Of a stretch of DNA of 64,000 nucleotides, positions 1-64,000 are shown piece after piece. This stretch comes from Myxococcaceae bacterium (GTDB lineage Bacteria > Myxococcota > Myxococcia > Myxococcales > Myxococcaceae). A program made the position numbers and the translations under genes. The stretch lies in contig RPRB01000008.1 of assembly GCA_003818285.1 (NCBI GenBank), positions 1 through 64,000 on the forward strand, written 5' to 3'. The notes under the pieces are model-generated. The model searched no databases and was not told the DNA's origin. It worked only from the letters and a program-made list of their open reading frames with translations. Each line of letters begins with the position of its first letter. The first letter of the stretch is position 1.

Positions 1-130
1 CTGACCGACGCCGGCGCGCCCCTGCGCCGGCCCCGCAGGCGTCCCCCTGGTGCGGGGGGCTGAGCCTGACCGACGCCGGCGCGCCCCTGCGCCGGCCCCG
101 CAGGCGTCCCCCTGGTGCGGGGGACTGAGC
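1..130. repeat. 65-bp tandem direct repeat, two copies
   Basis: Bases 1-65 and 66-130 are the same 65-bp unit with one visible difference near the end (ggggggctgagc versus gggggactgagc). The unit is extremely GC-rich and contains internal self-complementary stretches such as ctgcgcc and its partners. The first copy begins at the window edge, so the array may extend further left. It lies just beyond the 3' end of the minus-strand gene that ends at 137. No coding role is apparent. Confidence 0.9.
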
Positions 131-136
131 TGGGGG

Positions 137-511
137 CTAGCGGAGCCTCTCCCAGTTCCAGAGGGCGGCGGCGCCCACGAGCACCGCCGGGAGGAGGGAG
201 AAGAGCCCCGTCGAGCTCACCGCGGTGGTGAACACACCGGCGTAGATCAGCGCGAGCACGAGATAGCCATAGAGGCCGGCCCTCCGCCCGCGCCAGAGGG
301 CCACCAGGCAGACGATCTGCAGCAGCGCCACCCCCGCGCCCAGACCCCGGATCCAGGGCGTCCCTGCCGACAGCCCGCGCATCTCGCGCGAGAAGGCGAA
401 GGAGAAGGCCTGCAGATCCACCAGGCCGGCGAGGGCGCAGGCCACGGTGAGGAAGATCGAGACCGGACGCCGGGTACCCGGCGCTCCTCCCGGCGGGGAG
501 GGTTCGGTCAC
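137..511 (-). CDS. small inner-membrane protein of unknown function
   Basis: This is a predicted 124-residue protein with about four hydrophobic segments, for example VSIFLTVACALAGLVDL near the N-terminus and LLPAVLVGAAALW near the C-terminus. It should therefore sit in the cytoplasmic membrane. I chose the GTG at 511 because it overlaps the TGA stop of the upstream hydrolase gene as GTGA. That is the translational-coupling pattern used repeatedly in this window. A longer reading frame to 607 would overlap the hydrolase by about 100 bp and adds a non-hydrophobic arginine-rich extension. I do not recognise the family. The coupling suggests co-expression with the metallo-beta-lactamase-fold protein. 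Confidence 0.7.
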   Translation of the reverse strand: MTEPSPPGGAPGTRRPVSIFLTVACALAGLVDLQAFSFAFSREMRGLSAGTPWIRGLGAGVALLQIVCLVALWRGRRAGLYGYLVLALIYAGVFTTAVSSTGLFSLLPAVLVGAAALWNWERLR

Positions 512-1419
512 TTCGGCCCCGCGGGCTTCGACTCGGTGAGGCTCCGGTGCACGAAGCTGACGAAGACGTCGGGACCCATGAAGCCCTTCCCCCAGGTCGC
601 GTCCCACTGCGCGGTGGGCTTCGCGGCGATGATCTGGTCCAGCGTCTTCCCCTGGGCGACGAGGGCCTTCACCCGGTCACGGATGGAGGCGATCACCTTC
701 CGGTAGTTCTGGAGATCGGCCTTGGTTCCCAGGGGCCCGTGCCCCGGGATGACCTTCGTCTTGTCGTCGATGCTGGACAGGACCAGATCGGCCGCGGCGA
801 TGAGCCCGTCGATGGAGCCCCCGCTGTCCACGTCGACGAAGGGATAGTTGCCGTTGAAGAAGGTGTCCCCCATGTGGACCACGTTGGCCTTCTTGAAGCG
901 GATGACGGAGTCGCCGTCGGTGTGGGCGCGGGCGACGTGGATCACCTCCAGCTCGTCCCCGTTCAGGTAGAGCTTCACCCCGTTCGCGTAGGTCACCACC
1001 GGCCAGGCCTCGGGCGGCTTCGGGGGAGTGCGCTCCTTGGTGCTGGGGTTGATCCGCTCCAGGCCCAGGCGCTTGCGCACGTTCTCGTGGGCGAGGATGA
1101 CCGCGCCCGACTCGTAGAGCTTCGCGTTGCTTCCCGTGTGGTCCCCGTGGAAGTGGGTGTTGACCACGAAGCGGATGGGCCCGTCGCCGAGCGTCTTCAC
1201 CGCGGCGCGGATCTTGGGGAGGAGGGGCTCGAACTGGTCGTCGATGAGGAAGATCCCGTCCTTTCCGCTGGTGACCCCGATGTTGCCCCCCTGGCCGACG
1301 AGCATCGACACGCCGCCCGCCACCGGGACCACCTTCACCTCGACCTTCGACCAGTCCGGCTCCTGGGCCGCACCCACCCCGGCGAGGACCATCGAGACCA
1401 CCAGCACGGAGCGCTTCAT
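508..1419 (-). CDS. exported metallo-beta-lactamase-fold hydrolase
   Basis: This is a 303-residue MBL-fold metal hydrolase. The zinc ligands are visible: HFHGDH at about 89-94, a histidine in RAHTDGD near 166, Asp in HMGD near 185 and His in PGHGP near 227. Residues 1-18 form a signal peptide ending AGVGAA, so the protein is probably periplasmic. The ATG at 1419 is preceded by GGAGG at a six-base spacing. The layout resembles the periplasmic quinoprotein-relay-type MBL proteins or class B enzymes of unknown substrate. Nothing here proves beta-lactamase activity. Its stop overlaps the start of the downstream membrane-protein gene, and the SDR gene at 1618 is divergent from it. Confidence 0.88.
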   Translation of the reverse strand: MKRSVLVVSMVLAGVGAAQEPDWSKVEVKVVPVAGGVSMLVGQGGNIGVTSGKDGIFLIDDQFEPLLPKIRAAVKTLGDGPIRFVVNTHFHGDHTGSNAKLYESGAVILAHENVRKRLGLERINPSTKERTPPKPPEAWPVVTYANGVKLYLNGDELEVIHVARAHTDGDSVIRFKKANVVHMGDTFFNGNYPFVDVDSGGSIDGLIAAADLVLSSIDDKTKVIPGHGPLGTKADLQNYRKVIASIRDRVKALVAQGKTLDQIIAAKPTAQWDATWGKGFMGPDVFVSFVHRSLTESKPAGPK

Positions 1420-1617
1420 CGACACCCTCCGAGGAACGAAAGGTCCCGCTGCATAGCAGACCGGCGGGCGGGCGGAAGCCCCGGGCCGGTGAGCCGCCCT
1501 CGGTTTGCAGCGCGGTGCCGCGGCCGCCCTGACCGATTCCCAACGCTCCCTCGCCTCGGGCAGACTCCGCGGCCGTCCCGGCCCCTGCGGCCGGGCAGAG
1601 CAGGAGGAGGCAGCTCG

Positions 1618-2400
1618 ATGCGACTCTCCGGACGGGGAATGCTGGTGACGGGCGGTGGCGGCGGTCTGGGTCGGGCGATGGCCGAGGGCTTCGCCCGCGA
1701 GGGGGCGGCGGTGGCGGTGACCGACGTGAACCTGGACGCGGCCCGGGCGGTGGCCCGGGGCGTCGAGGAGCGCGGCGGCCGCGCCCTGGCGCTGCTGATG
1801 GACGTCACCTCCGAGGAGCAGGTGGAGCGCGGGGTCGCCGACGCCGCCCGGTCGCTGGGCCGGCTCGACGTCGCGGTGAGCAACGCCGGCGTGCAGCACA
1901 TCGCTCCCATCACCGAGTTCGCGCTCTCCGACTGGCGCCGTGTCCTGTCCATCCACCTCGACGGAGGCTTTCTCCTCACCCGCGCGGCGATGCGGCACTG
2001 GCAGGCCGCGGGCAAGGGCGGGCTCCTCCTCTACATGGGCAGCGTGCACAGCGTGGAGGCCTCGCCCCTGAAGTCCGCCTACGTCGCCGCGAAGCACGGG
2101 CTCCTGGGTCTGGCCCGGGCGGCGGCGAAGGAAGGGGCGAAGATCGGCGTGCGCACCAACGTCATCTGCCCGGGCTTCGTCCGCACCCCGCTGGTGGACA
2201 AGCAGATCCCGGAGCAGGCGAAGACGCTCGGCATCAGCGAGGAGGAGGTGGTGAAGAGGGTGATGCTGGGAGGCACGGTGGACGGCGAGTTCACCACCCT
2301 GGAGGACATCGCCCAGCTGGCGATCGACCTCGCCGCCTTCCCCAGCGCGGCATTGACCGGCCAGCTGATGGTGGCCAGCCACGGCTGGCACATGCACTAG
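1618..2400 (+). CDS. SDR-family dehydrogenase, 3-hydroxybutyrate dehydrogenase-like
   Basis: This 260-residue protein is a classical short-chain dehydrogenase. It has the cofactor motif TGGGGGLG (11-18), an NAG motif near 90, a Ser at about 142-145 and the catalytic Y155xxxK159. The C-terminal run LTGQLMVASHGW resembles the ending of D-3-hydroxybutyrate dehydrogenases, which interconvert 3-hydroxybutyrate and acetoacetate with NAD in polyhydroxybutyrate and ketone-body use. The substrate assignment is an inference; SDR membership is clear. The start is supported by GGAGGAGG just upstream. Its TAG stop overlaps the stop of the convergent gene at 2397 in a shared CTAG. Confidence 0.85.
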   Translation: MRLSGRGMLVTGGGGGLGRAMAEGFAREGAAVAVTDVNLDAARAVARGVEERGGRALALLMDVTSEEQVERGVADAARSLGRLDVAVSNAGVQHIAPITEFALSDWRRVLSIHLDGGFLLTRAAMRHWQAAGKGGLLLYMGSVHSVEASPLKSAYVAAKHGLLGLARAAAKEGAKIGVRTNVICPGFVRTPLVDKQIPEQAKTLGISEEEVVKRVMLGGTVDGEFTTLEDIAQLAIDLAAFPSAALTGQLMVASHGWHMH

Positions 2401-3200
2401 CGACGCGCCTGGGCGGAGGGCTCGGGGGGCTTCTCGGGCGGCGAGATCTCGAAGATCGCCTTCACGATCCACTTCTCCGGACCGGTGCCGTAGCCCACGC
2501 CGAAGTTGAGCCCGAACCACGGCCAGGAGGCGTCGACCACCGCGAACACCCGGTGGGTCTGCTCGTCCCAGGGGAGGAAGTTCCCGAACTGGCCGAACGC
2601 CGAGTAGGTCTCGAGGCCGATGGCCCAGCTCTCCGCGACGTCGAAGCTCACCTTGGTGGCAGGCTCGAAGTCGGGCTTCCAGGCGTCGTCGCCCGCCAGG
2701 GGGAAGCCGATGATCGGGTTGAGGGACAGGTACCAGCGCCCCCACCGGGCGTCGATGATCGGGCGGAACTCGGTGCCCCATCCGTCGGCCTCGTAGCGTT
2801 TCGAGATGCGGGCGAGCTCCATGTTCAGCGCGAACCGCCAGGCGCCGACGTCTTCGGGCCAGCGGAACTTGGTCCGGAGCTTGATCCCCCCCGAGTCCCA
2901 GTGCCAGTCGGGACGGAGCACGGTCTGGAGATAGAGCCCGATCTCCCACCATGGCGTCAGGCCGAGGTGCGGCTCGAAGGTGAGGTGGGTCAGGTGCTCG
3001 GTCGGCACCTCGCCCCCGGGCCCGGGCTCGGTGGTTCCCTCGAAGAAGTGGTTGAGGTGGATCTCGATGCCCGGCTCGAGCGGCCCGGCGACGGTGGCGT
3101 CGTAGACCTGGATCTCGAACGGGTCCTGGGCCCGGGCTAGCGAGCCCGAGCACAGCGCGGCGGTGGCGAGGAGGAGGGTGAGCCCGCGGGTGCGACGCAC
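2397..3200 (-). CDS. probable outer-membrane beta-barrel protein
   Basis: This is a 267-residue exported protein. The GTG start at 3200 gives a compact signal peptide (RRTRG, a hydrophobic core, then SLARA before QDPFE). The mature chain has alternating aromatic and polar residues, such as PWWEIGLYLQ, LSLNPIIGFPL and FGLNFGVGYG, as expected for amphipathic beta strands of an outer-membrane porin or transporter-like protein. It ends in an unstructured proline-rich tail (PPEKPPEPSAQARR) rather than a C-terminal Phe. I recognise no specific function. It is convergent with the SDR gene and overlaps its stop codon by four bases. Confidence 0.7.
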   Translation of the reverse strand: MRRTRGLTLLLATAALCSGSLARAQDPFEIQVYDATVAGPLEPGIEIHLNHFFEGTTEPGPGGEVPTEHLTHLTFEPHLGLTPWWEIGLYLQTVLRPDWHWDSGGIKLRTKFRWPEDVGAWRFALNMELARISKRYEADGWGTEFRPIIDARWGRWYLSLNPIIGFPLAGDDAWKPDFEPATKVSFDVAESWAIGLETYSAFGQFGNFLPWDEQTHRVFAVVDASWPWFGLNFGVGYGTGPEKWIVKAIFEISPPEKPPEPSAQARR

Positions 3201-3206
3201 GGGCCC

Positions 3207-3380
3207 GAGCCTAACGCCAAGACCACTTGGGTCGACCGGATGATCGCACCGCAATCGCGGCCGAGGCCTAGGAGCGACGACGGAGCGTGCCCGTCGTCAC
3301 GTGACGGAGGAGCGACGACGGGATCGGCAGCGAGGGCAAGCGAGGGACGGATCGATCCAAGTGGTTTCGGCGTTGGGCCC
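3207..3380. repeat. 174-bp element with 33-bp imperfect terminal inverted repeats
   Basis: Bases 3207-3239 and the reverse complement of 3348-3380 match at 26 of 33 positions by my alignment; both contain ccacttgg followed by tcga. The centre (3295-3306) is a perfect palindrome, cgtcacgtgacg. It is flanked by two copies of ggagcgacgacgg (3271-3283 and 3309-3321). The element fills the gap between two minus-strand genes. It could be a MITE-like sequence, a large regulatory hairpin or an intergenic repeat. No ORF in it looks real. Confidence 0.6.
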
Positions 3381-3437
3381 GACCGGCGGCGAAACCGAGC
3401 GGGTCGATCTCCCGTTGTTCGCGCTCCCGCGCGGCGG

Positions 3438-5102
3438 TCAGGACGCGAGGACCCGGTGGACCAGCTGGATGGAGATGCTGCCCTCACCCACCGCGGAGGC
3501 GACCCGCTTGATGTTGCCCGACCGGACGTCCCCCACGGCGAAGATGCCGGGCCGCGAGGTCTCGAGCAGCAGCGGCGGGCGCGAGAGCGGCCAGGCCGTG
3601 CTCGCCAGGTCCTCGGGGGTGAGGTCCTGGCCGGTCTTCACGAACCCCTTGTCGTCCAGCGCCACGTGCCCCTCGAGCCAGGAGGTGCAGGGACTGGCCC
3701 CCATCATGCAGAAGACGTGGCGGACGGGACGGTCCTCGGTCTCGCCGGTCGCGCGGTTCCGCCACCGCACCCCTTCCAGCTCCGCGTTCCCGCTCAGCGC
3801 GACGATCTCCGTCCGGGTGCGGAGCGTGATCCGCGGGCTCTCCTCGATGCGGCGGATGAGGTAGCGGGACATCGACTCCGCCAGGCCGCCGGAGCGCACC
3901 AGCATGTGCACGTGCCGCGCCACGCCGGAGAGGTACACCGCGGCCTGACCGGCGGAGTTGCCGCCGCCGACGACCACCACCTCCTCGCCGTCCAGAACCT
4001 TTTTGTCGAGGAACATCGCCCCGTAGTAGACGCCCGTATTCTCGAAGCGAGGCAGGTTCTCCAGCTCGAGCTTCCGGTACTCCGCTCCGCTGGCGATCAC
4101 CACGCTGCGGGCGCGAATCCGATGCCCGCCTTCCAGCTCGATGGCATAGGGACTGCCGCTGCAGTCCAGGCGCGCCGCCGTGCGGGCGATGGCCACCTCG
4201 GCGCCGAACTTCTGGGCCTGGGTGAACGCCCTGCCCGCCAGCGCCGCTCCCGAGATGCCGGTGGGGAAGCCGAGGTAGTTCTCGATCTTCGCGCTCGAGC
4301 CGGCCTGCCCGCCCGGGGCGTTGGTCTCCAGCACCAGGACGTCCAGCCCCTCGCTGGCCGCGTACACCGCGGCCGAGAGCCCGGCCGGCCCCGCGCCGAC
4401 CACCACCACGTCGCGGACCGCGCCGCAGGCGATCCCGGCGTTGAAGCCCAGGCACTCGGCGACCTCGGCGTTGCTCGGCGCCCGGAGGATTTTGGTGCCC
4501 CGACAGATGAGCACCGGGATGTCCTGAGGGCCGATATCGAAGCGCTCGACCAGGACCCGCGCGCCCTCGTCCTGCTCCACGTCGAGGTACGCGTAGGGAT
4601 GCCCGTTGCGCTCGAGGAACTCCCGGATCCCCTGCGTGCGGGCGCAGTGACGTGAGCCCACCACCACTGCGTCGCCGAAGTGATTGTTGATCAGGGCCAC
4701 CCGGCGGAGGATGAAGGCCCGCATCAGCAGCTCGCTCAGCTCGGCGTCGGCCACCACCAGGTTCCGCAGCCCCGAGGGAGGGATGTCCACCACCTCCCCG
4801 TCTCCCCGGAAGCGGCCGCTGGCCAGCGCCCGGCGGCCGGAGAGCATCGCCGTCTCCCCCGTGAAGTCTCCGGCCTGGTGGCGGACGATCAGGGTCTCTC
4901 CCTCGCCGTGGGGCTGCACGATGTCCAGCTCGCCCCGGAGGATGACGAAGAAGTGCGTCCCCTCATCGCCCTGCCTGAAGAGGATCTCACCGTCCTGCAC
5001 CGTGCGGCGCGTGCCGTAACGTGAGATGCGCTGGAGCTGCGACTCGGTGAGCGTGGGAAAGATCTGCTCCCGCCGCTCCACCGGAAAGGTCGTCTCGGCC
5101 AT
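3438..5102 (-). CDS. cNMP-binding, glutaredoxin-like and thioredoxin-reductase-like fusion flavoprotein
   Basis: This 554-residue protein has three parts. Residues about 15-135 are a cyclic-nucleotide-binding/Crp-like domain (GEILFRQGDEG, GDFTGETAMLSG). Residues about 143-225 look like a glutaredoxin fold with a single Cys in SRHCARTQ and a cis-Pro region DIPVLIC. Residues 230-554 are an FAD/NAD(P) pyridine-nucleotide oxidoreductase with GAGPAG (236), GGGNSAG (379) and a terminal FAVGDVR. The CxxC redox pair of true thioredoxin reductases is absent; the equivalent stretch reads VYYGAMF. It is therefore probably not a classical thioredoxin reductase. The ligand may gate electron transfer (inference). 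It is cytoplasmic and monocistronic. Confidence 0.85.
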   Translation of the reverse strand: MAETTFPVERREQIFPTLTESQLQRISRYGTRRTVQDGEILFRQGDEGTHFFVILRGELDIVQPHGEGETLIVRHQAGDFTGETAMLSGRRALASGRFRGDGEVVDIPPSGLRNLVVADAELSELLMRAFILRRVALINNHFGDAVVVGSRHCARTQGIREFLERNGHPYAYLDVEQDEGARVLVERFDIGPQDIPVLICRGTKILRAPSNAEVAECLGFNAGIACGAVRDVVVVGAGPAGLSAAVYAASEGLDVLVLETNAPGGQAGSSAKIENYLGFPTGISGAALAGRAFTQAQKFGAEVAIARTAARLDCSGSPYAIELEGGHRIRARSVVIASGAEYRKLELENLPRFENTGVYYGAMFLDKKVLDGEEVVVVGGGNSAGQAAVYLSGVARHVHMLVRSGGLAESMSRYLIRRIEESPRITLRTRTEIVALSGNAELEGVRWRNRATGETEDRPVRHVFCMMGASPCTSWLEGHVALDDKGFVKTGQDLTPEDLASTAWPLSRPPLLLETSRPGIFAVGDVRSGNIKRVASAVGEGSISIQLVHRVLAS

Positions 5103-5181
5103 GGAGCCGACACTAACGGCCCCCCTGCTGGACGCAACCGACAGGGGCGTTTCCGCCGGGAAGAGAAGGCGGTGAAGTCCG

Positions 5182-8100
5182 CTACCCGGGCGCGGGCGCG
5201 GCGACCGGCACCGGAGAGCCGTCCGGGAAGCGACGGCGATGACGCGAGAACCGGTCGAGGAACAGGTAGATGACCGGGGTGGTGTACAGGGTGAGGAGCT
5301 GGCTCAGGAGCAGCCCGCCCACCACGCTGATGCCCAGCGGCCTCCGGAGCTCCGAGCCCAGGCCCGTCCCCAGCGCCAGCGGCAGCGCGCCGAAGAGCGC
5401 GGCCATGGTGGTCATGAGGATGGGGCGCAGACGGAGCTCGGAGGCCTTGAGGATCGCCTCGCGGGTGGACAGCCCCTCGCTCCTCTCGGCCTCGATGGCG
5501 AAGTCCACCATCATGATCGCGTTCTTCTTCACGATCCCGATGAGGAGGATGATCCCGATGATCGCCACGATGCTCAGGTCCGTCCCGGTGAGCATCAGGG
5601 CCAGGAGCGCGCCCACCCCGGCCGTGGGCAGGGTGGAGAGGATGGTCAAGGGATGTACGTAGCTCTCGTAGAGCACCCCGAGCACGATGTAGACGGCGAG
5701 CAGCGCGAGGATGATGAGGACCGGCTGGCTGGACAGCGACCGCTGGAAGGCCTGCGCGGTTCCGGTGAAGCCCCCCTGCACGCTGCCCGGGAGCCGGATC
5801 TCCGCCTCGGCCTGCTGCACCGCCTGGACCGCGTCGCTGAGCGACTTCCCCGGCGCGAGGTTGAAGGAGAGGGTCACCGAGGGGAACTGACCCTGGTGGT
5901 TGATGGAGGTGGGGAGGTTCCCACGGCTGACGGTGGTCAGGGCGGAGAGCGGCACCAGCCCTCCGGACTGCGAGCGGACGTAGAGGTTCTTCAGCGAGTC
6001 CTCGTTCTCGAGGTAGGGCTGGGTCACCTCCATCACCTGGCGGTACTGGTTCGCCACGCCGTAGGTGAGGCCGATCTGCCGCTGGCCGTACGCGTCGTAG
6101 AGGGCGTTGTCGATGTCGCGCACGCTCACTCCGAGCCGCGCGGCGGTGTCCCGGTCGATGGAGATCCGCAGCTGGAGCCCCGCCGACTGCTGGTCGGTGG
6201 CCACGTCGGTCAGCTCCGGCAGCCGCTTGAGCCGGTCGAAGACCTGGGGCGCCCAGGTGTTCAGCTCGGTGAGGTCCGGGTCCTGGAGGGTGTACTGGTA
6301 CTGCGTTCGTGCCAGCCGGCCGCCGACCTGCACGTCTTGCCTCGCCTGGAGGTAGAGGTTGACGCCCACCAGCTTGGCCAGCTTCGGGCGCAGCCGGGTG
6401 ATGATCTGATCGGCGCTGGCCCTGCGGGGTGGCAGGGGCTTGAGGGTGACGAAGACCGAGCCGGTGTTCGCCCCGCCGCCGCCCGGGCCACCACCGATGA
6501 AGGAGACGACGTTTGCGATGTCCGGATCCTGCCCGAGGATCTCGTTCACCTGGATCTGTCGCTCCTTCATGGTCTGGTAGCTCACGTCCTGCGGAGCCTC
6601 GCTGAAGCCGACCAGCAGCCCGTTGTCCTGCTGCGGGAACAGGCCCTTGGGGATGCGGATGAAGAGGAAGACGGTGAGGGCCACTGCGCCCAGCACCACC
6701 CCCAGCATCAGCCACTCGTGGGAGAGCACCGCCCGAAGCGACCGGTCGTAGCCCGTGGCCAGCCACCCGAAGGCGCGCTCGCTGGACTTGTAAAACCGTC
6801 CCCGCGGTCGCTCGCTCGGAGGCTGCAGGAAGCGCGAGGCCATCATCGGGGTCACGGTGAGGGACACCAGGCCGGACACGGTGATCGCCACCGCGAGGGT
6901 GACCGCGAACTCGCGGAAGAGCCGTCCCACGATGCCGCTCATCAGGAGGATGGGGATGAACACGGCCAGCAGCGAGACGGTCATCGAGACGATGGTGAAG
7001 CCGATCTCCCGCGCCCCGCGGAGCGCGGCCTCGAACGGCCGCATCCCCTTCTCCACATACCGGGCGATGTTCTCGGTGACGACGATGGCATCGTCCACCA
7101 CGAAGCCTGTGGCGATGGTCAGCGCCATCAGCGAGAGGTTGTTGAGGCTGTAGCCGAGGAGCCACATCACCGCGAAGGTGCCGAGGATCGACAGCGGCAT
7201 GGCGATGGTGGGGATGGCGGTGGCCCGGGCCGAGCGGAGGAAGAGGAACACCACCACCACCACCAGGAGCACGCTCAGGAGCAGCGTCACCTCCACGTCG
7301 TGGACCGAGGCGCGGATGGTCTGCGTGCGGTCGGAAGCGATCTGGATGTCGATGGCCGGCGAGACCGACGAGGCAAGCTGGGGGAGCAGCTCCTGGATCC
7401 GCTCCACGGTCTCGATGATGTTCGCCCCGGGCTGACGTCGGACGATGATCAGCACCGAGCGCACGCCGTTGGTCCACCCGGCGACCCGGGTGTTCTGGAC
7501 GCTGTCCTCCACCTTCGCCACGTCCCCGAGCCGCACCACCCCGTTCGGAGTCTGGGCGAGCAGGAGGTCGCGGTACTGGTCGGCGCTGAAGAGCTGATCG
7601 TTCGTGGCCAGGGTTGTCGCCTGCTGCTCGCCGCCCACGCCACCCACCGGCCGGTTCACCGAGGCGCCGGTGAGCACGTTGCGCACGTCGGCCAGGGTGA
7701 GATTCACACCCGCCGCGGCCTCCGGATCCACCTGCACCCGGACCGCCGGCTGCTGCCCCCCGCCGACGAACACCTGCCCCACGCCCTCCACCTGCGCGAT
7801 GCGCTGGGCGAGCACCGTGTCCGCGGCGTCGAAGACCTGGGGCAGCGGCAGGGTCGCCGAGGTGAGCGCGAGGATCATGATCGGCGCGTCCGTGGGGTTC
7901 ACTTTCCGGTAGTTGGGTCGGAAGGGGAGGTTGGTCGGCAGGTCCGCCGACGCGGCGTTGATCGCCGCCTGCACGTCCCGCCCCGCCGAGTCCTGGTCCC
8001 GGTCCAGGTCGAACTGAAGGGTGATCGACGTCGACCCGAGCGAGCTGGTGGACGTCATGTCCGTCAGCCCGGCGATGCGGCCCAGCCGCCGCTCGAGCGG

Positions 8101-8376
8101 GGTGGCCACCGCCGAGGACATCGTCTCCGGGCTCGCCCCCGGGAGGTTGGCGTTCACCGAGATGGTGGGCAGATCCACCCGCGGCAGCGGCGCCACCGGG
8201 AGCTGGGTGTAGGCGCTGGCCCCGAGCAGGATGATCGCCGCGGCGAGCAGCGACGTCCCGATGGGCCGGCGGATGAAGGGCTCGGAGATGCTGGCCGCCC
8301 CGCGGGTCAGGACCGTGCCCCCGGCACCGCCCGGTCCGGCAGCGCCGGTCGGGCGCTCCTTGTCGGGAGGGCTCAC
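5182..8376 (-). CDS. RND efflux permease, second permease of the operon (MdtC/MdtB-like)
   Basis: This 1064-residue inner-membrane protein belongs to the HAE1-type RND proton antiporters. It has the usual twelve-helix plan with two large periplasmic loops. The conserved motif FVVDDAIVVTENI carries the paired Asp of TM4, and the start of the fold reads ISEPFIRRPIGTSLL. The GTG at 8376 overlaps the stop of the preceding permease (GTGA), so I prefer it to starts further out. The N-terminus is extended by about 40 Gly/Pro-rich residues before TM1. It is the fourth gene of a TolC-MFP-permease-permease operon, so it likely forms a hetero-trimer with the permease at 8373-11492, as in MdtBC. The substrate is not deducible. 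Confidence 0.92.
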   Translation of the reverse strand: MSPPDKERPTGAAGPGGAGGTVLTRGAASISEPFIRRPIGTSLLAAAIILLGASAYTQLPVAPLPRVDLPTISVNANLPGASPETMSSAVATPLERRLGRIAGLTDMTSTSSLGSTSITLQFDLDRDQDSAGRDVQAAINAASADLPTNLPFRPNYRKVNPTDAPIMILALTSATLPLPQVFDAADTVLAQRIAQVEGVGQVFVGGGQQPAVRVQVDPEAAAGVNLTLADVRNVLTGASVNRPVGGVGGEQQATTLATNDQLFSADQYRDLLLAQTPNGVVRLGDVAKVEDSVQNTRVAGWTNGVRSVLIIVRRQPGANIIETVERIQELLPQLASSVSPAIDIQIASDRTQTIRASVHDVEVTLLLSVLLVVVVVFLFLRSARATAIPTIAMPLSILGTFAVMWLLGYSLNNLSLMALTIATGFVVDDAIVVTENIARYVEKGMRPFEAALRGAREIGFTIVSMTVSLLAVFIPILLMSGIVGRLFREFAVTLAVAITVSGLVSLTVTPMMASRFLQPPSERPRGRFYKSSERAFGWLATGYDRSLRAVLSHEWLMLGVVLGAVALTVFLFIRIPKGLFPQQDNGLLVGFSEAPQDVSYQTMKERQIQVNEILGQDPDIANVVSFIGGGPGGGGANTGSVFVTLKPLPPRRASADQIITRLRPKLAKLVGVNLYLQARQDVQVGGRLARTQYQYTLQDPDLTELNTWAPQVFDRLKRLPELTDVATDQQSAGLQLRISIDRDTAARLGVSVRDIDNALYDAYGQRQIGLTYGVANQYRQVMEVTQPYLENEDSLKNLYVRSQSGGLVPLSALTTVSRGNLPTSINHQGQFPSVTLSFNLAPGKSLSDAVQAVQQAEAEIRLPGSVQGGFTGTAQAFQRSLSSQPVLIILALLAVYIVLGVLYESYVHPLTILSTLPTAGVGALLALMLTGTDLSIVAIIGIILLIGIVKKNAIMMVDFAIEAERSEGLSTREAILKASELRLRPILMTTMAALFGALPLALGTGLGSELRRPLGISVVGGLLLSQLLTLYTTPVIYLFLDRFSRHRRRFPDGSPVPVAAPAPG

Positions 8377-11300
8377 CCCGGAACCCCTTCGGGCGCGCCG
8401 TGCGTCTTCCCGGGCCGCCGGCGCGCGGTGATCCACCGGCCGAACCGCTCCATGTACAGGTAGATCACCGGCGTGGTGTACAGGGTGAGCACCTGGCTGA
8501 TCAGCAGGCCGCCCACGATGCTCACCCCGAGGGGCTTCCGCAGCTCGCTGCCGGTGCCCCCCTCCAGCGCCAGCGGGAGGCCGCCGAGGAGCGCGGCGAA
8601 GCTGGTCATCATGATCGGCCGGAAGCGGAGGAGACAGGCCTTCTTGATCGACTCGGCCGGCGAGAGCATCTCCTCACGCTCCGCCACCAGCGCGAAGTCG
8701 ATCATCATGATCGCGTTCTTCTTCACGATGCCGATGAGGAGGACGATCCCGATCAGCGCGACGATGTCGAACTCCATCCCGCACAGCATGAGTGCGAGCA
8801 GCGCTCCCACGCCCGCCGAGGGCAGCGTGGAGAGGATGGTGACGGGGTGGATGTAGCTCTCGTAGAGGACGCCGAGGACGATGTAGACGGTGATCAGCGC
8901 GGCGAGCACCAGGATCGGCTCGTTGGCCAGGCTGTCGCGGAACTCCTGCGCCGTGCCCTGGAAGCTGGCGTTGAGCCCCCGGGGGAGCCCCAGCTCGTCG
9001 GTGGCCTGCCGGATCGCCTTCACCGCCGCGCCGAGCGCGTACCCGGGCGCCACGTCGAAGGAGAGGGTCACCGAGGGAAACTGTCCCTGGTGGTTCACCG
9101 TGAGCGGCGCGGTGGTCTCCACCCGCTGCACCACCGCCGAGAGAGGCACCGGGCTCCCGGAGGCGTTCCGGACGTAGATGCGGTCAAGCGCCCGAGGACC
9201 CTTCGCCAGCTCCGGATTCACCTCGAGGATGACCCGGTAGAGGTTGAGCTGGGTGAAGATGGTGGAGACCTGACGCTGCCCGAACGCGTCGTAGAGCGTG
9301 TCGTCGATGGCCTGGGTGGAGATGCCCAGCCGGGAGGCGGTGTCGCGGTCGATGTTGAGGAGCGTCACCGGGCCATTGCCCAGCTGATCGGTGGCGACGC
9401 TCTTCAGCTCGGGAAGGCTACGGAGCTTTGCGAGCAGCTTCGGGGCCCAGGCGGCGAGCTCGCCGGGATCGGCGCCCTCGAGCGTGTACTGGTACGGGGT
9501 CCGGCTCTGCCGGGTCTCGATCTGGAGGTCCTGGACCGCCTGCAGATAGACGGCGATGCCGGCCAGCTCCGCGAGTCGCGGCTGCAGCCGGGCGATGAAC
9601 TGGGTGGCGTTCGCGCGCCGCTCGTCCCGCGGCTTGAGGGTGATGGAGATGCGCCCGCTGTTGGTGGTGGGGTTCGTCCCGTCCGCGCCGATGAACGAGG
9701 CGACCGCCACGACGTCCGGATCCTCGCGGACGACCTGCACCACCCTCTGCTGCAGCTCGCTCATCCGGCTGAAGCTCACCCCGGGGTCGGCCTCGGTGAT
9801 GCCGGTGACGAGGCCCGTGTCCTGGACCGGGAAGAAGCCCTTGGGAATGACGAGGGCGAGCACGACGGTCAGGAGGAAGGTCCCGATGGTGATCGCGAGG
9901 GTGAGCGGCTGGTGCCGCAGGACCCAGTCCACGCCCCGGCCATAGGCGGCGATCACCCGCTCGAAGGTGCGCTCGCTCCAGGCGTAGAACCGGCCGCGCT
10001 GCTCGGCCGGGGGCTCGGGCTTGAGGATCCACGCGCACATCATCGGGGTCAGGGTGAGCGACAGCACCGCCGAGACCCCGATGGCGAGCGAGAGCGTCAC
10101 CGCGAACTCGCGGAACAGCCGGCCGATGAGGCCGGTCATGAAGAGCAGCGGGACCAGCACGGCGATCAGCGACACGGTGAGCGAGACGATGGTGAAGCCG
10201 ATCTGTGCCGCGCCCTTGATCGCCGCCCGGAACGGCGACTCGCCCTCCTCGATGTAGCGGCTGATGTTCTCGATCATCACGATGGCGTCGTCGACCACGA
10301 AGCCGGTCGAGATGGTGAGCGCCATGAGTGAGAGGTTGTTCAGACTGTACCCGAGCAGGTACATGAGCCCGAAGGTGCCGATGAGGCTCAGGGGCACCGT
10401 GATCCCGGGGATGGTGGTCGCCCGGAGGTTCCGGAGGAAGACGTAGATCACCGCCACCACCAGGAAGATGGTGAGGACCAGGGTGAACTCCACGTCCTTC
10501 ACGCTGGCCCGGACCGTTTCGGTACGGTCGGCGAGGATCGAGACGTGGATGCCCTGGGGCAGGCTGGCCTCGAGCTGAGGCAGGAGCGCCTTCACCCGGT
10601 CCGCGACCTGGATGACGTTGGCCCCCGGCTGGCGCTGGACGTTGAGGATGATCGCCCGCTGCTCGTTGGCCCAGCCCGCGAGCTGTGCGTTCTCCACCGA
10701 ATCGACCGTCCGGGCCACGTCCTGGAGCCGCAGCGGCGCACCGTTGACGTAGGCCAGCACCACCGGGGCGAAGGCCTTGGCGTCCATCAGCTGGTCGTCG
10801 GTCTGGAGCGTGTACTCCTGCCGCGGAGTGTCCAGCGTGCCCTTGGGGGCGTTGATGTTCGCCGCGACCAGCGCCGCCCGGACGTCCTCGAGCGTGAGCC
10901 CGGTCCCCGAGAGTGCTTCCGGGTCCACCTGCACGCGCACCGCCGGGCGCTGGGCACCCCCGAGCGTCACCAGGCCCACCCCCGAGACCTGGCTGATCTT
11001 CTGGGCGAGAATGCTGTCCGCGTAGTCGTTCACCTGCGGCAGGGGCAGGGTGTCCGAGCTGATCGCCAGGGTGAGGATGGGGACGTCCGCCGGGTTGCTC
11101 TTGCTGTAGGTGGGCGGTGCGGGGAGGTTGGCCGGCAGCACGCTCGAGGCCGCGTTGATCGCCGCCTGCACGTCCTGCTGGGCCGCGTCGATGCTGCGGT
11201 CCAGGGTGAACTGGAGGGTGACCTGTGAGCTGGTGGCGCTGCTCACGCTGGTCATCACCGCGAGGGAGGGGATCTGCCCGAACTGCCGCTCCAGCGGAGC

Positions 11301-11492
11301 GGTCACGCTGGAGGCCATCGTCTGGGCCGACGCGCCGGGGAAGGCCGTCGACACCACGATGGTGGGGTAGTCCACCTGCGGCAAGGCGGAGATGGGTAGC
11401 TGCCGGAAGGCGACGAGCCCGGCGAGGGTCAGGCCGACGGTGAGGAGCGTCGTCCCCACCGGCCGCTTGATGAACGGCTCGCTGATGCTCAC
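8373..11492 (-). CDS. RND efflux permease, first permease of the operon (MdtB/MdtC-like)
   Basis: This 1039-residue RND permease begins SISEPFIKRPVG, a typical TM1 entry. It has FVVDDAIVMIENI with the TM4 Asp pair, FREFAVTLSLAI and the C-terminal LLIGIVKKNAIMMIDFAL. It closely parallels the next gene, which points to an ancestral duplication. The start codon is GTG at 11492, overlapping the MFP stop. Two different permeases in one operon is the MdtABC arrangement, in which a B2C heterotrimer works with one periplasmic adaptor and TolC. Drug, bile-salt or metal-chelate export are family possibilities only. Confidence 0.93.
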   Translation of the reverse strand: MSISEPFIKRPVGTTLLTVGLTLAGLVAFRQLPISALPQVDYPTIVVSTAFPGASAQTMASSVTAPLERQFGQIPSLAVMTSVSSATSSQVTLQFTLDRSIDAAQQDVQAAINAASSVLPANLPAPPTYSKSNPADVPILTLAISSDTLPLPQVNDYADSILAQKISQVSGVGLVTLGGAQRPAVRVQVDPEALSGTGLTLEDVRAALVAANINAPKGTLDTPRQEYTLQTDDQLMDAKAFAPVVLAYVNGAPLRLQDVARTVDSVENAQLAGWANEQRAIILNVQRQPGANVIQVADRVKALLPQLEASLPQGIHVSILADRTETVRASVKDVEFTLVLTIFLVVAVIYVFLRNLRATTIPGITVPLSLIGTFGLMYLLGYSLNNLSLMALTISTGFVVDDAIVMIENISRYIEEGESPFRAAIKGAAQIGFTIVSLTVSLIAVLVPLLFMTGLIGRLFREFAVTLSLAIGVSAVLSLTLTPMMCAWILKPEPPAEQRGRFYAWSERTFERVIAAYGRGVDWVLRHQPLTLAITIGTFLLTVVLALVIPKGFFPVQDTGLVTGITEADPGVSFSRMSELQQRVVQVVREDPDVVAVASFIGADGTNPTTNSGRISITLKPRDERRANATQFIARLQPRLAELAGIAVYLQAVQDLQIETRQSRTPYQYTLEGADPGELAAWAPKLLAKLRSLPELKSVATDQLGNGPVTLLNIDRDTASRLGISTQAIDDTLYDAFGQRQVSTIFTQLNLYRVILEVNPELAKGPRALDRIYVRNASGSPVPLSAVVQRVETTAPLTVNHQGQFPSVTLSFDVAPGYALGAAVKAIRQATDELGLPRGLNASFQGTAQEFRDSLANEPILVLAALITVYIVLGVLYESYIHPVTILSTLPSAGVGALLALMLCGMEFDIVALIGIVLLIGIVKKNAIMMIDFALVAEREEMLSPAESIKKACLLRFRPIMMTSFAALLGGLPLALEGGTGSELRKPLGVSIVGGLLISQVLTLYTTPVIYLYMERFGRWITARRRPGKTHGAPEGVPG

Positions 11493-12814
11493 TGCGCGAC
11501 CGCCTCCCGCGGCCCCCCTTGCTGTGCCGTCCTCCCCTGCGGTTGCGGCTGGCGCGGCTGGGACCGCGACCCGGCCTGCTGCGGTGAGGCAGGAACCGCC
11601 TGCTGGCCCGGCTCACCCTGCGGCACCGGCGTGGACGGGAGCGGCACCGCGCGCGGATCCACCTTCGCCCCGGCGCGAAGCTGGTTCTGCCCGTCCACCA
11701 CCACCCGTTCTCCCGCCTGGACGCCCTGGGCCACGACCGTCAGCGGGCCCTGCGCGGTGTCCACCTGCACGTTGCGCACGGCGACCGTGCTGTCCGGAGC
11801 CACCACGTAGACGAAGATGCCGCTCGGTCCTCTCTGGATGGCCGGCGTGGGAACCACGACCACGCCCTCACGGGTCTCGAGGTGCATCCGCGCCTTGACG
11901 AACAGGCTGGGCCACAGCCGGAAGTCCGGATTGGAGAACTCGGCCTTGAGCCGGATGGTGGCAGTGCCCGGGTTCACCTGGTTGTCGATGACGGTGAGCT
12001 TGCCGGTCCCGAGATTCGAGAGCCCCCCGCGGTCCCAGGCCTCCACGGTGAGGGGCCCCCTGGAGTAGGCCGCGGCCACCCGCGGGAGGTCGTCCTGGGG
12101 AAGGGTGAACAGCACCGCGATGGGGTCCATCTGGGTGAGCACCACGATGCCGTTCGCGTCGGTGGGGGTGACCAGGTTGCCCACGTCGACCTGGCGGACC
12201 CCGGCGAGGCCGTCGATCGGGGAGGTGACGCTGGAGAACTGGAGGTTCAGCCGGGCGTTGTTCACCGCCGCCTGGTCGAGCGCCACAGTGGCCCGCGCCG
12301 AGTCCACGGTGGCCCGCTGCAGGTCGTACTGCTGCTGGGCGATCAGCTTCTGGGAGATCAGCTCCTTGAACCGGGCGAGGTCCAGCTCGGCGTTCCTCAG
12401 GGTCGCCAGGTCCCGCTGGAACGTGGCCTCGGCCTGCTGGAGCGCGATGCGGAAGGGGCGGGGGTCCAGCTGGACCAGGAGATCGCCGGTCTTCACCCGC
12501 GAGCCCTCCTGGAAGGCGACGGAGAGGATCTGCCCGCTCACCCGCGCCCGCACCGTCACGGTCGCGAGCGAGGTGACGTTCCCCAGCCCCTCCACCCAGA
12601 TCGGCACGTCGCGCCGCTCGGCGGCCGTGACCCCCACCGGAACCACCCGGGCCTGGGCGCCCGCCCCGGGCTGCTGGCTGGAGGACCCCTTGCCCCGGCG
12701 GACCAGGGCGAAGGCCACCACGGCCACCAGGGCGACCGCGATCCAGATCCATGCCCGCCGCCTGCGGGCAGGGCGCGGCGGCGGTTGCTCGGACGGCGTT
12801 TCGGGCACGGTCAC
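11489..12814 (-). CDS. RND periplasmic adaptor (membrane fusion protein)
   Basis: This 441-residue adaptor has an N-terminal TM anchor (WIWIAVALVAVVAFALV, after an RRRR run). Next is a lipoyl/barrel-sandwich half (VTVRARVSGQI, FQEGSRVKTGDLLVQLD), a coiled-coil hairpin (about 110-180, QAEATFQRDLATLRNAEL), the second lipoyl half (VTSPIDGLAGVRQVDVG) and a beta-barrel domain. The tail from about residue 385 is Pro/Gln-rich and probably disordered. The GTG at 12814 overlaps the TolC-like gene's stop. It should link the two permeases to the outer-membrane channel encoded just upstream. Confidence 0.92.
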   Translation of the reverse strand: MTVPETPSEQPPPRPARRRRAWIWIAVALVAVVAFALVRRGKGSSSQQPGAGAQARVVPVGVTAAERRDVPIWVEGLGNVTSLATVTVRARVSGQILSVAFQEGSRVKTGDLLVQLDPRPFRIALQQAEATFQRDLATLRNAELDLARFKELISQKLIAQQQYDLQRATVDSARATVALDQAAVNNARLNLQFSSVTSPIDGLAGVRQVDVGNLVTPTDANGIVVLTQMDPIAVLFTLPQDDLPRVAAAYSRGPLTVEAWDRGGLSNLGTGKLTVIDNQVNPGTATIRLKAEFSNPDFRLWPSLFVKARMHLETREGVVVVPTPAIQRGPSGIFVYVVAPDSTVAVRNVQVDTAQGPLTVVAQGVQAGERVVVDGQNQLRAGAKVDPRAVPLPSTPVPQGEPGQQAVPASPQQAGSRSQPRQPQPQGRTAQQGGPREAVAQ

Positions 12815-14163
12815 TCCTGCCGGCCGAGCGCCGCCAGCAGCCGGGCTCGCGCGGTGGCGAGATTGTACTGCGCCTGGACCAGCTGGGCCTGGGCGGTGGT
12901 CAGCTGCACCTGCGCGTCGGAGAGCTCGATGATGGTCCCCACCCCGGCCTGGTACCGGCCCTCGGCCAGCCGGAGCTGCTCCTTGGCGTTGTCCACCGCG
13001 TCCTGAGACGCGACCAGCGACTCCTTGTTTCCCAGCAGCGTGGCCTCGGCCTGCTCCACGTCGAAGCGGACCTGGAGCTGCTGCCCGGTGAGCCCGGCGG
13101 TGGACGAGACCAGGTTCTGCTCGGCCTCCCGGACCCGCCCCACGGTGAGACCGCCCTGGACCAGCTGCCAGGTCAGGGTGAACCCGAAAGCCCAGCTGTC
13201 GGCCAGTGCACTGAGATCCGGGCCTGCTTTGAAGAAGCTCCCGGCGAAGTCGATGGTCGGGCTCCATTCCCACCTCGCCGCATCCAGCACCTTTCCCGAG
13301 GCCTGGCGGGCGTACTCGAAGGAGGCGATCTCGGGGCGCTTGGCCAGCGCCTGGTCGAACAGGAAGGGAAGCGGCCGGTCCTCCACATCCACCGGCGGCA
13401 GCTCGTCCCCGGCGACCTGGTAGTCCGTTCCCTGCGGCAACCCCATGGCCTGATTGAGCTGGGCCTTGGCGATCCGGTCGTTGTTCTGGGCGGTGATGAG
13501 GAGCACCCGCGCGTTGGCCACGTTCAGCCTCGCCAGGGCGAGGTCGATCTCCGGACGGGTTCCGACGCGGACGAAGCCCTCCACCTGCTTCTGGTGGGTG
13601 AGCTGGTTCTGAAGCGTCTGGTCCGCGACCGACACGAGATCTCGGGTCGCGCGCGCCAGGAAGTAGGAGGTCCGGACGTTCAGGATGACGTTGTTCAGGG
13701 CCGCGGTCGCCGAGGCGTTCAGCGAGTCGAAGCTGCGCTGGGTGGACTCCCAGGTGGCCCAGGTCGACGGGTCCCAGATCGTCTGGCTGCCCGCCACCCC
13801 GAACCGCCAGGTGTTGCAGGTGCTGGTCGCGCACTGGGCCGCGTTGGGGGTGGTCCCGGTTCCCCCGGTCCCCACCGAGGTCAGGGCCCGGTAGCTCCGC
13901 GTCCACGACGCCTGGGGGGTCAGCTGGGGAAGCAGCGGCGAGCGGGCCTGGATGACCCTGCCCTCGGCGGCGGACGCCGCGGCCCGGGCCTGGATGAGCT
14001 GCGGCTGGTTCTGCAGGGCCGCCTGGACCGCCTCGTCCAGGTGGAGAAGCCGCGGTGCGTCGGATGGGGGCTGGGCTGTGCCGGCGTCCGGGGCAGCCGA
14101 CTGTGCCCGGGCCAGGCCCGGGACCAGGGCAAGGAAGAGCAGGAGGAAGGCGGGTCGGAGCAC
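12811..14163 (-). CDS. TolC-family outer-membrane efflux protein
   Basis: This 450-residue outer-membrane channel is the first gene of the efflux operon. It has a signal peptide (LRPAFLLLFLALVPGLARA) and two repeats of long alpha-helical hairpins, visible as LLHLDEAVQAALQNQPQL early and RLAEGRYQAGVGTIIELSDAQ late. The second is the classical TolC-repeat signature. The GTG at 14163 follows a GAGGGG run and gives a standard-length signal peptide; an ATG at 14220 is an alternative. An insertion with two Cys (AAQCATSTCNTW) near residue 110 is unusual and could form a disulphide. The gene is divergent from the RND operon that starts at 14377. Confidence 0.9.
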   Translation of the reverse strand: MLRPAFLLLFLALVPGLARAQSAAPDAGTAQPPSDAPRLLHLDEAVQAALQNQPQLIQARAAASAAEGRVIQARSPLLPQLTPQASWTRSYRALTSVGTGGTGTTPNAAQCATSTCNTWRFGVAGSQTIWDPSTWATWESTQRSFDSLNASATAALNNVILNVRTSYFLARATRDLVSVADQTLQNQLTHQKQVEGFVRVGTRPEIDLALARLNVANARVLLITAQNNDRIAKAQLNQAMGLPQGTDYQVAGDELPPVDVEDRPLPFLFDQALAKRPEIASFEYARQASGKVLDAARWEWSPTIDFAGSFFKAGPDLSALADSWAFGFTLTWQLVQGGLTVGRVREAEQNLVSSTAGLTGQQLQVRFDVEQAEATLLGNKESLVASQDAVDNAKEQLRLAEGRYQAGVGTIIELSDAQVQLTTAQAQLVQAQYNLATARARLLAALGRQE

Positions 14164-14376
14164 CGCCCCCTCATGCTCCAGTCCAGGCCGGGGCGCACGT
14201 TTTTCCTGGGAGGAGGGCATGGTTTCGCGTGGCCGACACCCGACCCGCGGAAACGTTGTGGTAGCAAGGGTCATTCCCCTGGTGCGTGCGCGGCATGCCT
14301 CCGATGAGGACTCGGGTGGGCTCGCGCCGGGGTGCTCGTTAGTACGAGGGCTCACGCGGGAGGCTCGGGGAATCTC
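14164..14376. promoter_or_regulatory. divergent intergenic region between two RND operons
   Basis: These 213 bases must hold the promoters of both efflux operons (minus strand from 14163, plus strand from 14377), unless one is read from outside. I see an AT-rich patch at 14255-14275 (gaaacgttgtggtagcaag), but no confident -35/-10 pair and no clear repressor palindrome. No TetR- or MarR-like regulator gene lies next to it. Confidence 0.4.
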
Positions 14377-17300
14377 ATGTGGATCGTCCGGCTGGCGCTG
14401 CGCCGGCCCTACACCGTGGCGGTGCTCTCGGCCCTGATCTTCATCGCCGGGCTGCTCTCGGTCACGCGCATGCGGACCGACATCTTCCCCTCCATCGACA
14501 TCCCGGTGGTGGTCGTGGTGTGGAACTATCCGGGCCTGTCCGCCGAGGACATGGAGCGCCGCATCGTCCTGATCAGCGAGCGCGCCTATTCCACGGTGAT
14601 CGACGGCATCACTCACATCGAGTCTCAGTCCATCGCCGGGGTGGGTTTGCTCAAGCTGTACTTCGAGCCCGACGCGGACCTGGGAACCGCCATCTCCCAG
14701 ATCACCTCGGTGTCACTCACCGCCAGCCGGATCATGCCCCCCGGCATCCAGCCTCCCAACGTGCTCCGGTTCAACGCCGGCAACGTGCCGGTGGCGCAGA
14801 TCAACGTCTCCAGCAACACGGTGGGGGAGCAGCAGCTGTTCGACTACGGGCTGAACTTCCTCCGCGTCCGCCTCTTCACCATCCCCGGCACGTCCATCCC
14901 CGGCCCGTACGGCGGCAAGCAGCGGCAGATCATGGTGGACGTGGACCCGTCGGCCACCGCGGCCAAGGGCCTGAGCCCCAGCGACGTGGTGCAGTCCCTG
15001 CTGCAGTCGAATGTCATCGTCCCGGCGGGGACCGCGCAGATCGGGTCCACCGAGTACACCGTCAAGCTCAATTCCAGTCCCAGCACCGTCGAGCAGTTCA
15101 ACGCCATCCCGGTGAAGGTGGTGAACGGTGCTCCGGTGCTCCTGCGCGACGTGGCCCACGTCCGGGACGGGTACGCGGTCCAGCAGAACATCGTTCACAT
15201 CGACGGCAACCGCGCGAGCTACATCGTCGTCCTCAAGCACTCCAACGCCGGCACCCTCGCGGTGGTGGACGGGGTGAAGGCGCTCCTCCCCTCGATCCAG
15301 GCCGCCGCCCCGGAGGGCATCACCCTCAAGCTGGACTTCGACCAGTCGATCTTCGTCCGCGCCGCCCTGACCAACGTCCTCCATGAGGCGGTCATCAGCT
15401 CAATCCTCGTCTCGCTGATGATCCTCTTCTTCCTGGGGAGCTTCCGGAGCGTGGCCATCGTCTCCAGCTCCATCCCCCTGGCAATCCTGGTGGGGATCGC
15501 CGGGCTCTTCGTCACCGGGAACACGCTGAATCTGATGACCCTGGGCGGGCTCGCCCTGGCCATCGGCATGCTGGTGGACGACGCGACCGTCGCCGTCGAG
15601 TCCATCCACCGCAACCACAATTCCGGCAAGCGGCTGACGGTGGCCATCCTCGACGGAGCCCACGAGGTCGCCACCCCCGCGCTTGCCGCCACCCTCACCA
15701 TCTGCATCGTCTTCTTCCCGGTGGTGCTGCTCACCGGACCGGCGCGCTACCTCTTCACCCCGCTGGCGGTGGCGGTGGTGTTCTCGATGCTCGCCTCCTA
15801 CGTACTCAGCCGGACCCTGGTCCCGGCGCTGGCGCGACTGCTGGAGCCGGAGCATGCCCACGCGGAGACCGAGGGCAACGGGCTGTTCGCGCGTTTCAAC
15901 CGGTGGCGCGACGACCGGTTCGAGCGCTTCCAGGCCGGATACGGACGGATGCTGAACGTCGCGCTCCACCACCGGCCGTGGATGCTCGGCACCTTCACCG
16001 TGATCATCCTGATCTCGGCGACGCTCCCGGTCTTCGCGGTCGGGCTCGACTTCTTCCCCGACGTGGACGTGGGCCTGATGCGGCTTCACTTCCGCGCCCC
16101 GGTGGGGACCCGCATCACCGACACCGAGCGCCTGGTGCTCGAGGCCGAGCGAAAGATCAGGGAGATCATCCCGCCCGAGGAGCTGGAGGGGCTGAACGAC
16201 AACATCGGGATCCCGCTCTCGTACAACCTGGCCTTCGTCTCCACCGACAACATCGGCCCGCAGGACGCGGAGATCCTCATCTCGCTGAAGCCCGGCCACA
16301 AGCCCACGCGCGGGTACATGAAGCGGATCCGCGAGGAGCTTGGGAAGGCATTCCCCGGCAGCTCGCTGTACTTCCAGCCCGCGGACATCGTGACCCAGGT
16401 GCTGAACTTCGGCCTCCCCGCGCCGATCGACGTGGTCATCGAGTCGAACGACCTCGAGAAGGGCTACACCGTCGGGCGGCAGCTGGCGGCCAGGATGCGC
16501 CGCATCCCGGGCGTGGTCGACGTGCGCATCCCCCAGGTGCTCGACTACCCCACGCTCAACCTCGACGTGGACCGGCTCCGCGCCGCACAGGTGGGGCTGT
16601 CCCAGCGCGACGTCGCCAACAATCTCCTCACCTCGCTGGCCAGCAGCAGCCTGGTGAACTCCAACTTCTGGCTCAGCCCCCAGAACAACGTGAACTACCT
16701 GGTGGCAGTGCAGACGCCGCTGCCGCGGATGCGCAGCACCAGCGATCTGCTGGCCACGCCCATCACCTCGCCGGGCTCGCAGTCCCTCCGGCAGACCCCC
16801 ACCAAGACGCTCACCGATGCCGCGGCCAGCCCCGGGAGCCTCTACCTGGGCACCTTCTCCCAGCTCACGCCGGGCAGGACCCTCGCCTCGGTGAACCATT
16901 CCACCATCCAGCGGGTGATCAACGTCCAGGCCGCCGCCGGCATGCGGGACCTCGGCTCCGTCGCCCGTGACATCGACCGGGCGATCGCCTCGCTCCAGGA
17001 CGTGCCGAAGGGGATCAAGATCTCCGTCCGGGGGCAGATCGAGAGCATGCGCACCTCGTTCGGCTCGCTCGGACTGGGGCTCATCCTCGCGGTGGTACTG
17101 GTGTATCTCTTGATGGTCGTGCTGTTCCAGTCGTGGCTGGACCCGTTCATCATCCTCGCCGCGGTGCCGGGGGCCCTGGTGGGTATCCTCTGGATGCTCG
17201 CCCTCACCGGGACCACGCTCAACGTCGAGTCGTTCATGGGCGCGATCATGTCCGTGGGTATCGCGGTCTCGAACAGCATCCTTCTGGTCTCCTACGCCAA

Positions 17301-17622
17301 CGAGGTCCGCAGCCAGCGTCGCGTCTCGCCGCTGGAGGCGGCACTGGAGGCGGGGAAGGTCCGGCTCCGGCCGGTGCTGATGACCGCTCTGGCGATGGTC
17401 CTCGGAATGTTGCCAATGGCCCTTGCCCTGGGCGAGGGCGGCGAGCAGAACGCTCCGCTCGGCCGAGCGGTCATCGGCGGACTGCTGGTCGCCACCTTCG
17501 TCACCCTGTTCATCGTCCCGGTGGTGTACTCCGTGCTCCGGCGGAAGGAGCCCCAGGCGCACCGGCTGGACGAGCGTTTCCTGGAGGAGAGCCAGGGCGC
17601 ACATCCTGGAGCGCTGGCATGA
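14377..17622 (+). CDS. RND efflux permease, second system
   Basis: This 1081-residue RND transporter begins MWIVRLALRRPYTVAVLSAL. It has the TM4 motif GMLVDDATVAVESI with the Asp pair and a C-terminal half with SVGIAVSNSILLVSYANEV. It differs clearly from the two permeases on the other strand (for example NVPVAQINVSSNT in the first loop) and so belongs to another RND branch. An unusual loop of Ser/Thr-rich residues (SPGSQSLRQTPTKT) near position 805 interrupts the second periplasmic domain. The ATG at 14377 has GGGG about six bases upstream. It is translationally coupled (ATGA) to its adaptor gene. No outer-membrane factor lies beside it, so it may share the TolC-like protein at 12811-14163. 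Confidence 0.92.
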   Translation: MWIVRLALRRPYTVAVLSALIFIAGLLSVTRMRTDIFPSIDIPVVVVVWNYPGLSAEDMERRIVLISERAYSTVIDGITHIESQSIAGVGLLKLYFEPDADLGTAISQITSVSLTASRIMPPGIQPPNVLRFNAGNVPVAQINVSSNTVGEQQLFDYGLNFLRVRLFTIPGTSIPGPYGGKQRQIMVDVDPSATAAKGLSPSDVVQSLLQSNVIVPAGTAQIGSTEYTVKLNSSPSTVEQFNAIPVKVVNGAPVLLRDVAHVRDGYAVQQNIVHIDGNRASYIVVLKHSNAGTLAVVDGVKALLPSIQAAAPEGITLKLDFDQSIFVRAALTNVLHEAVISSILVSLMILFFLGSFRSVAIVSSSIPLAILVGIAGLFVTGNTLNLMTLGGLALAIGMLVDDATVAVESIHRNHNSGKRLTVAILDGAHEVATPALAATLTICIVFFPVVLLTGPARYLFTPLAVAVVFSMLASYVLSRTLVPALARLLEPEHAHAETEGNGLFARFNRWRDDRFERFQAGYGRMLNVALHHRPWMLGTFTVIILISATLPVFAVGLDFFPDVDVGLMRLHFRAPVGTRITDTERLVLEAERKIREIIPPEELEGLNDNIGIPLSYNLAFVSTDNIGPQDAEILISLKPGHKPTRGYMKRIREELGKAFPGSSLYFQPADIVTQVLNFGLPAPIDVVIESNDLEKGYTVGRQLAARMRRIPGVVDVRIPQVLDYPTLNLDVDRLRAAQVGLSQRDVANNLLTSLASSSLVNSNFWLSPQNNVNYLVAVQTPLPRMRSTSDLLATPITSPGSQSLRQTPTKTLTDAAASPGSLYLGTFSQLTPGRTLASVNHSTIQRVINVQAAAGMRDLGSVARDIDRAIASLQDVPKGIKISVRGQIESMRTSFGSLGLGLILAVVLVYLLMVVLFQSWLDPFIILAAVPGALVGILWMLALTGTTLNVESFMGAIMSVGIAVSNSILLVSYANEVRSQRRVSPLEAALEAGKVRLRPVLMTALAMVLGMLPMALALGEGGEQNAPLGRAVIGGLLVATFVTLFIVPVVYSVLRRKEPQAHRLDERFLEESQGAHPGALA

Positions 17623-18809
17623 GCGAGATTGCCGTGAAGACCACGCCCCCCACCCCCGAGGCGACGCCAACGACCGGGTCACGCCGGTCACGTCCGCGCG
17701 CGCTCACCATCGGGACCATCGTCCTGGTGCTCGCCGCCCTCGCCGGCGTGCTGGTCCTCGCGCTGTCCCGACGGGGGGCGGAGGCCAAGGAGCGACAGCA
17801 GCGCGCCGCGGTGCAGGACAGCGGGCCGGTGGTCCGCCTCGCCCCGGTGGAGCTCTCGAACGCCGAGCGCACCCTCGGCATCCCAGGCGAGGTCCGCGCC
17901 TGGAACCAGGCCACCCTCTACTCGAAGGTGGCCGGGTACGTCCGCGAGGTGCTGGTGGACAAGGGCAGCCGGGTGAAGAAGGGCGACCTGCTCGCCCGCC
18001 TCGAGTCGCCCGAGACCGACCAGCAAGTCCTGGGTGCGCGGGCGGACCTCCAGCTGAAGACCGTCCAGGCCGAGCGGGCCCGTAAGCTCCGGCCCCAGGG
18101 CTTCATCGCCCAGCAGGACCTGGACAACGCCGAGAGCGCGCTCTCTGTGTCCCGGGCCACGCTCCAGCAGCTGCTGGCGCTCCAGAGCTACGAGCAGGTG
18201 CGCGCGCCCTTCGACGGGGTGGTCACCGCCCGCTACGTCGACCCTGGTGCGCTGGTCGCCGCGGGCACCGCGTCGAACCAGGCGGTGCAGCCGCTCTTCG
18301 ACTTCGCGGACATGCGGACGGTGCGAGTCCAGGTCTACGTCGGCCAGGACGACGCGGCGGACATTCACCCCGGGAGCCCGGTGAGCATCTCCTTGCCGGA
18401 CGACCCCGGGCACCCCATCGAGGCGAAGGTCACCCGCACCGCGCAGGGCATCGACGCGCGCACCCGCACCATGCTGATCGAGGTCGACGTGCCCAACGAG
18501 CCGGTGCGCCTGTACCCGGGCAGCTACGTGAACGTGAAGATTCGCTTCCCCGGAAGGCGAACCCCGGTCGTTCCCGGGGAGGCGCTCGCGTGGCGGGGCG
18601 ATGCGCTCTACGTCGCGAAGCTCGACTCCGACAACCGGGTCCGGCTGGTCCGCATCCAGCCCGGCGAGGACGACGGGCGTCGGGTCCAGGTGCTCTCCGG
18701 CCTGCAGGGCGGGGAGCAGGTGGTGCTCAATCCGAGCGCCGAGCTGTCCGAGGGCGACCGGGTGCAGCCCCTCGCTCCGAAGGGCGGAGGGCCAGCGGCC
18801 GGCCGCTGA
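17619..18809 (+). CDS. RND periplasmic adaptor, second system
   Basis: This 396-residue membrane fusion protein has a TM anchor ([20 protein letters not shown], about 30-50). It has two lipoyl half-motifs ([19 protein letters not shown] and [19 protein letters not shown]), a short hairpin between them and a C-terminal barrel and membrane-proximal domain. The ATG overlaps the permease TGA as ATGA, so the two are co-translated. It is the obvious partner of the 14377 permease. It differs from the adaptor of the divergent operon in having a shorter coiled coil and no Gln/Pro tail. Confidence 0.92.
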
Positions 18810-18919
18810 TGGCACGCGCCCTGCGCGGTGCATCGTTGTCGGTTCAACAGCGCCACTTCCCGGGCGCGATTCAGCAACCCAGGTTGCAGCTCGTTCAACT
18901 CCAGCAGGGGGTCACACGA

Positions 18920-19084
18920 ATGCTGTACTGGGCTGCTGTCTTCTTCGTGATCGCGATCATTGCAGCGGTCTTCGGCTTCGGAGGCCTCGCCGCCGGTGCC
19001 GCTGGCATTGCGAAGGTTCTGTTCTTCCTGTTCCTCATCCTCGCCGTGCTGTCGCTGATCTTCGGGCGCGGACGAACGGTCTAG
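18920..19084 (+). CDS. DUF1328 family small membrane protein (YtjA-like)
   Basis: This 54-residue protein has two transmembrane segments separated by a Gly/Ala-rich turn ([15 protein letters not shown]). It begins [17 protein letters not shown] and ends LIFGRGRTV. This is the typical size and pattern of the DUF1328/YtjA inner-membrane family, whose function is not established. An AGGGGG run lies about ten bases before the ATG. The preceding 110 bases have no gene and could hold its own promoter. Confidence 0.85.
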
Positions 19085-19174
19085 GGAGACCGAACAGGGC
19101 GACTTCAACGCGGGCGGCGTCGTCTCTCCGGGCGGAAGCAGCGGAGACGGCGTTTGCCCGTGATTCTCTGCAGC

Positions 19175-19618
19175 TCAGGTCCGGCGTGGGCGGAGGAGCA
19201 GCAAGGCGAGCGCCACCGGCAGGAGCGCAAGCGGCGAGGCGGACTGACCGGTGACGTCGAAGCAGCCGTAGCTCGGGGGTGGGACCGATCCGCCGCCCGC
19301 CACGTTCGGGTCCGATCCGGCCTCGAGCTCGTCGATGTCCGGCACCCCGTCGTGGTCGCTGTCGGTTCTCTCGGCGGCGAGCGCGTCCAGCGCGGTGTCC
19401 AGGCTGGCGATGTTCTGCGACACGAGGCCCCGTGAGCGCATCGACGTCCCGAACGGCGTGGTGACGGTCCCGAACCCGGTCTGCCCGTTGGCGTGACAGA
19501 CCGAGCAGTCGGGGGTGTACGACAGCCCGAGGTGGGCGCGCATCTCCGGCGGGTAGATGGAGGAAGCTTGCGCCAGGCAGCCGGCGAGCAGCGCGGTCGC
19601 GAGGACGAGGCGTCTCAA
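19175..19618 (-). CDS. exported c-type haem protein with thrombospondin type-3 repeat and C-terminal anchor
   Basis: This 147-residue protein has a signal peptide (residues 1-18, ending AQAS). It has one haem-attachment motif, CSVCH, near residue 38. A Met in GTSMRS may be the distal ligand. A calcium-binding thrombospondin type-3-like repeat (DSDHDGVPDIDELEAGSDPN) follows. The C-terminus has a Cys, a hydrophobic segment (LALLPVALALLLL) and RPRR, which resembles the MYXO-CTERM sorting tail of myxobacteria. It is probably a surface or periplasmic electron-transfer protein. A weak inverted repeat at about 19117-19155 separates it from the convergent gene ending at 19084. Confidence 0.75.
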   Translation of the reverse strand: MRRLVLATALLAGCLAQASSIYPPEMRAHLGLSYTPDCSVCHANGQTGFGTVTTPFGTSMRSRGLVSQNIASLDTALDALAAERTDSDHDGVPDIDELEAGSDPNVAGGGSVPPPSYGCFDVTGQSASPLALLPVALALLLLRPRRT

Positions 19619-19676
19619 GGTCGGCTCAGGCTAGCGCAATCCGGCCCGCGCGGACCGTGCCGCGGGTCCCGGGCGG

Positions 19677-19970
19677 TCAGATGGCGGGCTTGAGCGGATC
19701 GTGCTCGGCGATGAGCTTGGTGACCCGTGCCTCGTCGATGCGCGCGGTGATCCGGTGTGCGTCATGGAGGTCACGGACCGTCTTCGCCAGGCTCAGCGAG
19801 GAGCCGACGGTGAAGAGCAGTCCCATCGCGAGGAAGCCCTTCACCCACCCGCCGTCGGGCAGGCAGTAGATCCCGAGCGCGGTCGCGGTGATGGAGATCG
19901 CGAACGAGAGCCAGGACTGCACCACCCAGGCCGGACTGTGCGCGGCGGGAAGCTCGGGCTGCGCGCGCAT
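19677..19970 (-). CDS. YiaA/YiaB-like two-helix membrane protein
   Basis: This 97-residue protein has two hydrophobic segments (WLSFAISITATALGIYCL and GFLAMGLLFTVGSSLSLAKTV) followed by a charged tail (RDLHDAHRITARIDEARV). The pattern W..SF..S......GI..LP......K.F...G.LF..GS...L.K..RD matches the YiaA/B two-helix domain, an inner-membrane family of unknown role. The gene follows a membrane-protein gene by three bases, so the two probably form one transcript. Confidence 0.8.
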   Translation of the reverse strand: MRAQPELPAAHSPAWVVQSWLSFAISITATALGIYCLPDGGWVKGFLAMGLLFTVGSSLSLAKTVRDLHDAHRITARIDEARVTKLIAEHDPLKPAI

Positions 19971-19973
19971 GGC

Positions 19974-20273
19974 TCACGCCCTCCCCAGGACGTCGAGGCC
20001 CGCGCGGAGCAGCGAGAGCGGGAAGACGCGGGGCACGAGGGCCAGGGCCAGCAGCAGACCGCCGTGGACCAGCAGTGCTCCCAGCGGGGTTCCGGTCCGG
20101 GTGACCAGCGCGGTGGTGGCCACCGCGAACCCCACGAACCAGAGCCAGAAGGCTCCGGCGCCCAGGAGGGCGGCAGGGTGGGCGAGGGCGCTCAGGGTGA
20201 CCAGCAGCCCCACCGCCACCCAGACGGCGAGCAGGACCGCGTGCACCAGGTTGCGGGCAGGTTCGGACGGCAT
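19974..20273 (-). CDS. small membrane protein of unknown function
   Basis: This is a 99-residue hydrophobic protein with about three TM segments (AVLLAVWVAVGLLVTLSAL, GAFWLWFVGFAVATTALV, ALLVHGGLLLALALV). I chose the ATG at 20273 because GGAGG sits seven bases before it. A longer reading frame has no such site. It is the first gene of a pair with the YiaA/B-like gene. I do not recognise the family. The gene is divergent from the LysR regulator at 20390, which could control it. Confidence 0.75.
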   Translation of the reverse strand: MPSEPARNLVHAVLLAVWVAVGLLVTLSALAHPAALLGAGAFWLWFVGFAVATTALVTRTGTPLGALLVHGGLLLALALVPRVFPLSLLRAGLDVLGRA

Positions 20274-20389
20274 ATTCGTTCCTCCTTCGAGGCGCGAGGG
20301 CGAGAGGTCGCCCCGCTGGGACAACCCTGGCTCGGGACCGTCGTTTCGGTCCAGGAACTAAGGGGTCAAATATTGATAAGCTCCAGTGA

Positions 20390-21271
20390 ATGAACTCCCT
20401 CGACCGGCTCACCGGCTTCTACTGGGTGGCGCGCACCGGAGGGTACGCTCGCGCGGTCCGCGCCTTCCCGTACCCGATCACCGAGCCCGGAGTGCATCAA
20501 CAGGTCAGGCGGCTCGAGGCCGAGCTCGGGGTGCGCCTGCTCCGGCGAGCGGCGAAGGACCGGATGGTGCTCACCCCGCACGGTCGAGCGCTGTTCGACG
20601 TCGTCGCGCCCTTCCTCGAGTCGCTGCGGGTCACCGTGGACGCGCTCCGGGCCGGCAGCTTCGGCGGAGTCCTGCGCATCGGGGCCGCGGCCCTCCTGGT
20701 GCAGGAGCTGGTCCCGGGCTGGCTGCGCGCGCTCCACCGCCGCCATCCGGAGGTGGACGTGACCCTCACCGAGCTCCGGGCTCCGGACGTGGCGCTCCTC
20801 CGGTCCGGGGAGCTGGATCTGCTCGTGGACCACCTGCCGGAGATCCCCCCCGACGTGGAGGTCCGCGAGGTGGGCCGGCTCTGGGGATTCCTCGTGCTTC
20901 CGGCGGGCCACCCGGCCGCGCGGCAGCCGCGCGTCGATCTCCGGCGGCTCACCGACCTGCCCTTCCTCACCTTCGGCGCCGACCCGGCGAGCCGCGCCCT
21001 CCAGCGGCGGGCGGTCGAGGCGCTGGGTGGCTCGGCGAAGGAGCGATTCGCGGCGGACTCCACCGCCTCGCTCCTCGGCTTCGTCGCCGCGGGGCTCGGC
21101 TTCTCGGTGGTCCCGGCGATCCACCCCGACGGGCCCCGCCGTTCCGGGGTCCGCGGAGTCCGCCTCCGCCTGCCCGGCTCCGAGCTTCCGGTGCACGCCG
21201 CCTGGCTGCGGGGCGTCCCCAACCCGATGCTGACCGCGGCGCTCGAGGTCGCGCCCTCGCGTCAGGCCTGA
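20390..21271 (+). CDS. LysR-family transcriptional regulator
   Basis: This 293-residue LTTR has an N-terminal winged HTH in residues 1-65 (FYWVARTGGYARAVRAF, then VHQQVRRLEAELGVRLLRR). The co-inducer-binding domain occupies about 90-290 (LRIGAAALLVQELVPGWL, GLGFSVVPAI). The helix-turn-helix has an inserted Pro-containing stretch (PYPITEP) that slightly departs from the norm, as in CysB-like members. No clear Shine-Dalgarno precedes the ATG; the leader is AT-rich (tcaaatattgataag). Likely targets are the divergent membrane-protein pair or the downstream peroxiredoxin gene (inference). Confidence 0.88.
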   Translation: MNSLDRLTGFYWVARTGGYARAVRAFPYPITEPGVHQQVRRLEAELGVRLLRRAAKDRMVLTPHGRALFDVVAPFLESLRVTVDALRAGSFGGVLRIGAAALLVQELVPGWLRALHRRHPEVDVTLTELRAPDVALLRSGELDLLVDHLPEIPPDVEVREVGRLWGFLVLPAGHPAARQPRVDLRRLTDLPFLTFGADPASRALQRRAVEALGGSAKERFAADSTASLLGFVAAGLGFSVVPAIHPDGPRRSGVRGVRLRLPGSELPVHAAWLRGVPNPMLTAALEVAPSRQA

Positions 21272-21362
21272 CCTTCGGGACGCGCGCCCCCACGCTCGCC
21301 TCCGTTCGCGCGGCGTGCTACGGCCTGCGCAACACTTCTTCTTCGAGCAGCGGAGGCTCACG

Positions 21363-21875
21363 ATGCCCATCCAGGTCGGACAGCGCGTCCCCGACGGGAC
21401 GCTCAGCGAGTTCATCGAGCAGGAGACTCCAGGCTGCGTGCTCGGCCCCAACACCTTCGAGGTCTCGAAGCTGGTCGGCGGCAAGCGCATCGTGGTCTTC
21501 GGCCTTCCCGGAGCGTTCACCCCCACCTGCTCGGCGAAGCACGTTCCCAGCTATCTCACCCACGCCGAGGACCTGAGAGCCCTCGGAGTGGACGAGATCT
21601 GGTGTGTCTCTGTGAACGACGCCTTCGTGATGGGCGCCTGGGGGCGGGAGCAGAAGACCGGCGGGACGATCCGCATGCTGGGCGACGGCAGTGCGCTCTG
21701 GACGCGTGCCCTGGGGCTGGACCAGGACCTCACCCCGAGGGGGATGGGCGTCCGGTCGCAGCGCTACTCGATGCTGCTCGAGGACGGGGTGGTGAAGTCG
21801 CTCCATGTCGAGGCGCCGGGCAAGTTCGAGGTGAGCGACGCCGACACCATGCTGAAGGACCTGCGGGCCGCATGA
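21363..21875 (+). CDS. peroxiredoxin (Prx5/AhpE-type thioredoxin-fold peroxidase)
   Basis: This 170-residue protein reduces hydroperoxides through a peroxidatic Cys in the motif [14 protein letters not shown], near residue 60. This is the signature of the peroxiredoxin 5 group (TSA/redoxin fold). The rest follows the family ([32 protein letters not shown]). Another Cys in IWCVSVND could act as resolving Cys. The ATG has GGAGG six bases upstream. Its TGA overlaps the ATG of the next gene, so the two are coupled. An upstream LysR gene suggests peroxide-responsive control, which is not shown by sequence. Confidence 0.92.
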
Positions 21876-22204
21876 CCGAGGCGCCGCGCATCGGGAGCTT
21901 CGCCGAGTTCTGGCCCTATTATCTGCGCGAGCATCGGCAGCCCGGCACCCGGGCTCTCCACTTCACGGGGACCACCGTCGCACTGCTCCTTCTGGTGGCA
22001 GCGATGGTGAGCGGGCGTCCGCTGTTGCTCCTCGGAGCGCTCCTCGCGGGCTACGGGTTTGCCTGGGTGGGCCACTTCGCGATCGAGCACAACCGGCCCG
22101 CGACCTTCCGCTACCCGCTCTGGTCCCTCGCCGCGGACTGGAAGATGTGGGCGCTCGCGCTCTCGGGCCGGCTGCGGCCCGAGCTCCGTCGCGCCGGCGT
22201 CTGA
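21872..22204 (+). CDS. Mpo1-like (DUF962) membrane protein
   Basis: This 110-residue protein has the DUF962/Mpo1 pattern. The N-terminal segment [25 protein letters not shown] is followed by two TM segments and then [19 protein letters not shown]. The conserved histidines (EH, LH, GHF, EHN) are those thought to bind iron in yeast Mpo1, a dioxygenase acting on 2-hydroxy fatty acids. Whether the bacterial protein does the same is unknown. It is co-translated with the peroxiredoxin gene (ATGA overlap), which hints at a lipid or peroxide link. Confidence 0.85.
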
Positions 22205-22208
22205 ACAG

Positions 22209-22245
22209 GGCGGACGGGCTTCGTGCGTCGGCCGTCCGCCTCATT
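22209..22245 (+). terminator. stem-loop 3' of the peroxiredoxin-Mpo1 pair
   Basis: A perfect nine-base stem (ggcggacgg at 22209-22217 pairing with ccgtccgcc at 22232-22240) has a 14-base loop. It starts four bases after the stop codon and is followed only by tcatt. It is a plausible intrinsic or stabilising terminator with a weak U-tract. Confidence 0.5.
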
Positions 22246-22417
22246 CCCTCACCTCGAAGGCGGGGGGGGCGCCCGGTGAGTTGGCGCTTGCCAGGTGCGG
22301 CCGACGCGCTCAGCCTGCGCAGGACAAGTCGGAGCAACGGTCGGGATCGGCAACGAGGAGTCTCGAAATGGGCCTACCTCGCCTGACGCCATTCGAGTCA
22401 CCAGGAGGAGGACCAGC

Positions 22418-23710
22418 ATGAAATCGAGTCTCTGGCAGTGCACGTGGCTCACGGCGATCGCCGCCGCGCTGGCGTGGATACCCAGCACCGCCGCCGCCGA
22501 GGACGCGAAGCCATTTCGCGTCGGCATCGTCACCTTCCTCTCCGGGGCGGCTGCGGGGCCCTTCGGGGTGCCGGCGCGCAACGCCGCCGAGGTAGTCGTC
22601 GAGGCGCTCAACGCAGGTACCGTGGTGGCGCCCTACGGGAATACCAAGGGCATCGGCGGAGCGCCGCTGGAGATCGTCTTCGTCGACGAGGCCGGCGGGA
22701 CCACCAAGCAGGTGACGGAGTACCGCAATCTCGTTCAGCAGAAGAACGTCGACGCGGTGATCGGCTACATCTCGAGCGGCGATTGCCTGGCGATCGCGCC
22801 AGTCGCCGACGAGCTGAAGAAGCTCACCGTGTTCTTCGACTGCGGCACGCCGCGCATCTTCGAGGATGCAAGCTACAAGTACCTGTTCCGGACGGGGGCC
22901 ACCGCTACGATCGACAACGTCGCAGCCGCGCTCTACCTGAACGAGCACAAGAAGAACACCCGCAAGATCGCCGGCATCAACCAGAACTACGCCTGGGGCC
23001 AGGATTCGTGGAACGACTTCGTGGCCGCGATGAAGGTGCTCGTTCCCAACGTCCAGATTGCCACCTCGCAGATGCCCAAGCTCCTCGCTGGGCAATACGG
23101 CGCCGAGATCTCCGCGCTCCTGTCCGCGGACGCAGACGTCGTTCACTCGAGCTTCTGGGGGGGCGACCTGGATGCGCTGATCCTCCAGGGCGCTCCACGC
23201 GGGCTGTTCAAGAAGAGCACGGTCGTGCTGACCGCCGGAGAAACCGCAGTGCAGAAGCTCGGCGATCAGATCCCCGATGGCACGATCATCGGCGCGCGCG
23301 GGCCATTCGACATGTTTGCGCCCGATACCGAGCTGAATCGCTGGTTCCGCAAGGTCTACACCGACCGCTATAACGTTCCGCCTTCGTACCCGTCGTACAA
23401 GATGGCCCAGGCAATCTTCGGCCTCAAGGCTGCCTACGAGAAGGCCCAGGCCGGTGGCAAGGCCGCGCCTTCGCAGGAGCAGATCATCGTCGCGTTCGAA
23501 CATCTGACGTTCGAGGGCCCCGGCGGCAAGGTGACGATGGGTCTCGGAAAGGGTCACCAGGCCGTGCAAGGAACCGCTTACGGAACGGTGAAACACGTTG
23601 GGGACAAGTTCACGCTGACCAACGTGACGACCTACACCGCCGAGCGGGTCACGCCGCCGGACGGCGTCAAGAGCGAGGACTGGATCAAGGGTCTCAAGGC
23701 TGCCAAGTAG
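22418..23710 (+). CDS. ABC transporter substrate-binding protein, branched-chain amino acid/amide type (first cluster)
   Basis: This 430-residue periplasmic binding protein belongs to the type I LivJ-like family. It has a signal peptide (WLTAIAAALAWIPSTAAAE) and then FRVGIVTFLSGAAAGPFG, which opens the first lobe. VDAVIGYISSGDCLAIAPVADELKK is the ligand-cleft hinge region. GGAGGAGG precedes the ATG at an ideal distance. The substrate cannot be read from sequence; members bind leucine, amides, urea or aromatic acids. It is the first of five co-directional transporter genes (22418-27052). Codon choice looks less GC-extreme than in neighbours, hinting at transfer. Confidence 0.92.
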   Translation: MKSSLWQCTWLTAIAAALAWIPSTAAAEDAKPFRVGIVTFLSGAAAGPFGVPARNAAEVVVEALNAGTVVAPYGNTKGIGGAPLEIVFVDEAGGTTKQVTEYRNLVQQKNVDAVIGYISSGDCLAIAPVADELKKLTVFFDCGTPRIFEDASYKYLFRTGATATIDNVAAALYLNEHKKNTRKIAGINQNYAWGQDSWNDFVAAMKVLVPNVQIATSQMPKLLAGQYGAEISALLSADADVVHSSFWGGDLDALILQGAPRGLFKKSTVVLTAGETAVQKLGDQIPDGTIIGARGPFDMFAPDTELNRWFRKVYTDRYNVPPSYPSYKMAQAIFGLKAAYEKAQAGGKAAPSQEQIIVAFEHLTFEGPGGKVTMGLGKGHQAVQGTAYGTVKHVGDKFTLTNVTTYTAERVTPPDGVKSEDWIKGLKAAK

Positions 23711-23768
23711 GTGGCCGTGGTCCGAAACCGGCCCTGGCGGAGCTCGTCCCGGCCGCGCGAGAGTCCCC

Positions 23769-24665
23769 ATGCGCGAGTTGCTACCGGTCGTCATCGACGG
23801 CGCGATCTACGCCTCGTGGCTGTTCGTCGTCGCCATCGGCCTGACGTTGATCTACGGGGTGATGAAGATCCTGAACATGGCGCACGGCAGCCTTTACGCG
23901 TTGGGCGCCTACGCCGCGGCGTCGCTCGGCGGTGCCTGGTTCGCCGGCGGTCACTCACCTTACGCCAGCTACGCGATTCTCGTGCTCGCCGCGCTCATCG
24001 TCGGGCTGATCGCCGGTCCGCTGCTCGAGCGCGGCTTGTTGCGCTTCATGTACGGCAAGGACGAGATCGTGCTGCTACTCGTCACCTACGCCGTGTTCCT
24101 GATCCTCGAGGACGTGATCAAGCTGATCTGGGGTGTCGACCCGTATTTCATCGCGCAGCCGTACGGCATGCTCGGCAACCTCGACTTCGCCGGGCTCACC
24201 TATCCCGTCTACAGCTTCGTGCTGATCGCGGTGGCGATCTTCATCGGCATCGGCATCGCCTGGGTGCTGCAGCGGACACGGCCCGGCAAGCTGCTGCTGG
24301 TGGTGATCCACGACCGCGAGGTGAGCCTGGCGATGGGCATCAACGTCTCGCTCTTCTATCTCACGACGTTCACCGCTGGCGCGATGCTGGCCGCCATCGG
24401 AGGCGCTTTGACGGCGCCGACGGTGTCGGTCGTGCCGGGGATGGGGGTCGAGGTGATCGTGCTCGCATTCGCGGTCGTCGTGATCGGCGGCCTCGGAAGT
24501 CTTCCCGGCGCCGCACTGGGAGCCCTGATTGTCGGGCTGGTGCGCTCGGCAGCGGTTCACTACCTGCCCCAGGTCGAGCTGTTCAGCATCTACCTGGTGA
24601 TGGCGCTGGTGCTGATCCTCCGGCCCAAGGGACTCTTCGCCGGCTTCGAGGCGCGCAAGATATGA
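23769..24665 (+). CDS. livH: branched-chain-type ABC permease LivH
   Basis: This 298-residue inner-membrane permease has about eight TM helices. Family motifs are GLTLIYGVMKILNMAHGSLYALGAY near the N-terminus and AFAVVVIGGLGSLPGAALGALIVG near residue 240, which is the EAA-like loop that contacts the ATPase. It pairs with the LivM protein encoded next. Its TGA overlaps the LivM ATG as ATGA. Fifty-eight bases separate it from the binding-protein gene. Confidence 0.92.
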   Translation: MRELLPVVIDGAIYASWLFVVAIGLTLIYGVMKILNMAHGSLYALGAYAAASLGGAWFAGGHSPYASYAILVLAALIVGLIAGPLLERGLLRFMYGKDEIVLLLVTYAVFLILEDVIKLIWGVDPYFIAQPYGMLGNLDFAGLTYPVYSFVLIAVAIFIGIGIAWVLQRTRPGKLLLVVIHDREVSLAMGINVSLFYLTTFTAGAMLAAIGGALTAPTVSVVPGMGVEVIVLAFAVVVIGGLGSLPGAALGALIVGLVRSAAVHYLPQVELFSIYLVMALVLILRPKGLFAGFEARKI

Positions 24666-25600
24666 ACCCCCGCGACCGCACCCTCGTCACCCTGGTCGCT
24701 GCGCTCGTCGTACTGCTGGCAGTTGGCGCGCTGCTGCCGCCCTGGCAGTTCCTGGCCACCGTCGCGCTCGCCAAGGGCTGCGCGGTGCTGGGGTTGATGC
24801 TCCTCCTGCGTACCGGGCTCGTCTCGTTCGGGCAGGGACTCTACTTTTGCCTCGGCGCGTATTCGGCGGGGGGCCTCGGCCAGTTCCTCGGCGTCACCGA
24901 CGCGCTGGTGCTGCTGGCCGCTGGCTGCCTCGTTGCGGCAGTCGTCGCAGTCGTGCTCGGGTTCCTTCTGGCGAACTATCGCAACATCTTCTTCGCCATG
25001 CTGTCGCTCGCCTTGTCGATGATCCTCTATGGCTTGTTGGTGAAGAGTCAGGCGCTCGGTAGCACCGACGGCTTCAACGTCGCCCCGCCGACGCTGGCAG
25101 GCTGGGCACTCTCGGGTCACGATGGGCGGTTCTTCCTGTACGCGCTTGCCTGCGTCGTCGCATTCGCCGGCGCGCTGACGCTGGACCGCTACTTCAAGAC
25201 CCCGCTGGGCCGCCTGGCAGCGGCGATTCGCGACAACGAGCTTCGGGTCGAGTACATGGGTGCATCGGTGCGGCAGGCGATTCATGTGAAGTACGTGATT
25301 GCCTGCGCCCTCGCGGGGCTGGGTGGAGCGCTCACGGGGCTGACCGTGGGTCACATCGATCCGGAAATGGCGTACTGGACCACCTCGGGCGAGTTCGTCT
25401 TCGTCGCGATCCTCGCTGGTACCGGAAGCGTCGCGGCCCCGTTCCTGGGCTCCGTGCTTTTCGAGATCGTGCGCAGCGTCGCCTACCAGCACTCGCCGAA
25501 CACGTGGCAGCTTGCGCTCGGCACGGCGATGCTGCTGGTCATCATGTTCCTGCCCCGCGGCCTGTGGTCGATATTCGCCACGCGCGGCAAGGTGGCATGA
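24662..25600 (+). CDS. livM: branched-chain-type ABC permease LivM
   Basis: This 312-residue second permease has the family stretch LVSFGQGLYFCLGAYSAGGL, then YFKTPLGRLAAAIRDNELRVEYMG and FVAILAGTGSVAAPFLGSVLFE near the C-terminus. These are the cytoplasmic coupling segments of LivM proteins. The start overlaps the LivH stop, and its own stop overlaps the LivG ATG, so the operon is tightly coupled. The protein should form the channel heterodimer with LivH. Confidence 0.92.
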   Translation: MNPRDRTLVTLVAALVVLLAVGALLPPWQFLATVALAKGCAVLGLMLLLRTGLVSFGQGLYFCLGAYSAGGLGQFLGVTDALVLLAAGCLVAAVVAVVLGFLLANYRNIFFAMLSLALSMILYGLLVKSQALGSTDGFNVAPPTLAGWALSGHDGRFFLYALACVVAFAGALTLDRYFKTPLGRLAAAIRDNELRVEYMGASVRQAIHVKYVIACALAGLGGALTGLTVGHIDPEMAYWTTSGEFVFVAILAGTGSVAAPFLGSVLFEIVRSVAYQHSPNTWQLALGTAMLLVIMFLPRGLWSIFATRGKVA

Positions 25601-26409
25601 CCATGGCCCCCATCCTCGAGGCCAGGGCATTGAGCAAGCGCTTCGGCGCGGTGGTCGCGGCGGCGAACATCAACGCGGCGATCGAAGACGATTCTGTCGT
25701 CGGACTGATCGGCGCCAACGGCGCTGGCAAGACCACGTTCGTCAACATGATCACCGGCTACCTGAAGCCGGATTTCGGCACGGTCGCGTTCGAAGGCCGC
25801 GACATCACGGCGCTTCTGCCGCGCGAGGTGACGCGGATCGGCATCTGCCGCTCGTTCCAGATTCCGCAGCTCTACGACTCGCTGACGGTACGCGAGAACC
25901 TGGGGATCGCGCTCGGCATCGTGCTGCGAAATAGCCGCACCTTCGCCTGGGCGCGCTTACCGAAGCGGGTGCCGGGCCATGCCGGGACACTGCCGGAAGC
26001 CGCCGCCACGATGCTCGAGCGTTTCGGGCTCACCGATCACGGCGACCGGCTGGCAGGGGTCCTCCCGGAAGGCATCCGCAAGCTGCTCGACATCGCCATG
26101 GCGCTGGTGGTCAAGCCGAAGATGCTCCTTCTGGACGAGCCGACCAGCGGGATCAGCAGCGACGAGAAGTTCGACATCATGGACCGCGTCATGAACGCCG
26201 TGCGAGCCGATGGTGTGACTGTGCTGTTCATCGAGCACGACATGGACATCGTGAGCCGTTACGCGCAACGCGTGATGGCGTTCTACGAGGGCCGTATTCT
26301 CGCCGATGGTGTGGCCGCCACGGTGCTCGCCGACGAGGAGGTTCGCCGCTATGTGATCGGCGGGCCCCAGGTCCGGCTGGCAGAGGAAGCAGGCAACGCC
26401 AATGCTTAG
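25597..26409 (+). CDS. livG: ABC transporter ATPase LivG (first cluster)
   Basis: This 270-residue ATPase has Walker A GANGAGKTTF (near 38), the Q-loop region FQIPQLYDSLTVREN, Walker B MLLLDEPTSGIS and the switch His in IEHDMD. The position of the signature loop reads LPEGIRKLLDIA instead of a canonical LSGGQ. That is seen in some LivG-type proteins but is notable here. The ATG overlaps the LivM stop. It energises the transporter together with LivF, with which it overlaps by eight bases. Confidence 0.92.
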   Translation: MTMAPILEARALSKRFGAVVAAANINAAIEDDSVVGLIGANGAGKTTFVNMITGYLKPDFGTVAFEGRDITALLPREVTRIGICRSFQIPQLYDSLTVRENLGIALGIVLRNSRTFAWARLPKRVPGHAGTLPEAAATMLERFGLTDHGDRLAGVLPEGIRKLLDIAMALVVKPKMLLLDEPTSGISSDEKFDIMDRVMNAVRADGVTVLFIEHDMDIVSRYAQRVMAFYEGRILADGVAATVLADEEVRRYVIGGPQVRLAEEAGNANA

Positions 26410-27052
26410 GATCAGCGGACTCGACGTGTCGATCGGGTCGGTCAGCATTCTGCGTGACGTCGAACTGGACTTGCCGAGCGGCATGATGGCGGGTCTGATC
26501 GGCCGCAACGGTGCGGGCAAGACGACGCTCATGCGCGGCATCATGGGCCTCTTGCCGGCGCGTGGGGGCACCATCGAGTTCGATGGCGACGTGCTCACCC
26601 GCATCGCACCGCATGCGCGCACCCGACTCGGCATCGGCTACCTGCCCGAGGACCGGCGGCTGGTTCCAGCGCTCACGGTCGAGGAGAACATCCTCGTGCC
26701 GGCATGGGCACTCGGCTTGCCCAACGCGGAGGCGCGCTGGAAGAGGATCTGCGCCCTGATCCCCGAGATCGAAGCCCTCGCTGAGCGCAAGGCGTTGCAC
26801 CTCTCGGGTGGGCAGCAGAAGCTGGTCGCGATCGGGCGCGCGCTGATGTGCGGCACCAAGCTTCTGCTGCTCGACGAGCCATTCGAGGGTGTCGCGCCGG
26901 CGCTATCGAAGCGCATCGCCGAGGTGATCGCGGGGCTCAAGCGCGAAGGCCTGTCGATCCTCGTGTCCGAGTCCGACCTGCAGCACTCGGCGAGCATGCT
27001 GGACCGCGTGTTCAGGATCGAGCGCGGCGAGGTGAGCGTCGGCTCGGCATGA
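26402..27052 (+). CDS. livF: ABC transporter ATPase LivF (first cluster)
   Basis: This 216-residue ATPase has Walker A GRNGAGKTTL, the signature LSGGQQKLVAIGRAL, Walker B LLLLDEPFEGVAP and a Ser at the usual switch-His site (VSESDLQHS). Family members usually have His or Gln there, so this deserves a check. It is shorter than typical LivF proteins (about 235). It is the last gene of the first liv cluster, and the following 197 bases are non-coding. Confidence 0.9.
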   Translation: MLRISGLDVSIGSVSILRDVELDLPSGMMAGLIGRNGAGKTTLMRGIMGLLPARGGTIEFDGDVLTRIAPHARTRLGIGYLPEDRRLVPALTVEENILVPAWALGLPNAEARWKRICALIPEIEALAERKALHLSGGQQKLVAIGRALMCGTKLLLLDEPFEGVAPALSKRIAEVIAGLKREGLSILVSESDLQHSASMLDRVFRIERGEVSVGSA

Positions 27053-27147
27053 CGCGACTCGCTCGAGCGGTGATGGATCCGGCTCGCTGAGCCAGCCCTG
27101 AGCAGGCCCGGACCTGGGGTCGGGTCGGTGTGGGCATACCCCGGTGG

Positions 27148-27183
27148 CCGTGGCCGGCACCCGCCATGGCGGTAGGGCCACGG
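27148..27183. other. extended palindromic stem-loop in the livF-dehydrogenase gap
   Basis: The outer arms ccgtggcc (27148-27155) and ggccacgg (27176-27183) enclose an inner 12-base palindrome ccgccatggcgg. Together they make a nested hairpin. It lies 95 bases after the LivF stop and 67 bases before the large dehydrogenase-cytochrome gene. It could terminate the transporter transcript or act in the leader of the next gene. There is no U-tract. Confidence 0.45.
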
Positions 27184-27249
27184 CGGAAATCTGCAGCACG
27201 GGTCCGGCTTTCGCGCGGGCGTGCGACTTGCTCTGCTCCGCCCCCACGC

Positions 27250-30201
27250 ATGCGCCGGCTCCTCGCCGCCGTTTTCCTGGCCTCGGTCCCGGCCGCTGCA
27301 CAGACCCTCAGCCCTGGCGGGCCCGCGAACTCGTTCGAGTTCACCACCTTCGTCGGCGGCCAGGGACAGCTCACCGACTTCCGCTTCCTGCCCGACGGGC
27401 GCGTGGTGATGACCGAGAAGACCGGCGCGGTGAAGGTCCGCCGCACCGACGGGACCGTGGTCACCGCGGGCAGCTTCACCGTGGACAGCGGGAGCGAGAA
27501 GGGCTTGCTCGGTGTCGAGGTGGATCCGCAGTTCCAGATCAACGGCTTCCTCTATTTCTACGCTTCCGACGGCCCGACCACGGCGAACAAGCACCGGGTC
27601 CTCCGTGTAAGGCTCAACCCGGACAACACGCTGCAGTGCACCGGGTCGTGCAGTACCGCCCAGACAGGTGTCACGGTGCTCCTGCAGAACCTTGCCGGAC
27701 CCGCGAACCACGACGGCGGAGCTCTGGCCATCGGCCCGGACGGGAAGCTGTACGTGGGCGTGGGCGACACCGGCTGCAACTCGGGCATCCCTCCGGGCAC
27801 AACCATCGGCAACTACATCGCGACCTGCCTCACCACGGCGAACGGCAAGGTGCTGCGCATCAACCTGGACGGCACCATCCCTGCGGACAACCCGCTCGCC
27901 GCTCCGGGCACCACCGTTCCCGCGTGCAACGGCAGCTGTGGCAGTGGCCCCGATCCCGGGACGCTGGTCACCGGGGCACGGACGGAGATCTGGGCCTGGG
28001 GTTTCCGCAATCCCTTCCGGTTCTCCTTCGATCCGCAGACCGGCAATCTCTGGGTCGGTGACGTCGGCGAGGTCAGCTACGAGGAGATCGACCTGGTCCG
28101 GAAGGGCCAGCACCACGGCTGGCCGTACCGTGAGGGCGGGTTCGGATATCCGGTCACCACCTGCGCGAATCTCGGCCCGAATGGCGTGGGCGCGAACTGC
28201 GTGGAGCCGGCGTACTTCTGCGAGCACGCCGGCGCTGCCGGCGACAACGACGGCAACTGCCAGAGCATCACCGGCGGCGTCTTCGTGGACAGCGCGAGCT
28301 TCCCCCCGCCGTACCGCGGGAGGTACTTCTTCGGGGACAACGCCAACGGCAACGTCTGGACGCTGACCCCCAACGCGAATCGCGACGGCTTCGTGACCAG
28401 TCCGCGGGCCGACTTCGGGACCGACTTCGGCACCGTCACCCGGTTCCTCGTCGGCCCGGACGGAGCGCTCTATGTCAGTGCGGCCGGGGGAAGCATCTTC
28501 CGCATCGCGCCGAAACCGGGAGTCGATGCCGGAACGCCGGACGCTGGCCCTCCCGATGCCGGACCTCCCGACGCGGGTCCTCCCGACGCTGGCCGCCCGG
28601 ACGCAGGCCCTCGCCCCGATGCGGGTCCTCCGCTCGACGCGGGTCCCATCGACTTCGGCGGCGGAACCCCGCCGGGAGGGCTCGCCGGGGGCGCGCCCTT
28701 CCAGGGACCGGACACCTGCAAGCTCTGTCACTCCGCCGCGGAAATCGGCGGGGGCGGGAGCGACGGGCCGTGGGACGGGTGGGCGGCCACCATGATGGCC
28801 AGCGCCATCCGCGATCCGCTGTTCCAGGCGGCGCTCAGCGTGGCCAACCAGGACGTGCTCGGCATCGGCCAGTGGTGCCTGCGCTGTCACTCGCCCACCT
28901 CCTACGTCCAGGGGCACTCGCTGCCCGCCAGCGGGAGCGCCCTGGACGCGGTGGACCGCGCGGGCGTCAGCTGCGAGGCCTGTCACCGCACCCGCACCGA
29001 CGCCGGGCTCATCGGCAACGCCCAGCTCACCTTCGAGCCCAGCTTCACCGTCCACGGGCCCTACCCCAACGTGGACAGCCCGGCGCACACCGGGGCGCAG
29101 GACCTGGCGGTGAGCCAGAGCAGCCTCTGCGGCCAGTGCCACGAGGTGCGGAACCCGGTCCTGAAGCGGGCCGGGAGCCAGCGGGCCTTCCCGCTCGACA
29201 CCACCTATTCCGAGTGGCTGCAGTCGGCGTACGCCTCGGGTCCCGGGGCGAAGACCTGCCAGGACTGTCACATGGTGCGGGCGGCGCAGGACGCGCCGGT
29301 GGCCAAGGACGGGCCGGTCCGGCCCACGCCCAGCCGTCACGCCTTCGTGGGCGGGAACGTGTGGGGGCTGGACGCCGTCCGGGCGGCGGCCGCTCCCGGT
29401 GAGCTGGCCGGGCTGGACGCGGCCTTCGCCGCCAACCGGACGGCCGCGCTGCAGAACCTCGCCGGGGCCGCGGATGTGCAGATCCTCCTGCCCCAAGGCT
29501 CGATCCCGGTGGAGACCGAGGTCCAGCTGAAGATCCGCGTGTTCAACCGGACCGGCCACAAGCTCCCCACCGGCTACGCGGACGGCCGTCGCGTCTTCCT
29601 CGAGCTCCGGGTGAACGACCAGGTGGTGAGCGGCGCCTACGACAGCGACGCGGGGGTGCTCGTCGCCGATCCGCAGCTGGCGGTGTTCGAGGCGGTGCAC
29701 GCGCGCAGGGACGGCGGGCTGGACCACCTCGCGCTCCACGACACCATCCTCAAGGACACGCGCATCGAGCCGCTCGGCTTCCGGCCCGACGAGGACACCG
29801 CCCCGGTGGGCATCACCTTCCCTCGCGACGCGGACGGTGGCGCGATGGGCGCGGCGGAGTGGACCTACCGCGTGCGCCTCCCGTCCTCGGCCCTCGCGGC
29901 CGGAAGCGCGACGGTGGAGGCGCGGCTCTTCCACCAGGCCACCACCCGCGAGTACGTCGAGGCGCTCGCCGCGGCGAACGTGACCGACGGGAAGGGCGAC
30001 CAGCTCCACGCGATCTGGGAGACCACGGGGCGGGCCGCGCCGGTCCTGATGACCAGCACCCGCGTCTCGGCCCCGCTCACGCAAGGGGGCGACGTCGTCG
30101 GTGGCTGCGGGTGCCGGAGCACCAGCGGTGCCGCGGTCCTGCCCGCGCTGCTGGTGCTGCTCGCCTGGGGTGCGGCGCGGCGCCGGACGTCGGTCACCTA
30201 G
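27250..30201 (+). CDS. exported PQQ-type sugar dehydrogenase fused to a five-haem cytochrome c domain
   Basis: This 983-residue protein has four parts. Residues 1-18 are a signal peptide (LLAAVFLASVPAAA). About 20-420 match the soluble glucose/sorbosone dehydrogenase beta-propeller that uses PQQ (RFLPDGRVVMTEKTG, ANHDGGALAIGPDGKLYVGVGD, EIWAWGFRNPFRF, GQHHGWPYREGG). About 424-470 are a PDAGPPDAG-type flexible linker. About 480-690 carry five CxxCH haem motifs, at residues 490 (CKLCH), 543 (CLRCH), 575 (CEACH), 627 (CGQCH) and 670 (CQDCH), followed by an extracellular beta-type region. The tail GGCGCRSTSG, a hydrophobic segment and RRR resembles MYXO-CTERM. Sugar oxidation could pass electrons straight to its own haems (inference). 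There is no good Shine-Dalgarno. Confidence 0.88.
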   Translation: MRRLLAAVFLASVPAAAQTLSPGGPANSFEFTTFVGGQGQLTDFRFLPDGRVVMTEKTGAVKVRRTDGTVVTAGSFTVDSGSEKGLLGVEVDPQFQINGFLYFYASDGPTTANKHRVLRVRLNPDNTLQCTGSCSTAQTGVTVLLQNLAGPANHDGGALAIGPDGKLYVGVGDTGCNSGIPPGTTIGNYIATCLTTANGKVLRINLDGTIPADNPLAAPGTTVPACNGSCGSGPDPGTLVTGARTEIWAWGFRNPFRFSFDPQTGNLWVGDVGEVSYEEIDLVRKGQHHGWPYREGGFGYPVTTCANLGPNGVGANCVEPAYFCEHAGAAGDNDGNCQSITGGVFVDSASFPPPYRGRYFFGDNANGNVWTLTPNANRDGFVTSPRADFGTDFGTVTRFLVGPDGALYVSAAGGSIFRIAPKPGVDAGTPDAGPPDAGPPDAGPPDAGRPDAGPRPDAGPPLDAGPIDFGGGTPPGGLAGGAPFQGPDTCKLCHSAAEIGGGGSDGPWDGWAATMMASAIRDPLFQAALSVANQDVLGIGQWCLRCHSPTSYVQGHSLPASGSALDAVDRAGVSCEACHRTRTDAGLIGNAQLTFEPSFTVHGPYPNVDSPAHTGAQDLAVSQSSLCGQCHEVRNPVLKRAGSQRAFPLDTTYSEWLQSAYASGPGAKTCQDCHMVRAAQDAPVAKDGPVRPTPSRHAFVGGNVWGLDAVRAAAAPGELAGLDAAFAANRTAALQNLAGAADVQILLPQGSIPVETEVQLKIRVFNRTGHKLPTGYADGRRVFLELRVNDQVVSGAYDSDAGVLVADPQLAVFEAVHARRDGGLDHLALHDTILKDTRIEPLGFRPDEDTAPVGITFPRDADGGAMGAAEWTYRVRLPSSALAAGSATVEARLFHQATTREYVEALAAANVTDGKGDQLHAIWETTGRAAPVLMTSTRVSAPLTQGGDVVGGCGCRSTSGAAVLPALLVLLAWGAARRRTSVT

Positions 30202-30216
30202 AACCGGCGGCTGGCT

Positions 30217-30579
30217 TCACTTCAGGCAGACCGCCTCGACGTTGTTCCCGTCCGGGTCGAGGAGGAAGGCCGCGTAGTACCTCGGTCCGTAGTCGGCGCG
30301 CGGACCCGGACGTCCGTTGTCGCGCCCTCCCGCCTCCAGGCCCGCGGCATGAAAGCGATCGACCGCCTGCCGGTCCGGGGCGCTGAACGCGAGGTGGACG
30401 CTCGAGCCGGACTGCCCGGCCACCTTGGAAATCCAGAGCGCGGTCGCGTCAGGTGGGCCGAGGCCGGCGCCCTGCTCGTCGCGCGACGCGAGCCGGTAGC
30501 CCAGCGGTGCGAGGGCGGTCTCGTAGAAGCGGATGGTGGCGTCGAGCCGCGCCGTCCGCAGTCCCAGGTGATCGAACAT
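30217..30579 (-). CDS. VOC-family glyoxalase/dioxygenase-like protein
   Basis: This 120-residue vicinal-oxygen-chelate protein has the pattern FDHLGLRTARLDATIRFYETAL at the N-terminus and YYAAFLLDPDGNNVEAVC at the C-terminus. These supply the usual His and Glu metal ligands. The reaction is unknown; relatives detoxify methylglyoxal or bind antibiotics. GGAGG lies eight bases before the ATG. The gene follows the AraC-type regulator by 27 bases on the same strand, so they probably share a transcript. Confidence 0.88.
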   Translation of the reverse strand: MFDHLGLRTARLDATIRFYETALAPLGYRLASRDEQGAGLGPPDATALWISKVAGQSGSSVHLAFSAPDRQAVDRFHAAGLEAGGRDNGRPGPRADYGPRYYAAFLLDPDGNNVEAVCLK

Positions 30580-30606
30580 CGGTGAGTCCTCCAGGAAGGT
30601 GGAGGC

Positions 30607-31467
30607 TCACCCTGCCCGGGTCGCCCCCGGTCGCGCTTGGAGGAACTTGCGCTCGGCGCGGGGGAGGCGCCGGAAGCGCCCGGGGGACACGCCGGCGGCG
30701 CGGCGGAAGGTCCGCACGAAGTGCGACAGATCTCCGAAGCCGACCTCGAAGGCGACGTTGGTCACCGGCTGCGCGGGATCGGCGAGCAGCCGCGCTGCCC
30801 GACGGAGCCGCGCTGCGAGCAGGTACTGGTGCGGAGTCACTCCGAGCACCCGGGTGAAGACCCTGAGAAAGTGGAAGGGGCTGAGCCCCGCGCGCCGTGC
30901 GAGCGTGGCGAGCTGCACCGGCTGATCGGCGTGCGCCTCGACCCACAGCGCGATGTCCACTGCCCGGCGCCGGTCCACGACCCGCGGAGCCCAGGCCGGC
31001 CGTGCCGCCCCGCCGCGCGCGAGAAACCGATCCACCAGGAGGAGCGCAGCCTCTTCCAGGGAAACGTCGGTGCCGCCCTCGGCCGCGGCCAGCGCGAGCG
31101 CCGCGAGCATGCCCAGCTCGGGCTCGGGGGGCAGCCCTCCGGTGCGCCACTCTGGCGTGCGCTCTCCGGCGAGCGTGTCCACCAGCGCCGGAGACAGGTG
31201 GAAGGACAGGCACCGGTCGCCCTGGCCATGCTCGTGGCTACAGGCGAAGACGTCTCCCGGAGCGCCGGTCATGAAGCCTCCGGGGACCAGCTGGTGCGCG
31301 CCGTGCTCGGTCCGGACGCCGAAGCTTCCGCTGCGGACGTAGGCCAGGACGAAGGCGTGGTGCACCTCGGGGCGGGCTGCGTCTCCGGGACCGGCCGAGC
31401 AGCGCACGTCGTGCACCTGGAGGTCGTCCTCGACGAGCAGCGGCGTGGCCTGGAGGTGAGCGCTCAT
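30607..31467 (-). CDS. AraC-family transcriptional regulator
   Basis: This 286-residue regulator has an N-terminal cupin-like sensing half ([41 protein letters not shown]). The C-terminal double HTH of about 100 residues includes [21 protein letters not shown] and [19 protein letters not shown], the second being the conserved AraC signature. I chose the ATG giving MSAHLQATP; a longer start is possible but has no clear ribosome-binding site. It probably regulates the VOC gene behind it. Confidence 0.9.
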
Positions 31468-31573
31468 GGGTGATCGCCGGTGCCTAACGGCGGGGGGCAT
31501 CGGAGACTTGGCGAATCTTGCGATCCGCCCCGGCCGGTCGTCCAGCGCCGGACGGGCGGGCCGCCCTGCCTGC

Positions 31574-32140
31574 TCAGGCCTTCCCGCGCACCGACCGGAG
31601 GGCCGTGGCCCACGAGACGACCTGGCCCAGCATGGTGTTTGCCGCCTTCTCGTGCTGCGGCCCATGCGGCTTGAACACGGTGTAGCTCTCGAAGTCGTGG
31701 GTCAGCGAGAACATCACCTGGACCCGGACGTCGGCCACCATCAGCTCGCCCATCACCAGGCGGAGGTGCTCCACTGCCCGGACGCCGCCGGCGCTGCCGT
31801 AGCTCACGAAGCCGGCCGCCTTGTTGTTCCACTCCTTGAACAGGAAATCGATGGCGTTCTTCAACGCGCCCGAGGTCGAGTGGTTGTACTCGGGGGTGAC
31901 GAAGACGAAGCCGTCGAAGGAGTCGATCTTCTCCGCCCAGGCCTTGGTGTGGGGCTTGGAGTACTGGCCCATGGCCGGCGGCATCGGCTCGTCGAGGTGA
32001 GGCAGGTTGTACTCGGCAATGTCCACGAGCTCGTACTCGGCATCACCGCGCTTCCGGGCGACGTCCAGCACCCAGCGGGCGATGATCTCGGCCTTCCGTC
32101 CGGGCCGGGTGCTGCCGATGATGATCGCGATCCGTGTCAT
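31574..32140 (-). CDS. NADPH-dependent FMN reductase
   Basis: This 188-residue flavodoxin-fold protein has [19 protein letters not shown] at the N-terminus, the FMN-phosphate loop. [22 protein letters not shown] is the second flavin-contacting motif. Such enzymes reduce FMN, quinones or azo compounds with NADPH in the cytoplasm. The length is normal for the family. It lies alone between a regulator and a TonB-like gene. Confidence 0.9.
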
Positions 32141-32227
32141 GCCGGGACCGATAGGCCCGACGCCGGGCGCGACGCCAGCGAGATTCGAGGAACCTGCCGT
32201 TCCCCGGAGGACAACGGCCCCGGCTGT

Positions 32228-32971
32228 TCAGTTCAGGAACTCGATGGAGAACTCGCACTCGCCCGGAATCGGTCGCCCCTCGGGGTCGAGCGCCGGCAGG
32301 TAGGTCTCGTCCCGCGCGCAGTCGACTGCACGGCGATTGAAGTCGGGGGGCCCCGGGATGGTCACCAGCACCTGACCGGGCTTTCCATCGGGTTGCACGT
32401 GAACGCGCAGGCGCACCACGATCCGCCCGAGGTCGTCGTAACCAGGGCGCCGGCAGCGCCAGTCGGTATGGGACAGCCAGGCCTTTCGCGCCTTCGAGGC
32501 CACGCTCCCGCGGCCCGGCCCGATCCCCGGACCGAACCCGGTCCCCGATCCACCGCCTCCCATGTCCGACGCGCCCTCCGGGTCGCTCTCGCCCTCGTCG
32601 TCGCCGGCCTCCTCGGCCGCCGCAAGCTGCGGAGGGTCGGGGATCGGTGGCGGGGGTGGGGTCTCGATGACCGGGGGAGGAATCTCCTTCGGTGGCCGGA
32701 CCGGGCGCCGGACCTTCTGGCGGCGAGGCGGGCGACTGGGACCACCGCCCGGGGGCTCGTCCACCGCCACCTTCCTGACCGGAAGCTTCACCACCACCAC
32801 CTTGACCGGCTCCGGCGGGGGCTTGGTCTCGACGGTGACCCGCCGAGACGCGGCGACGAGCACTCCGGCGTGGAGCAAGGTCACCAGGAGGAAGGGTCCC
32901 ACGAAGCTTCGGCGCGGCTCCCGAATCTGGAAGAGCGAAGGGCCGGTGCCACCCCCCGGAAGGCTCGACAT
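32228..32971 (-). CDS. TonB-like energy-transducing protein
   Basis: This 247-residue protein has one TM segment (FVGPFLLVTLLHAGVLVAA, about 23-41). A long Pro/Lys/Glu-rich spacer follows (PPRRQKVRRPVRPPKEIPPP...) and then a Gly-rich hinge. The C-terminal domain (VVRLRVHVQPDGKPGQVLV, PDFNRRAVDCARDETYLPA) follows the TonB C-terminal fold. It should span the periplasm to power TonB-dependent receptors, but no ExbB, ExbD or receptor gene is nearby. Two Cys in the C-terminal domain may pair. Confidence 0.8.
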   Translation of the reverse strand: MSSLPGGGTGPSLFQIREPRRSFVGPFLLVTLLHAGVLVAASRRVTVETKPPPEPVKVVVVKLPVRKVAVDEPPGGGPSRPPRRQKVRRPVRPPKEIPPPVIETPPPPPIPDPPQLAAAEEAGDDEGESDPEGASDMGGGGSGTGFGPGIGPGRGSVASKARKAWLSHTDWRCRRPGYDDLGRIVVRLRVHVQPDGKPGQVLVTIPGPPDFNRRAVDCARDETYLPALDPEGRPIPGECEFSIEFLN

Positions 32972-33100
32972 GGGGCGCGCACCCTAACCGCGGGGATCGG
33001 GGTCGCGAAAGGTCCATCGAATGGTACGTCCGTCTCGGTCAAGCTCGCCTGCCCGCGGTTCGCTCGTGAGACCCGGAAAATTTGCTGCTGCGCCGGACGG

Positions 33101-34027
33101 TCAGGCCCCGGATGAGGGGATCGGCCGGGGCCCGTGCGTCCGGAAGTGGGACGCCAGGAAGTCGAGCAGCGCCCGGACCCGGGGAGGGACCTGCGTGCGG
33201 TGGGCGGTGAGCGCGTGGACGCCGAACTCCGCTCGCCGCGCACCCTCGAGCACCAAGTGGAGCCGTCCCGTGGCGACGTCCGCCGCCACCAGCATCGAGG
33301 GCACGGCGGCCAGCCCGGCGCCGGCGAGCAGGGCCTCGCGGAGGCTGAGTCCATCGGTGCAGGAGAGCGGGCCCCGGGTCGACACCTCGATGGTCCGCCC
33401 GCCCTGGCGGAAGCGCCACTCGGCCGAGCGCGGCACCAGCGCGTAGTGGAGACAGGTGTGCTGGAGCAGGTCGGCCGGCTCCCGCGGCGTCCCCGCGCGG
33501 GCCAGGTACTCGGGTGATCCGCACACCACCAGCCGGTCGGTGGCCAGCCGGCGGGCGATCAGGCCGGAGTCGGTGAGCCGGCCGATGCGGAACACCACGT
33601 CGAACCCGCCCTCGACCACGTCCACCATCCGGTCGTCGGTCGACAGATGCACCTCCACCTCGGGATGGAGGGCGAGGAACGCGGAGACCGCCCGCGCCAG
33701 GTAGAGCTGGGAGAAGGCCGGGGTGGCGTTCAGGCGGAGCGTCCCGCGCACCGCGCCCGTGGCCAGCCCCGCCACCTCCTGCGCCGCGTCGGCGGCGGCG
33801 ACCAGTGCCCGGGCGTGCTCGAGGACCCGGAGACCCTCCTCGGTCAGCGACAGGGTCCGGGTGGTCCGGTGAAGAAGACGGACCCGCAGGGCGGCCTCCA
33901 GCTCGGCGATGCGCCGGCTCACCGCGGACTTGGCGAGACCGGCCTCGCGGGCCGCGCCGGAGAACGACCGGTGGTGGACCACGCGGGCGAAGAGGGCGAG
34001 CGAGGCGAGCTGGTCGACTGGAATCAT
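33101..34027 (-). CDS. LysR-family transcriptional regulator
   Basis: This 308-residue LTTR has the HTH in residues 1-60 (LALFARVVHHRSFSGAAREAGLAKSAVSRRI). The effector domain starts near 90 (GTLRLNATPAFSQLYLARAV). It looks like the common AaeR/DsdC-like subgroup. GGAGGAG lies six bases before the ATG, inside an inverted repeat (34028-34045) that could block or autoregulate translation or transcription. The gene is divergent from the four-helix membrane protein at 34112, its likely target. Confidence 0.92.
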   Translation of the reverse strand: MIPVDQLASLALFARVVHHRSFSGAAREAGLAKSAVSRRIAELEAALRVRLLHRTTRTLSLTEEGLRVLEHARALVAAADAAQEVAGLATGAVRGTLRLNATPAFSQLYLARAVSAFLALHPEVEVHLSTDDRMVDVVEGGFDVVFRIGRLTDSGLIARRLATDRLVVCGSPEYLARAGTPREPADLLQHTCLHYALVPRSAEWRFRQGGRTIEVSTRGPLSCTDGLSLREALLAGAGLAAVPSMLVAADVATGRLHLVLEGARRAEFGVHALTAHRTQVPPRVRALLDFLASHFRTHGPRPIPSSGA

Positions 34028-34081
34028 CGTTCTCCTCCGAGAACGGTCAATTGCCGAAGCCGAGGATGCCTCAGAGGCATC
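34028..34081. promoter_or_regulatory. candidate operators in the LysR divergent region
   Basis: There are two perfect inverted repeats. The first is cgttctc-4-gagaacg (34028-34045), overlapping the regulator's ribosome-binding site. The second is gatgcctc-a-gaggcatc (34065-34081), placed between the two divergent genes. LysR proteins bind such dyads near their own promoter, so the second is a good candidate for the activation or repression site. This is inferred from position and symmetry only. Confidence 0.5.
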
Positions 34082-34111
34082 TGACGGGCAATCTTGTCCC
34101 GGAGGTTCGCA

Positions 34112-34618
34112 ATGGAGAACGACGCACGGAGCAGTGGACGGCTGCAGGCCATCGCCGCGGGAGGGCTGGCGGTGGCGGTGCTCGACGCGGTGGACGCGCT
34201 GGTGGCCTACAAGCTGGCGTACGGGATGTCGCCGCTCGCCATCTACCAGTTCGTGGCCAGTGGCCTTCTGGGACAGGGAGCGTACGCCGGTGGGGTGCCG
34301 GCCGCGCTCCTCGGGCTGCTCGTCCACTTCCTCATCGCCTTCACCGCTGCCGCGGTGTTCGTGCTCGGCAGCGAGCGGCTCCCTCGGCTTCGCCGGGAGG
34401 CGGTGGCCTGGGGGCTGGGGTACGGGATCGTCGTCTTTCTGGTGATGGGGTTCGTGGTGATCCCGCTGTCGCGAATCCCGCCCTCGACGCCCACGCTGCC
34501 GCTGCTCGTCAACGGGGTCATCGGGCATGCGTTGCTGGTCGGGCTCCCGATCGCGCTCGCCGCGCGGCGCTACCTCGGCCGCCCCGCACGCCCGGTGCTC
34601 GCCGGCGCGACGGCGTAG
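34112..34618 (+). CDS. four-helix membrane protein of unknown function
   Basis: This 168-residue protein has about four TM segments (LQAIAAGGLAVAVLDAVDAL, LLVHFLIAFTAAAVFVL, GIVVFLVMGFVVIPL, LPLLVNGVIGHALLVGLPIALA). Related small proteins are common in environmental bacteria without a known role. GGAGG lies six bases before the ATG. It is divergently paired with a LysR regulator, suggesting inducible expression. Confidence 0.8.
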   Translation: MENDARSSGRLQAIAAGGLAVAVLDAVDALVAYKLAYGMSPLAIYQFVASGLLGQGAYAGGVPAALLGLLVHFLIAFTAAAVFVLGSERLPRLRREAVAWGLGYGIVVFLVMGFVVIPLSRIPPSTPTLPLLVNGVIGHALLVGLPIALAARRYLGRPARPVLAGATA

Positions 34619-34705
34619 GGCGAACGTTCGGGGATCTCCCGGGTTGTCCCGCGGCCGCCGCCCCGGCAAACCTCGGCCCTGAACCCTTCTCCAGCGAGGT
34701 GAGTG

Positions 34706-35074
34706 ATGGCGGAAGAGCGTGAGCTCGTGGTGCTGATGACCCGGGGAACCGACCACGAGCTGTCGTCGGTGGGCTTCACCATCGCGAACGGCGGGATGAC
34801 GGCGGGCTTCAAGAAGGTGACGGTGTTTCTGACCAGCTCGGCGGTGGACCTCGCCCGCCGTCGGGCGATCGACATGACCCACGTTCCCCCGCTCGATCCC
34901 CTCGCCGAGCTGGTGAAGGACTTCCTCCGCCGCGGTGGGCGGCTGGTGGCCTGCACACCCTGCGTGAAGGCGCGCGGATACACCCAGGGGGATCTCGTCG
35001 AAGGAACGGAGATCGCCGGCGCGAGCGTGATCCACGAGCGCCTCCTCGCGGGCGCGGCCGCGCTCAGCTTCTGA
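34706..35074 (+). CDS. DsrE-family protein
   Basis: This 122-residue protein resembles the DsrE/DsrF/peroxiredoxin-like fold (LVVLMTRGTDHELSSVGFTIANGG, VTVFLTSSAVDLARR, VACTPCVKARGY). A CTPC pair near residue 90 is a possible sulphur-relay or redox site. The ATG at 34706, with GAGG upstream, is preferred to the GTG at 34703. It is a stand-alone gene, and no other sulphur-oxidation gene is near. Confidence 0.85.
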   Translation: MAEERELVVLMTRGTDHELSSVGFTIANGGMTAGFKKVTVFLTSSAVDLARRRAIDMTHVPPLDPLAELVKDFLRRGGRLVACTPCVKARGYTQGDLVEGTEIAGASVIHERLLAGAAALSF

Positions 35075-35110
35075 GCCGGCGCGGGCTTGCCGAACGGGCA
35101 GGGCAGGGTC

Positions 35111-37021
35111 TCAGGTCTTCTCGAGCAGGGTGCGGATCTGCCGGGCGAGGAAGTGGCAGTACGCCTCGACGTAGCTCGGCTCACCCGGCCCCGGGGACGT
35201 CTGGAGCCAGGGGTTCATCAGCGTGTGGCGGAGCAGGAACAGGTCGGTGTCGTCCGGCCGGGCGAGGTCGAGCTGAAGCTCCCTGCCGACCCGCTCGAGC
35301 TCGTCGTATCCGAGATGGTCCAGCGGCACGGTGGTGGACGAGCCGAAGAACTCCTTCAGCTGCACCGGCTGGTCCGGCCGCACGTCGACGGTCTCGAACA
35401 GGCGGCGCCCGAACGCGTTGGCCGCCTTCAGCGAGCGGTTTCCCACGGGGTTGAAGGCCAGGCAGACCAGATTGCAGTCCGGCTCGAAGGGGATGCTCAG
35501 CCGGACCCACGGCGCGAGCTCCTGCTGGAGAGTCGGGAAGCGGTCCACCAGCCGCTCACAGCTCTGGACCGACCGGGCGAGAAGGCGCCCGAAGTGGTCG
35601 TGGTCCAGCGGAAGGACGCGGTGGTTCACGTAGCACGCGGCGGCGGCGGCTCCGGGCTTGCTCCCCTCGAGGATGTACCGGCCGAGCTTCCGGTATCGCC
35701 TCTCGTCCTCTTCGGGTGCAGAGGTGAAAACGTAGGGTGCCTCCTGCTGCACCAGGTCCAGCACCCGCCGGTTGCGCACGACGAGGGCGCCGGCGCCGAA
35801 GGGGACGAACCCGAGCTTGTGGGGATCGACCGTCACCGAGTCGGCCTCGGCGAGCGCGGCGGTGGCTCGGTACACGCGCTCGGAAGGGAAGTGGCGGAAG
35901 CCCTCCCGCACCGCCTCCCGGGGAAGCAGCTGCCCCTTCCGGTCGCGGAACAGCGTCGGAAGGTAGCCCCCCCAGGCCGCATCGACGTGAAGCCAGAACC
36001 CGGGGAAGCGCCGGCGCATCGCGAGCAGCTCGTGGAGTGAGTCGAGCGTTCCGAACTCGGTCGTGCCGTAGACCCCGACCACTGCGAGCACCGGCCGGCC
36101 CTCGCGGCGGAGCGCTTCCATCACCGGCTCGAGCGCCGCGCCGTCCAGACGGGCCTGCTTCACCGGGACCTCGACCAGGTTCGATCCCCCCAGCCCGAGC
36201 AGGCTCATTCCCTTGTGCCAGGAGTAGTGCGCGGTCGCAGGCACAACCACCGCCATCCTCCGCAGCGCGGGATGCCGTTCGGCGAAGGCCGCGAGCCCGG
36301 TCTCCTCCACCCGGGCGGCGCCGAGCGCCGCGAAGAGCTCGCCGCCGCGCGGGTCATGGGCGCAAAAGGCTGCGACGCGACGGCCGAGCGCCAGCACCTC
36401 GTCCACGCCCAGCCCCAGCAGCTCGAGGTCGGTGCTGGAGGGACGGACCTGGACCTCCGGCACCCAGATCCCGGTCGCGGTGCAGGCGTCCCGGAGGGCC
36501 AGTGGGTACAGGCGCGCCGAGCGCGCGAGCCACAGCGCCTCGTCGTTGGCCACGGTGCCGCCGGAGGTGAGGTGCCCCAGCGCGCACGGCTCGTGCGCCC
36601 CGTCCACGGCGAACCCCAGCATCCGCGCGAGCTGCCGGCCCACCTCCAGCTCGAGCTGGACGGTGATGGGGGCGACGTCCTCGACGATGTTGTTCGGGTT
36701 GTAGAGCGTGGTGACCAGCTGCGCGATGAGCCCGGGGAGCAGCAGGTCGGACACCATGTGACCCAGGTACCGGGGGTGGAACGAAGGCACCGATCGCTTG
36801 AGCGCGGCGGTGAGCTGGTGGAGCTCGTGGCGGGTCCGCGCCAGACCGTCCAGGTAGGCCCGGGTGTACTGGTCGTGGGTGCCGATGGGCGGCTCGTCCT
36901 CGGGGTGGAAGTTACGCCGCCAGAAGACGTGGTCGCGCACCAGCTCGAGCAGGGTCTTCTCGAAGAAGTCGTTGTTCTCCCCGTAGGCGCCGAGGAAGAA
37001 CGGGGCGAGCGGATCCGTCAT
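35111..37021 (-). CDS. PLP-dependent group II decarboxylase family protein
   Basis: This 636-residue pyridoxal-phosphate enzyme is related to glutamate/tyrosine/aromatic L-amino-acid decarboxylases. It has the cofactor-ring stacking region HLTSGGTVANDEALWLAR, HVDAAWGGYLP (the Asp that contacts the pyridine N) and the Schiff-base Lys in DPHKLGFVPFGAGA near residue 402. It is longer than classical members (about 480-510). The N- and C-terminal extensions are typical of the large bacterial subgroup of unknown substrate. It is convergent with the DsrE gene. Confidence 0.88.
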   Translation of the reverse strand: MTDPLAPFFLGAYGENNDFFEKTLLELVRDHVFWRRNFHPEDEPPIGTHDQYTRAYLDGLARTRHELHQLTAALKRSVPSFHPRYLGHMVSDLLLPGLIAQLVTTLYNPNNIVEDVAPITVQLELEVGRQLARMLGFAVDGAHEPCALGHLTSGGTVANDEALWLARSARLYPLALRDACTATGIWVPEVQVRPSSTDLELLGLGVDEVLALGRRVAAFCAHDPRGGELFAALGAARVEETGLAAFAERHPALRRMAVVVPATAHYSWHKGMSLLGLGGSNLVEVPVKQARLDGAALEPVMEALRREGRPVLAVVGVYGTTEFGTLDSLHELLAMRRRFPGFWLHVDAAWGGYLPTLFRDRKGQLLPREAVREGFRHFPSERVYRATAALAEADSVTVDPHKLGFVPFGAGALVVRNRRVLDLVQQEAPYVFTSAPEEDERRYRKLGRYILEGSKPGAAAAACYVNHRVLPLDHDHFGRLLARSVQSCERLVDRFPTLQQELAPWVRLSIPFEPDCNLVCLAFNPVGNRSLKAANAFGRRLFETVDVRPDQPVQLKEFFGSSTTVPLDHLGYDELERVGRELQLDLARPDDTDLFLLRHTLMNPWLQTSPGPGEPSYVEAYCHFLARQIRTLLEKT

Positions 37022-37215
37022 GCTGGCCGGCTTTGCACCCGGCGTACCGCCGGCTCGCCCGGCGTTCAGGTTCCGAGCGCGCAGGATCTGCGCGTTCATC
37101 TGCAACGCGGTCGCCGCCCGCGAAATTGCTCGCTGCAGGATGGGGGGTGCTGCCTGCACCGTGGCAGGAGGCGAGGGGCCGGACCGTGCAGCCTTCGATC
37201 GACTGGAGGCTGACC

Positions 37216-38421
37216 ATGTTCCGGATCCTCTCGCTCTGCGCCCTGTGCGCGATTCCCTCGACGGCGATCGCAGCCTCCCCGTCCCCGGCGGAGATGGCGG
37301 TCCCGCCGGATGCCTCACGCTGGGAGCTCGAGGGCAAGGCGAAGATCGTCGAGCACCAGGGACGTCCCTCCATCTTCCTCGACGGCGGCGCGGCGACGCT
37401 GAAGGGCTTCGAGATGCGGGATGCGGTGATCGACGTGGACGTGTCCACGCCGGCGAGCCGCGGCTTCTTCGGGATCCAGTTCCGGGTCGACGGGGACGGT
37501 CGAACGGCCGAGTGGGTCTACCTGCGCCAGCACAAGTCCGGCCTGCCCGATGCGATGCAGTACACGCCGGTGCTCGGCGCCGGGCTCAACTGGCAGCTCT
37601 ACAACGGGTCCGGGTTCACGGGAGCGGTCGACATCCCGAAGGACGCCTGGTTCCACCTCCGGCTCGAGGTGAGCGGGGCGCAGGCGAAGCTCTTCGTGAA
37701 GGACATGGAGAAGCCGGTGCTGGTGATGGACGACCTCAAGAGCGGTCTCCAGAAGGGGCAGGTCGCGCTGGCGGTGCTCATCGGCGAGACGTACTTCTCC
37801 AACTTCCAGATCCGCCCCACGGCCGACGCGCCCTGGGAACGGCACCTGCCGTCGATGCCACCAACGGCGTTGACCCGGTGGGCCATCTCGCCGGTGTTCG
37901 ACGCTCTCGCCCGAGATCTCGAGCGACCGCTCGGCGCGTCCGAGGTGGCCTCGATCCCCTGGCAGGACGTCGAGGCGGAGCCTCCGGGGCTGGTGGCGCT
38001 GTACCGGTATCGCGACGCCCCCCATCCGCGGGTCACGTTCCAGGGCGACTTCTCCAAGCGCCTCGATCCGCAGCCGGGGATGAAGGTCCTCTACGCGCGG
38101 ACCACGATCGTGTCCGACAGGGCGCAGGTGAAGCGCCTTGCCCTCGGCTACAGCGACGACGTCAGCGTCTTCCTCAACGGGAAGATCCTCTACCGGGGCC
38201 GCAGCGCGCAGTGGTTCCGCGACCCGGGGTTCCTGGGCATCGTGAACCCGGAGAACGACGCGGTGTACCTGCCGCTGAAGAAGGGGAAGAACGAGCTGGT
38301 GCTGGCGCTCAGCGAGCTCGGCGGCGGCTGGGGGTTCGTCTGCCGGCTGGAGCCGCCGGGAGGGTCCGCGCTCGCGTCGACCGGCGCAGGCGGTAGCTCC
38401 GCCCCGGCCACGGTCAGGTGA
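37216..38421 (+). CDS. exported jelly-roll protein with LamG/DUF1080-like and lectin-like domains
   Basis: This 401-residue exported protein has a signal peptide (FRILSLCALCAIPSTAIAAS). About 35-210 form a concanavalin-like/3-keto-disaccharide-hydrolase-type domain (ATLKGFEMRDAVIDVDVSTP, FFGIQFRVDGDG, ETYFSNFQIRP). About 270-380 look like a galactose-binding-type beta-sandwich (DDVSVFLNGKILYRG, KGKNELVLALSE). Catalytic activity is uncertain; carbohydrate binding is plausible. GGAGG lies six bases before the ATG. Confidence 0.8.
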   Translation: MFRILSLCALCAIPSTAIAASPSPAEMAVPPDASRWELEGKAKIVEHQGRPSIFLDGGAATLKGFEMRDAVIDVDVSTPASRGFFGIQFRVDGDGRTAEWVYLRQHKSGLPDAMQYTPVLGAGLNWQLYNGSGFTGAVDIPKDAWFHLRLEVSGAQAKLFVKDMEKPVLVMDDLKSGLQKGQVALAVLIGETYFSNFQIRPTADAPWERHLPSMPPTALTRWAISPVFDALARDLERPLGASEVASIPWQDVEAEPPGLVALYRYRDAPHPRVTFQGDFSKRLDPQPGMKVLYARTTIVSDRAQVKRLALGYSDDVSVFLNGKILYRGRSAQWFRDPGFLGIVNPENDAVYLPLKKGKNELVLALSELGGGWGFVCRLEPPGGSALASTGAGGSSAPATVR

Positions 38422-38445
38422 GGCCGCACCGAGCTGAGCAGTCGG

Positions 38446-39777
38446 TCACCGGCGTCGGCGGGGACTCCCGCTGAACAGCACCGCTCCGCGGGGTTCTGGA
38501 CCACCCGTGCGCGTGTCGGGCCGATCGCGCCGTGGATGGCTCCGCGCGTGACGTCCAGGGAGCTGGCCGGCGGGACGACCGGAGACGCCGTGACCAGCCT
38601 GGCGCGGCCCGGGATCCGCCATCCGGGCGGCCGCCGAGCTCATCTCGGACTGGAACACCGGCGAGGCGAGGGGCACCTCCGCCTGTGGAACGGGCTTCCG
38701 CATCAGCCGCTCGATGTCGCGGAGCAGGCCGGTCTCCTCCGGCCCGCAGAAGCTGGAGGCCTTGCCGCTGGCCGCCATCCGGGCGGTGCGCCCGATGCGA
38801 TGCACGTAGTCCTCCGGGACGTGGGGGAGGTCGAAGTTCACGACGTGGCCGATCTCCGCGACGTCGATGCCCCGGGCGGCGATGTCGGTCGCCACCAGGA
38901 CCCGGAACTTCCCCTCCTTGAACCCTTCCAGGGCCAGCTGCCGCTGGTTCTGCGAACGGTTGGAGTGGAGCCGCGAGACGCGGTGCCCGGCACGCTCCAG
39001 CATCCGCGCCAGCTTGTCGGTCCGGTGCTTGGTCCGGGTGAAGATCAGCGTGCTGAGGTCGTCCTCGGCCAGCAGGGCCAGGAGGAGGGATGGCTTCTCC
39101 GCCTGGGAGATGCGGTAGACACGCTGCTCTGCCCGCTCCGAGGTGGTGCCACTCCGCGAGACCTCGACCCGCGTCGGGTTCCGCAGATGGGTTCGCGCGA
39201 AATCGGCGACCTCTCCGGCCATCGTCGCCGAGAAGAGCAACGTCTGCCGGTCGCGCGGGACGGCGGCGAGGATGCGGGTGAGCTGGGGCTTGAACCCCAT
39301 GTCCAGCATCCGGTCCGCCTCGTCGAGCACGAGGAGCTCGATGTCGCGGAAGGAGACGTTCCGGGACTCGAGGTGGTCGATGAGCCGCCCGGGGGTGGCG
39401 ATGACGAGCTGGGGCCGGGAGTGGAGCGCGAGCTGCTGGGGGCCGATGCTCACCCCACCGATGACCAAGGCCGTACGCACGCCGCGGGCCGCTCCGAAGC
39501 GGGCGGCGTGCTCGTCGATCTGGGTGGCCAGCTCGCGCGTCGGAGCGAGCACCAGCGCCCGCGTCCCCTGCTTGCCGGCGAGACGCTCCACCAGTGGAAG
39601 GACGAAGGCGGCAGTCTTGCCGGTGCCGGTGGCGGCGCAGCCGATGACGTCCTTGCCCGCAAGGGCCGGGGGAATCGCTCGGGCCTGGATGGGCGTGGGG
39701 ACGTGATAACCCGCGCGGGCGATGAAGGACTGCGACTCGGACGAGAGCCCGAGGGAGGAAAACGACGGTTCGGACAT
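38446..39777 (-). CDS. DEAD-box RNA helicase (RhlE-like)
   Basis: This 443-residue ATP-dependent RNA helicase has the Q motif (FIARAGYHVPTPIQ), Walker A AATGTGKT, PTRELA, DEAD in LVLDEADRMLDMG, SAT in LLFSATMAG, and HRIGRTAR with preceding ATDIAARGID. Core length and motif order match the RhlE/DeaD group of cold-adaptation and ribosome-assembly helicases. The basic, Arg/Pro-rich tail after residue 380 is short. The gene has a roughly 250-base non-coding leader, common for cold-shock helicases. Confidence 0.95.
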   Translation of the reverse strand: MSEPSFSSLGLSSESQSFIARAGYHVPTPIQARAIPPALAGKDVIGCAATGTGKTAAFVLPLVERLAGKQGTRALVLAPTRELATQIDEHAARFGAARGVRTALVIGGVSIGPQQLALHSRPQLVIATPGRLIDHLESRNVSFRDIELLVLDEADRMLDMGFKPQLTRILAAVPRDRQTLLFSATMAGEVADFARTHLRNPTRVEVSRSGTTSERAEQRVYRISQAEKPSLLLALLAEDDLSTLIFTRTKHRTDKLARMLERAGHRVSRLHSNRSQNQRQLALEGFKEGKFRVLVATDIAARGIDVAEIGHVVNFDLPHVPEDYVHRIGRTARMAASGKASSFCGPEETGLLRDIERLMRKPVPQAEVPLASPVFQSEMSSAAARMADPGPRQAGHGVSGRPAGQLPGRHARSHPRRDRPDTRTGGPEPRGAVLFSGSPRRRR

Positions 39778-40032
39778 GTGACGACGCACTCCAGGGACGG
39801 CGCGCGGGCGCGCTGTCGTTGGTCCGGACGCTGGAGCGGAGATCAGGACGATGAAGGAAACGCCGTCGACGCGGCCGCATTCACGGCTCCAGCCGCGATG
39901 TCGACGGCGAGCGCCATGTAACAGGCCGGGCGACGGAATGCGAGTTCCCGTGACGCCGGAAGAAAGCCGAACGGATCCGGAGGGATGGTCGGCGTATCGT
40001 CGGCGCGTGTACCCTCCATGACGGGGTGAACC

Positions 40033-40230
40033 ATGACCAAGCTGGAAGGCATACTGCGGCGCGAGATCAGCATCGACGGCAAGCCGTTCACGCTCGCGAT
40101 CTCGCCAGACGGGCTGAAGCTGACGCCGAAGGGAGCCCGGAAGGGCCGCGAGCTGCAGTGGAAGGACCTCGTGAGCGGGGACGCGGCGCTCGCGGTCGCG
40201 CTGAACGCGTCTGTCAGCGGATCGCGCTGA
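40033..40230 (+). CDS. small conserved-looking protein of unknown function
   Basis: This 65-residue soluble protein (MTKLEGILRREISIDGKP...) has the patterns FTLAISPDGLKLTPKGARKGRELQWKDLVSG, which suggest a small beta-rich fold. A GGGGTG run lies just before the ATG. I do not recognise the family. It is divergent from the helicase gene and stands alone. It is the only reading frame here with balanced protein-like composition. Confidence 0.65.
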   Translation: MTKLEGILRREISIDGKPFTLAISPDGLKLTPKGARKGRELQWKDLVSGDAALAVALNASVSGSR

Positions 40231-40536
40231 TCGGTCGAGCCATTGCTCGCGGACCGGTCCCGGCGTCCGGCTATGTGGCCGTCGCCCTGGATCGACCTGC
40301 TGACGACAGGCAGACGCACACCAACCCACGCACCGCGCAGATCTCACGCGTCCTGTCCGGAGGACGTGGCAGTCCCAGACTGCCGCCGTTGCACGGACGC
40401 GCGGCGGGGGTTTTCCCGGAGCGAGGAACGAAAGAGACTTCATGCGTTTGCTGGCACCTCCACTCGGGGCGGTTACTGTACGAATGCGTTGAGCGTTCCG
40501 GCTCATCGCTCGAGTCATCTGCACTAGGTCAGACGT
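40231..40536. other. non-coding stretch before the ABM-domain gene
   Basis: I see no convincing gene here. The frames that are open are arginine-rich shadows. The sequence becomes less GC-rich towards its right end (about 40,440-40,560), where a promoter for the gene at 40581 is likely. Confidence 0.5.
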
Positions 40537-40573
40537 CCTCGATTCGAAAATGCTTAGTTAGACGAATCCGAGG
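40537..40573 (+). promoter_or_regulatory. 5' leader hairpin covering a ribosome-binding site
   Basis: cctcgattcg (40537-40546) and cgaatccgagg (40563-40573) form an almost perfect stem with one bulged base. The loop is AT-rich (aaaatgcttagttaga). The second arm contains the GAGG Shine-Dalgarno of the gene starting at 40581, so the structure would hide it. This could be a thermosensor-like or protein-regulated leader. Its left part also resembles the repeat at 44019. Confidence 0.5.
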
Positions 40574-40580
40574 TCTCACC

Positions 40581-40895
40581 ATGTTTGCTCGTAACGTGCA
40601 TCTGCAGCTGAAGCCCAACACCTCTACCCAGTTCACCCAGACGCTGGAGAAGGAAGTTCTCCCGCTTCTGCGCAAGCAGCCAGGGTTTCAGGAGGAGATC
40701 GCTTTCATCGGCTCCAACGGGAACGAGGCCTATGCGATGAGCTTCTGGGAGTCGAAGGACAAGGCCGAGCAGTACGGCCGCGCAGCGTACCCGGACGTGC
40801 TGAAGGCTCTGGGCAACGTCGTCAAGGGGACTCCGGAGGTTCTGAGCTACGAGGTGTGCAGCTCGACCATCCCCAAGATTACGACCCGCGTCTAA
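40581..40895 (+). CDS. antibiotic-biosynthesis-monooxygenase-like (ABM/dimeric alpha-beta barrel) protein
   Basis: This is a 104-residue ferredoxin-like dimeric alpha/beta barrel. ARNVHLQLKPNTSTQFTQTLEKEVLPLLRK and EEIAFIGSNGNEAYAMSFWES follow the ABM/DUF pattern. Relatives act as small monooxygenases or haem/quinol binders, and many have no known activity. GAGG lies seven bases before the ATG, sequestered by a leader hairpin. A strong intrinsic terminator follows 24 bases after the stop, so this is a single-gene unit. Confidence 0.82.
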   Translation: MFARNVHLQLKPNTSTQFTQTLEKEVLPLLRKQPGFQEEIAFIGSNGNEAYAMSFWESKDKAEQYGRAAYPDVLKALGNVVKGTPEVLSYEVCSSTIPKITTRV

Positions 40896-40919
40896 GCGGG
40901 GCTACCGAGCATTGTCGTG

Positions 40920-40945
40920 GGGCGGCCCAAGCCGCCCTTTTTTTT
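40920..40945 (+). terminator. rho-independent terminator
   Basis: A perfect seven-base-pair stem (gggcggc/gccgccc) with a ccaa loop is followed by eight T residues, just downstream of the ABM-like gene. It is the clearest intrinsic terminator in the window. Confidence 0.95.
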
Positions 40946-41210
40946 GGCGTACCCAGCTTCAACATTTGCTTGATCTCGGCCGGACGGCTCCTCATCAGTC
41001 GGGGATCACTCACCGACTCGCACGAGCGTGCTGCTGACGCGAACTCGGCTGAGTTCAGCGCGCTCGCGTCATCGCAAACATGAGGTATTTCATCGAGTGG
41101 CGCTGCAAGGCGTGCGCGGCTGGCCCGCCTCGACGAATGGCGCTATAGAGGAGGTTCTCGAAGGCCCTTCACGCTTCCGTGCAGCCTGCCCGCGAGCGAG
41201 GAGTGCTTCC

Positions 41211-41576
41211 GTGGACGACGTCGTTCTGCCGCACACGCCCTGCAGCGCGTTGGTACCCCAGGATTTCGGGCTCAAGGTCTTGCTCTGCGCGAGCGTCGAT
41301 GGCACGCAGGGCGAGGCGAGCTTCCTTCCGATCGTCGCCTGGGTCACCCTGACCGAGCGCGGGAAGGGCGATGGCGACCTGCCCACCTGGAGCTGGCAGC
41401 CCGTCGTCGTCGTCGATCACGAGCTCCGGTTGGCCCGAACGGTGCTCGACTACCGGGGAACCGTGGCAAAGGACGTCATCGGTAAGGTCGCCCTGGGCCT
41501 GGTCAGGTCGCGTTTCGTCGCTGCACGTGACGAGCGCCGCTCGCAGAGCCCGATCTGGACGACCAAGAGTCTCTAG
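41211..41576 (+). CDS. protein of unknown function, intact copy of a domain repeated at 57 kb
   Basis: This is a 121-residue protein from a GTG start with GAGGAG seven bases upstream. The core FGLKVLLCASVDGTQGEASF followed by LPIVAWVTLTE has no family name that I know. The C-terminal half (QPVVVVDHELRLARTVLDYRG) looks beta-rich. A clearly related, frameshifted copy lies on the minus strand at about 56900-57080 (LGLKVLLCESVDGSEGQVSF, LPVIAWVTLTE). The upstream 265 bases hold no gene I can support. Confidence 0.65.
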   Translation: MDDVVLPHTPCSALVPQDFGLKVLLCASVDGTQGEASFLPIVAWVTLTERGKGDGDLPTWSWQPVVVVDHELRLARTVLDYRGTVAKDVIGKVALGLVRSRFVAARDERRSQSPIWTTKSL

Positions 41577-41618
41577 GAGCTAGGTCCCACGAGGGTTGAG
41601 CGCACGTGTTTCAACCCT

Positions 41619-41846
41619 TCACGAATTGCTCGCGGTTGCTGGCCACGACAGGGTGAGGAGCACGACGCTATCCCGCCGTGCCTCCAGGTCGTGGAGCTGT
41701 GAGCCCTCGAGCGTGAGCAAGCTTCCTGCGGAAACGTCCACGATCTGCTCTTGGTCTGCCAGGGCTCTCCGCCTCAAGTCGACTTCCGCGAGCCTTTCGG
41801 GACAGGTCATCGGCTCGGCTGAGGGCGCCGCCCGGCAGAGTTTCAT
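41619..41846 (-). pseudogene. C-terminal remnant of a cupin-domain protein
   Basis: The last 45 residues on this strand (QEQIVDVSAGSLLTLEGSQL followed by HDLEARRDSVVLLTLSWP) read as the second half of a small cupin barrel, including the glycine-loop and final strand. The usual N-terminal half with the HxH motif is missing. What precedes is low-complexity and has no good start. I treat it as a remnant; a small intact gene starting at 41846 is a less likely reading. Confidence 0.5.
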
Positions 41847-41909
41847 TGCGGCAAAGGCCCGTCCCTGGTCTGAATGTCCCCCGGGACCGTCAGTGAGGAG
41901 CGAGGGGCG

Positions 41910-43274
41910 ATGGTTCGGGGCTGGAAGCGAGGCGTTGTCCTCCTGGGCTGCATGGCCGGACTCCAGTCCGCGCGGGCGCAGCAGTTCGTGCTTCCGCAGA
42001 CCCTGGCTGTGAGCAACCGCGACCGGATCTTCCCGGGTCTCTACGAGTTCAGCGAAGCGGGCGCGGTGGTGGCCCGGGTCCGGGATGCTTCCGCCACCTG
42101 GTACAACCCCGCCGGCCTCGCGCTGTCAGAGCAGACCACCTTCAACGTCAGCTCTGCCGCGTACCAGCTCACCAAACTGGGGAGCGCCAACGCGCCCGCC
42201 GAGTTCACGCGAACGGCCAGCTTCCAGCCCATCCCCAGCGCTCTGGGCGTTGCCTTCGGAAGGGAGGTCCTCGAGTGGCACGGGATGCGCCTGGGACTGG
42301 GGATCTACAACCAGGCCAACTGGGACTCCTCGGTGCGTCTCGAGAGCAACCCGCGCCCGGAAACCCGCGTGAGTCACGTGATGAAGTCCATGTTTCGCTC
42401 GACCGTCTTCAGCGCCGGAGCCGGGTGGGCGCTCGATCCCCGCTACCGCTTCGGCGCGGCGCTGCTCTTCGACTACACCGAGACCGGTGACATCGGGCAG
42501 ACCTCGGCCGACATCCAGGACGGAACCGCGCTCCAGACGGTGATCCAGTCGCTGGACTTCAGCGGGAACACACTCCACCTCATGGCCACGCTCGGCGCCC
42601 AGGCCGAGCCTCTGCCGTGGCTGTCGCTGGGGCTGGTGGTGCAAACCCCGGGAATCGCGCTCGCCCGCGGAGGCTCGGTTCGCTACGAGGCCCAGACGTC
42701 CACGCTCCAGACCCACCAGCTGGCTCTGATCGACGACAGCAATGCCGAGTTCGACCTCCGCAAGACCTTCAAGGCCACCCTGGGCATCGGGGTGCGGTTC
42801 TGGAAGATCGAGCTGGAGGGAGACATCCGCTGGTATCCGGCCAGCGCGACGTACACCCTGCTCGCCACCTCGATGCCGATCCAGATCACCACCCAGCTAC
42901 CCGGGCAAGCGCCGGTGGTGACCGAGGAGCAGTTCGCCTCGATTTCCTTTGCCACCCGCCAGGTGTGGAGCGGCAGCGTCGGGCTCCGGCTCCGGCTCAG
43001 CGAGCTGATCACGTTCCACGGGGGGTTCTACGTCGACCCGTCTCCGGTGAGCGGCGCAGTCAACGGTGTCTTCCAGAAAGCCGATTTCGCAGGGTTCCGG
43101 GGCGGAGTCTCCTTCACCGCCCGGCAGGGGCTCTCCGGCTCGATCAGCCTGGGCTACGAGCGGGGGACGGCCGATACCACCGTCGCCGTGGGCGGGGTGG
43201 CGCTGACTCCGCTGCCAGTGGGGGTTTCGTTCACCACCTTCAACCTGAGCTTTGCCATCGGCTACAAGTTCTGA
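41910..43274 (+). CDS. outer-membrane transport protein, FadL/OmpP1/TodX family
   Basis: This 454-residue exported beta-barrel has a signal peptide to about residue 23 (GLQSARA). FSEAGAVVARVRDASATWYNPAGLA contains the NPA motif of FadL-family N-terminal hatch regions. Repeated amphipathic strands follow, and the C-terminus ends in an aromatic residue (SFAIGYKF) as OM insertion requires. Family members import fatty acids or hydrophobic aromatics. GAGGAG lies about ten bases before the ATG. Confidence 0.88.
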   Translation: MVRGWKRGVVLLGCMAGLQSARAQQFVLPQTLAVSNRDRIFPGLYEFSEAGAVVARVRDASATWYNPAGLALSEQTTFNVSSAAYQLTKLGSANAPAEFTRTASFQPIPSALGVAFGREVLEWHGMRLGLGIYNQANWDSSVRLESNPRPETRVSHVMKSMFRSTVFSAGAGWALDPRYRFGAALLFDYTETGDIGQTSADIQDGTALQTVIQSLDFSGNTLHLMATLGAQAEPLPWLSLGLVVQTPGIALARGGSVRYEAQTSTLQTHQLALIDDSNAEFDLRKTFKATLGIGVRFWKIELEGDIRWYPASATYTLLATSMPIQITTQLPGQAPVVTEEQFASISFATRQVWSGSVGLRLRLSELITFHGGFYVDPSPVSGAVNGVFQKADFAGFRGGVSFTARQGLSGSISLGYERGTADTTVAVGGVALTPLPVGVSFTTFNLSFAIGYKF

Positions 43275-43344
43275 AGGAGCTGCGCCTGTCCCTCGGGCTG
43301 CTTGTGCCCCCTCACCCCCGAGGCCTTCTTCGGCCAGGCGAGGA

Positions 43345-43806
43345 CTACTGAGGAGACTTCGGTTCGGGGGCTCGTCGCATTGAAGCACGCGGCCCAAAGA
43401 GAAAAGCGCCCAAGGCCACTGTTGCCACTGCAACCGGCAGGGCGAAGGCCGCGTTTCGAGGAATCCTGCCGACGTATGTCCCCAAGATCATGAGCCAGAT
43501 TGTGGTTGCACCCAGCCAGGCCGATAGGCGGCGCAGTTGCGCGCCGGTTAGCACCGCAAAGCTTGCGACGTAGAAGGCCACTCCTACGAGGGAGGTCAAG
43601 AGCGGGCCACCACGCCGTTCGATGTTCTCACCCGCAGTTGCGACGGTGAGCCATGCCACGAACCCGAAATGGATCGTAAAAGAAAGAATGAATACCTCGA
43701 AAAGTCTCAGCGGCGCTCGCGGCTCGCGCCCGCGATAGGCCTCAACTGCGAAACCGCCGAGCGCAAGTGAGTAGAGATCGACTGATACCTGGGCGGTGCG
43801 CGCCAA
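43345..43806 (-). CDS. hypothetical membrane protein with TTG start
   Basis: This 153-residue frame has about four TM segments (LFEVFILSFTIHFGFVAWLTV, LLTSLVGVAFYVASFAVL, WLGATTIWLMILGTYVG, AFALPVAVATVALGAFLF). It looks genuinely protein-like, but the only start I find is TTG at 43806 with no clear ribosome-binding site. The N-terminus may therefore be wrong or lost. The region is less GC-rich than its surroundings, hinting at acquisition. No family is recognised. Confidence 0.55.
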   Translation of the reverse strand: MARTAQVSVDLYSLALGGFAVEAYRGREPRAPLRLFEVFILSFTIHFGFVAWLTVATAGENIERRGGPLLTSLVGVAFYVASFAVLTGAQLRRLSAWLGATTIWLMILGTYVGRIPRNAAFALPVAVATVALGAFLFGPRASMRRAPEPKSPQ

Positions 43807-44018
43807 GGACGAAGAGGTTCCCGACCGGCTGCGAGGCCTCCTGCCCGGCGGTCCAGCCCGCGCAGCCCGCCGCAGAGCGTCGGTCGCGGCGCGACGGTCA
43901 CGATCTCGATCAGCGCCGCCTCAGGTCCCGCCTCCGAGGCGCGCGTTCAGCTCTCTAGAGAGAGCGTCCGCCGCCGCCTGATCGCGCCAATCTGGGTCGA
44001 GGGCGTTCCACTCGTCCT
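43807..44018. other. non-coding stretch left of the 48-bp repeat
   Basis: No frame here looks like a real gene. Together with the repeat that follows and 44067-44242, it separates the membrane-protein frame from the zinc-ribbon gene. Confidence 0.4.
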
Positions 44019-44066
44019 CGATTCAGGAATCTGCTTACCCAAGATCTCGTTTTCGTTGGTCGCTTG
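44019..44066 (+). repeat. 48-bp dispersed repeat, copy 1
   Basis: Bases 44019-44066 (cgattcaggaatct ... ttggtcgcttg) match the reverse complement of 55332-55379 at 45 of 48 positions. Similarity stops abruptly at both ends. The unit contains the dyad gattc-ag-gaatc and the palindrome agatct. It lies upstream of the zinc-ribbon gene at 44243. Confidence 0.85.
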
Positions 44067-44242
44067 GCTAACCACACGGAGGAATCGGTGCGCGCCTTCT
44101 TGTGCAACTCCCCGCGCTTGGCAGCCGCCCTTCTCGCCAAAGCTCCTTTCGCCCAAGCGCCAGACCCTTGGCTCTTCGTCGGGCCGATTCCGTGGAGCGG
44201 GAATCATCGGGATTTGGGCAGAGAAAGTTGAAGGAGCGTACG

Positions 44243-44524
44243 GTGAAGGAAGTCCGCGGCACCTCCGCCCCGGCCGGAAGGCCCGACATGAAGACCCTCC
44301 CTGAAGGCTCGAGAGTGGTGCGCTGCATGCGCTGCCGCGATCCCATCAACCAACCCATCGGTGTCGACGGTCAGAGCGCGACCCACTGCGCTCGGTGCGC
44401 GCCGACGCAGGCCGGCCGTGAGAACCGCATCGATCGAATTCGCGCCGCCGCACTGGCTGCGCAGGCCGCGCGAATGCGGGCTCCGCTTCCCTTGCCGAAT
44501 CGCTCAGGCCGACGGCACGTCTGA
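44243..44524 (+). CDS. small zinc-ribbon-like protein
   Basis: This is a 93-residue protein from a GTG start with AAGGAG six bases upstream. Two CxxC pairs (CMRC and CARC, 21 residues apart) form a likely treble-clef or ribbon zinc site. They are followed by a helical, basic tail (NRIDRIRAAALAAQAARM). Such proteins often bind nucleic acid or act as partner modules. The specific role is unknown. It sits between a dispersed repeat and a string of gene remnants. Confidence 0.7.
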   Translation: MKEVRGTSAPAGRPDMKTLPEGSRVVRCMRCRDPINQPIGVDGQSATHCARCAPTQAGRENRIDRIRAAALAAQAARMRAPLPLPNRSGRRHV

Positions 44525-44581
44525 GCGAGATCGAGATCGTGCAGTTCTTCGACGAGTCCGACATCGTCGGCTGAACAGGCG

Positions 44582-44690
44582 TCACCCCGACATCCAGGCC
44601 TCCAGCTCCCGGTTCACGGCCTCGGGCTGTTCCAGAGTCGAGAGGTGCCCGCATTGGGGCGTCACCAAGCGCGCGCCGGCGATGCCCACT
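44582..44690 (-). pseudogene. C-terminal tail of an alpha/beta-hydrolase
   Basis: The minus strand reads IAGARLVTPQCGHLSTLEQP followed by EAVNRELEAW. This is the standard end of an alpha/beta-hydrolase, with the catalytic His in CGHLS and the EQPEAVN helix. Similarity ends sharply near 44690, where the LivF tail on the other strand begins. Everything N-terminal, including the nucleophile, is missing. Confidence 0.7.
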
Positions 44691-44692
44691 TC

Positions 44693-44788
44693 GGCTACGT
44701 GCTGGAGACCGGCGAGGTGGTGATGCAGGGCCAGGGCAAGGCGCTGCTCGCCGCGCCGGAGATCCGCAAGGCCTATCTGGGGGAGTGA
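44693..44788 (+). pseudogene. C-terminal tail of a LivF-type ABC ATPase
   Basis: The plus strand reads GYVLETGEVVMQGQGKALLA followed by APEIRKAYLGE and a stop. This matches the conserved end of LivF proteins; compare YVVETGRVVLSGKGQELL in the intact gene at 46118. It is not identical to either intact LivF here, so it is a third, lost liv cluster rather than a local duplication of those. Confidence 0.75.
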
Positions 44789-44844
44789 TGGGCGGCATGC
44801 TCTCGAGACTTGCGAAATAGAAGGACGGAGATGGGAATACGACT

Positions 44845-44877
44845 GCGCCCACCACTGCCGCGGGGCAGGGTGGGCGC
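44845..44877 (-). terminator. strong stem-loop 3' of the Hsp20 gene
   Basis: gcgcccacc (44845-44853) pairs with ggtgggcgc (44869-44877), and an inner ctgcc/ggcag stem extends it. It lies 40 bases beyond the Hsp20 stop. No U-tract follows on the minus strand, so it may act as an mRNA-stabilising or rho-assisted terminator. Confidence 0.5.
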
Positions 44878-44916
44878 GAATGCCGGCAAGCGCCGGCGAG
44901 CAGGTGAACGACGACC

Positions 44917-45357
44917 TCAGTTCACCTTGACGCTGATGCTCTTCGGCTTCGCCTCGGCCCGCTTGGGGACGAAGACGCGCAGCACGCCGTTCTTCTGCTC
45001 GGCGGTGGCCTTGTCCGCCTGGAGGGTGGCGGGCAGCGTGAAGCTCCGGGCGAACACGCCGTAGCTCCGCTCGATCCGGTGATAGCCCTCGCGCTTGTCC
45101 TCGCGCTCCAGCTTCCGCTGGCCGCGGACGGTCAGCACGCCGTCCTCCAGACCAACGTCCACGTCCTTCGCCTCGACCTCGGGGAGGTCGAACTTGAAGG
45201 TGACGCCCTCGGTGTCCTCGAAGACGTCGACCGCGGGGGTCCAGCCGTACGACTCGGTGCTCCGGGTAAGACCGAGGCTGCCGTCGAACAGCCGGGTCAC
45301 CTCGTCCTGCAGACGCGCAAAGTCGCGCGCCGGGCTCCAGCGTTGCATGGTGCTCAT
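44917..45357 (-). CDS. Hsp20/alpha-crystallin small heat-shock protein
   Basis: This 146-residue chaperone holds unfolding proteins as an oligomer without ATP. The alpha-crystallin domain occupies about 45-140 (TPAVDVFEDTEGVTFKFDLP, VDVGLEDGVLTVRGQRKLE, RIERSYGVFARSFTLPATL). The conserved GVLRVFVPK precedes the usual IxV-type tail (ISVKVN). AGGAG lies six bases before the ATG at 45357; a second ATG three codons on is less well placed. I see no CIRCE or ROSE element with confidence. Confidence 0.95.
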   Translation of the reverse strand: MSTMQRWSPARDFARLQDEVTRLFDGSLGLTRSTESYGWTPAVDVFEDTEGVTFKFDLPEVEAKDVDVGLEDGVLTVRGQRKLEREDKREGYHRIERSYGVFARSFTLPATLQADKATAEQKNGVLRVFVPKRAEAKPKSISVKVN

Positions 45358-45572
45358 GTCCTGCTCCTGTTCCTTCGTCGGCGCGCGAAGATGCGCGCCC
45401 AAGTCCAAGGTGCAAACAACGTACAGCGGCGATCTCGATCGTCAAGGCGCGCCGGCGCGAGGCCGATCGACGAGGCGCCGCGCGGGCTTCCCGGACGTTC
45501 AATGTGAACGCACCGAGCAGGCGTCTCAGCCGGACAGGGTCCAGCGCGCGAGCGCGGCCCGCTCGGGAGTCC

Positions 45573-45680
45573 TTACTGGCGCAGCTCACGTGCCCCGTCG
45601 AGCACGAGCACGATCTTGCCTGTCACGCCGCCCTTCGCGAGCACCTCCTGCGCCGTCGAGGAACGAAGGACGACGGCGCT
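45573..45680 (-). pseudogene. C-terminal tail of a quinone oxidoreductase (MDR family)
   Basis: The minus strand reads AQEVLAKGGVTGKIVLVLDG and ends TAA at 45573. This is the usual finish of zinc-independent NADPH:quinone reductases/MDR alcohol dehydrogenases (GG..GK.VL). No N-terminal or NADP-binding part is present, and the fragment runs into the 3' end of the CBS-domain gene. Confidence 0.6.
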
Positions 45681-46113
45681 ACCCGCCGTTGGCGTTGGCG
45701 GAGGCCATCAGCGCCTCCAGTGCGTTGGTGATGGTGAAGATGCCGACCAGGTCGCCCTTCTCGTTCGTCACCAGCACCCCGTTCAGCTTGCGGTCGTGGA
45801 GGAGCTTCGCCGCCTCGCGCACCGGGGTGGTGGGCGTCACCGTGTGCGGTCGGGGGTTCATCGCCTCCTTCACGGGCGTCTTGGAGAGCAGGTAGTGCGC
45901 CTCCCAGGCGTTCAACGAGGTCGACTTCCCGGGCGTGAAGGTGAGGAGCATCTTCTCGGTGACCACCCCGGCGATCTTCCCCCTGCGCATCACCGGCAGC
46001 CGGCGGATGTTCTTCTCCTTGAGCAGGTGGATCGCCTCCATGATCGAGGTGTCCTCCTCGATGGTGATCGGCTTGACGGTCATCCAGTCCCCGACGTCTG
46101 TCTTTCTTTTCAT
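45679..46113 (-). CDS. stand-alone two-CBS-domain protein
   Basis: This 144-residue protein is a CBS pair (Bateman module). The first CBS reads DWMTVKPITIEEDTSIMEAI ... IRRLPVMRRGKIAGVVTEK. The second reads AMNPRPHTVTPTTPVREAAKLL ... LNGVLVTNEKGDLVGIFT. CBS pairs bind adenine nucleotides or ionic ligands. The gene begins four bases after the LivF stop, so it is the last gene of the second liv operon. It could report energy state to the transporter (inference). Family-length N- and C-extensions are absent. Confidence 0.92.
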   Translation of the reverse strand: MKRKTDVGDWMTVKPITIEEDTSIMEAIHLLKEKNIRRLPVMRRGKIAGVVTEKMLLTFTPGKSTSLNAWEAHYLLSKTPVKEAMNPRPHTVTPTTPVREAAKLLHDRKLNGVLVTNEKGDLVGIFTITNALEALMASANANGG

Positions 46114-46117
46114 GGCT

Positions 46118-46822
46118 TCACATTCCCAGAAATGCCTTCCTCACGTGCTCGTCGGCGAGCAGCTCCTGCCCCTTTCCCGAGAGCACCACCCGCCCGGTCT
46201 CCACCACGTAGGCGCGGTGGGCAATCTTGAGCGATTGGTAGACGTTCTGCTCTACCAGCAGAATGGTGATGCCCTGCCGGTTTATCTCCTTGATGATCTC
46301 GAAGATGTGCTTGACGAGCAGCGGAGAGAGGCCCAGCGAGGGCTCGTCGAGGAGGAGGAGCCTGGGGTTGGCCATCAGCCCGCGGGCGATGGCCAGCATC
46401 TGCTGCTCGCCGCCGGACATGGTGCCCCCCAGCTGGCGCTCGCGCTCCTTGAGCCGCGGGAAGAGCGTGAAGACCCGCTCCATGTTCCGCGCCCGATCCT
46501 TTCGCGTCGCCTTCACGAAGGAGCCCATGCGCAGGTTCTCGAGCACCGTCATCTCCGGGAAGATGCGCCGGGCCTCCGGCACCTGAACGATGCCCCGCTC
46601 CACCACCTGGTGCGGCTCGAGCCGGAGGAGGTCCACCCCGTCGAAGACCACCTCCCCGCTCGAAGCTTTCACCAGGCGAGAGATGTTGCGCAAGGTGGTT
46701 GATTTGCCGGCCCCGTTGGCCCCCACCACGGTGACGATCTCCCCCTGGTTCACCTCCAGGTCGATGTCCCACAGGACCTTCAGGTCGCCGTAGCTGAAGC
46801 TCAACTTTCGGACGCTAAGCAA
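46118..46822 (-). CDS. livF: ABC transporter ATPase LivF (second cluster)
   Basis: This 234-residue ATPase has Walker A GANGAGKSTT, signature MSGGEQQMLAIARGL, Walker B LLLLDEPSLGLSP and the final VRKAFLGM. The start is TTG at 46822, overlapping the LivG stop by eight bases; no ATG fits the conserved N-terminus (LSVRKLSFSYG). It lacks the usual switch His (LLVEQNV has Gln), typical of LivF. Confidence 0.93.
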   Translation of the reverse strand: MLSVRKLSFSYGDLKVLWDIDLEVNQGEIVTVVGANGAGKSTTLRNISRLVKASSGEVVFDGVDLLRLEPHQVVERGIVQVPEARRIFPEMTVLENLRMGSFVKATRKDRARNMERVFTLFPRLKERERQLGGTMSGGEQQMLAIARGLMANPRLLLLDEPSLGLSPLLVKHIFEIIKEINRQGITILLVEQNVYQSLKIAHRAYVVETGRVVLSGKGQELLADEHVRKAFLGM

Positions 46823-47537
46823 CTTGGGCGTCTCCGAGGTAGGCGGTGATCACGTCTGGGTTGTGGACGATCTCCTGCGGCGAGCCCTCGGCGAGCTTCT
46901 CGCCCGTGTTGAGACAGACGATCCGGTCCGAGATGCGCATGATGGCTTTCATGTCGTGCTCGATCACGATCTGCGTGAACCCGCGGGCCTTGATCTCCAG
47001 GATGAGCTGGATGATCTCATCGCTCTCGGCCGGGTTCAGCCCGCCCATCACCTCGTCCAGGAGCAACAGCTCGGGCCGGGTGGCGAGCCCGCGCGACACC
47101 TCCAGCTTATTGCGCTCGCCGATGGAGAGGCCGCCCGCCAGCATCGCAGCGCGATGGGCCATCCGCACCAGCTCCAGCTGCTCCATCGCCGCCTGGCGCG
47201 CGACCTTGAGCGAGTTGGTGCGCGCCAGCGCTCCCACCATCACGTTGTCCAGCACGTTGAGCTTGGCCAGGGGCCGCACCTTCTGCCAGGTACGCGCCAT
47301 GCCCAGCTTGCAGACCCGGTCCGGCTGGAGCCCGTGCAGCCGCTGGCCCTTGAAGACCACCTCTCCCTTGGAGGGCGGGTAGTAGCCGGTGATGCAGTTG
47401 AAAAGGGTGGTCTTGCCCGAGCCGTTGGGGCCGATCAGCCCCATGATCATCCCCTTCTCCACCGAGAAGCTGACGTCGGCGTTCGCAGCCAGCCCGCCGA
47501 AGAACTTGAACAGATGCCTTATCTCAAGGATTTGCAT
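46815..47537 (-). CDS. livG: ABC transporter ATPase LivG (second cluster)
   Basis: This 240-residue ATPase has Walker A GPNGSGKTTL, signature-loop LSIGERNKLEVSRGL, Walker B LLLLDEVMGGLNP and switch His in IEHDMKAI. I chose the ATG giving MQILEIRHL, with GGGAGG five bases upstream, rather than the start seven codons earlier. It overlaps the LivM gene by 14 bases and the LivF gene by eight. Confidence 0.93.
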   Translation of the reverse strand: MQILEIRHLFKFFGGLAANADVSFSVEKGMIMGLIGPNGSGKTTLFNCITGYYPPSKGEVVFKGQRLHGLQPDRVCKLGMARTWQKVRPLAKLNVLDNVMVGALARTNSLKVARQAAMEQLELVRMAHRAAMLAGGLSIGERNKLEVSRGLATRPELLLLDEVMGGLNPAESDEIIQLILEIKARGFTQIVIEHDMKAIMRISDRIVCLNTGEKLAEGSPQEIVHNPDVITAYLGDAQVA

Positions 47538-48666
47538 CGGGGCCTCCCAGCACCGCACCAGGGCTGGGCGAGGGCACGCGGCCGGGCGATCGCCGCGCGA
47601 GCAGCTTCTTCGCGAACCCGAGCACGCCGTCGGGCATGAAGAGGATCACCAGCACCACCAGGATCCCGTAGATGAGCACGTGGGCGTGGGCCAGGTTCTC
47701 CTTGAGGAACGCGCCAGCCCGCGACGTCTCGTCCAGCAGCCCGGCGCTGAAGAGGAGCCGTGCCAACAGGTTCGCCCGCAGGGCCTCCGAGAGCGGCACC
47801 AGCACCAGCGCCCCCACCACCGGGCCGAGGTTGGTGCCGATGCCGCCGATGATGCAGATCAGCACCATCTCCACCGAGAGGTCGATTCCCAGCACCGTGT
47901 GGGGGTCGATGAAGCCGATGTACAGCCCGTAGAAGGCCCCGGTCAGGGCGGTGAAGACCGCGGAGATGGCCAGCGCCACATTCTTGTAGAAGGCGGGGTT
48001 GATGCCCAGCGAGTGGGCGGCGTCCTGGTCCTCGCGGATTGCCTGGAAGCAGTACCCGAGCTTGGAGCGGCCCACCAGGTAGTTCACCAGCAGGGTGACC
48101 AACGCCAGGACCAGCCCGATGTAATAGAAGGGCGCCTTCGAGAGCCAGTCGGTGACCAGCATCCCTCCGATCTTGAGGGGCGGGATGTCCATCAAGAGGA
48201 TGCCTTCCGCGCCGTTTGTCACCGGCTTCCAGTTGAGGGCGATCAACCGGATGATCTCCGCCACCGCGATCGAGGCCAGGGTGAAATAGGGCCCTCGGAG
48301 CCGGAAGCAGATGCTGCCGATAACCAGCGCCACCACCAGCGCGGCCCCCACCGCGGCCCACGCGCCCCACCAGGGCGCGATGTGGCGGTACTGGAGGAGC
48401 ATCAGCGTGGTGTACGCCCCCGTGCCGAAGTAAGCGGCGTGCCCGAGCGAGTACTGGCCGGTGTAGCCGCCGATCACGTTCCAGCTCTCCCCCATGCTCA
48501 CGGCGAGGAAGAAGAGGATCATCACGTGCAAAAGGTATGGGCTCTGCACCGCCCTGGGAACGAGGAGCAGCACCAGCGCCACCGCCGCCACCGCAGCGAA
48601 CGAGAACAAGGTGGAACGGCGCGAGCGGGTGAGCGCGCGCGGCAGATCGTTCACTCGGATGGCCAT
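47524..48666 (-). CDS. livM: branched-chain-type ABC permease LivM (second cluster)
   Basis: This 380-residue permease has about ten TM helices, LGHAAYFGTGAYTT, the cytoplasmic coupling loop KLGYCFQAIREDQDAAHSLGI and IGGIGTNLGPVVGALVLVPL. The C-terminal tail is Arg/Pro-rich (RRSPGRVPSPSPG). The start directly follows the LivH stop. It pairs with LivH. Confidence 0.93.
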   Translation of the reverse strand: MAIRVNDLPRALTRSRRSTLFSFAAVAAVALVLLLVPRAVQSPYLLHVMILFFLAVSMGESWNVIGGYTGQYSLGHAAYFGTGAYTTLMLLQYRHIAPWWGAWAAVGAALVVALVIGSICFRLRGPYFTLASIAVAEIIRLIALNWKPVTNGAEGILLMDIPPLKIGGMLVTDWLSKAPFYYIGLVLALVTLLVNYLVGRSKLGYCFQAIREDQDAAHSLGINPAFYKNVALAISAVFTALTGAFYGLYIGFIDPHTVLGIDLSVEMVLICIIGGIGTNLGPVVGALVLVPLSEALRANLLARLLFSAGLLDETSRAGAFLKENLAHAHVLIYGILVVLVILFMPDGVLGFAKKLLARRSPGRVPSPSPGAVLGGPDANP

Positions 48667-49533
48667 TCACACTCTCGATCTGCCGAGCAGGCCCGCCGGC
48701 CTGAACAGCAACACGATCAGGAAGAGCACATAGACGAACAGCTCTTTCATGCCGGCGGAGATGTAAACCGCCGCCAGCGACTCCGTCACGCCGATGATCA
48801 CCCCGCCCAGCGTCGCCCCGAGGACGCTCCCCATGCCGCCCAACACCACGATCACGAATGCCTTCAAAGTGAAGACGCCGCCCACCTGCGGGAAGATGTA
48901 ATAGGTGGGCGAGATGAGGGCGCCGGCGGTGCCGGCCAGCGCGGCCCCGATCCCGAAGGCAAGAAGCGACATGCGCTTGACGTTGATTCCCATCAACTGC
49001 GCCGCGTCCCGGTCCTGGGCGGTGGCGCGGATCCCCTGGCCGGTGTCGGTCTTGAGCAGGAACCAGTACAGGAGCGCGGTGATCGCGCTGGTGATGGCGA
49101 AGGAGATGGCCAGCGGCGTGGAGACCGACAACCCCGCCAGGCGGAGGGTGCTCGAGGAGTAGCTGGTGGTGAGGATCCGGTAGTCGGAGGTGAAGAAGAG
49201 CATCACGAGGTTGCTCAGCACCAGGCCGAGCCCGACGGTGAGCAGGATCTGGTTCTCCGGCAGCGCCCCCAGCACTCGGTTGATGAGCGTCTTCTGGATC
49301 AGCGCGCCCACCGCGAACATGGCCGGAATGCTGATCAGGATTGACACGAAAGGGTCGATGGCCAGCCCGGTGAAGATGATCCAGGTCAGGTACATGCCGA
49401 TCATCACCAGCTCACCGTGGGCGAAGTTGATCACCCGCATCACGCCGAAGATGATGGTCAGGCCGATGCCTACCAGCGCGTAGACCCCGCCGATCAGCAC
49501 CCCGCTCAGCACCGACTGAAGGAAGACGATCAT
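48667..49533 (-). CDS. livH: branched-chain-type ABC permease LivH (second cluster)
   Basis: This 288-residue permease has GVYALVGIGLTIIFGVMRVINFAHGE at the N-terminus and KAFVIVVLGGMGSVLGATLGGVIIG as the coupling loop. Length and helix count are normal. No strong Shine-Dalgarno precedes the ATG. It lies 73 bases downstream of the binding-protein gene and is transcribed with it. Confidence 0.93.
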   Translation of the reverse strand: MIVFLQSVLSGVLIGGVYALVGIGLTIIFGVMRVINFAHGELVMIGMYLTWIIFTGLAIDPFVSILISIPAMFAVGALIQKTLINRVLGALPENQILLTVGLGLVLSNLVMLFFTSDYRILTTSYSSSTLRLAGLSVSTPLAISFAITSAITALLYWFLLKTDTGQGIRATAQDRDAAQLMGINVKRMSLLAFGIGAALAGTAGALISPTYYIFPQVGGVFTLKAFVIVVLGGMGSVLGATLGGVIIGVTESLAAVYISAGMKELFVYVLFLIVLLFRPAGLLGRSRV

Positions 49534-49606
49534 CGTCGCTCGTGCGATCCGCGCTGCGAGCGGCGCCCGGAAACGCGCGCCCCGCCCGCGAGCCGAAGCC
49601 CAGCGG

Positions 49607-50764
49607 TCATTTCCAGCCGGGGAACGGGTAGCTCGCCTTCTTGCCGCCCGCGAATTTGTCCGGGAACACCGTCACATACTTGCCGTCCTGGATCTGCTGC
49701 ACCAGCATGGGGTGCCGGTTCTGGTTGGCGTAGCCCTCGTAACTCTCGAATTTCACGTCGCCCATGATGCCGTTCCAGCTGCCGGAGGCCAGCGCGCTGC
49801 GGACCTTCTCCCGGTCGCCGCCCTGTTTTGAAGCCACCTCCGCCATGATCATCATCGCCGCGTAGGCGCACGCCGCGTGATAGGGCGGCTCCTTGTTGAA
49901 CTTGGCCTTGTACCGGGTGGCGAAGTCCTTGGCCCCGGGCCAGGGCACGTCGTCGGTCCACTGGGTGGAGGTGAGGACCTGGTTGGAGATGTCCTTCTCG
50001 CTGGCGAACTGGGCGGTGGTGAACCCGGCGCCCCCGCCCAGGAAGGCCTGCGGCTTCAGGCCCATCTCGCGCGCCTGTCGCATCAGGAGAATCGCATCCG
50101 CCACGTAGGAAACCATGAACACCAGGTCGGGGCTCAGGGCCTTCACCTTGGTGAGCGTGGACCGGTAGTCGGGCGAGCCCTTGGAGTACGATTCGTCCGC
50201 CACCACCTTGATGCCCTTCTTGTCCGCGTACTCCTTGGCGGTGTTGGCGGTGGAGGTGCCGAAGTCGGTGTTCTCGTAGATCAGGGCCATTGTCTTGGGC
50301 TTCCCGAGCTGGGTGACCGCGTCGAGGAGCACCTGGGCGTAGACGTTGGCCGGGGCGTTGAGCCGGAACACCCATTCGTAGCCCTGGCGCGTGATGTCTT
50401 CCTTGGCCGCCACCGGCACCAGGAGCGGCACCTTGTAGCGCTGCGCCTGCTTGGCGACCGCGTTGGCGCTGGCCGAGGTGTAGGGGCCGACCACCCCGGC
50501 CACGTTGTCGCGGGTGGCGAGCTTCTCGATGGCGCTCATCGCGACCTGGGGCTTGCCGGTGTCGTCCTCCCAGATCAGCTCGACCTTGATGTTCTTCTTG
50601 GCCAGGTCGTCCTGCGCGAGCTTGATGCCATTGGTGAGGCTTTCCCCGATCGGTGCCTCGGGGCCGGTCATGGAGTTGATGATCCCGATCTTGACGCCCT
50701 CGGCGCGCGCTGCCGAGGGGAGGCCAAGGCCGAGCACGATTGCAGCAGTGAGAAATGTCTTCAT
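49607..50764 (-). CDS. ABC substrate-binding protein, branched-chain amino acid type (second cluster)
   Basis: This 385-residue periplasmic protein has a signal peptide (FLTAAIVLGLGLPSAARA). The type I fold starts VKIGIINSMTGPEAPIGESL, with VAGVVGPYTSASANAVAKQAQ at the cleft. It differs strongly from the 22418 protein, so the two clusters probably have different ligands. AAGGAG lies eight bases before the ATG. It is the first gene of the operon SBP-LivH-LivM-LivG-LivF-CBS. Confidence 0.94.
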   Translation of the reverse strand: MKTFLTAAIVLGLGLPSAARAEGVKIGIINSMTGPEAPIGESLTNGIKLAQDDLAKKNIKVELIWEDDTGKPQVAMSAIEKLATRDNVAGVVGPYTSASANAVAKQAQRYKVPLLVPVAAKEDITRQGYEWVFRLNAPANVYAQVLLDAVTQLGKPKTMALIYENTDFGTSTANTAKEYADKKGIKVVADESYSKGSPDYRSTLTKVKALSPDLVFMVSYVADAILLMRQAREMGLKPQAFLGGGAGFTTAQFASEKDISNQVLTSTQWTDDVPWPGAKDFATRYKAKFNKEPPYHAACAYAAMMIMAEVASKQGGDREKVRSALASGSWNGIMGDVKFESYEGYANQNRHPMLVQQIQDGKYVTVFPDKFAGGKKASYPFPGWK

Positions 50765-51165
50765 CGCTGTCACTCCTTGGGTGAAGGTTTGGTCAGAACG
50801 TGAACGCGGTGGAGAGGGCGATCTGCTGAATGCTCTCTCTAGGGCCGGGCAGGGGCAAGCGGAAGCAGCGTCCGCGGCGCCGGAGGGTAGAGGGGTGGCT
50901 GGCTGCGGAGCGTGGCTACACCGAATAGGCGGTCGCTCATCGGCGCTTGGACTCGGAGAGCCGCCGCCACCCCAAGCCATGGCGAATGAAGCACGACTGC
51001 AGCGGCGCCGAAGGCTTAGTCCAACGAAGAACAAACCGGGTTCTCGCGCCGGAGGCCCGGCAGGGCCCGGGTAACTTGAGCCCGGCGAGGGCAGGGCGAC
51101 GGGGTCAGGAGGCGCTCGGCGGGGGTGCTCACCGTCCAGAGGGTAGAGCAGTCCCAGGCCGGTCG
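50765..51165. other. non-coding stretch with a tiny outer-membrane protein tail
   Basis: No full gene is visible. On the minus strand, 50793-50831 encodes SIQQIALSTAFTF then stop. This resembles the aromatic-ended last strand of an outer-membrane barrel, but a stop lies just upstream, so at most a scrap survives. The rest is Gly/Arg-rich sequence adjoining the IS91-type remnant. Confidence 0.4.
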
Positions 51166-51525
51166 TCAGGCTGGGGAAGTCTCGGGCTCGGACGGCGCTG
51201 ACCAGAAGCCGAGCTGGGGCGGGGAGGTTGCTGGGGCGAGGGGAAGAGGCCTGGAAGGCAGCCGCAGGTGCTCGAGGATGGCCTGGGCGGTGGCGGAGCG
51301 GAAGACGACAGCCACCACGCGCCGTGGGCCCCCGCAGCGGGGGCAGGTAAGGACGTCGGTGCGGAAGGTGCGTTTCACCGGGGCTGGCGCGTGCGGACGG
51401 GCTCGGGCACCACCGGGCAGGAGGCTGCCTGAGGCACTGGCGGAGAGGGGGGGGGCGTGGGCACGACACGGGGACGCACCCGGGCATTGGGGGCGAAGAC
51501 GCCGAGGTAGCGGACGAGGTTGGGC
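51166..51525 (-). pseudogene. C-terminal remnant of an IS91-family transposase
   Basis: The minus strand carries VRYLGVFAPNARVRPRVVP and then, after a run of nine Gs at 51447-51455 that shifts the frame, RTFRTDVLTCPRCGGPRRVV with AILEHLRLPS. The VRY.GVFAP and DVL.CPRCGG..RV motifs are typical of the C-terminus of IS91-type transposases. The catalytic half is missing. The remnant adjoins a truncated gene on the other strand. Confidence 0.7.
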
Positions 51526-51530
51526 TCTTC

Positions 51531-52005
51531 CGCTGGTCGATGAGCTCGCTGCCGACATCTTCATGGGCGCCTTCTCGGAGACATTCCTGCAGGCAGCGAA
51601 GGTGGCCGCGAAACTCCTGAGAGGCTCCCTGTGCGAGCGCTACTATGGCCTTCCCTACGACCGCGTCCTTCTCCTCGACGACGTAGAGAAGAAGCAGTTC
51701 GGGACGCCGCCGTCGCCCGGACTTGCCGCTCTGTGCACTGAACTCGCGAGGGCAGAATCGGGCCCGGCCTGGTCCGTCGCCCGAAATGGGACGATCATCG
51801 AGCAAGCGCAGATCTTGACGACGCACAATCTCGCGGTGCTCTTCGCGGAGGTTCAGCTGGCCCGTTCACTCGATCCGCGCGATCTCGCCAGCCGAACATT
51901 CGACTGGGTATGCCGCCGGCGCTGGCCGCGCTCGGTACGCCAGTGCTGTTTCTCGCGGATCTGATCCGGAAGCGCGTCGCCATGGCCCGGCGAGCCGAGG
52001 AATGA
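51531..52005 (+). pseudogene. 5'-truncated, frameshifted gene of unknown function next to the IS91 remnant
   Basis: A continuous protein-like stretch reads LVDELAADIFMGAFSETFLQ, then LLRGSLCERYYGLPYDRVLLL, DDVEKKQFGT and ARNGTIIEQAQILTTHNLAV. It looks like a conserved domain but has no start codon region. Near 51900 it switches frame, and the end (LADLIRKRVAMARRAEE, stop near 52005) continues in another frame. I do not recognise the family. Insertion of the IS91-type element may have removed its 5' part. Confidence 0.55.
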
Positions 52006-52053
52006 AGCTGCGAAAGCGGTCGCGAGGCCCACGGAGTCCGTGGCGCCTGCGGC

Positions 52054-53256
52054 TCAGTGGAGCCAGCGCCTGAGCGTCGCGTACACCTCGGCCCGGTTGA
52101 GCAGCTCGAAGTGGCCCATCCCGAAGCCGATCCACTGGTGCGCCTCGGGGAACGCCAGGGTCAGCTCCGGCTTGCGGTGCCGCCCGAGCGCGCTGTCCAC
52201 CGACACCAGGCCGTCCCCGGGGAGCTTGCGCCGGGGGCCGGGTGCCGTGCTCGCGGCAATGGCGTAGCACTCCACACCCTCTGGCAGCTTCAGCGTCCTC
52301 CGGGGGTCCCCGCCGTGCGCGAACCGCTCGCGACCTTCCCAGTGCTCGTCCAGGACGAGGCCGAAGCGCATGTCCGTGACGCCTGCGCTGCGAATCTTCC
52401 CCAGCCGTGCCAGCGGAGCGCTGTACCGGCTCACGCCGAGCAGCAGGTCGATCCAGTTGCCGCCGCGCTCGAGCGGCGCGCCGTGGTGGGGCGAGCCAAG
52501 GCAAACCAGCTTGTCCAGCCTCGGCCGCCAGTGGTGTGCCGCGGCCTCGGCATAGTGGCAAGCGCTGCGCGCCACGAGCCCGCCCATGCTGTGGCCGACG
52601 ATCACCAGCTCGTCGAGCTGCACGGGCCACTCGGCGACGAGCTCTTCGAGCACCGCCGCGAAGGCGCGCCCGTTGGTCGAGATGTGCAGGCCGCTGTTGT
52701 AGAGGAGATAGACCGGCGTGTAGCCGAGGTCGCGTGCGAGCGCGGCGCCATGGTCGTGCCCCAGCCGGAGCCACTTCCGGTCGTTCAGACAGGAGCCGTG
52801 GACCAGGAGGAGCAGCTTGCCCCCGGCCTTCGGAAGGAGCGCGCGCAGCGCCCGTCGCCTGCGCTCCAGCGGATGGCCGCCCTGGCGCAGCTGCATCTGG
52901 ATCGCGAGCGGGTTGCCCGTTGCGGCCAGGTAGTCACCGAGCACGCCGTTGAGCACGGCGAGCACGGCTTCCCGCTCGGGCCCGGGTGCGCCTTCGCGAA
53001 CGAGCGGCGCGAGCTGCGCGAGCGCGCGGTCGATGCTGGCGCCCACCAGCTTCGTCACGCCGCGGATACTTCCGTAGACCAGGCCGGTGAGGGCGCGGGT
53101 CGGGGCCTCGAGCGGCCGGCCGAGGACCGCGGGCCCCCCGCCGATGGTGAGGTGCATGGCCTCGACCAGATTGGTGACGCTCCGGGTCGCCTCGATCGCC
53201 AGGCGGCTCGCCCCACGCAGATCGTGGAGGTGGTTGCGCGTCGTCTTCGTCACCAC
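52054..53256 (-). CDS. alpha/beta-hydrolase, lipase-like
   Basis: This 400-residue protein has the lipase box GHSMGG with nucleophile Ser near residue 223, an oxyanion strand KLLLLVHGS near 145-153 and a late His in the GFGMGHFELL region. The fold resembles PGAP1/lecithin-cholesterol-acyltransferase-type lipases. The N-terminal 140 residues are helical and may form a lid or membrane-association region. There is no clear signal peptide. Start GTG at 53256 has GAGG six bases upstream. Confidence 0.85.
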   Translation of the reverse strand: MVTKTTRNHLHDLRGASRLAIEATRSVTNLVEAMHLTIGGGPAVLGRPLEAPTRALTGLVYGSIRGVTKLVGASIDRALAQLAPLVREGAPGPEREAVLAVLNGVLGDYLAATGNPLAIQMQLRQGGHPLERRRRALRALLPKAGGKLLLLVHGSCLNDRKWLRLGHDHGAALARDLGYTPVYLLYNSGLHISTNGRAFAAVLEELVAEWPVQLDELVIVGHSMGGLVARSACHYAEAAAHHWRPRLDKLVCLGSPHHGAPLERGGNWIDLLLGVSRYSAPLARLGKIRSAGVTDMRFGLVLDEHWEGRERFAHGGDPRRTLKLPEGVECYAIAASTAPGPRRKLPGDGLVSVDSALGRHRKPELTLAFPEAHQWIGFGMGHFELLNRAEVYATLRRWLH

Positions 53257-53717
53257 TCGCTACCTCGCTTGGACCGACCCGGGGGGCAGCTTCTCTGTCA
53301 CGGGCCTCGGTGCTTCGCGTTCCTTAACACCGACCGCGCGCTCGAGCGCGGGGCGTGCCCCCACTCCCCCGAGCAGGCCCGCGTCCAGCTCGAGCAGCGC
53401 CCGCCTCCATGGGAGCCGAAACGGCTCGCCGACGTGCTCCGCGTCTGCCCGGGGCGAAGTCCCTCCACCGGGCGGTACTTCTTCGGGGTCATCCGCAGCG
53501 CGCCGCGCACGTGGAGAGCGTCGGAGCTCGTCATCGTGGGGGGCAAGCTGCTCCCCACGCGTCCGGACGCCTCACCACGCTGAACCGTCGCTCTCTACGA
53601 GCCGACGATGCCGAGCACGATGGTGGCGATCCAGCCCGTCGGGTCCGCGCCGGGAATACGGAACGTCCATCCCTGCCCCCTCTACGATCGCCGGGCTGCC
53701 GGATATAGGCTGCCTCG
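53257..53717. other. 461 bases without a supported gene
   Basis: Both strands have open frames, but they are Arg/Pro/Ser-rich. One short stretch on the plus strand (RYFFGVIRSAPRTWRASELVIVG) looks protein-like but has no start, and I cannot place it in a family. The right end has tata-rich bases (53,700-53,706) just before the small gene at 53718. Confidence 0.4.
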
Positions 53718-53942
53718 ATGAAGCTCACGCTGTCGGACCTGCACGCCGGGAACTGGGTCAGGTGCGTTCAGGCGTTCAGCGCGCACCCAGAGGGCGCCCC
53801 GTCGGAATCGACGAGGGTGTCGGTGGGGTCGCTCTGGCAGGTCGCTGCGGTGGAGAGCGAGAGCGTTCTCCTCGAGGACCAGAGCAGCCCTCGGACGGTC
53901 AGGGTCCACAAGGACCGACTGGACCACCTGGTCCGGCACTAG
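53718..53942 (+). CDS. small protein of unknown function
   Basis: This 74-residue frame (MKLTLSDLHAGNWVRCVQAF ... SLWQVAAVESESVLLEDQ ... VHKDRLDHLVRH) looks like a small SH3/KOW-like beta barrel. Composition is balanced, unlike its antisense frames. No strong ribosome-binding site is present. It is an isolated gene between repeat-like sequences. Confidence 0.5.
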   Translation: MKLTLSDLHAGNWVRCVQAFSAHPEGAPSESTRVSVGSLWQVAAVESESVLLEDQSSPRTVRVHKDRLDHLVRH

Positions 53943-53969
53943 GTCCGCCAACCCGTCACTACTCTCTCC

Positions 53970-53995
53970 GGGACGTCCCGTGGGGACGTCCCGTG
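53970..53995. repeat. 13-bp tandem repeat of a palindromic site
   Basis: gggacgtcccgtg occurs twice in direct succession, each copy holding the palindrome gggacgtccc. Two adjacent dyads look like a double operator. Yet it lies between the ends of two convergent genes, where a shared terminator would also be expected. Confidence 0.55.
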
Positions 53996-54098
53996 GCATC
54001 CTGCGTCCGCGGGGTCACCCGGAAACGAGTCTCGTCGCCGCATCGGCCATCGGGGTGGGAAGCGGCCCCGAGGCCGGCGGCGACGAGCGGGTGTCGGC

Positions 54099-55274
54099 TC
54101 AGGCGGCAGGGGCCCTGAGCTGTCCCTTGTCGACCAGAACCTTCCCGTCGACGGTCACCGTCGCCGCGGGCACGAAGCCGATGAAGTTCCACGAGCTCAC
54201 GTCGGAGCCCCCGGCCCAGCTGGTGTCGCCGGCCATGATGCTCACCATCCCCCAGACGGGCGTGGCGTTGACCCTGGTCCCGGCCGGTGCCCGGAGGTTG
54301 GGATTGGTCCCGATGTTCACCACCCCGACGGCATCCTTCGCGCCGCCCGAGCCCTCGTAGTCACGCTTGAACTGCTCCAGAGGTCCACTCTTGGCCTGCA
54401 TCTCGATGATCTTCCCGCCCTTGATCGTCAGCGTCAGCCCGTCGATGGGCTTCTCGTGGTACCAGAAGCGGTCCACCACCACCGTTCCCTCTGCAGTGCC
54501 GGGGACGGCGACCAGGTAGACGTCACCGGCTGGGAGCCAGGCGACGAGGGTCTGCCCCTTCTTCGCCATCTCCGGAGTCACCTGCCCGTCGCTGAAAAGG
54601 ATCGGCCGCCCCTCGATGGACATGGACACCGTCGTGCCGTTGGCAGCGGTGACCGTGAGCCGTTTCCCGGCGAGCCCTCGGACGATGGGGTCCGCGGCCT
54701 CCCTCAGCTTGGCTGGTTCGACGTTGATTCCGTTCCAGTAGAGAGAGGAGAGCTGCGCCGGCGTGATGCCGAAGCGCTTCGCTCGCCAATCGGCAGGCTC
54801 CATCCCGTTCCCGAGGTTGATGGCCTTGATTCCACCCTTGGTGTAGGCCGCGTTCGCCTCCTGGAAGGCCTTGCCGCGCGCTGCGAGCCGTGCGGGGTCG
54901 ACGTCGCTGCACAGCCGAGGATTGGTGCCGGGTGAGACCGAGATGTCCGCGGTCATCGCGGAGATGAGCTTCAGGGTGGCGGACGCGTTCCCCGCGTCGC
55001 GCTCGGCGGGAACCTCGTGACAGATGCGGCGAACCGACTCGTCGCTGCTCAGCGCGAAGAAGCTCGCCGCCCCGGCCTTCTCGACCTCGACGGCGATCGC
55101 CGTGAGCAGCGGCAGGTCCTTCGTACTTCCCGAGACCCGCACCAGGTCTCCCTGGGCGACACCGGTGCTCTGGACGAGCCGCCTGGCGACTTCCTCCGGA
55201 TTTGGATTTGGCGGGCTCGCCAGCGCGACTGCGCCCCACAGGCACAGCGCGAAGGTCAGACGGTTTCGATTCAT
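54099..55274 (-). CDS. exported M29-type aminopeptidase-like protein
   Basis: This 391-residue protein resembles the thermophilic aminopeptidase (M29) family. VARRLVQSTGVAQGDLVRVSGS opens the N-terminal domain. EGTVVVDRFWYHEKPIDGLTL and GVVNIGTNPNLRAPAGTRVNATPVWG carry the region that supplies metal ligands (Glu, His, Asp) in the family. Residues 1-19 are a signal peptide (FALCLWGAVALAS). Export is unusual for M29 enzymes. I cannot confirm all ligands, so peptidase activity is uncertain. Confidence 0.75.
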   Translation of the reverse strand: MNRNRLTFALCLWGAVALASPPNPNPEEVARRLVQSTGVAQGDLVRVSGSTKDLPLLTAIAVEVEKAGAASFFALSSDESVRRICHEVPAERDAGNASATLKLISAMTADISVSPGTNPRLCSDVDPARLAARGKAFQEANAAYTKGGIKAINLGNGMEPADWRAKRFGITPAQLSSLYWNGINVEPAKLREAADPIVRGLAGKRLTVTAANGTTVSMSIEGRPILFSDGQVTPEMAKKGQTLVAWLPAGDVYLVAVPGTAEGTVVVDRFWYHEKPIDGLTLTIKGGKIIEMQAKSGPLEQFKRDYEGSGGAKDAVGVVNIGTNPNLRAPAGTRVNATPVWGMVSIMAGDTSWAGGSDVSSWNFIGFVPAATVTVDGKVLVDKGQLRAPAA

Positions 55275-55331
55275 GGATTCACTTTCTTGGGTTGATTGCT
55301 CGTCACAGAGCGACCCTTTAGTGAGGAAAGT

Positions 55332-55379
55332 CAAGCGACCAACGAAAACGAGATCTTGAGTCAGGAGATTCCTGAATCG
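55332..55379 (-). repeat. 48-bp dispersed repeat, copy 2 (inverted)
   Basis: This is the reverse-complement partner of 44019-44066: 45 of 48 bases agree, and the three differences cluster in the middle (gcttacc versus cctgact). It lies 58 bases upstream of the aminopeptidase-like gene, so it could sit in its promoter or leader. Confidence 0.85.
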
Positions 55380-55419
55380 AAGGGGGGGTTGGGTGCACGC
55401 AGCTCGCCGACGTGGACGA

Positions 55420-55457
55420 CCACCGGTTTCCAAGAGCAAGAGACAGGAAGCCGGTGG
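55420..55457. other. stem-loop in the leader of the host-attachment-family gene
   Basis: ccaccggtttcc (55420-55431) pairs with ggaagccggtgg (55446-55457) with one G-T pair and a 14-base loop. It lies 77 bases before the start at 55534. No U-tract follows. A regulatory leader or processing site is possible. Confidence 0.4.
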
Positions 55458-55533
55458 ACCCGTGTGCCTCGGACTTGCTACGTCCTGACAGGGTGAGGGG
55501 CCTGGTGGCTCGCCTCTCGTCTTGGAGGCAGCG

Positions 55534-56007
55534 ATGGCGACGGGTCAGGGCAACACGTGGGTGCTGGTGGCGGACGCCCACCACGCACGCATTCTCGAGG
55601 TCGGGGACGCGGGCTTGATGCCACGGCTCCGGATGACGCTGCACGCTCGTCCCGACGGGTCAGCGGCAATCGAGGGCGGGCGCCCGGACGAGGCGGCTGG
55701 CCATGGTGCCAAGACCGGCGGGCCGGAGCACGGCTGGACGACCGGGGACTACACCCCGGGCGAGGCCGAGGAGCACCGCTTCGTGCACGAGCTCATACGC
55801 GGACTCGAGCATGGCCTGGCCGACACGCACTTCCACCACCTCGTGATCGTCGCGCCCCCCAAGCTCCTCGGCATGCTGCGCGACGGTCTGACTCACGAGC
55901 TCGCCCAGCGACTACGGGCAAGCACGCACAAGGACTGGGGACACCTGCCGGACGGCGAGCTGGCCAGCCACGTGCGGAGCCTCGTGGAAATCTGGCCGCA
56001 GCGCTGA
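55534..56007 (+). CDS. host-attachment protein family (PF10116-type)
   Basis: This 157-residue protein matches the family described as required for attachment to host cells. WVLVADAHHARILEVGDAGL starts it, followed by HRFVHELIRGLEHGLADTHFHHLVIVAPPKLLGML. In free-living bacteria the name is misleading; an eRF1-like/baeRF fold with RNA or protein binding is more likely. GGAGG lies five bases before the ATG. Confidence 0.88.
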   Translation: MATGQGNTWVLVADAHHARILEVGDAGLMPRLRMTLHARPDGSAAIEGGRPDEAAGHGAKTGGPEHGWTTGDYTPGEAEEHRFVHELIRGLEHGLADTHFHHLVIVAPPKLLGMLRDGLTHELAQRLRASTHKDWGHLPDGELASHVRSLVEIWPQR

Positions 56008-56073
56008 GCCGGGGAGGTCACACCTCACGCCATGGCCGCTCGGGTCCCTGTCCCATCCTGGCCCCGGCGCGAG

Positions 56074-56496
56074 TCAGGTCGCCGGCTTCGCCACTGGCAG
56101 TCCCAGCATCGCTTCCACGCGCGCCTTGAGGGCCGTGCGCTGGATGTCCTCCCCGCTCAGCCGCTCCGCCGTCTCCTTGCCGCGCTGGAGGAAGACGAGG
56201 GTGGGAATCGCGGTGACCCCGAGCCGCGCCGCGAGGCCCGCGTTGGCCTGGCGTGAAACCTTCAGGAAGCGGACCTTCCCGGCGAACCTCTCGGCGACCG
56301 CCGCGAACCGCGGGCCGAGGGCCTGGCACGCCTTCGACTCCAGGCCGTAGAAGTCGAGCACTACGGGAAGCTCCGCTCCGACCACCTCTGTCTCGTAGTC
56401 CTTCTCGGCCAGCTCCTTCACGTGCTGCGTCACGACCTCCTTCTTGCGCTCCGGGTCCTCGCTCCAGGCGAGCTTCACGTTGAATCGACTGCCCAT
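56074..56496 (-). CDS. thioredoxin-fold protein with a degenerate active site
   Basis: This 140-residue thioredoxin-like protein has LPVVLDFYGLESKACQALGP, where a thioredoxin would have WCGPC; only one Cys remains. The cis-Pro region VTAIPTLVFLQRG and the final GE..ERLSG follow the thioredoxin pattern, and an N-terminal 35-residue extension is rich in charges. The protein cannot do ordinary dithiol exchange. It may be a monothiol or structural variant. Confidence 0.85.
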   Translation of the reverse strand: MGSRFNVKLAWSEDPERKKEVVTQHVKELAEKDYETEVVGAELPVVLDFYGLESKACQALGPRFAAVAERFAGKVRFLKVSRQANAGLAARLGVTAIPTLVFLQRGKETAERLSGEDIQRTALKARVEAMLGLPVAKPAT

Positions 56497-56622
56497 TCGG
56501 AACTGTCCTTTCGGGTGTGGACGGACGAAGCGGGCTGGAAAGAACCCGCTCCTTCCGCGTGATGACTGCTGTTTCGGTTCTATGCGTCGATCGCTGACGT
56601 CGCTCGGGGACGAGGGCGGACG

Positions 56623-56865
56623 TCACCCGACCGCAGCCAGCGCGCGCAGGTACGGGAGCCGACCCGCCCAGTCCATCTCGAAGAAGCCGTGGTCAACGCC
56701 CCAGCGAGCCCATTGGATCTTCTTGCCGTCATGCACCCAGACGACCTGGCGATCGCGCGCGCGCAGGCGCCTCCGTTGGTTGCTGCACCACGAGCGACGC
56801 CCCAGATCGCGCAATCCCGGGATCGCGGTCGCCAGCAACGCTGTCACGTTCGCGATCACGGCCAT
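56623..56865 (-). CDS. doubtful small frame
   Basis: This 80-residue frame starts MAVIANVTALLATAIPGLRD. Its second half (VVWVHDGKKIQWARWGVDHG followed by FFEMDWAGRLPYLRAL) looks like real protein sequence rather than a shadow. There is no ribosome-binding site and no family I recognise. It may be another remnant in this decayed stretch. Confidence 0.3.
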   Translation of the reverse strand: MAVIANVTALLATAIPGLRDLGRRSWCSNQRRRLRARDRQVVWVHDGKKIQWARWGVDHGFFEMDWAGRLPYLRALAAVG

Positions 56866-56877
56866 GCTCGACTCATA

Positions 56878-57430
56878 TCACCGAACCGCTTCGCTCGCCG
56901 GGGGCTCTCGGGCGAGCTCCACCTCGCGGGGGACAAGCTGACCCCGGGTGTCCCATCGACGGGCTCGGTGAGCGTGACCCAGGCGATGACGGGGAGGAAC
57001 GAGACCTGGCCCTCGCTTCCGTCCACGCTCTCGCAGAGCAGCACCTTCAGCCCCAGGTCTCCGGCGGTGAGCGGGCTGGAGGCTCTCGTTGCTTGCGTCG
57101 GGGCTGTCGGCGCGATCACTGGGCGCTCCTCCAGCGGAAGGCCAGGCCCCCCGCGCCAAGGTCTCGCTCGAACCGTGCGAGGACGGACGACCGGCCGAGT
57201 CGTCGGCGACTGGCACCTGGATGACGCCATTCCGCGTGCCCTCGGGGCAGCCCGGCCAAGCGCAGACGAGGAGCGCACCCGAAGCGCGTTGCTGATGCGC
57301 ACGTGGCGCAACTCACCGCGCTCGCAGAGCCCGTACACGGTGGAGGGGTGCACACGCACCTGTGCTGCCACCTCCCGAACCGTCAGGAGATCGCCGGCGC
57401 CGCGCGGATCCGCGGAAGGTTTTCTGGGAC
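56878..57430 (-). pseudogene. excisionase-type HTH remnant followed by a broken copy of the 41211 domain
   Basis: Reading leftward from about 57400, the strand gives LLTVREVAAQVRVHPSTVYG then LCERGELRHVRISNALRV, a classic HTH_17/excisionase-type DNA-binding domain. After it the sequence loses protein character. It then resumes as LGLKVLLCESVDGSEGQVSF, LPVIAWVTLTE, clearly related to 41211-41576, and switches frame near 56930 (continuing VPREVELARE). It is therefore a fused and frameshifted relic. It ends only about 100 bases from the 3' end of tRNA-Asp. Confidence 0.6.
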
Positions 57431-57513
57431 CCTTTCTGGCGTCGCCAGGGAAGGGTGAAGCACAGCCCGGAGACAGCTTTGGATTCCGCCGTCCATCCGG
57501 GGTTCTTACGAAG

Positions 57514-57587
57514 CGAGGAGTACGGGACTTGAACCCGTGACCTCCGGCGTGACAGGCCGGCGTTCTAACCAGCTGAACTAACTCCCC
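57514..57587 (-). tRNA. tRNA-Asp (GUC)
   Basis: A 74-base cloverleaf has acceptor arms GGGGAGT/ACTCCTC, a D-arm with agttcagctggtta, anticodon loop CTGTCAC giving GUC, and T-arm ggttcaagtcc. The discriminator is G, and CCA is not encoded. It lies immediately beyond an excisionase-type remnant, making its 3' end a possible integration site. Confidence 0.95.
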
Positions 57588-57605
57588 AGACGACGCGTCC
57601 TCGAA

Positions 57606-57677
57606 TGGGCGGAACAGGGATCGAACCTGTGACCCTCGCCTTGTAAGGGCGATGCTCTACCGCTGAGCTACCCGCCC
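57606..57677 (-). tRNA. tRNA-Val (UAC)
   Basis: A 72-base cloverleaf has acceptor arms GGGCGGG/TCCGCCC, a D-arm tagctcagcggtagagc, anticodon loop CTTACAA giving UAC, and T-arm ggttcgatcc. The discriminator is A with no encoded CCA. It lies 18 bases before tRNA-Asp on the same strand, so the two are probably one transcript. Confidence 0.95.
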
Positions 57678-57799
57678 GGTCCCGGCTCCGCTCCTCGACG
57701 ACGGGGGCGCTTGTACGGTCCCGGTTCCAGCTGTGTCAAGGCGAACGGTCGCAAGTTGTGCCTATCGCGCGCCCGCTCGCCCGCAGCAGTCTATACCGC

Positions 57800-58615
57800 A
57801 TGGACACTCGCACCGCTGCCGCCCAGTTCCGGACCCTCCACCAGGGGCCGCAACCACTCCTCCTTCCGAACGCCTGGGACGCCGGGAGCGCTCGCCTCAT
57901 CGAGGCCTCCGGCGCCCGGGCCATCGCCACCACCAGCGCCGGCCTGGCCTGGGCCCGCGGCTACGCCGACGGAGGCGCGCTGCCCGTCCAGTTCCTCCTC
58001 GCCACCGTCACCGAGATCGCCCGGGTCATCCGGGTGCCGCTCACCGTCGACATGGAGGCCGGGTACGCGGACGACCTCACGGCCATCGCCGAGAACGCCC
58101 AGGTGCTGGCGAGCGCCGGCGCGGTCGGCATCAACCTCGAGGACGGGGCGGATCCGCCCGAGGTCCTCTGCGAGCGCATCGGCGCCACCAAGCGCGGCGC
58201 GGCCCGGGCCGGGGTGGACCTGTTCGTCAACGCCCGCTGTGACGTCTACCTCCGGGCTCTCGCTCCGCCCGAGCGCGCGGTGGAGGAGTCCATCTCCCGC
58301 GGCCTCCGGTACCGCGAGGCCGGCGCCGACGGTTTCTTCCTCCCTGGGGTGACCAGGCCCGCGGAGATCCGCCAGGTGGTCGCGGCTGTGCCGCTCCCCC
58401 TCAACGTGCTCGTTCGCGCGGGCCTGCCGCGGGTGTCCGAGCTCGCCGCGCTGGGCGTTCGCCGCATCAGCGCCGGATCGGGCATCGCCAGCGCGGTGCA
58501 CGGCCTCACCCGCCGCGGGGTCCGGCAGTTCCTCGACACCGGCACCTACGACGCCATCCTCGACGGCGCCGTTCCTTACGCCGAGCTGAACGCGCTGTTC
58601 GGCGAACGTCCGTGA
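57800..58615 (+). CDS. isocitrate lyase/PEP mutase superfamily protein
   Basis: This 271-residue protein has the family's TIM-barrel landmarks: LLLPNAWDAGSARLIEASG, ATTSAGLAWARGY, VDMEAGYADD (metal-binding Asp and Glu) and GINLEDG. The typical KKCGH loop of isocitrate lyase is absent, as in the oxaloacetate-hydrolase/2,3-dimethylmalate-lyase/phosphonate-type relatives. The exact reaction is unknown. I chose the ATG at 57800. Its TGA overlaps the GTG of the next gene. Confidence 0.88.
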   Translation: MDTRTAAAQFRTLHQGPQPLLLPNAWDAGSARLIEASGARAIATTSAGLAWARGYADGGALPVQFLLATVTEIARVIRVPLTVDMEAGYADDLTAIAENAQVLASAGAVGINLEDGADPPEVLCERIGATKRGAARAGVDLFVNARCDVYLRALAPPERAVEESISRGLRYREAGADGFFLPGVTRPAEIRQVVAAVPLPLNVLVRAGLPRVSELAALGVRRISAGSGIASAVHGLTRRGVRQFLDTGTYDAILDGAVPYAELNALFGERP

Positions 58616-59025
58616 GCGCCCCCGACCTCCTCCTCCGCCCGGTGGGCGTCGTTCGGTCCGAGCTCCGCGACCGCGAGCTCGCGCCGATGCAGGGCAGCGA
58701 GGGTGCACCCGATGCGTGGATCGAGCTCGTGCCCGAGGTGGTGACCGCCGCGTCCTCCCTTGCGCCGGGGGACGGGCTGCTGGTGCTCACCTGGTTTCAC
58801 CAGGCGGACCGGACAGTGCTCGAGGTCCATCCTCGCGGAGACCGCGCGCACCCGTTGACCGGGGTCTTCTCCACCCGCTCGCCGGACCGTCCGAACCCGG
58901 TGGGCCTGCACCGGGTGCGGGTCCTCGCCGTCGAGGGCCACCGCATCCGGGTCGGTCCGCTGGAGGCGATCGACGGAACGCCGGTCATCGACCTCAAGCC
59001 CAGCCTTCGTACGGACGGGGGCTAG
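58612..59025 (+). CDS. TrmO (TsaA)-like tRNA t6A37 methyltransferase
   Basis: This 137-residue protein matches the TsaA/YaeB-type family that N6-methylates t6A at position 37 of threonine tRNAs. It has LRPVGVVRSELR at the start, GLLVLTWFHQADR, and the core FSTRSPDRPNPVGLHRVRVL. The GTG start overlaps the upstream stop (GTGA). The length is short, since it lacks the C-terminal extension of E. coli TrmO. Confidence 0.85.
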   Translation: MSAPDLLLRPVGVVRSELRDRELAPMQGSEGAPDAWIELVPEVVTAASSLAPGDGLLVLTWFHQADRTVLEVHPRGDRAHPLTGVFSTRSPDRPNPVGLHRVRVLAVEGHRIRVGPLEAIDGTPVIDLKPSLRTDGG

Positions 59026-59068
59026 ACGTCCTCGCCAGCCCGGGGTCGTTCCTGGTACGTCCGGGCCC

Positions 59069-60112
59069 GTGAACGATCGGCTCCTCCGCGCCGCGCGCCG
59101 GCAGCCCGTGGACGTGACCCCGGTGTGGATCATGCGCCAGGCCGGGCGCTACCTCCCGGAGTACCGGGCCGTTCGCGAGAAGATCGACTTCCTCCCGCTG
59201 TGCAAGACGCCCGATCTCGCCGCCGAGGTGACGGTGCAGCCGGTCCGCCGTCTCGGCGTGGACGCGGCGATCATCTTCTCCGACATCCTCATCCCCACCG
59301 AGGCGATGGGGATGGAGCTCGAGCTCGGCGACCGGGGGCCACACTTTCCCTCGCCGCTCCGGACCGCGGCGGACATCGAGAAGCTCGCGGTTCCCGATCC
59401 GGTCGAGCGGACCGGCTTCGTCGCCGAGGCCATCCGCAAGACCCGGGCGGCGCTCCACGATTCGGTGCCGGTCATCGGCTTCGCCGGCGCGCCCTTCACC
59501 CTCGCCGCCTACATGGTCGAGGGCGGCGGGTCGAAGACCTTCATCCTCATCAAGCGGCTCCTCTTCGAGCAGCCGAAGGTGGCCCACGCGCTCTTCGACC
59601 GGCTCACCCGCACCCTCATCCCCTACCTCGAGATGCAGGTGGAGGCCGGCGCGCGCATCGTGCAGATCTTCGACAGCTGGGGCGGAGAGCTGAGCCCGCG
59701 CGACTTCGAGTCCTTCAGCCTGCCGTACCTGACCCGGATGGTGCAGGCGGTCCAGGCGAAGGGCGTTCCGGTCATCGTCTTCGGCACCGCGATGTCCACC
59801 CACCTGCCCCTGCTGCGGCGGACGGGAGCGGACGTGATCGGCTGCGACTGGCGCATCGAGCTCGACCAGGCCCGCGCCCTGGCCGGTCCCGACGTGGCGC
59901 TCCAGGGCAACCTCGATCCGCTGGCGCTCTTCCTTCCGCACGCCGAGCTGGAGCAGCGGGTGGCCGACATCCTTCGTCGCGCCGGACCGGTGGGACACAT
60001 CTTCAACCTCGGGCACGGGATTCTCCCGCCCACCTCACCGGACGCGGCGAAGCACCTGGTCGAGACGGTGCACCGCCTCGGCTGTCACGTCACCGCGCCG
60101 CCGACGCCCTAG
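59069..60112 (+). CDS. hemE: uroporphyrinogen decarboxylase HemE
   Basis: This 347-residue cytosolic enzyme of haem biosynthesis removes four acetate carboxyls from uroporphyrinogen III. The signature PVWIMRQAGRYLPEYR is intact, as are FSDILIPTEAMGMEL and FDSWGGELSP. GHGILPPT near the C-terminus closes the active site. The start is GTG at 59069. The length is normal for the family. No other haem gene is within the window. Confidence 0.97.
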   Translation: MNDRLLRAARRQPVDVTPVWIMRQAGRYLPEYRAVREKIDFLPLCKTPDLAAEVTVQPVRRLGVDAAIIFSDILIPTEAMGMELELGDRGPHFPSPLRTAADIEKLAVPDPVERTGFVAEAIRKTRAALHDSVPVIGFAGAPFTLAAYMVEGGGSKTFILIKRLLFEQPKVAHALFDRLTRTLIPYLEMQVEAGARIVQIFDSWGGELSPRDFESFSLPYLTRMVQAVQAKGVPVIVFGTAMSTHLPLLRRTGADVIGCDWRIELDQARALAGPDVALQGNLDPLALFLPHAELEQRVADILRRAGPVGHIFNLGHGILPPTSPDAAKHLVETVHRLGCHVTAPPTP

Positions 60113-60160
60113 GAGCCGTCGCGCTGTTCATCAACACCTCTCAGTTCATCGGAGGCAGTC

Positions 60161-61129
60161 ATGGTGGAGCGAATCGGCCTGGTGGGGGCGGCCGGGGCGG
60201 TGGGACAGAGCGTGGCGCGGGCGCTGGTCGCGCGAGGCAAGCCGTTCCGGGTCATCGGCCGGTCGGCGGGGGCGCTGGAGGCGAGCTTCCGAGGGCTGCC
60301 CGGCGTGGAGCGCGCGACCTGGAACCCGGAGGACCCTGGCTCGGTGCGCGCGGCAGTCCGCGGTCTGGACACGCTCGTGTACCTGGTGGGCGTCCCGTAC
60401 CACCGGTTCGACCAGCACCCGGTGGTGATGCGCCAGACCCTCGCGGGCGCGATCGCCGAGGGGGCTCAGCGGCTGGTGCTCGTCGGCACGGTGTACCCGT
60501 ACGGGAGTCCCCGCACCACCCCGGTCACCGAGGACCACCCCCGCGAGCCGCACACCTTCAAGGGCCGGATGCGCAAGGCGCAGGAAGATCTCCTATTCGA
60601 GGCCGACGCCGCGTGTATGATCCGCGGGACCATCCTCCGGCTCCCGGATTTCTACGGGCCCGGCATCGAGAAGAGCTTCCTCCACGATGCGTTCGTCGCC
60701 GCGCTCCAGGGGAGGACGGCGAACCTCATCGGTCCCATCGACACGCCGCACGAGTTCGTCTTCATCCCGGACGTCGGCCCGGTGCTGCTCGACCTCGCCG
60801 ACCGGCCCGAGGCCTACGGCCGCTGGTGGCACCTCGGCGGGGCGGGGACCGTCACCCAGCGGGACTTCGTCACCCAGGTGTTCGCCGCGGTCGGGAGGAA
60901 GCCGAAGCTTCGAGTGGCGGGGAAGACCACCCTGCGGCTGATGGGGCTGTTCAACCCGATGATGCGGGAGCTGGTGGAGATGAGCTACCTCCACACGAGC
61001 CCGGTGGTGCTCGACGATTCGGCGCTCCAGAAGCTGCTCGGGCCGGTGAGGAAGACCTCGTACGAGCAGGGCATCCGGAAGACGCTCGACCAGATGCGGT
61101 CGGAGCTGCCCACCGGCCGTGCGGCCTGA
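60161..61129 (+). CDS. NAD-dependent epimerase/dehydratase-like protein
   Basis: This 322-residue extended-SDR protein has a Rossmann N-terminus (IGLVGAAGAVGQSVARALVA, a GxxGxxG variant). The catalytic Tyr lies in VYPYGSPRT, followed by a Lys in FKGRMRKAQED, not in the strict YxxxK spacing. This suggests an atypical family member such as an NAD(P)H-binding or isomerase-like protein. GGAGG lies five bases before the ATG. The substrate is unknown. Confidence 0.8.
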   Translation: MVERIGLVGAAGAVGQSVARALVARGKPFRVIGRSAGALEASFRGLPGVERATWNPEDPGSVRAAVRGLDTLVYLVGVPYHRFDQHPVVMRQTLAGAIAEGAQRLVLVGTVYPYGSPRTTPVTEDHPREPHTFKGRMRKAQEDLLFEADAACMIRGTILRLPDFYGPGIEKSFLHDAFVAALQGRTANLIGPIDTPHEFVFIPDVGPVLLDLADRPEAYGRWWHLGGAGTVTQRDFVTQVFAAVGRKPKLRVAGKTTLRLMGLFNPMMRELVEMSYLHTSPVVLDDSALQKLLGPVRKTSYEQGIRKTLDQMRSELPTGRAA

Positions 61130-61287
61130 GCCGGCCCCGCGAATCCGACCCGGTCGCTCCCCTCGAGGCAGGTCATCGGTTGACCCCGGTACACGGCCCG
61201 GCGCCGGCCGGCTGCTGGGGGTTGCGAGAGGCATGAACCACCGTCATGACCGCCGCTCCACCTCGATCTTCCCGGGAGAGGCTCGCC

Positions 61288-62268
61288 ATGGAGCACCGCA
61301 GACTGGGACGTGAAGGTCCGAGCGTTTCCGCCCTCGGCTTCGGGGCGATGAGCGTGGGCATCACCGACATGTATACCGGCAGTGCGAGGACCCTCGAGGC
61401 AGGCGTCCGAGTCATCGAACGTGTCCTCGACCTGGGGATCGACTTCCTCGACACCGCGGACATCTACGGAGATTCCGAGCAGAAGGTCGGCGCGGCGATC
61501 AAGAACCGACGCAAGGACGTCGTCCTGGCCACCAAGTTCGGCTTCGTCCAGGGAGGGCGGGGCATCGACGGAAGTCCGCAACATGTCCGGGAAGCCTGTG
61601 AGCATTCCCTGGAACGGCTGGGGGTCGACCACATCGACCTGTACTACCTGCACCGGGTCGATCCCGCGGTGCCGGTCGAGGAGACGGTCGGCGCGATGGC
61701 CGAGCTCGTCCGGAAGGGCAAGGTCCGGCACCTCGGGCTGTCCGAGGCTGCTCCTGGGACCGTCCGCCGCGCACACCGCGTGCATCCGATCGCCGCAGTG
61801 CAGAACGAGTACTCGCTCTTCACCCGGGATCCCGAGGAGGAGTTGTTGCCGACCCTCCGGGAGCTGGGGATCGCTCTCGTGGCCTACAGCCCGCTCGGCC
61901 GCGGCTTCCTCGGAGGCCGTTTCCGCTCGCTCGACGACCTCGGTGCCGATGACTGGCGACGGACCAATCCCCGGTTCCAGGGCGAGAACTTCACCCGGAA
62001 CCTGGCGCTGGCGGATCAGGTCCAGCAGCTGGCGAGGGAGAAGGGCTGCACCCCGGCCCAGCTCGCGCTGGCCTGGGTCCTGAGCCGGGGGAAGGACGTC
62101 ATTCCCATCCCGGGAACGAGCAGCGTGTCCCGCCTGGAGGAGAACGCCGCCTCGGTCGACGTGCGATTGACGCCGGCGGAGGTCGATCGGCTCGAACGAG
62201 CGTCTCCGAGGGGCGCGGCGGTGGGCGACCGTTACAACTCCAGCGGGATGCAGCTCTTGAAGGGGTGA
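61288..62268 (+). CDS. aldo/keto reductase
   Basis: This 326-residue (beta/alpha)8 NADPH-dependent oxidoreductase has [21 protein letters not shown] at the start. The catalytic tetrad region reads [16 protein letters not shown] (Asp, Tyr), ATKFGF (Lys) and YYLHRVD (His), and VIPIPGTSS is the cofactor loop. It resembles the YakC/general stress-type AKR group. GGGAGAG precedes the ATG. Confidence 0.93.
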
Positions 62269-62293
62269 GTCGGCTCCTCCGGGCAGGGACCTG

Positions 62294-62430
62294 CTATCGG
62301 TTCAGTCCCTGCGCCGGAGTGCCGAAGAGTCGCCGGGCGTTCTCGTTCAGATCCTCGAAGCCCTCCACGAGCTGGGCCGCGACCCGCCACTGGCCCGCCA
62401 CGAGTCGCACCCGCCTTGGCGGCCGGCGCG
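62294..62430 (-). pseudogene. possible C-terminal scrap of an amidohydrolase
   Basis: The minus strand gives AAQLVEGFEDLNENARRLFG then TPAQGLNR and a stop. ENARRLFG is a frequent ending motif of amidohydrolases. Only about 30 residues are convincing, the upstream part runs into the lipoprotein gene, and there is no start. It could be chance. Confidence 0.3.
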
Positions 62431-62901
62431 TCACGGCTTCGGCGGCGGGTCGTCGTTCCAGATGTCGACCACGCAGAGCCAGCGCCCATCGGACCCCTTG
62501 CGCCACACGGTCGCGGCCTTCCCACGGATCGCGATCGGCTTCCCCTCCGGTCCGTTGAAGGTCGTGGTCGTCGTCGCGAGCGCGTAGGCGAGCTCTCCGT
62601 GGGGCGCGACCGTCACCGAGGTCGTCTCCCACCGGAGCCCGAACCCGGGGACCTTGAAGCTCTCGACCACGAAGCCGCGGATCGCGTCCTTCCCCGCGAG
62701 GCTCGGCTGGCCCTGGGGCATGACCACGGCGTCGTCCGCCCAGAACGAGACGGCCTTCTCCACGTCCCTCGCGGCGATGGCCTCCTGCCACGGCCGGTCC
62801 GTCGCCAGGATGGCGGCGCGCTCGGCCTCGAGATTCACCCGTGAGCAGCCAGGGATCGACAGCAGGATGCATCCGAGGACCCATCTCCGCGCGATCGGCA
62901 T
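62431..62901 (-). CDS. NTF2-like (SnoaL/DUF4440-type) lipoprotein
   Basis: This 156-residue protein has a lipoprotein signal peptide (WVLGCILLSIPGC, lipobox at the Cys near 19). An NTF2-like cone fold follows (DRPWQEAIAARDVEKAVSFWADDAVVMPQGQP, GRWLCVVDIWNDD). Members of this family are often of unknown ligand. Anchoring to a membrane facing the periplasm is expected. No close operon partner is seen. Confidence 0.85.
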   Translation of the reverse strand: MPIARRWVLGCILLSIPGCSRVNLEAERAAILATDRPWQEAIAARDVEKAVSFWADDAVVMPQGQPSLAGKDAIRGFVVESFKVPGFGLRWETTSVTVAPHGELAYALATTTTTFNGPEGKPIAIRGKAATVWRKGSDGRWLCVVDIWNDDPPPKP

Positions 62902-63025
62902 GTGCTCTCCCCTCGGAGGCCCATTCGGTCACGCCGCTCCAGGCGGGGCAAGCAGGGACCGGGAGGCACGATCGCCGGCCGCGCCGGATTGACTGGCCAA
63001 TCAGCTTCTGGTGGAACGCCGCGTC

Positions 63026-64000
63026 ATGGCTCCGCAGCTCATCGGTCAGCCCGGCACCTCGCGCGCCGTCGTGGTCAAGGGGCTCCGCACTCCCTTCGTC
63101 AAGGCAGGCGGCGTCTTCGGCTCCCTCACCTCGCTCGACCTCGGCGCGGCGGTCGTCCGCGAGCTCGTCGAGCGCGCCGACATCGACCCCGCGGAGATCG
63201 ACCAGATCGTCTTCGGCCAGGCGATCCCCACGCTCCTGGCCCCGAGCATCGCCCGCGAGGTCGGCCTCGCCTCCGCGCTGCCGAGGGGCCTCGAGGCCCA
63301 CACCGTCTCCCGCGCCTGCGCCACCTCCATCCAGGCCTTCACCGACGTCGCCTCGGCCATGGCCCTCGGCGTGAGCCAGGCAGCCATCGCCGGCGGCACC
63401 GAGTCGATGAGCGACGTGCCGATCTTCACCAGCCGCCCGCTCTCCCGCGCCCTGGTGAAGGCCAGCCGCGCGAAGACCCTGCCCGAGCGGCTCCGCGCCT
63501 TCGCCGGCCTGAAGCCGAAGGACATCGTCCCCGTTCCGCCCGCCATCGCCGAGTACTCCACCGGCCTCACCATGGGGGAGAGCGCGGAGAAGATGGCCAA
63601 GGAGAATCACATCTCCCGCACCTGGCAGGACGAGATCGCGCTCGCGTCGCACCAGCGCGCCGCCGCGGCGTGGAAGACGGGAGTGTTCGACGCACAGGTG
63701 ATGCACGTCCCGGTCCCCCCCGCGTACACCAGCACCGGCACCACCGACGACATCGTCCGCCCGGACACCTCCCTCGAGGCGCTGGCGAAGCTCAGGCCCG
63801 TCTTCGACAGGGCGCACGGCTCGGTCACCGCCGGCAACAGCTCGCCCCTGACAGACGGCGCCGCGGCGCTGCTGGTCATGCGCGAGGACCGGGCGAAGGC
63901 CCTGGGCCTCCAGCCGCTCGGCGCGCTGCGCGCCTTCGCCTACGCCGCGACGGACCCGGGTGACCAGCTCCTGCAGGGCCCGGCCTATGCCGCGCCCCTC
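63026..64000 (+). CDS. acetyl-CoA acyltransferase (thiolase), FadI-like, partial
   Basis: The reading frame is open to the window edge (325 codons). It reads VVVKGLRTPFVKAGGVFGSL, DQIVFGQAIPTL, VSRACATSIQAF with the nucleophilic Cys near 98, and AIAGGTESMSD. The later SVTAGNSSPLTDGAAALLVM is the typical NSSxLTDGA thiolase motif. Long thiolase relatives such as FadI/HADHB work with a FadJ-type enzyme in beta-oxidation; the partner would lie to the right. The ATG at 63026 lacks a clear Shine-Dalgarno. A GTG at 63011 is an alternative. Confidence 0.93.
   Translation, partial: MAPQLIGQPGTSRAVVVKGLRTPFVKAGGVFGSLTSLDLGAAVVRELVERADIDPAEIDQIVFGQAIPTLLAPSIAREVGLASALPRGLEAHTVSRACATSIQAFTDVASAMALGVSQAAIAGGTESMSDVPIFTSRPLSRALVKASRAKTLPERLRAFAGLKPKDIVPVPPAIAEYSTGLTMGESAEKMAKENHISRTWQDEIALASHQRAAAAWKTGVFDAQVMHVPVPPAYTSTGTTDDIVRPDTSLEALAKLRPVFDRAHGSVTAGNSSPLTDGAAALLVMREDRAKALGLQPLGALRAFAYAATDPGDQLLQGPAYAAPL

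Follow-up and report, generated by a model that had tools for sequence, protein, structure and literature searches.

The window analysed here, a stretch of 64,000 nucleotides, stems from contig RPRB01000008.1 of a Myxococcaceae bacterium (GCA_003818285.1). On its forward strand lies a gene for a protein of 983 amino acids (27250..30201, +), whose frame runs without a break from the ATG at 27250 to a stop codon ending at 30201. From the N-terminus, the product comprises a signal peptide, a GSDH propeller, a linker of PDAG repeats and five CxxCH motifs, and it ends in a tail that is a borderline MYXO-CTERM match. The Sec signal peptide (MRRLLAAVFLASVPAAA, residues 1-17, 27250..27300, +) is predicted from a basic start, a hydrophobic core and the motif AAA. 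An earlier sequence-only reading had placed propeller and haem motifs in one 983-residue frame with a PDAG linker between them. Both points were confirmed, the former by the uninterrupted frame and the latter by a tandem repeat array detected with TRF (28524..28646, +).

The junction of the two halves is genuine. GC content by codon position is coding-like throughout the gene, with the linker block as sole dip, and nothing points to a frameshift across the junction. A second species of the genus, G001, has an ortholog with 76-80% identity. One of its contigs covers residues 1-568, including the PDAG linker and two CxxCH motifs, and another extends from the linker to the C-terminus. Because the first contig reads through the linker into two haem motifs, a misassembly is excluded; with the coding signal continuing through the junction, the suspicion that a frameshift or misassembly had joined separate halves was rejected.

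Membership of the fused gene in a conserved operon was considered and discarded, the flanking genes showing no obvious link to it. Upstream lie branched-chain amino acid ABC transporter genes (22295-27052, Pfam), and a glyoxalase, an AraC regulator and an FMN reductase are encoded downstream. Elsewhere in the window, a second set resembles branched-chain amino acid ABC transporter genes (46118-49533), and several large frames resemble RND-type efflux pumps by eye (5182-17622). No dedicated electron conduit was seen near the fused gene in the window besides a small protein with one CxxCH motif. This exported protein of 147 amino acids (19175-19618, -) has no Pfam match, and its tail resembles MYXO-CTERM (GCF, a hydrophobic stretch and RPRRT). 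Some 8 kb separate its gene from the fused one, and it is a possible small haem partner at the surface.

Propeller fold and PQQ contacts

The N-terminal half (residues 44-412, 27379..28485, +) is a six-blade propeller of the GSDH fold family, matching PF07995 with 146 bits (gathering threshold 25, E=1.9e-42). Its structural model (pLDDT 77) has 3a9g as best Foldseek match (E=2e-23). Soluble PQQ sugar dehydrogenases lead the fold ranking, followed by HHIP and fungal AA12 enzymes. The PQQ-dependent dehydrogenase model TIGR03606 scored 77.2 bits, under its cut-off of 434.55 bits, and an NCBIfam family of PVC-type haem-binding CxxCH proteins overlaps the propeller weakly.

PQQ-contact residues were read from an alignment with three solved enzymes (2g8s, 7cdy, 3a9g) and 30 homologues. 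Site equivalences follow the sGDH numbering (Arg228, Asn229, Gly247, Arg406). H154 (27709..27711, +) corresponds to the catalytic His144 of sGDH, and R253-N254 (28006..28011, +) to Arg228-Asn229. The putative calcium loop, GDVGE at residues 270-274 (28057..28071, +), aligns with Gly247-Pro248; the glycine is kept and the proline is replaced by glutamate. The ligands in sGDH are the backbone carbonyls of this pair, and the side chains are uninformative. H154, R253, N254 and G273 are present in every aligned homologue. The propeller thus shares with sGDH and Asd (1cq1, 2g8s, 3a9g) the fold, the catalytic histidine, the Arg-Asn pair and the glycine of the calcium loop, whereas these enzymes are separate soluble proteins and the propeller is fused to a haem domain.

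A second difference concerns the cofactor. Lys377, Arg406 and Arg408 of sGDH pair with the PQQ carboxylates, Lys377 with that at C-7 (PMC6881789). In the fused protein, these cations are lost, the positions being occupied by A365 (28342..28344, +) and by T395 and T397 (28432..28440, +). The R-x-R pair is absent from all myxobacterial homologues aligned. Both arginines are kept in the three solved enzymes and in two proteins from Bacteroides metagenome-assembled genomes (MAGs), so the alignment is able to detect them. The Lys377 position holds lysine or arginine in the same proteins except 7cdy, and is a weaker marker because 7cdy has alanine there. Two acidic residues are near-invariant across the group, namely D363, where canonical enzymes have alanine (or cysteine), and E295, where they have threonine (or serine). 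In the tree, the canonical PQQ enzymes, including a Bacteroides MAG protein with the K/R/R set, form a clade apart from the propeller of the window. The Bacteroides MAG propellers with canonical K/R/R (L038, L042) have a multihaem cytochrome gene within a few kb.

A profile search of the genome recovered no PqqE above cut-off and no match at all to PqqC, and PqqC was found above cut-off in none of 40 relatives. The label of a PQQ-type sugar dehydrogenase given in the sequence-only reading is therefore not supported as it stands: the histidine, the Arg-Asn pair and the glycine are kept, but Lys377, Arg406 and Arg408 are exchanged for Ala, Thr and Thr, D363 and E295 are acidic, and PqqE and PqqC are absent above cut-off. 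Likewise, the proviso that a propeller devoid of PQQ and calcium ligands could not be a dehydrogenase applies by half: the PQQ anchors are gone, while the catalytic core and the calcium-loop glycine remain.

The loss of anchors does not disprove PQQ binding, because the fungal AA12 enzyme CcPDH is PQQ-dependent while several canonical contacts are missing (PMC4133262, PMC6881789). A true PQQ sugar dehydrogenase, holding scavenged PQQ by different residues and using the five haems as a wire, would also agree with the retained core and with the dependence of E. coli on environmental PQQ (PMC6881789). This reading is nevertheless quite unlikely: all three carboxylate cations are lost, and no conserved base obviously makes up for them, while D363 and E295 are acidic; PQQ synthesis genes are absent above cut-off; and the canonical enzymes, the K/R/R protein from Bacteroides among them, group separately. 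For AA12, the residues Arg273, His539, His560, Trp563, Asn564 and Arg621 of CcPDH were considered as the PQQ set; AA12 was missed by the sequence profile and matched by fold alone, so that the residue pairing is not reliable. The fold match to AA12 is weaker than that to PQQ sugar dehydrogenases.

Given the loss of the canonical anchors and the lack of genes for PQQ synthesis above cut-off, the propeller is possibly without redox activity. Human HHIP is not known as an enzyme. It contains a related propeller that likewise lacks the PQQ anchors (PMC4133262), and has no haems. By analogy, the propeller could be a non-enzymatic binding or structural module, docking the pentahaem half to a ligand, a polymer or a partner and leaving all redox work to that half. 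For one relative, from a neighbouring branch, HHIP is a better match than any dehydrogenase, the anchors are lost throughout the group with conserved acidic residues at two other positions, and PqqE and PqqC were not found above cut-off. However, H154, R253-N254 and the GDVG-EE loop are conserved in the propeller, whereas HHIP has lost the R-N pair (GLHDPG) and the calcium loop, and aldose and glucose dehydrogenases are closer matches for the propeller than HHIP is. A mere binding function is accordingly considered unlikely, if the strongest of the alternatives to a redox-active propeller.

The pentahaem half and the C-terminal tail

The five CxxCH motifs predicted for the second half were recovered exactly: CKLCH at residue 490 (28717..28731, +), CLRCH at 543 (28876..28890, +), CEACH at 575 (28972..28986, +), CGQCH at 627 (29128..29142, +) and CQDCH at 670 (29257..29271, +). 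This is far above the shuffle expectation, 5000 shuffles of the fused protein containing on average 0.008 and at most one such motif. Multihaem cytochrome models of Pfam match residues 490-677. Each motif is invariant in 12 aligned relatives from several phyla, with all ten cysteines and five histidines kept. M516, H697 and H770 are conserved in the same alignment and H613 mostly so; these four residues are candidate distal haem ligands. The haem motifs are followed by a beta-rich (Ig-like) domain (29470..30084, +), recognised from strands of the model and containing the invariant H770 in TGHKLPTG.

In a profile search, c552 of Thermochromatium tepidum, a pentahaem cytochrome (5ze8, E=7.7e-12), is the best solved relative, ahead of MccSep, a multihaem selenoprotein. 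The AlphaFold model of the haem half (pLDDT 72) has 5ze8 as its lone clear fold match (E=3e-12). Five CxxCH motifs, the C-terminal Ig-like domain and the 5ze8 fold place the haem half in the pentahaem c552/ExtKL (PHC) family. Against the ExtKL equivalog model NF040886, the fused protein scored 46.7 bits, below the cut-off of 250 bits, which marks the haem half as a family relative, not ExtKL proper. ExtKL and Gsu2801 of Geobacter and proteins of cable bacteria constitute a pentahaem family with an Ig-like domain, structurally homologous to c552, for which a kinship with an archaeal cytochrome nanowire has been discussed (PMC11976967). Unlike the fused protein, the members of this family have no propeller; the fusion partner recorded for PHCs of cable bacteria is a truncated haemoglobin.

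Weak profile matches to nitrite reductases and MccSep would fit a haem half that acts as a catalytic reductase fed from the cell, the propeller positioning or sensing the substrate. The five plain CxxCH motifs and the conserved candidate ligands M516, H613, H697 and H770 fit an electron carrier instead, and the sole clear fold match, c552, has no assigned catalytic role (PMC11976967). A reductase is thus highly improbable.

The C-terminal tail (30100..30186, +) consists of GCGC, a hydrophobic helix and RRR. It had been taken for a myxobacterial surface-sorting signal; the GGCGC-hydrophobic-RRR pattern is present, but the match to TIGR03901 is borderline, with 17.4 bits for the whole protein and 24 bits in the genome scan around a cut-off of 20. 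The tail of the G001 ortholog reached 19.8 bits. MYXO-CTERM sorting has been modelled with the myxosortase MrtX, the sorting protease, which is reported to be conserved across the phylum (PMC11980579). MrtX (NF040593, cut-off 180 bits) was not found above cut-off in the 502-contig draft genome of the window; the best match, 22 bits, is a frame of 241 amino acids resembling a generic CPBP protein. Although this genome is rated 100% complete, MYXO-CTERM matched in it just twice and MrtX stayed below cut-off. For outward electron transfer to be plausible, the tail would have to be processed.

Gene pairs and the origin of the fusion

Within the genomes searched, the fused form was seen in a single genus, in two species. 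Separate genes arranged head to tail, propeller before cytochrome, encode the halves in G003, G019 and G022, three further genomes of the family. Directly 5′ of the start codon of the cytochrome, in another frame, each of the three shows a low-complexity linker that leads through GCGC and a hydrophobic helix to an Arg cluster and a stop codon. This stretch probably is the MYXO-CTERM-like tail of the propeller gene itself. In G022, it overlaps the end of the propeller-bearing contig; in G003 and G019, the linker and a propeller gene that ends at the edge of another contig suggest the propeller as its owner. In the propeller genes, contigs end within or close to the low-complexity linkers (L107/L108 in G019, L109/L110 in G022, L114/L115 in G003), and short-read assemblies therefore hide tandem gene pairs. 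In G019, one contig (L107) carries a second propeller gene 3′ of the cytochrome and the tail of another propeller upstream of it, the order most likely being propeller-cytochrome-propeller.

These pairs agree with the fusion in the two families, their order and their export. They differ in forming two polypeptides, each with its own MYXO-CTERM-like tail, whereas the fusion contains neither a tail of the propeller nor a signal peptide of the cytochrome. Both elements appear to have been removed in the fusion event. Because the halves sit as separate tandem genes in sister genera, the gene of the window is regarded as a genus-level fusion of an operon pair. In trees of the family's propellers and cytochromes, the two fused proteins form one clade within a myxobacterial group, which is consistent with a single fusion event.

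Neighbouring genes of both types occur in genomes beyond this family as well. They adjoin divergently in an Oligoflexia MAG (L009), are convergent and about 1 kb apart in Enhygromyxa salina (L015), and lie in tandem in a Bacteroidia MAG (L017). Such genomes hold just a handful of propeller genes, so adjacency by chance seems unlikely. Among the 40 nearest genomes, a close propeller and a close cytochrome share exactly the same six (Fisher p=2.6e-7, uncorrected for kinship). A perfect co-occurrence of the halves was rejected outside this set, one genome having the propeller without the cytochrome (G040) and another the reverse (G045), at E<=1e-20.

Fusions of a propeller with a haem domain are known as such. 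The secreted CcPDH (AA8-AA12-CBM1), a fungal quinohaemoprotein pyranose dehydrogenase, combines a GSDH-like six-blade propeller with a haem domain (PMC4332668, PMC6881789), but the latter is N-terminal, of the AA8 type with one haem b, and unrelated to the pentahaem half. No description of a GSDH propeller fused to a multihaem cytochrome was found in the open-licence literature.

Proposed function and its bearing on pentahaem cytochromes

The fused protein is tentatively viewed, at a probability just short of even, as a redox enzyme that is exported, probably anchored at the surface and equipped with its own haem relay, born from the fusion of an operon pair. The signal peptide would direct Sec export, and attachment of the five haems would follow outside the cytoplasm. 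Related to PQQ sugar dehydrogenases and located in the part of the family that has a likeness to HHIP as well, the propeller may then oxidise a small substrate near H154, R253 and N254, with a putative cofactor and presumably with calcium. Electrons would cross the flexible, disordered PDAG linker to the tethered pentahaem domain and continue to an acceptor that may lie outside the cell; we infer this direction, as well as the location at the surface. The gene would have arisen from a propeller-cytochrome operon pair still separate in sister genera. Substrate oxidation with transfer to the haems is the most likely function, because the pair recurs in adjacent positions and an inert domain would have no evident reason to retain the His-Arg-Asn core. 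From the initial idea of a self-contained enzyme-to-wire module, the propeller joined to a multihaem cytochrome, the predicted export and the link of the halves by gene order elsewhere are retained, while the PQQ-type label is not.

A broader proposal, rather doubtful at present, is that the large group of anchorless "PQQ dehydrogenases" of myxobacteria are redox propellers in which PQQ was swapped or dropped, and that fused or tandem members have a pentahaem c552/ExtKL-type cytochrome as natural acceptor. PQQ might then have given way to another cofactor, to a metal or to a direct transfer to haem. For annotation, caution is advisable, as many proteins labelled PQQ sugar dehydrogenase lack the PQQ anchors.

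Pentahaem c552/ExtKL cytochromes are distributed over many phyla, and proposed nanowire proteins are among their relatives. The fusion, together with the neighbouring gene pairs in several phyla, provides a candidate electron donor for them. The fused protein offers a single polypeptide for testing the propeller as haem donor and, if active, would be a ready-made enzyme-to-haem relay for electrodes.
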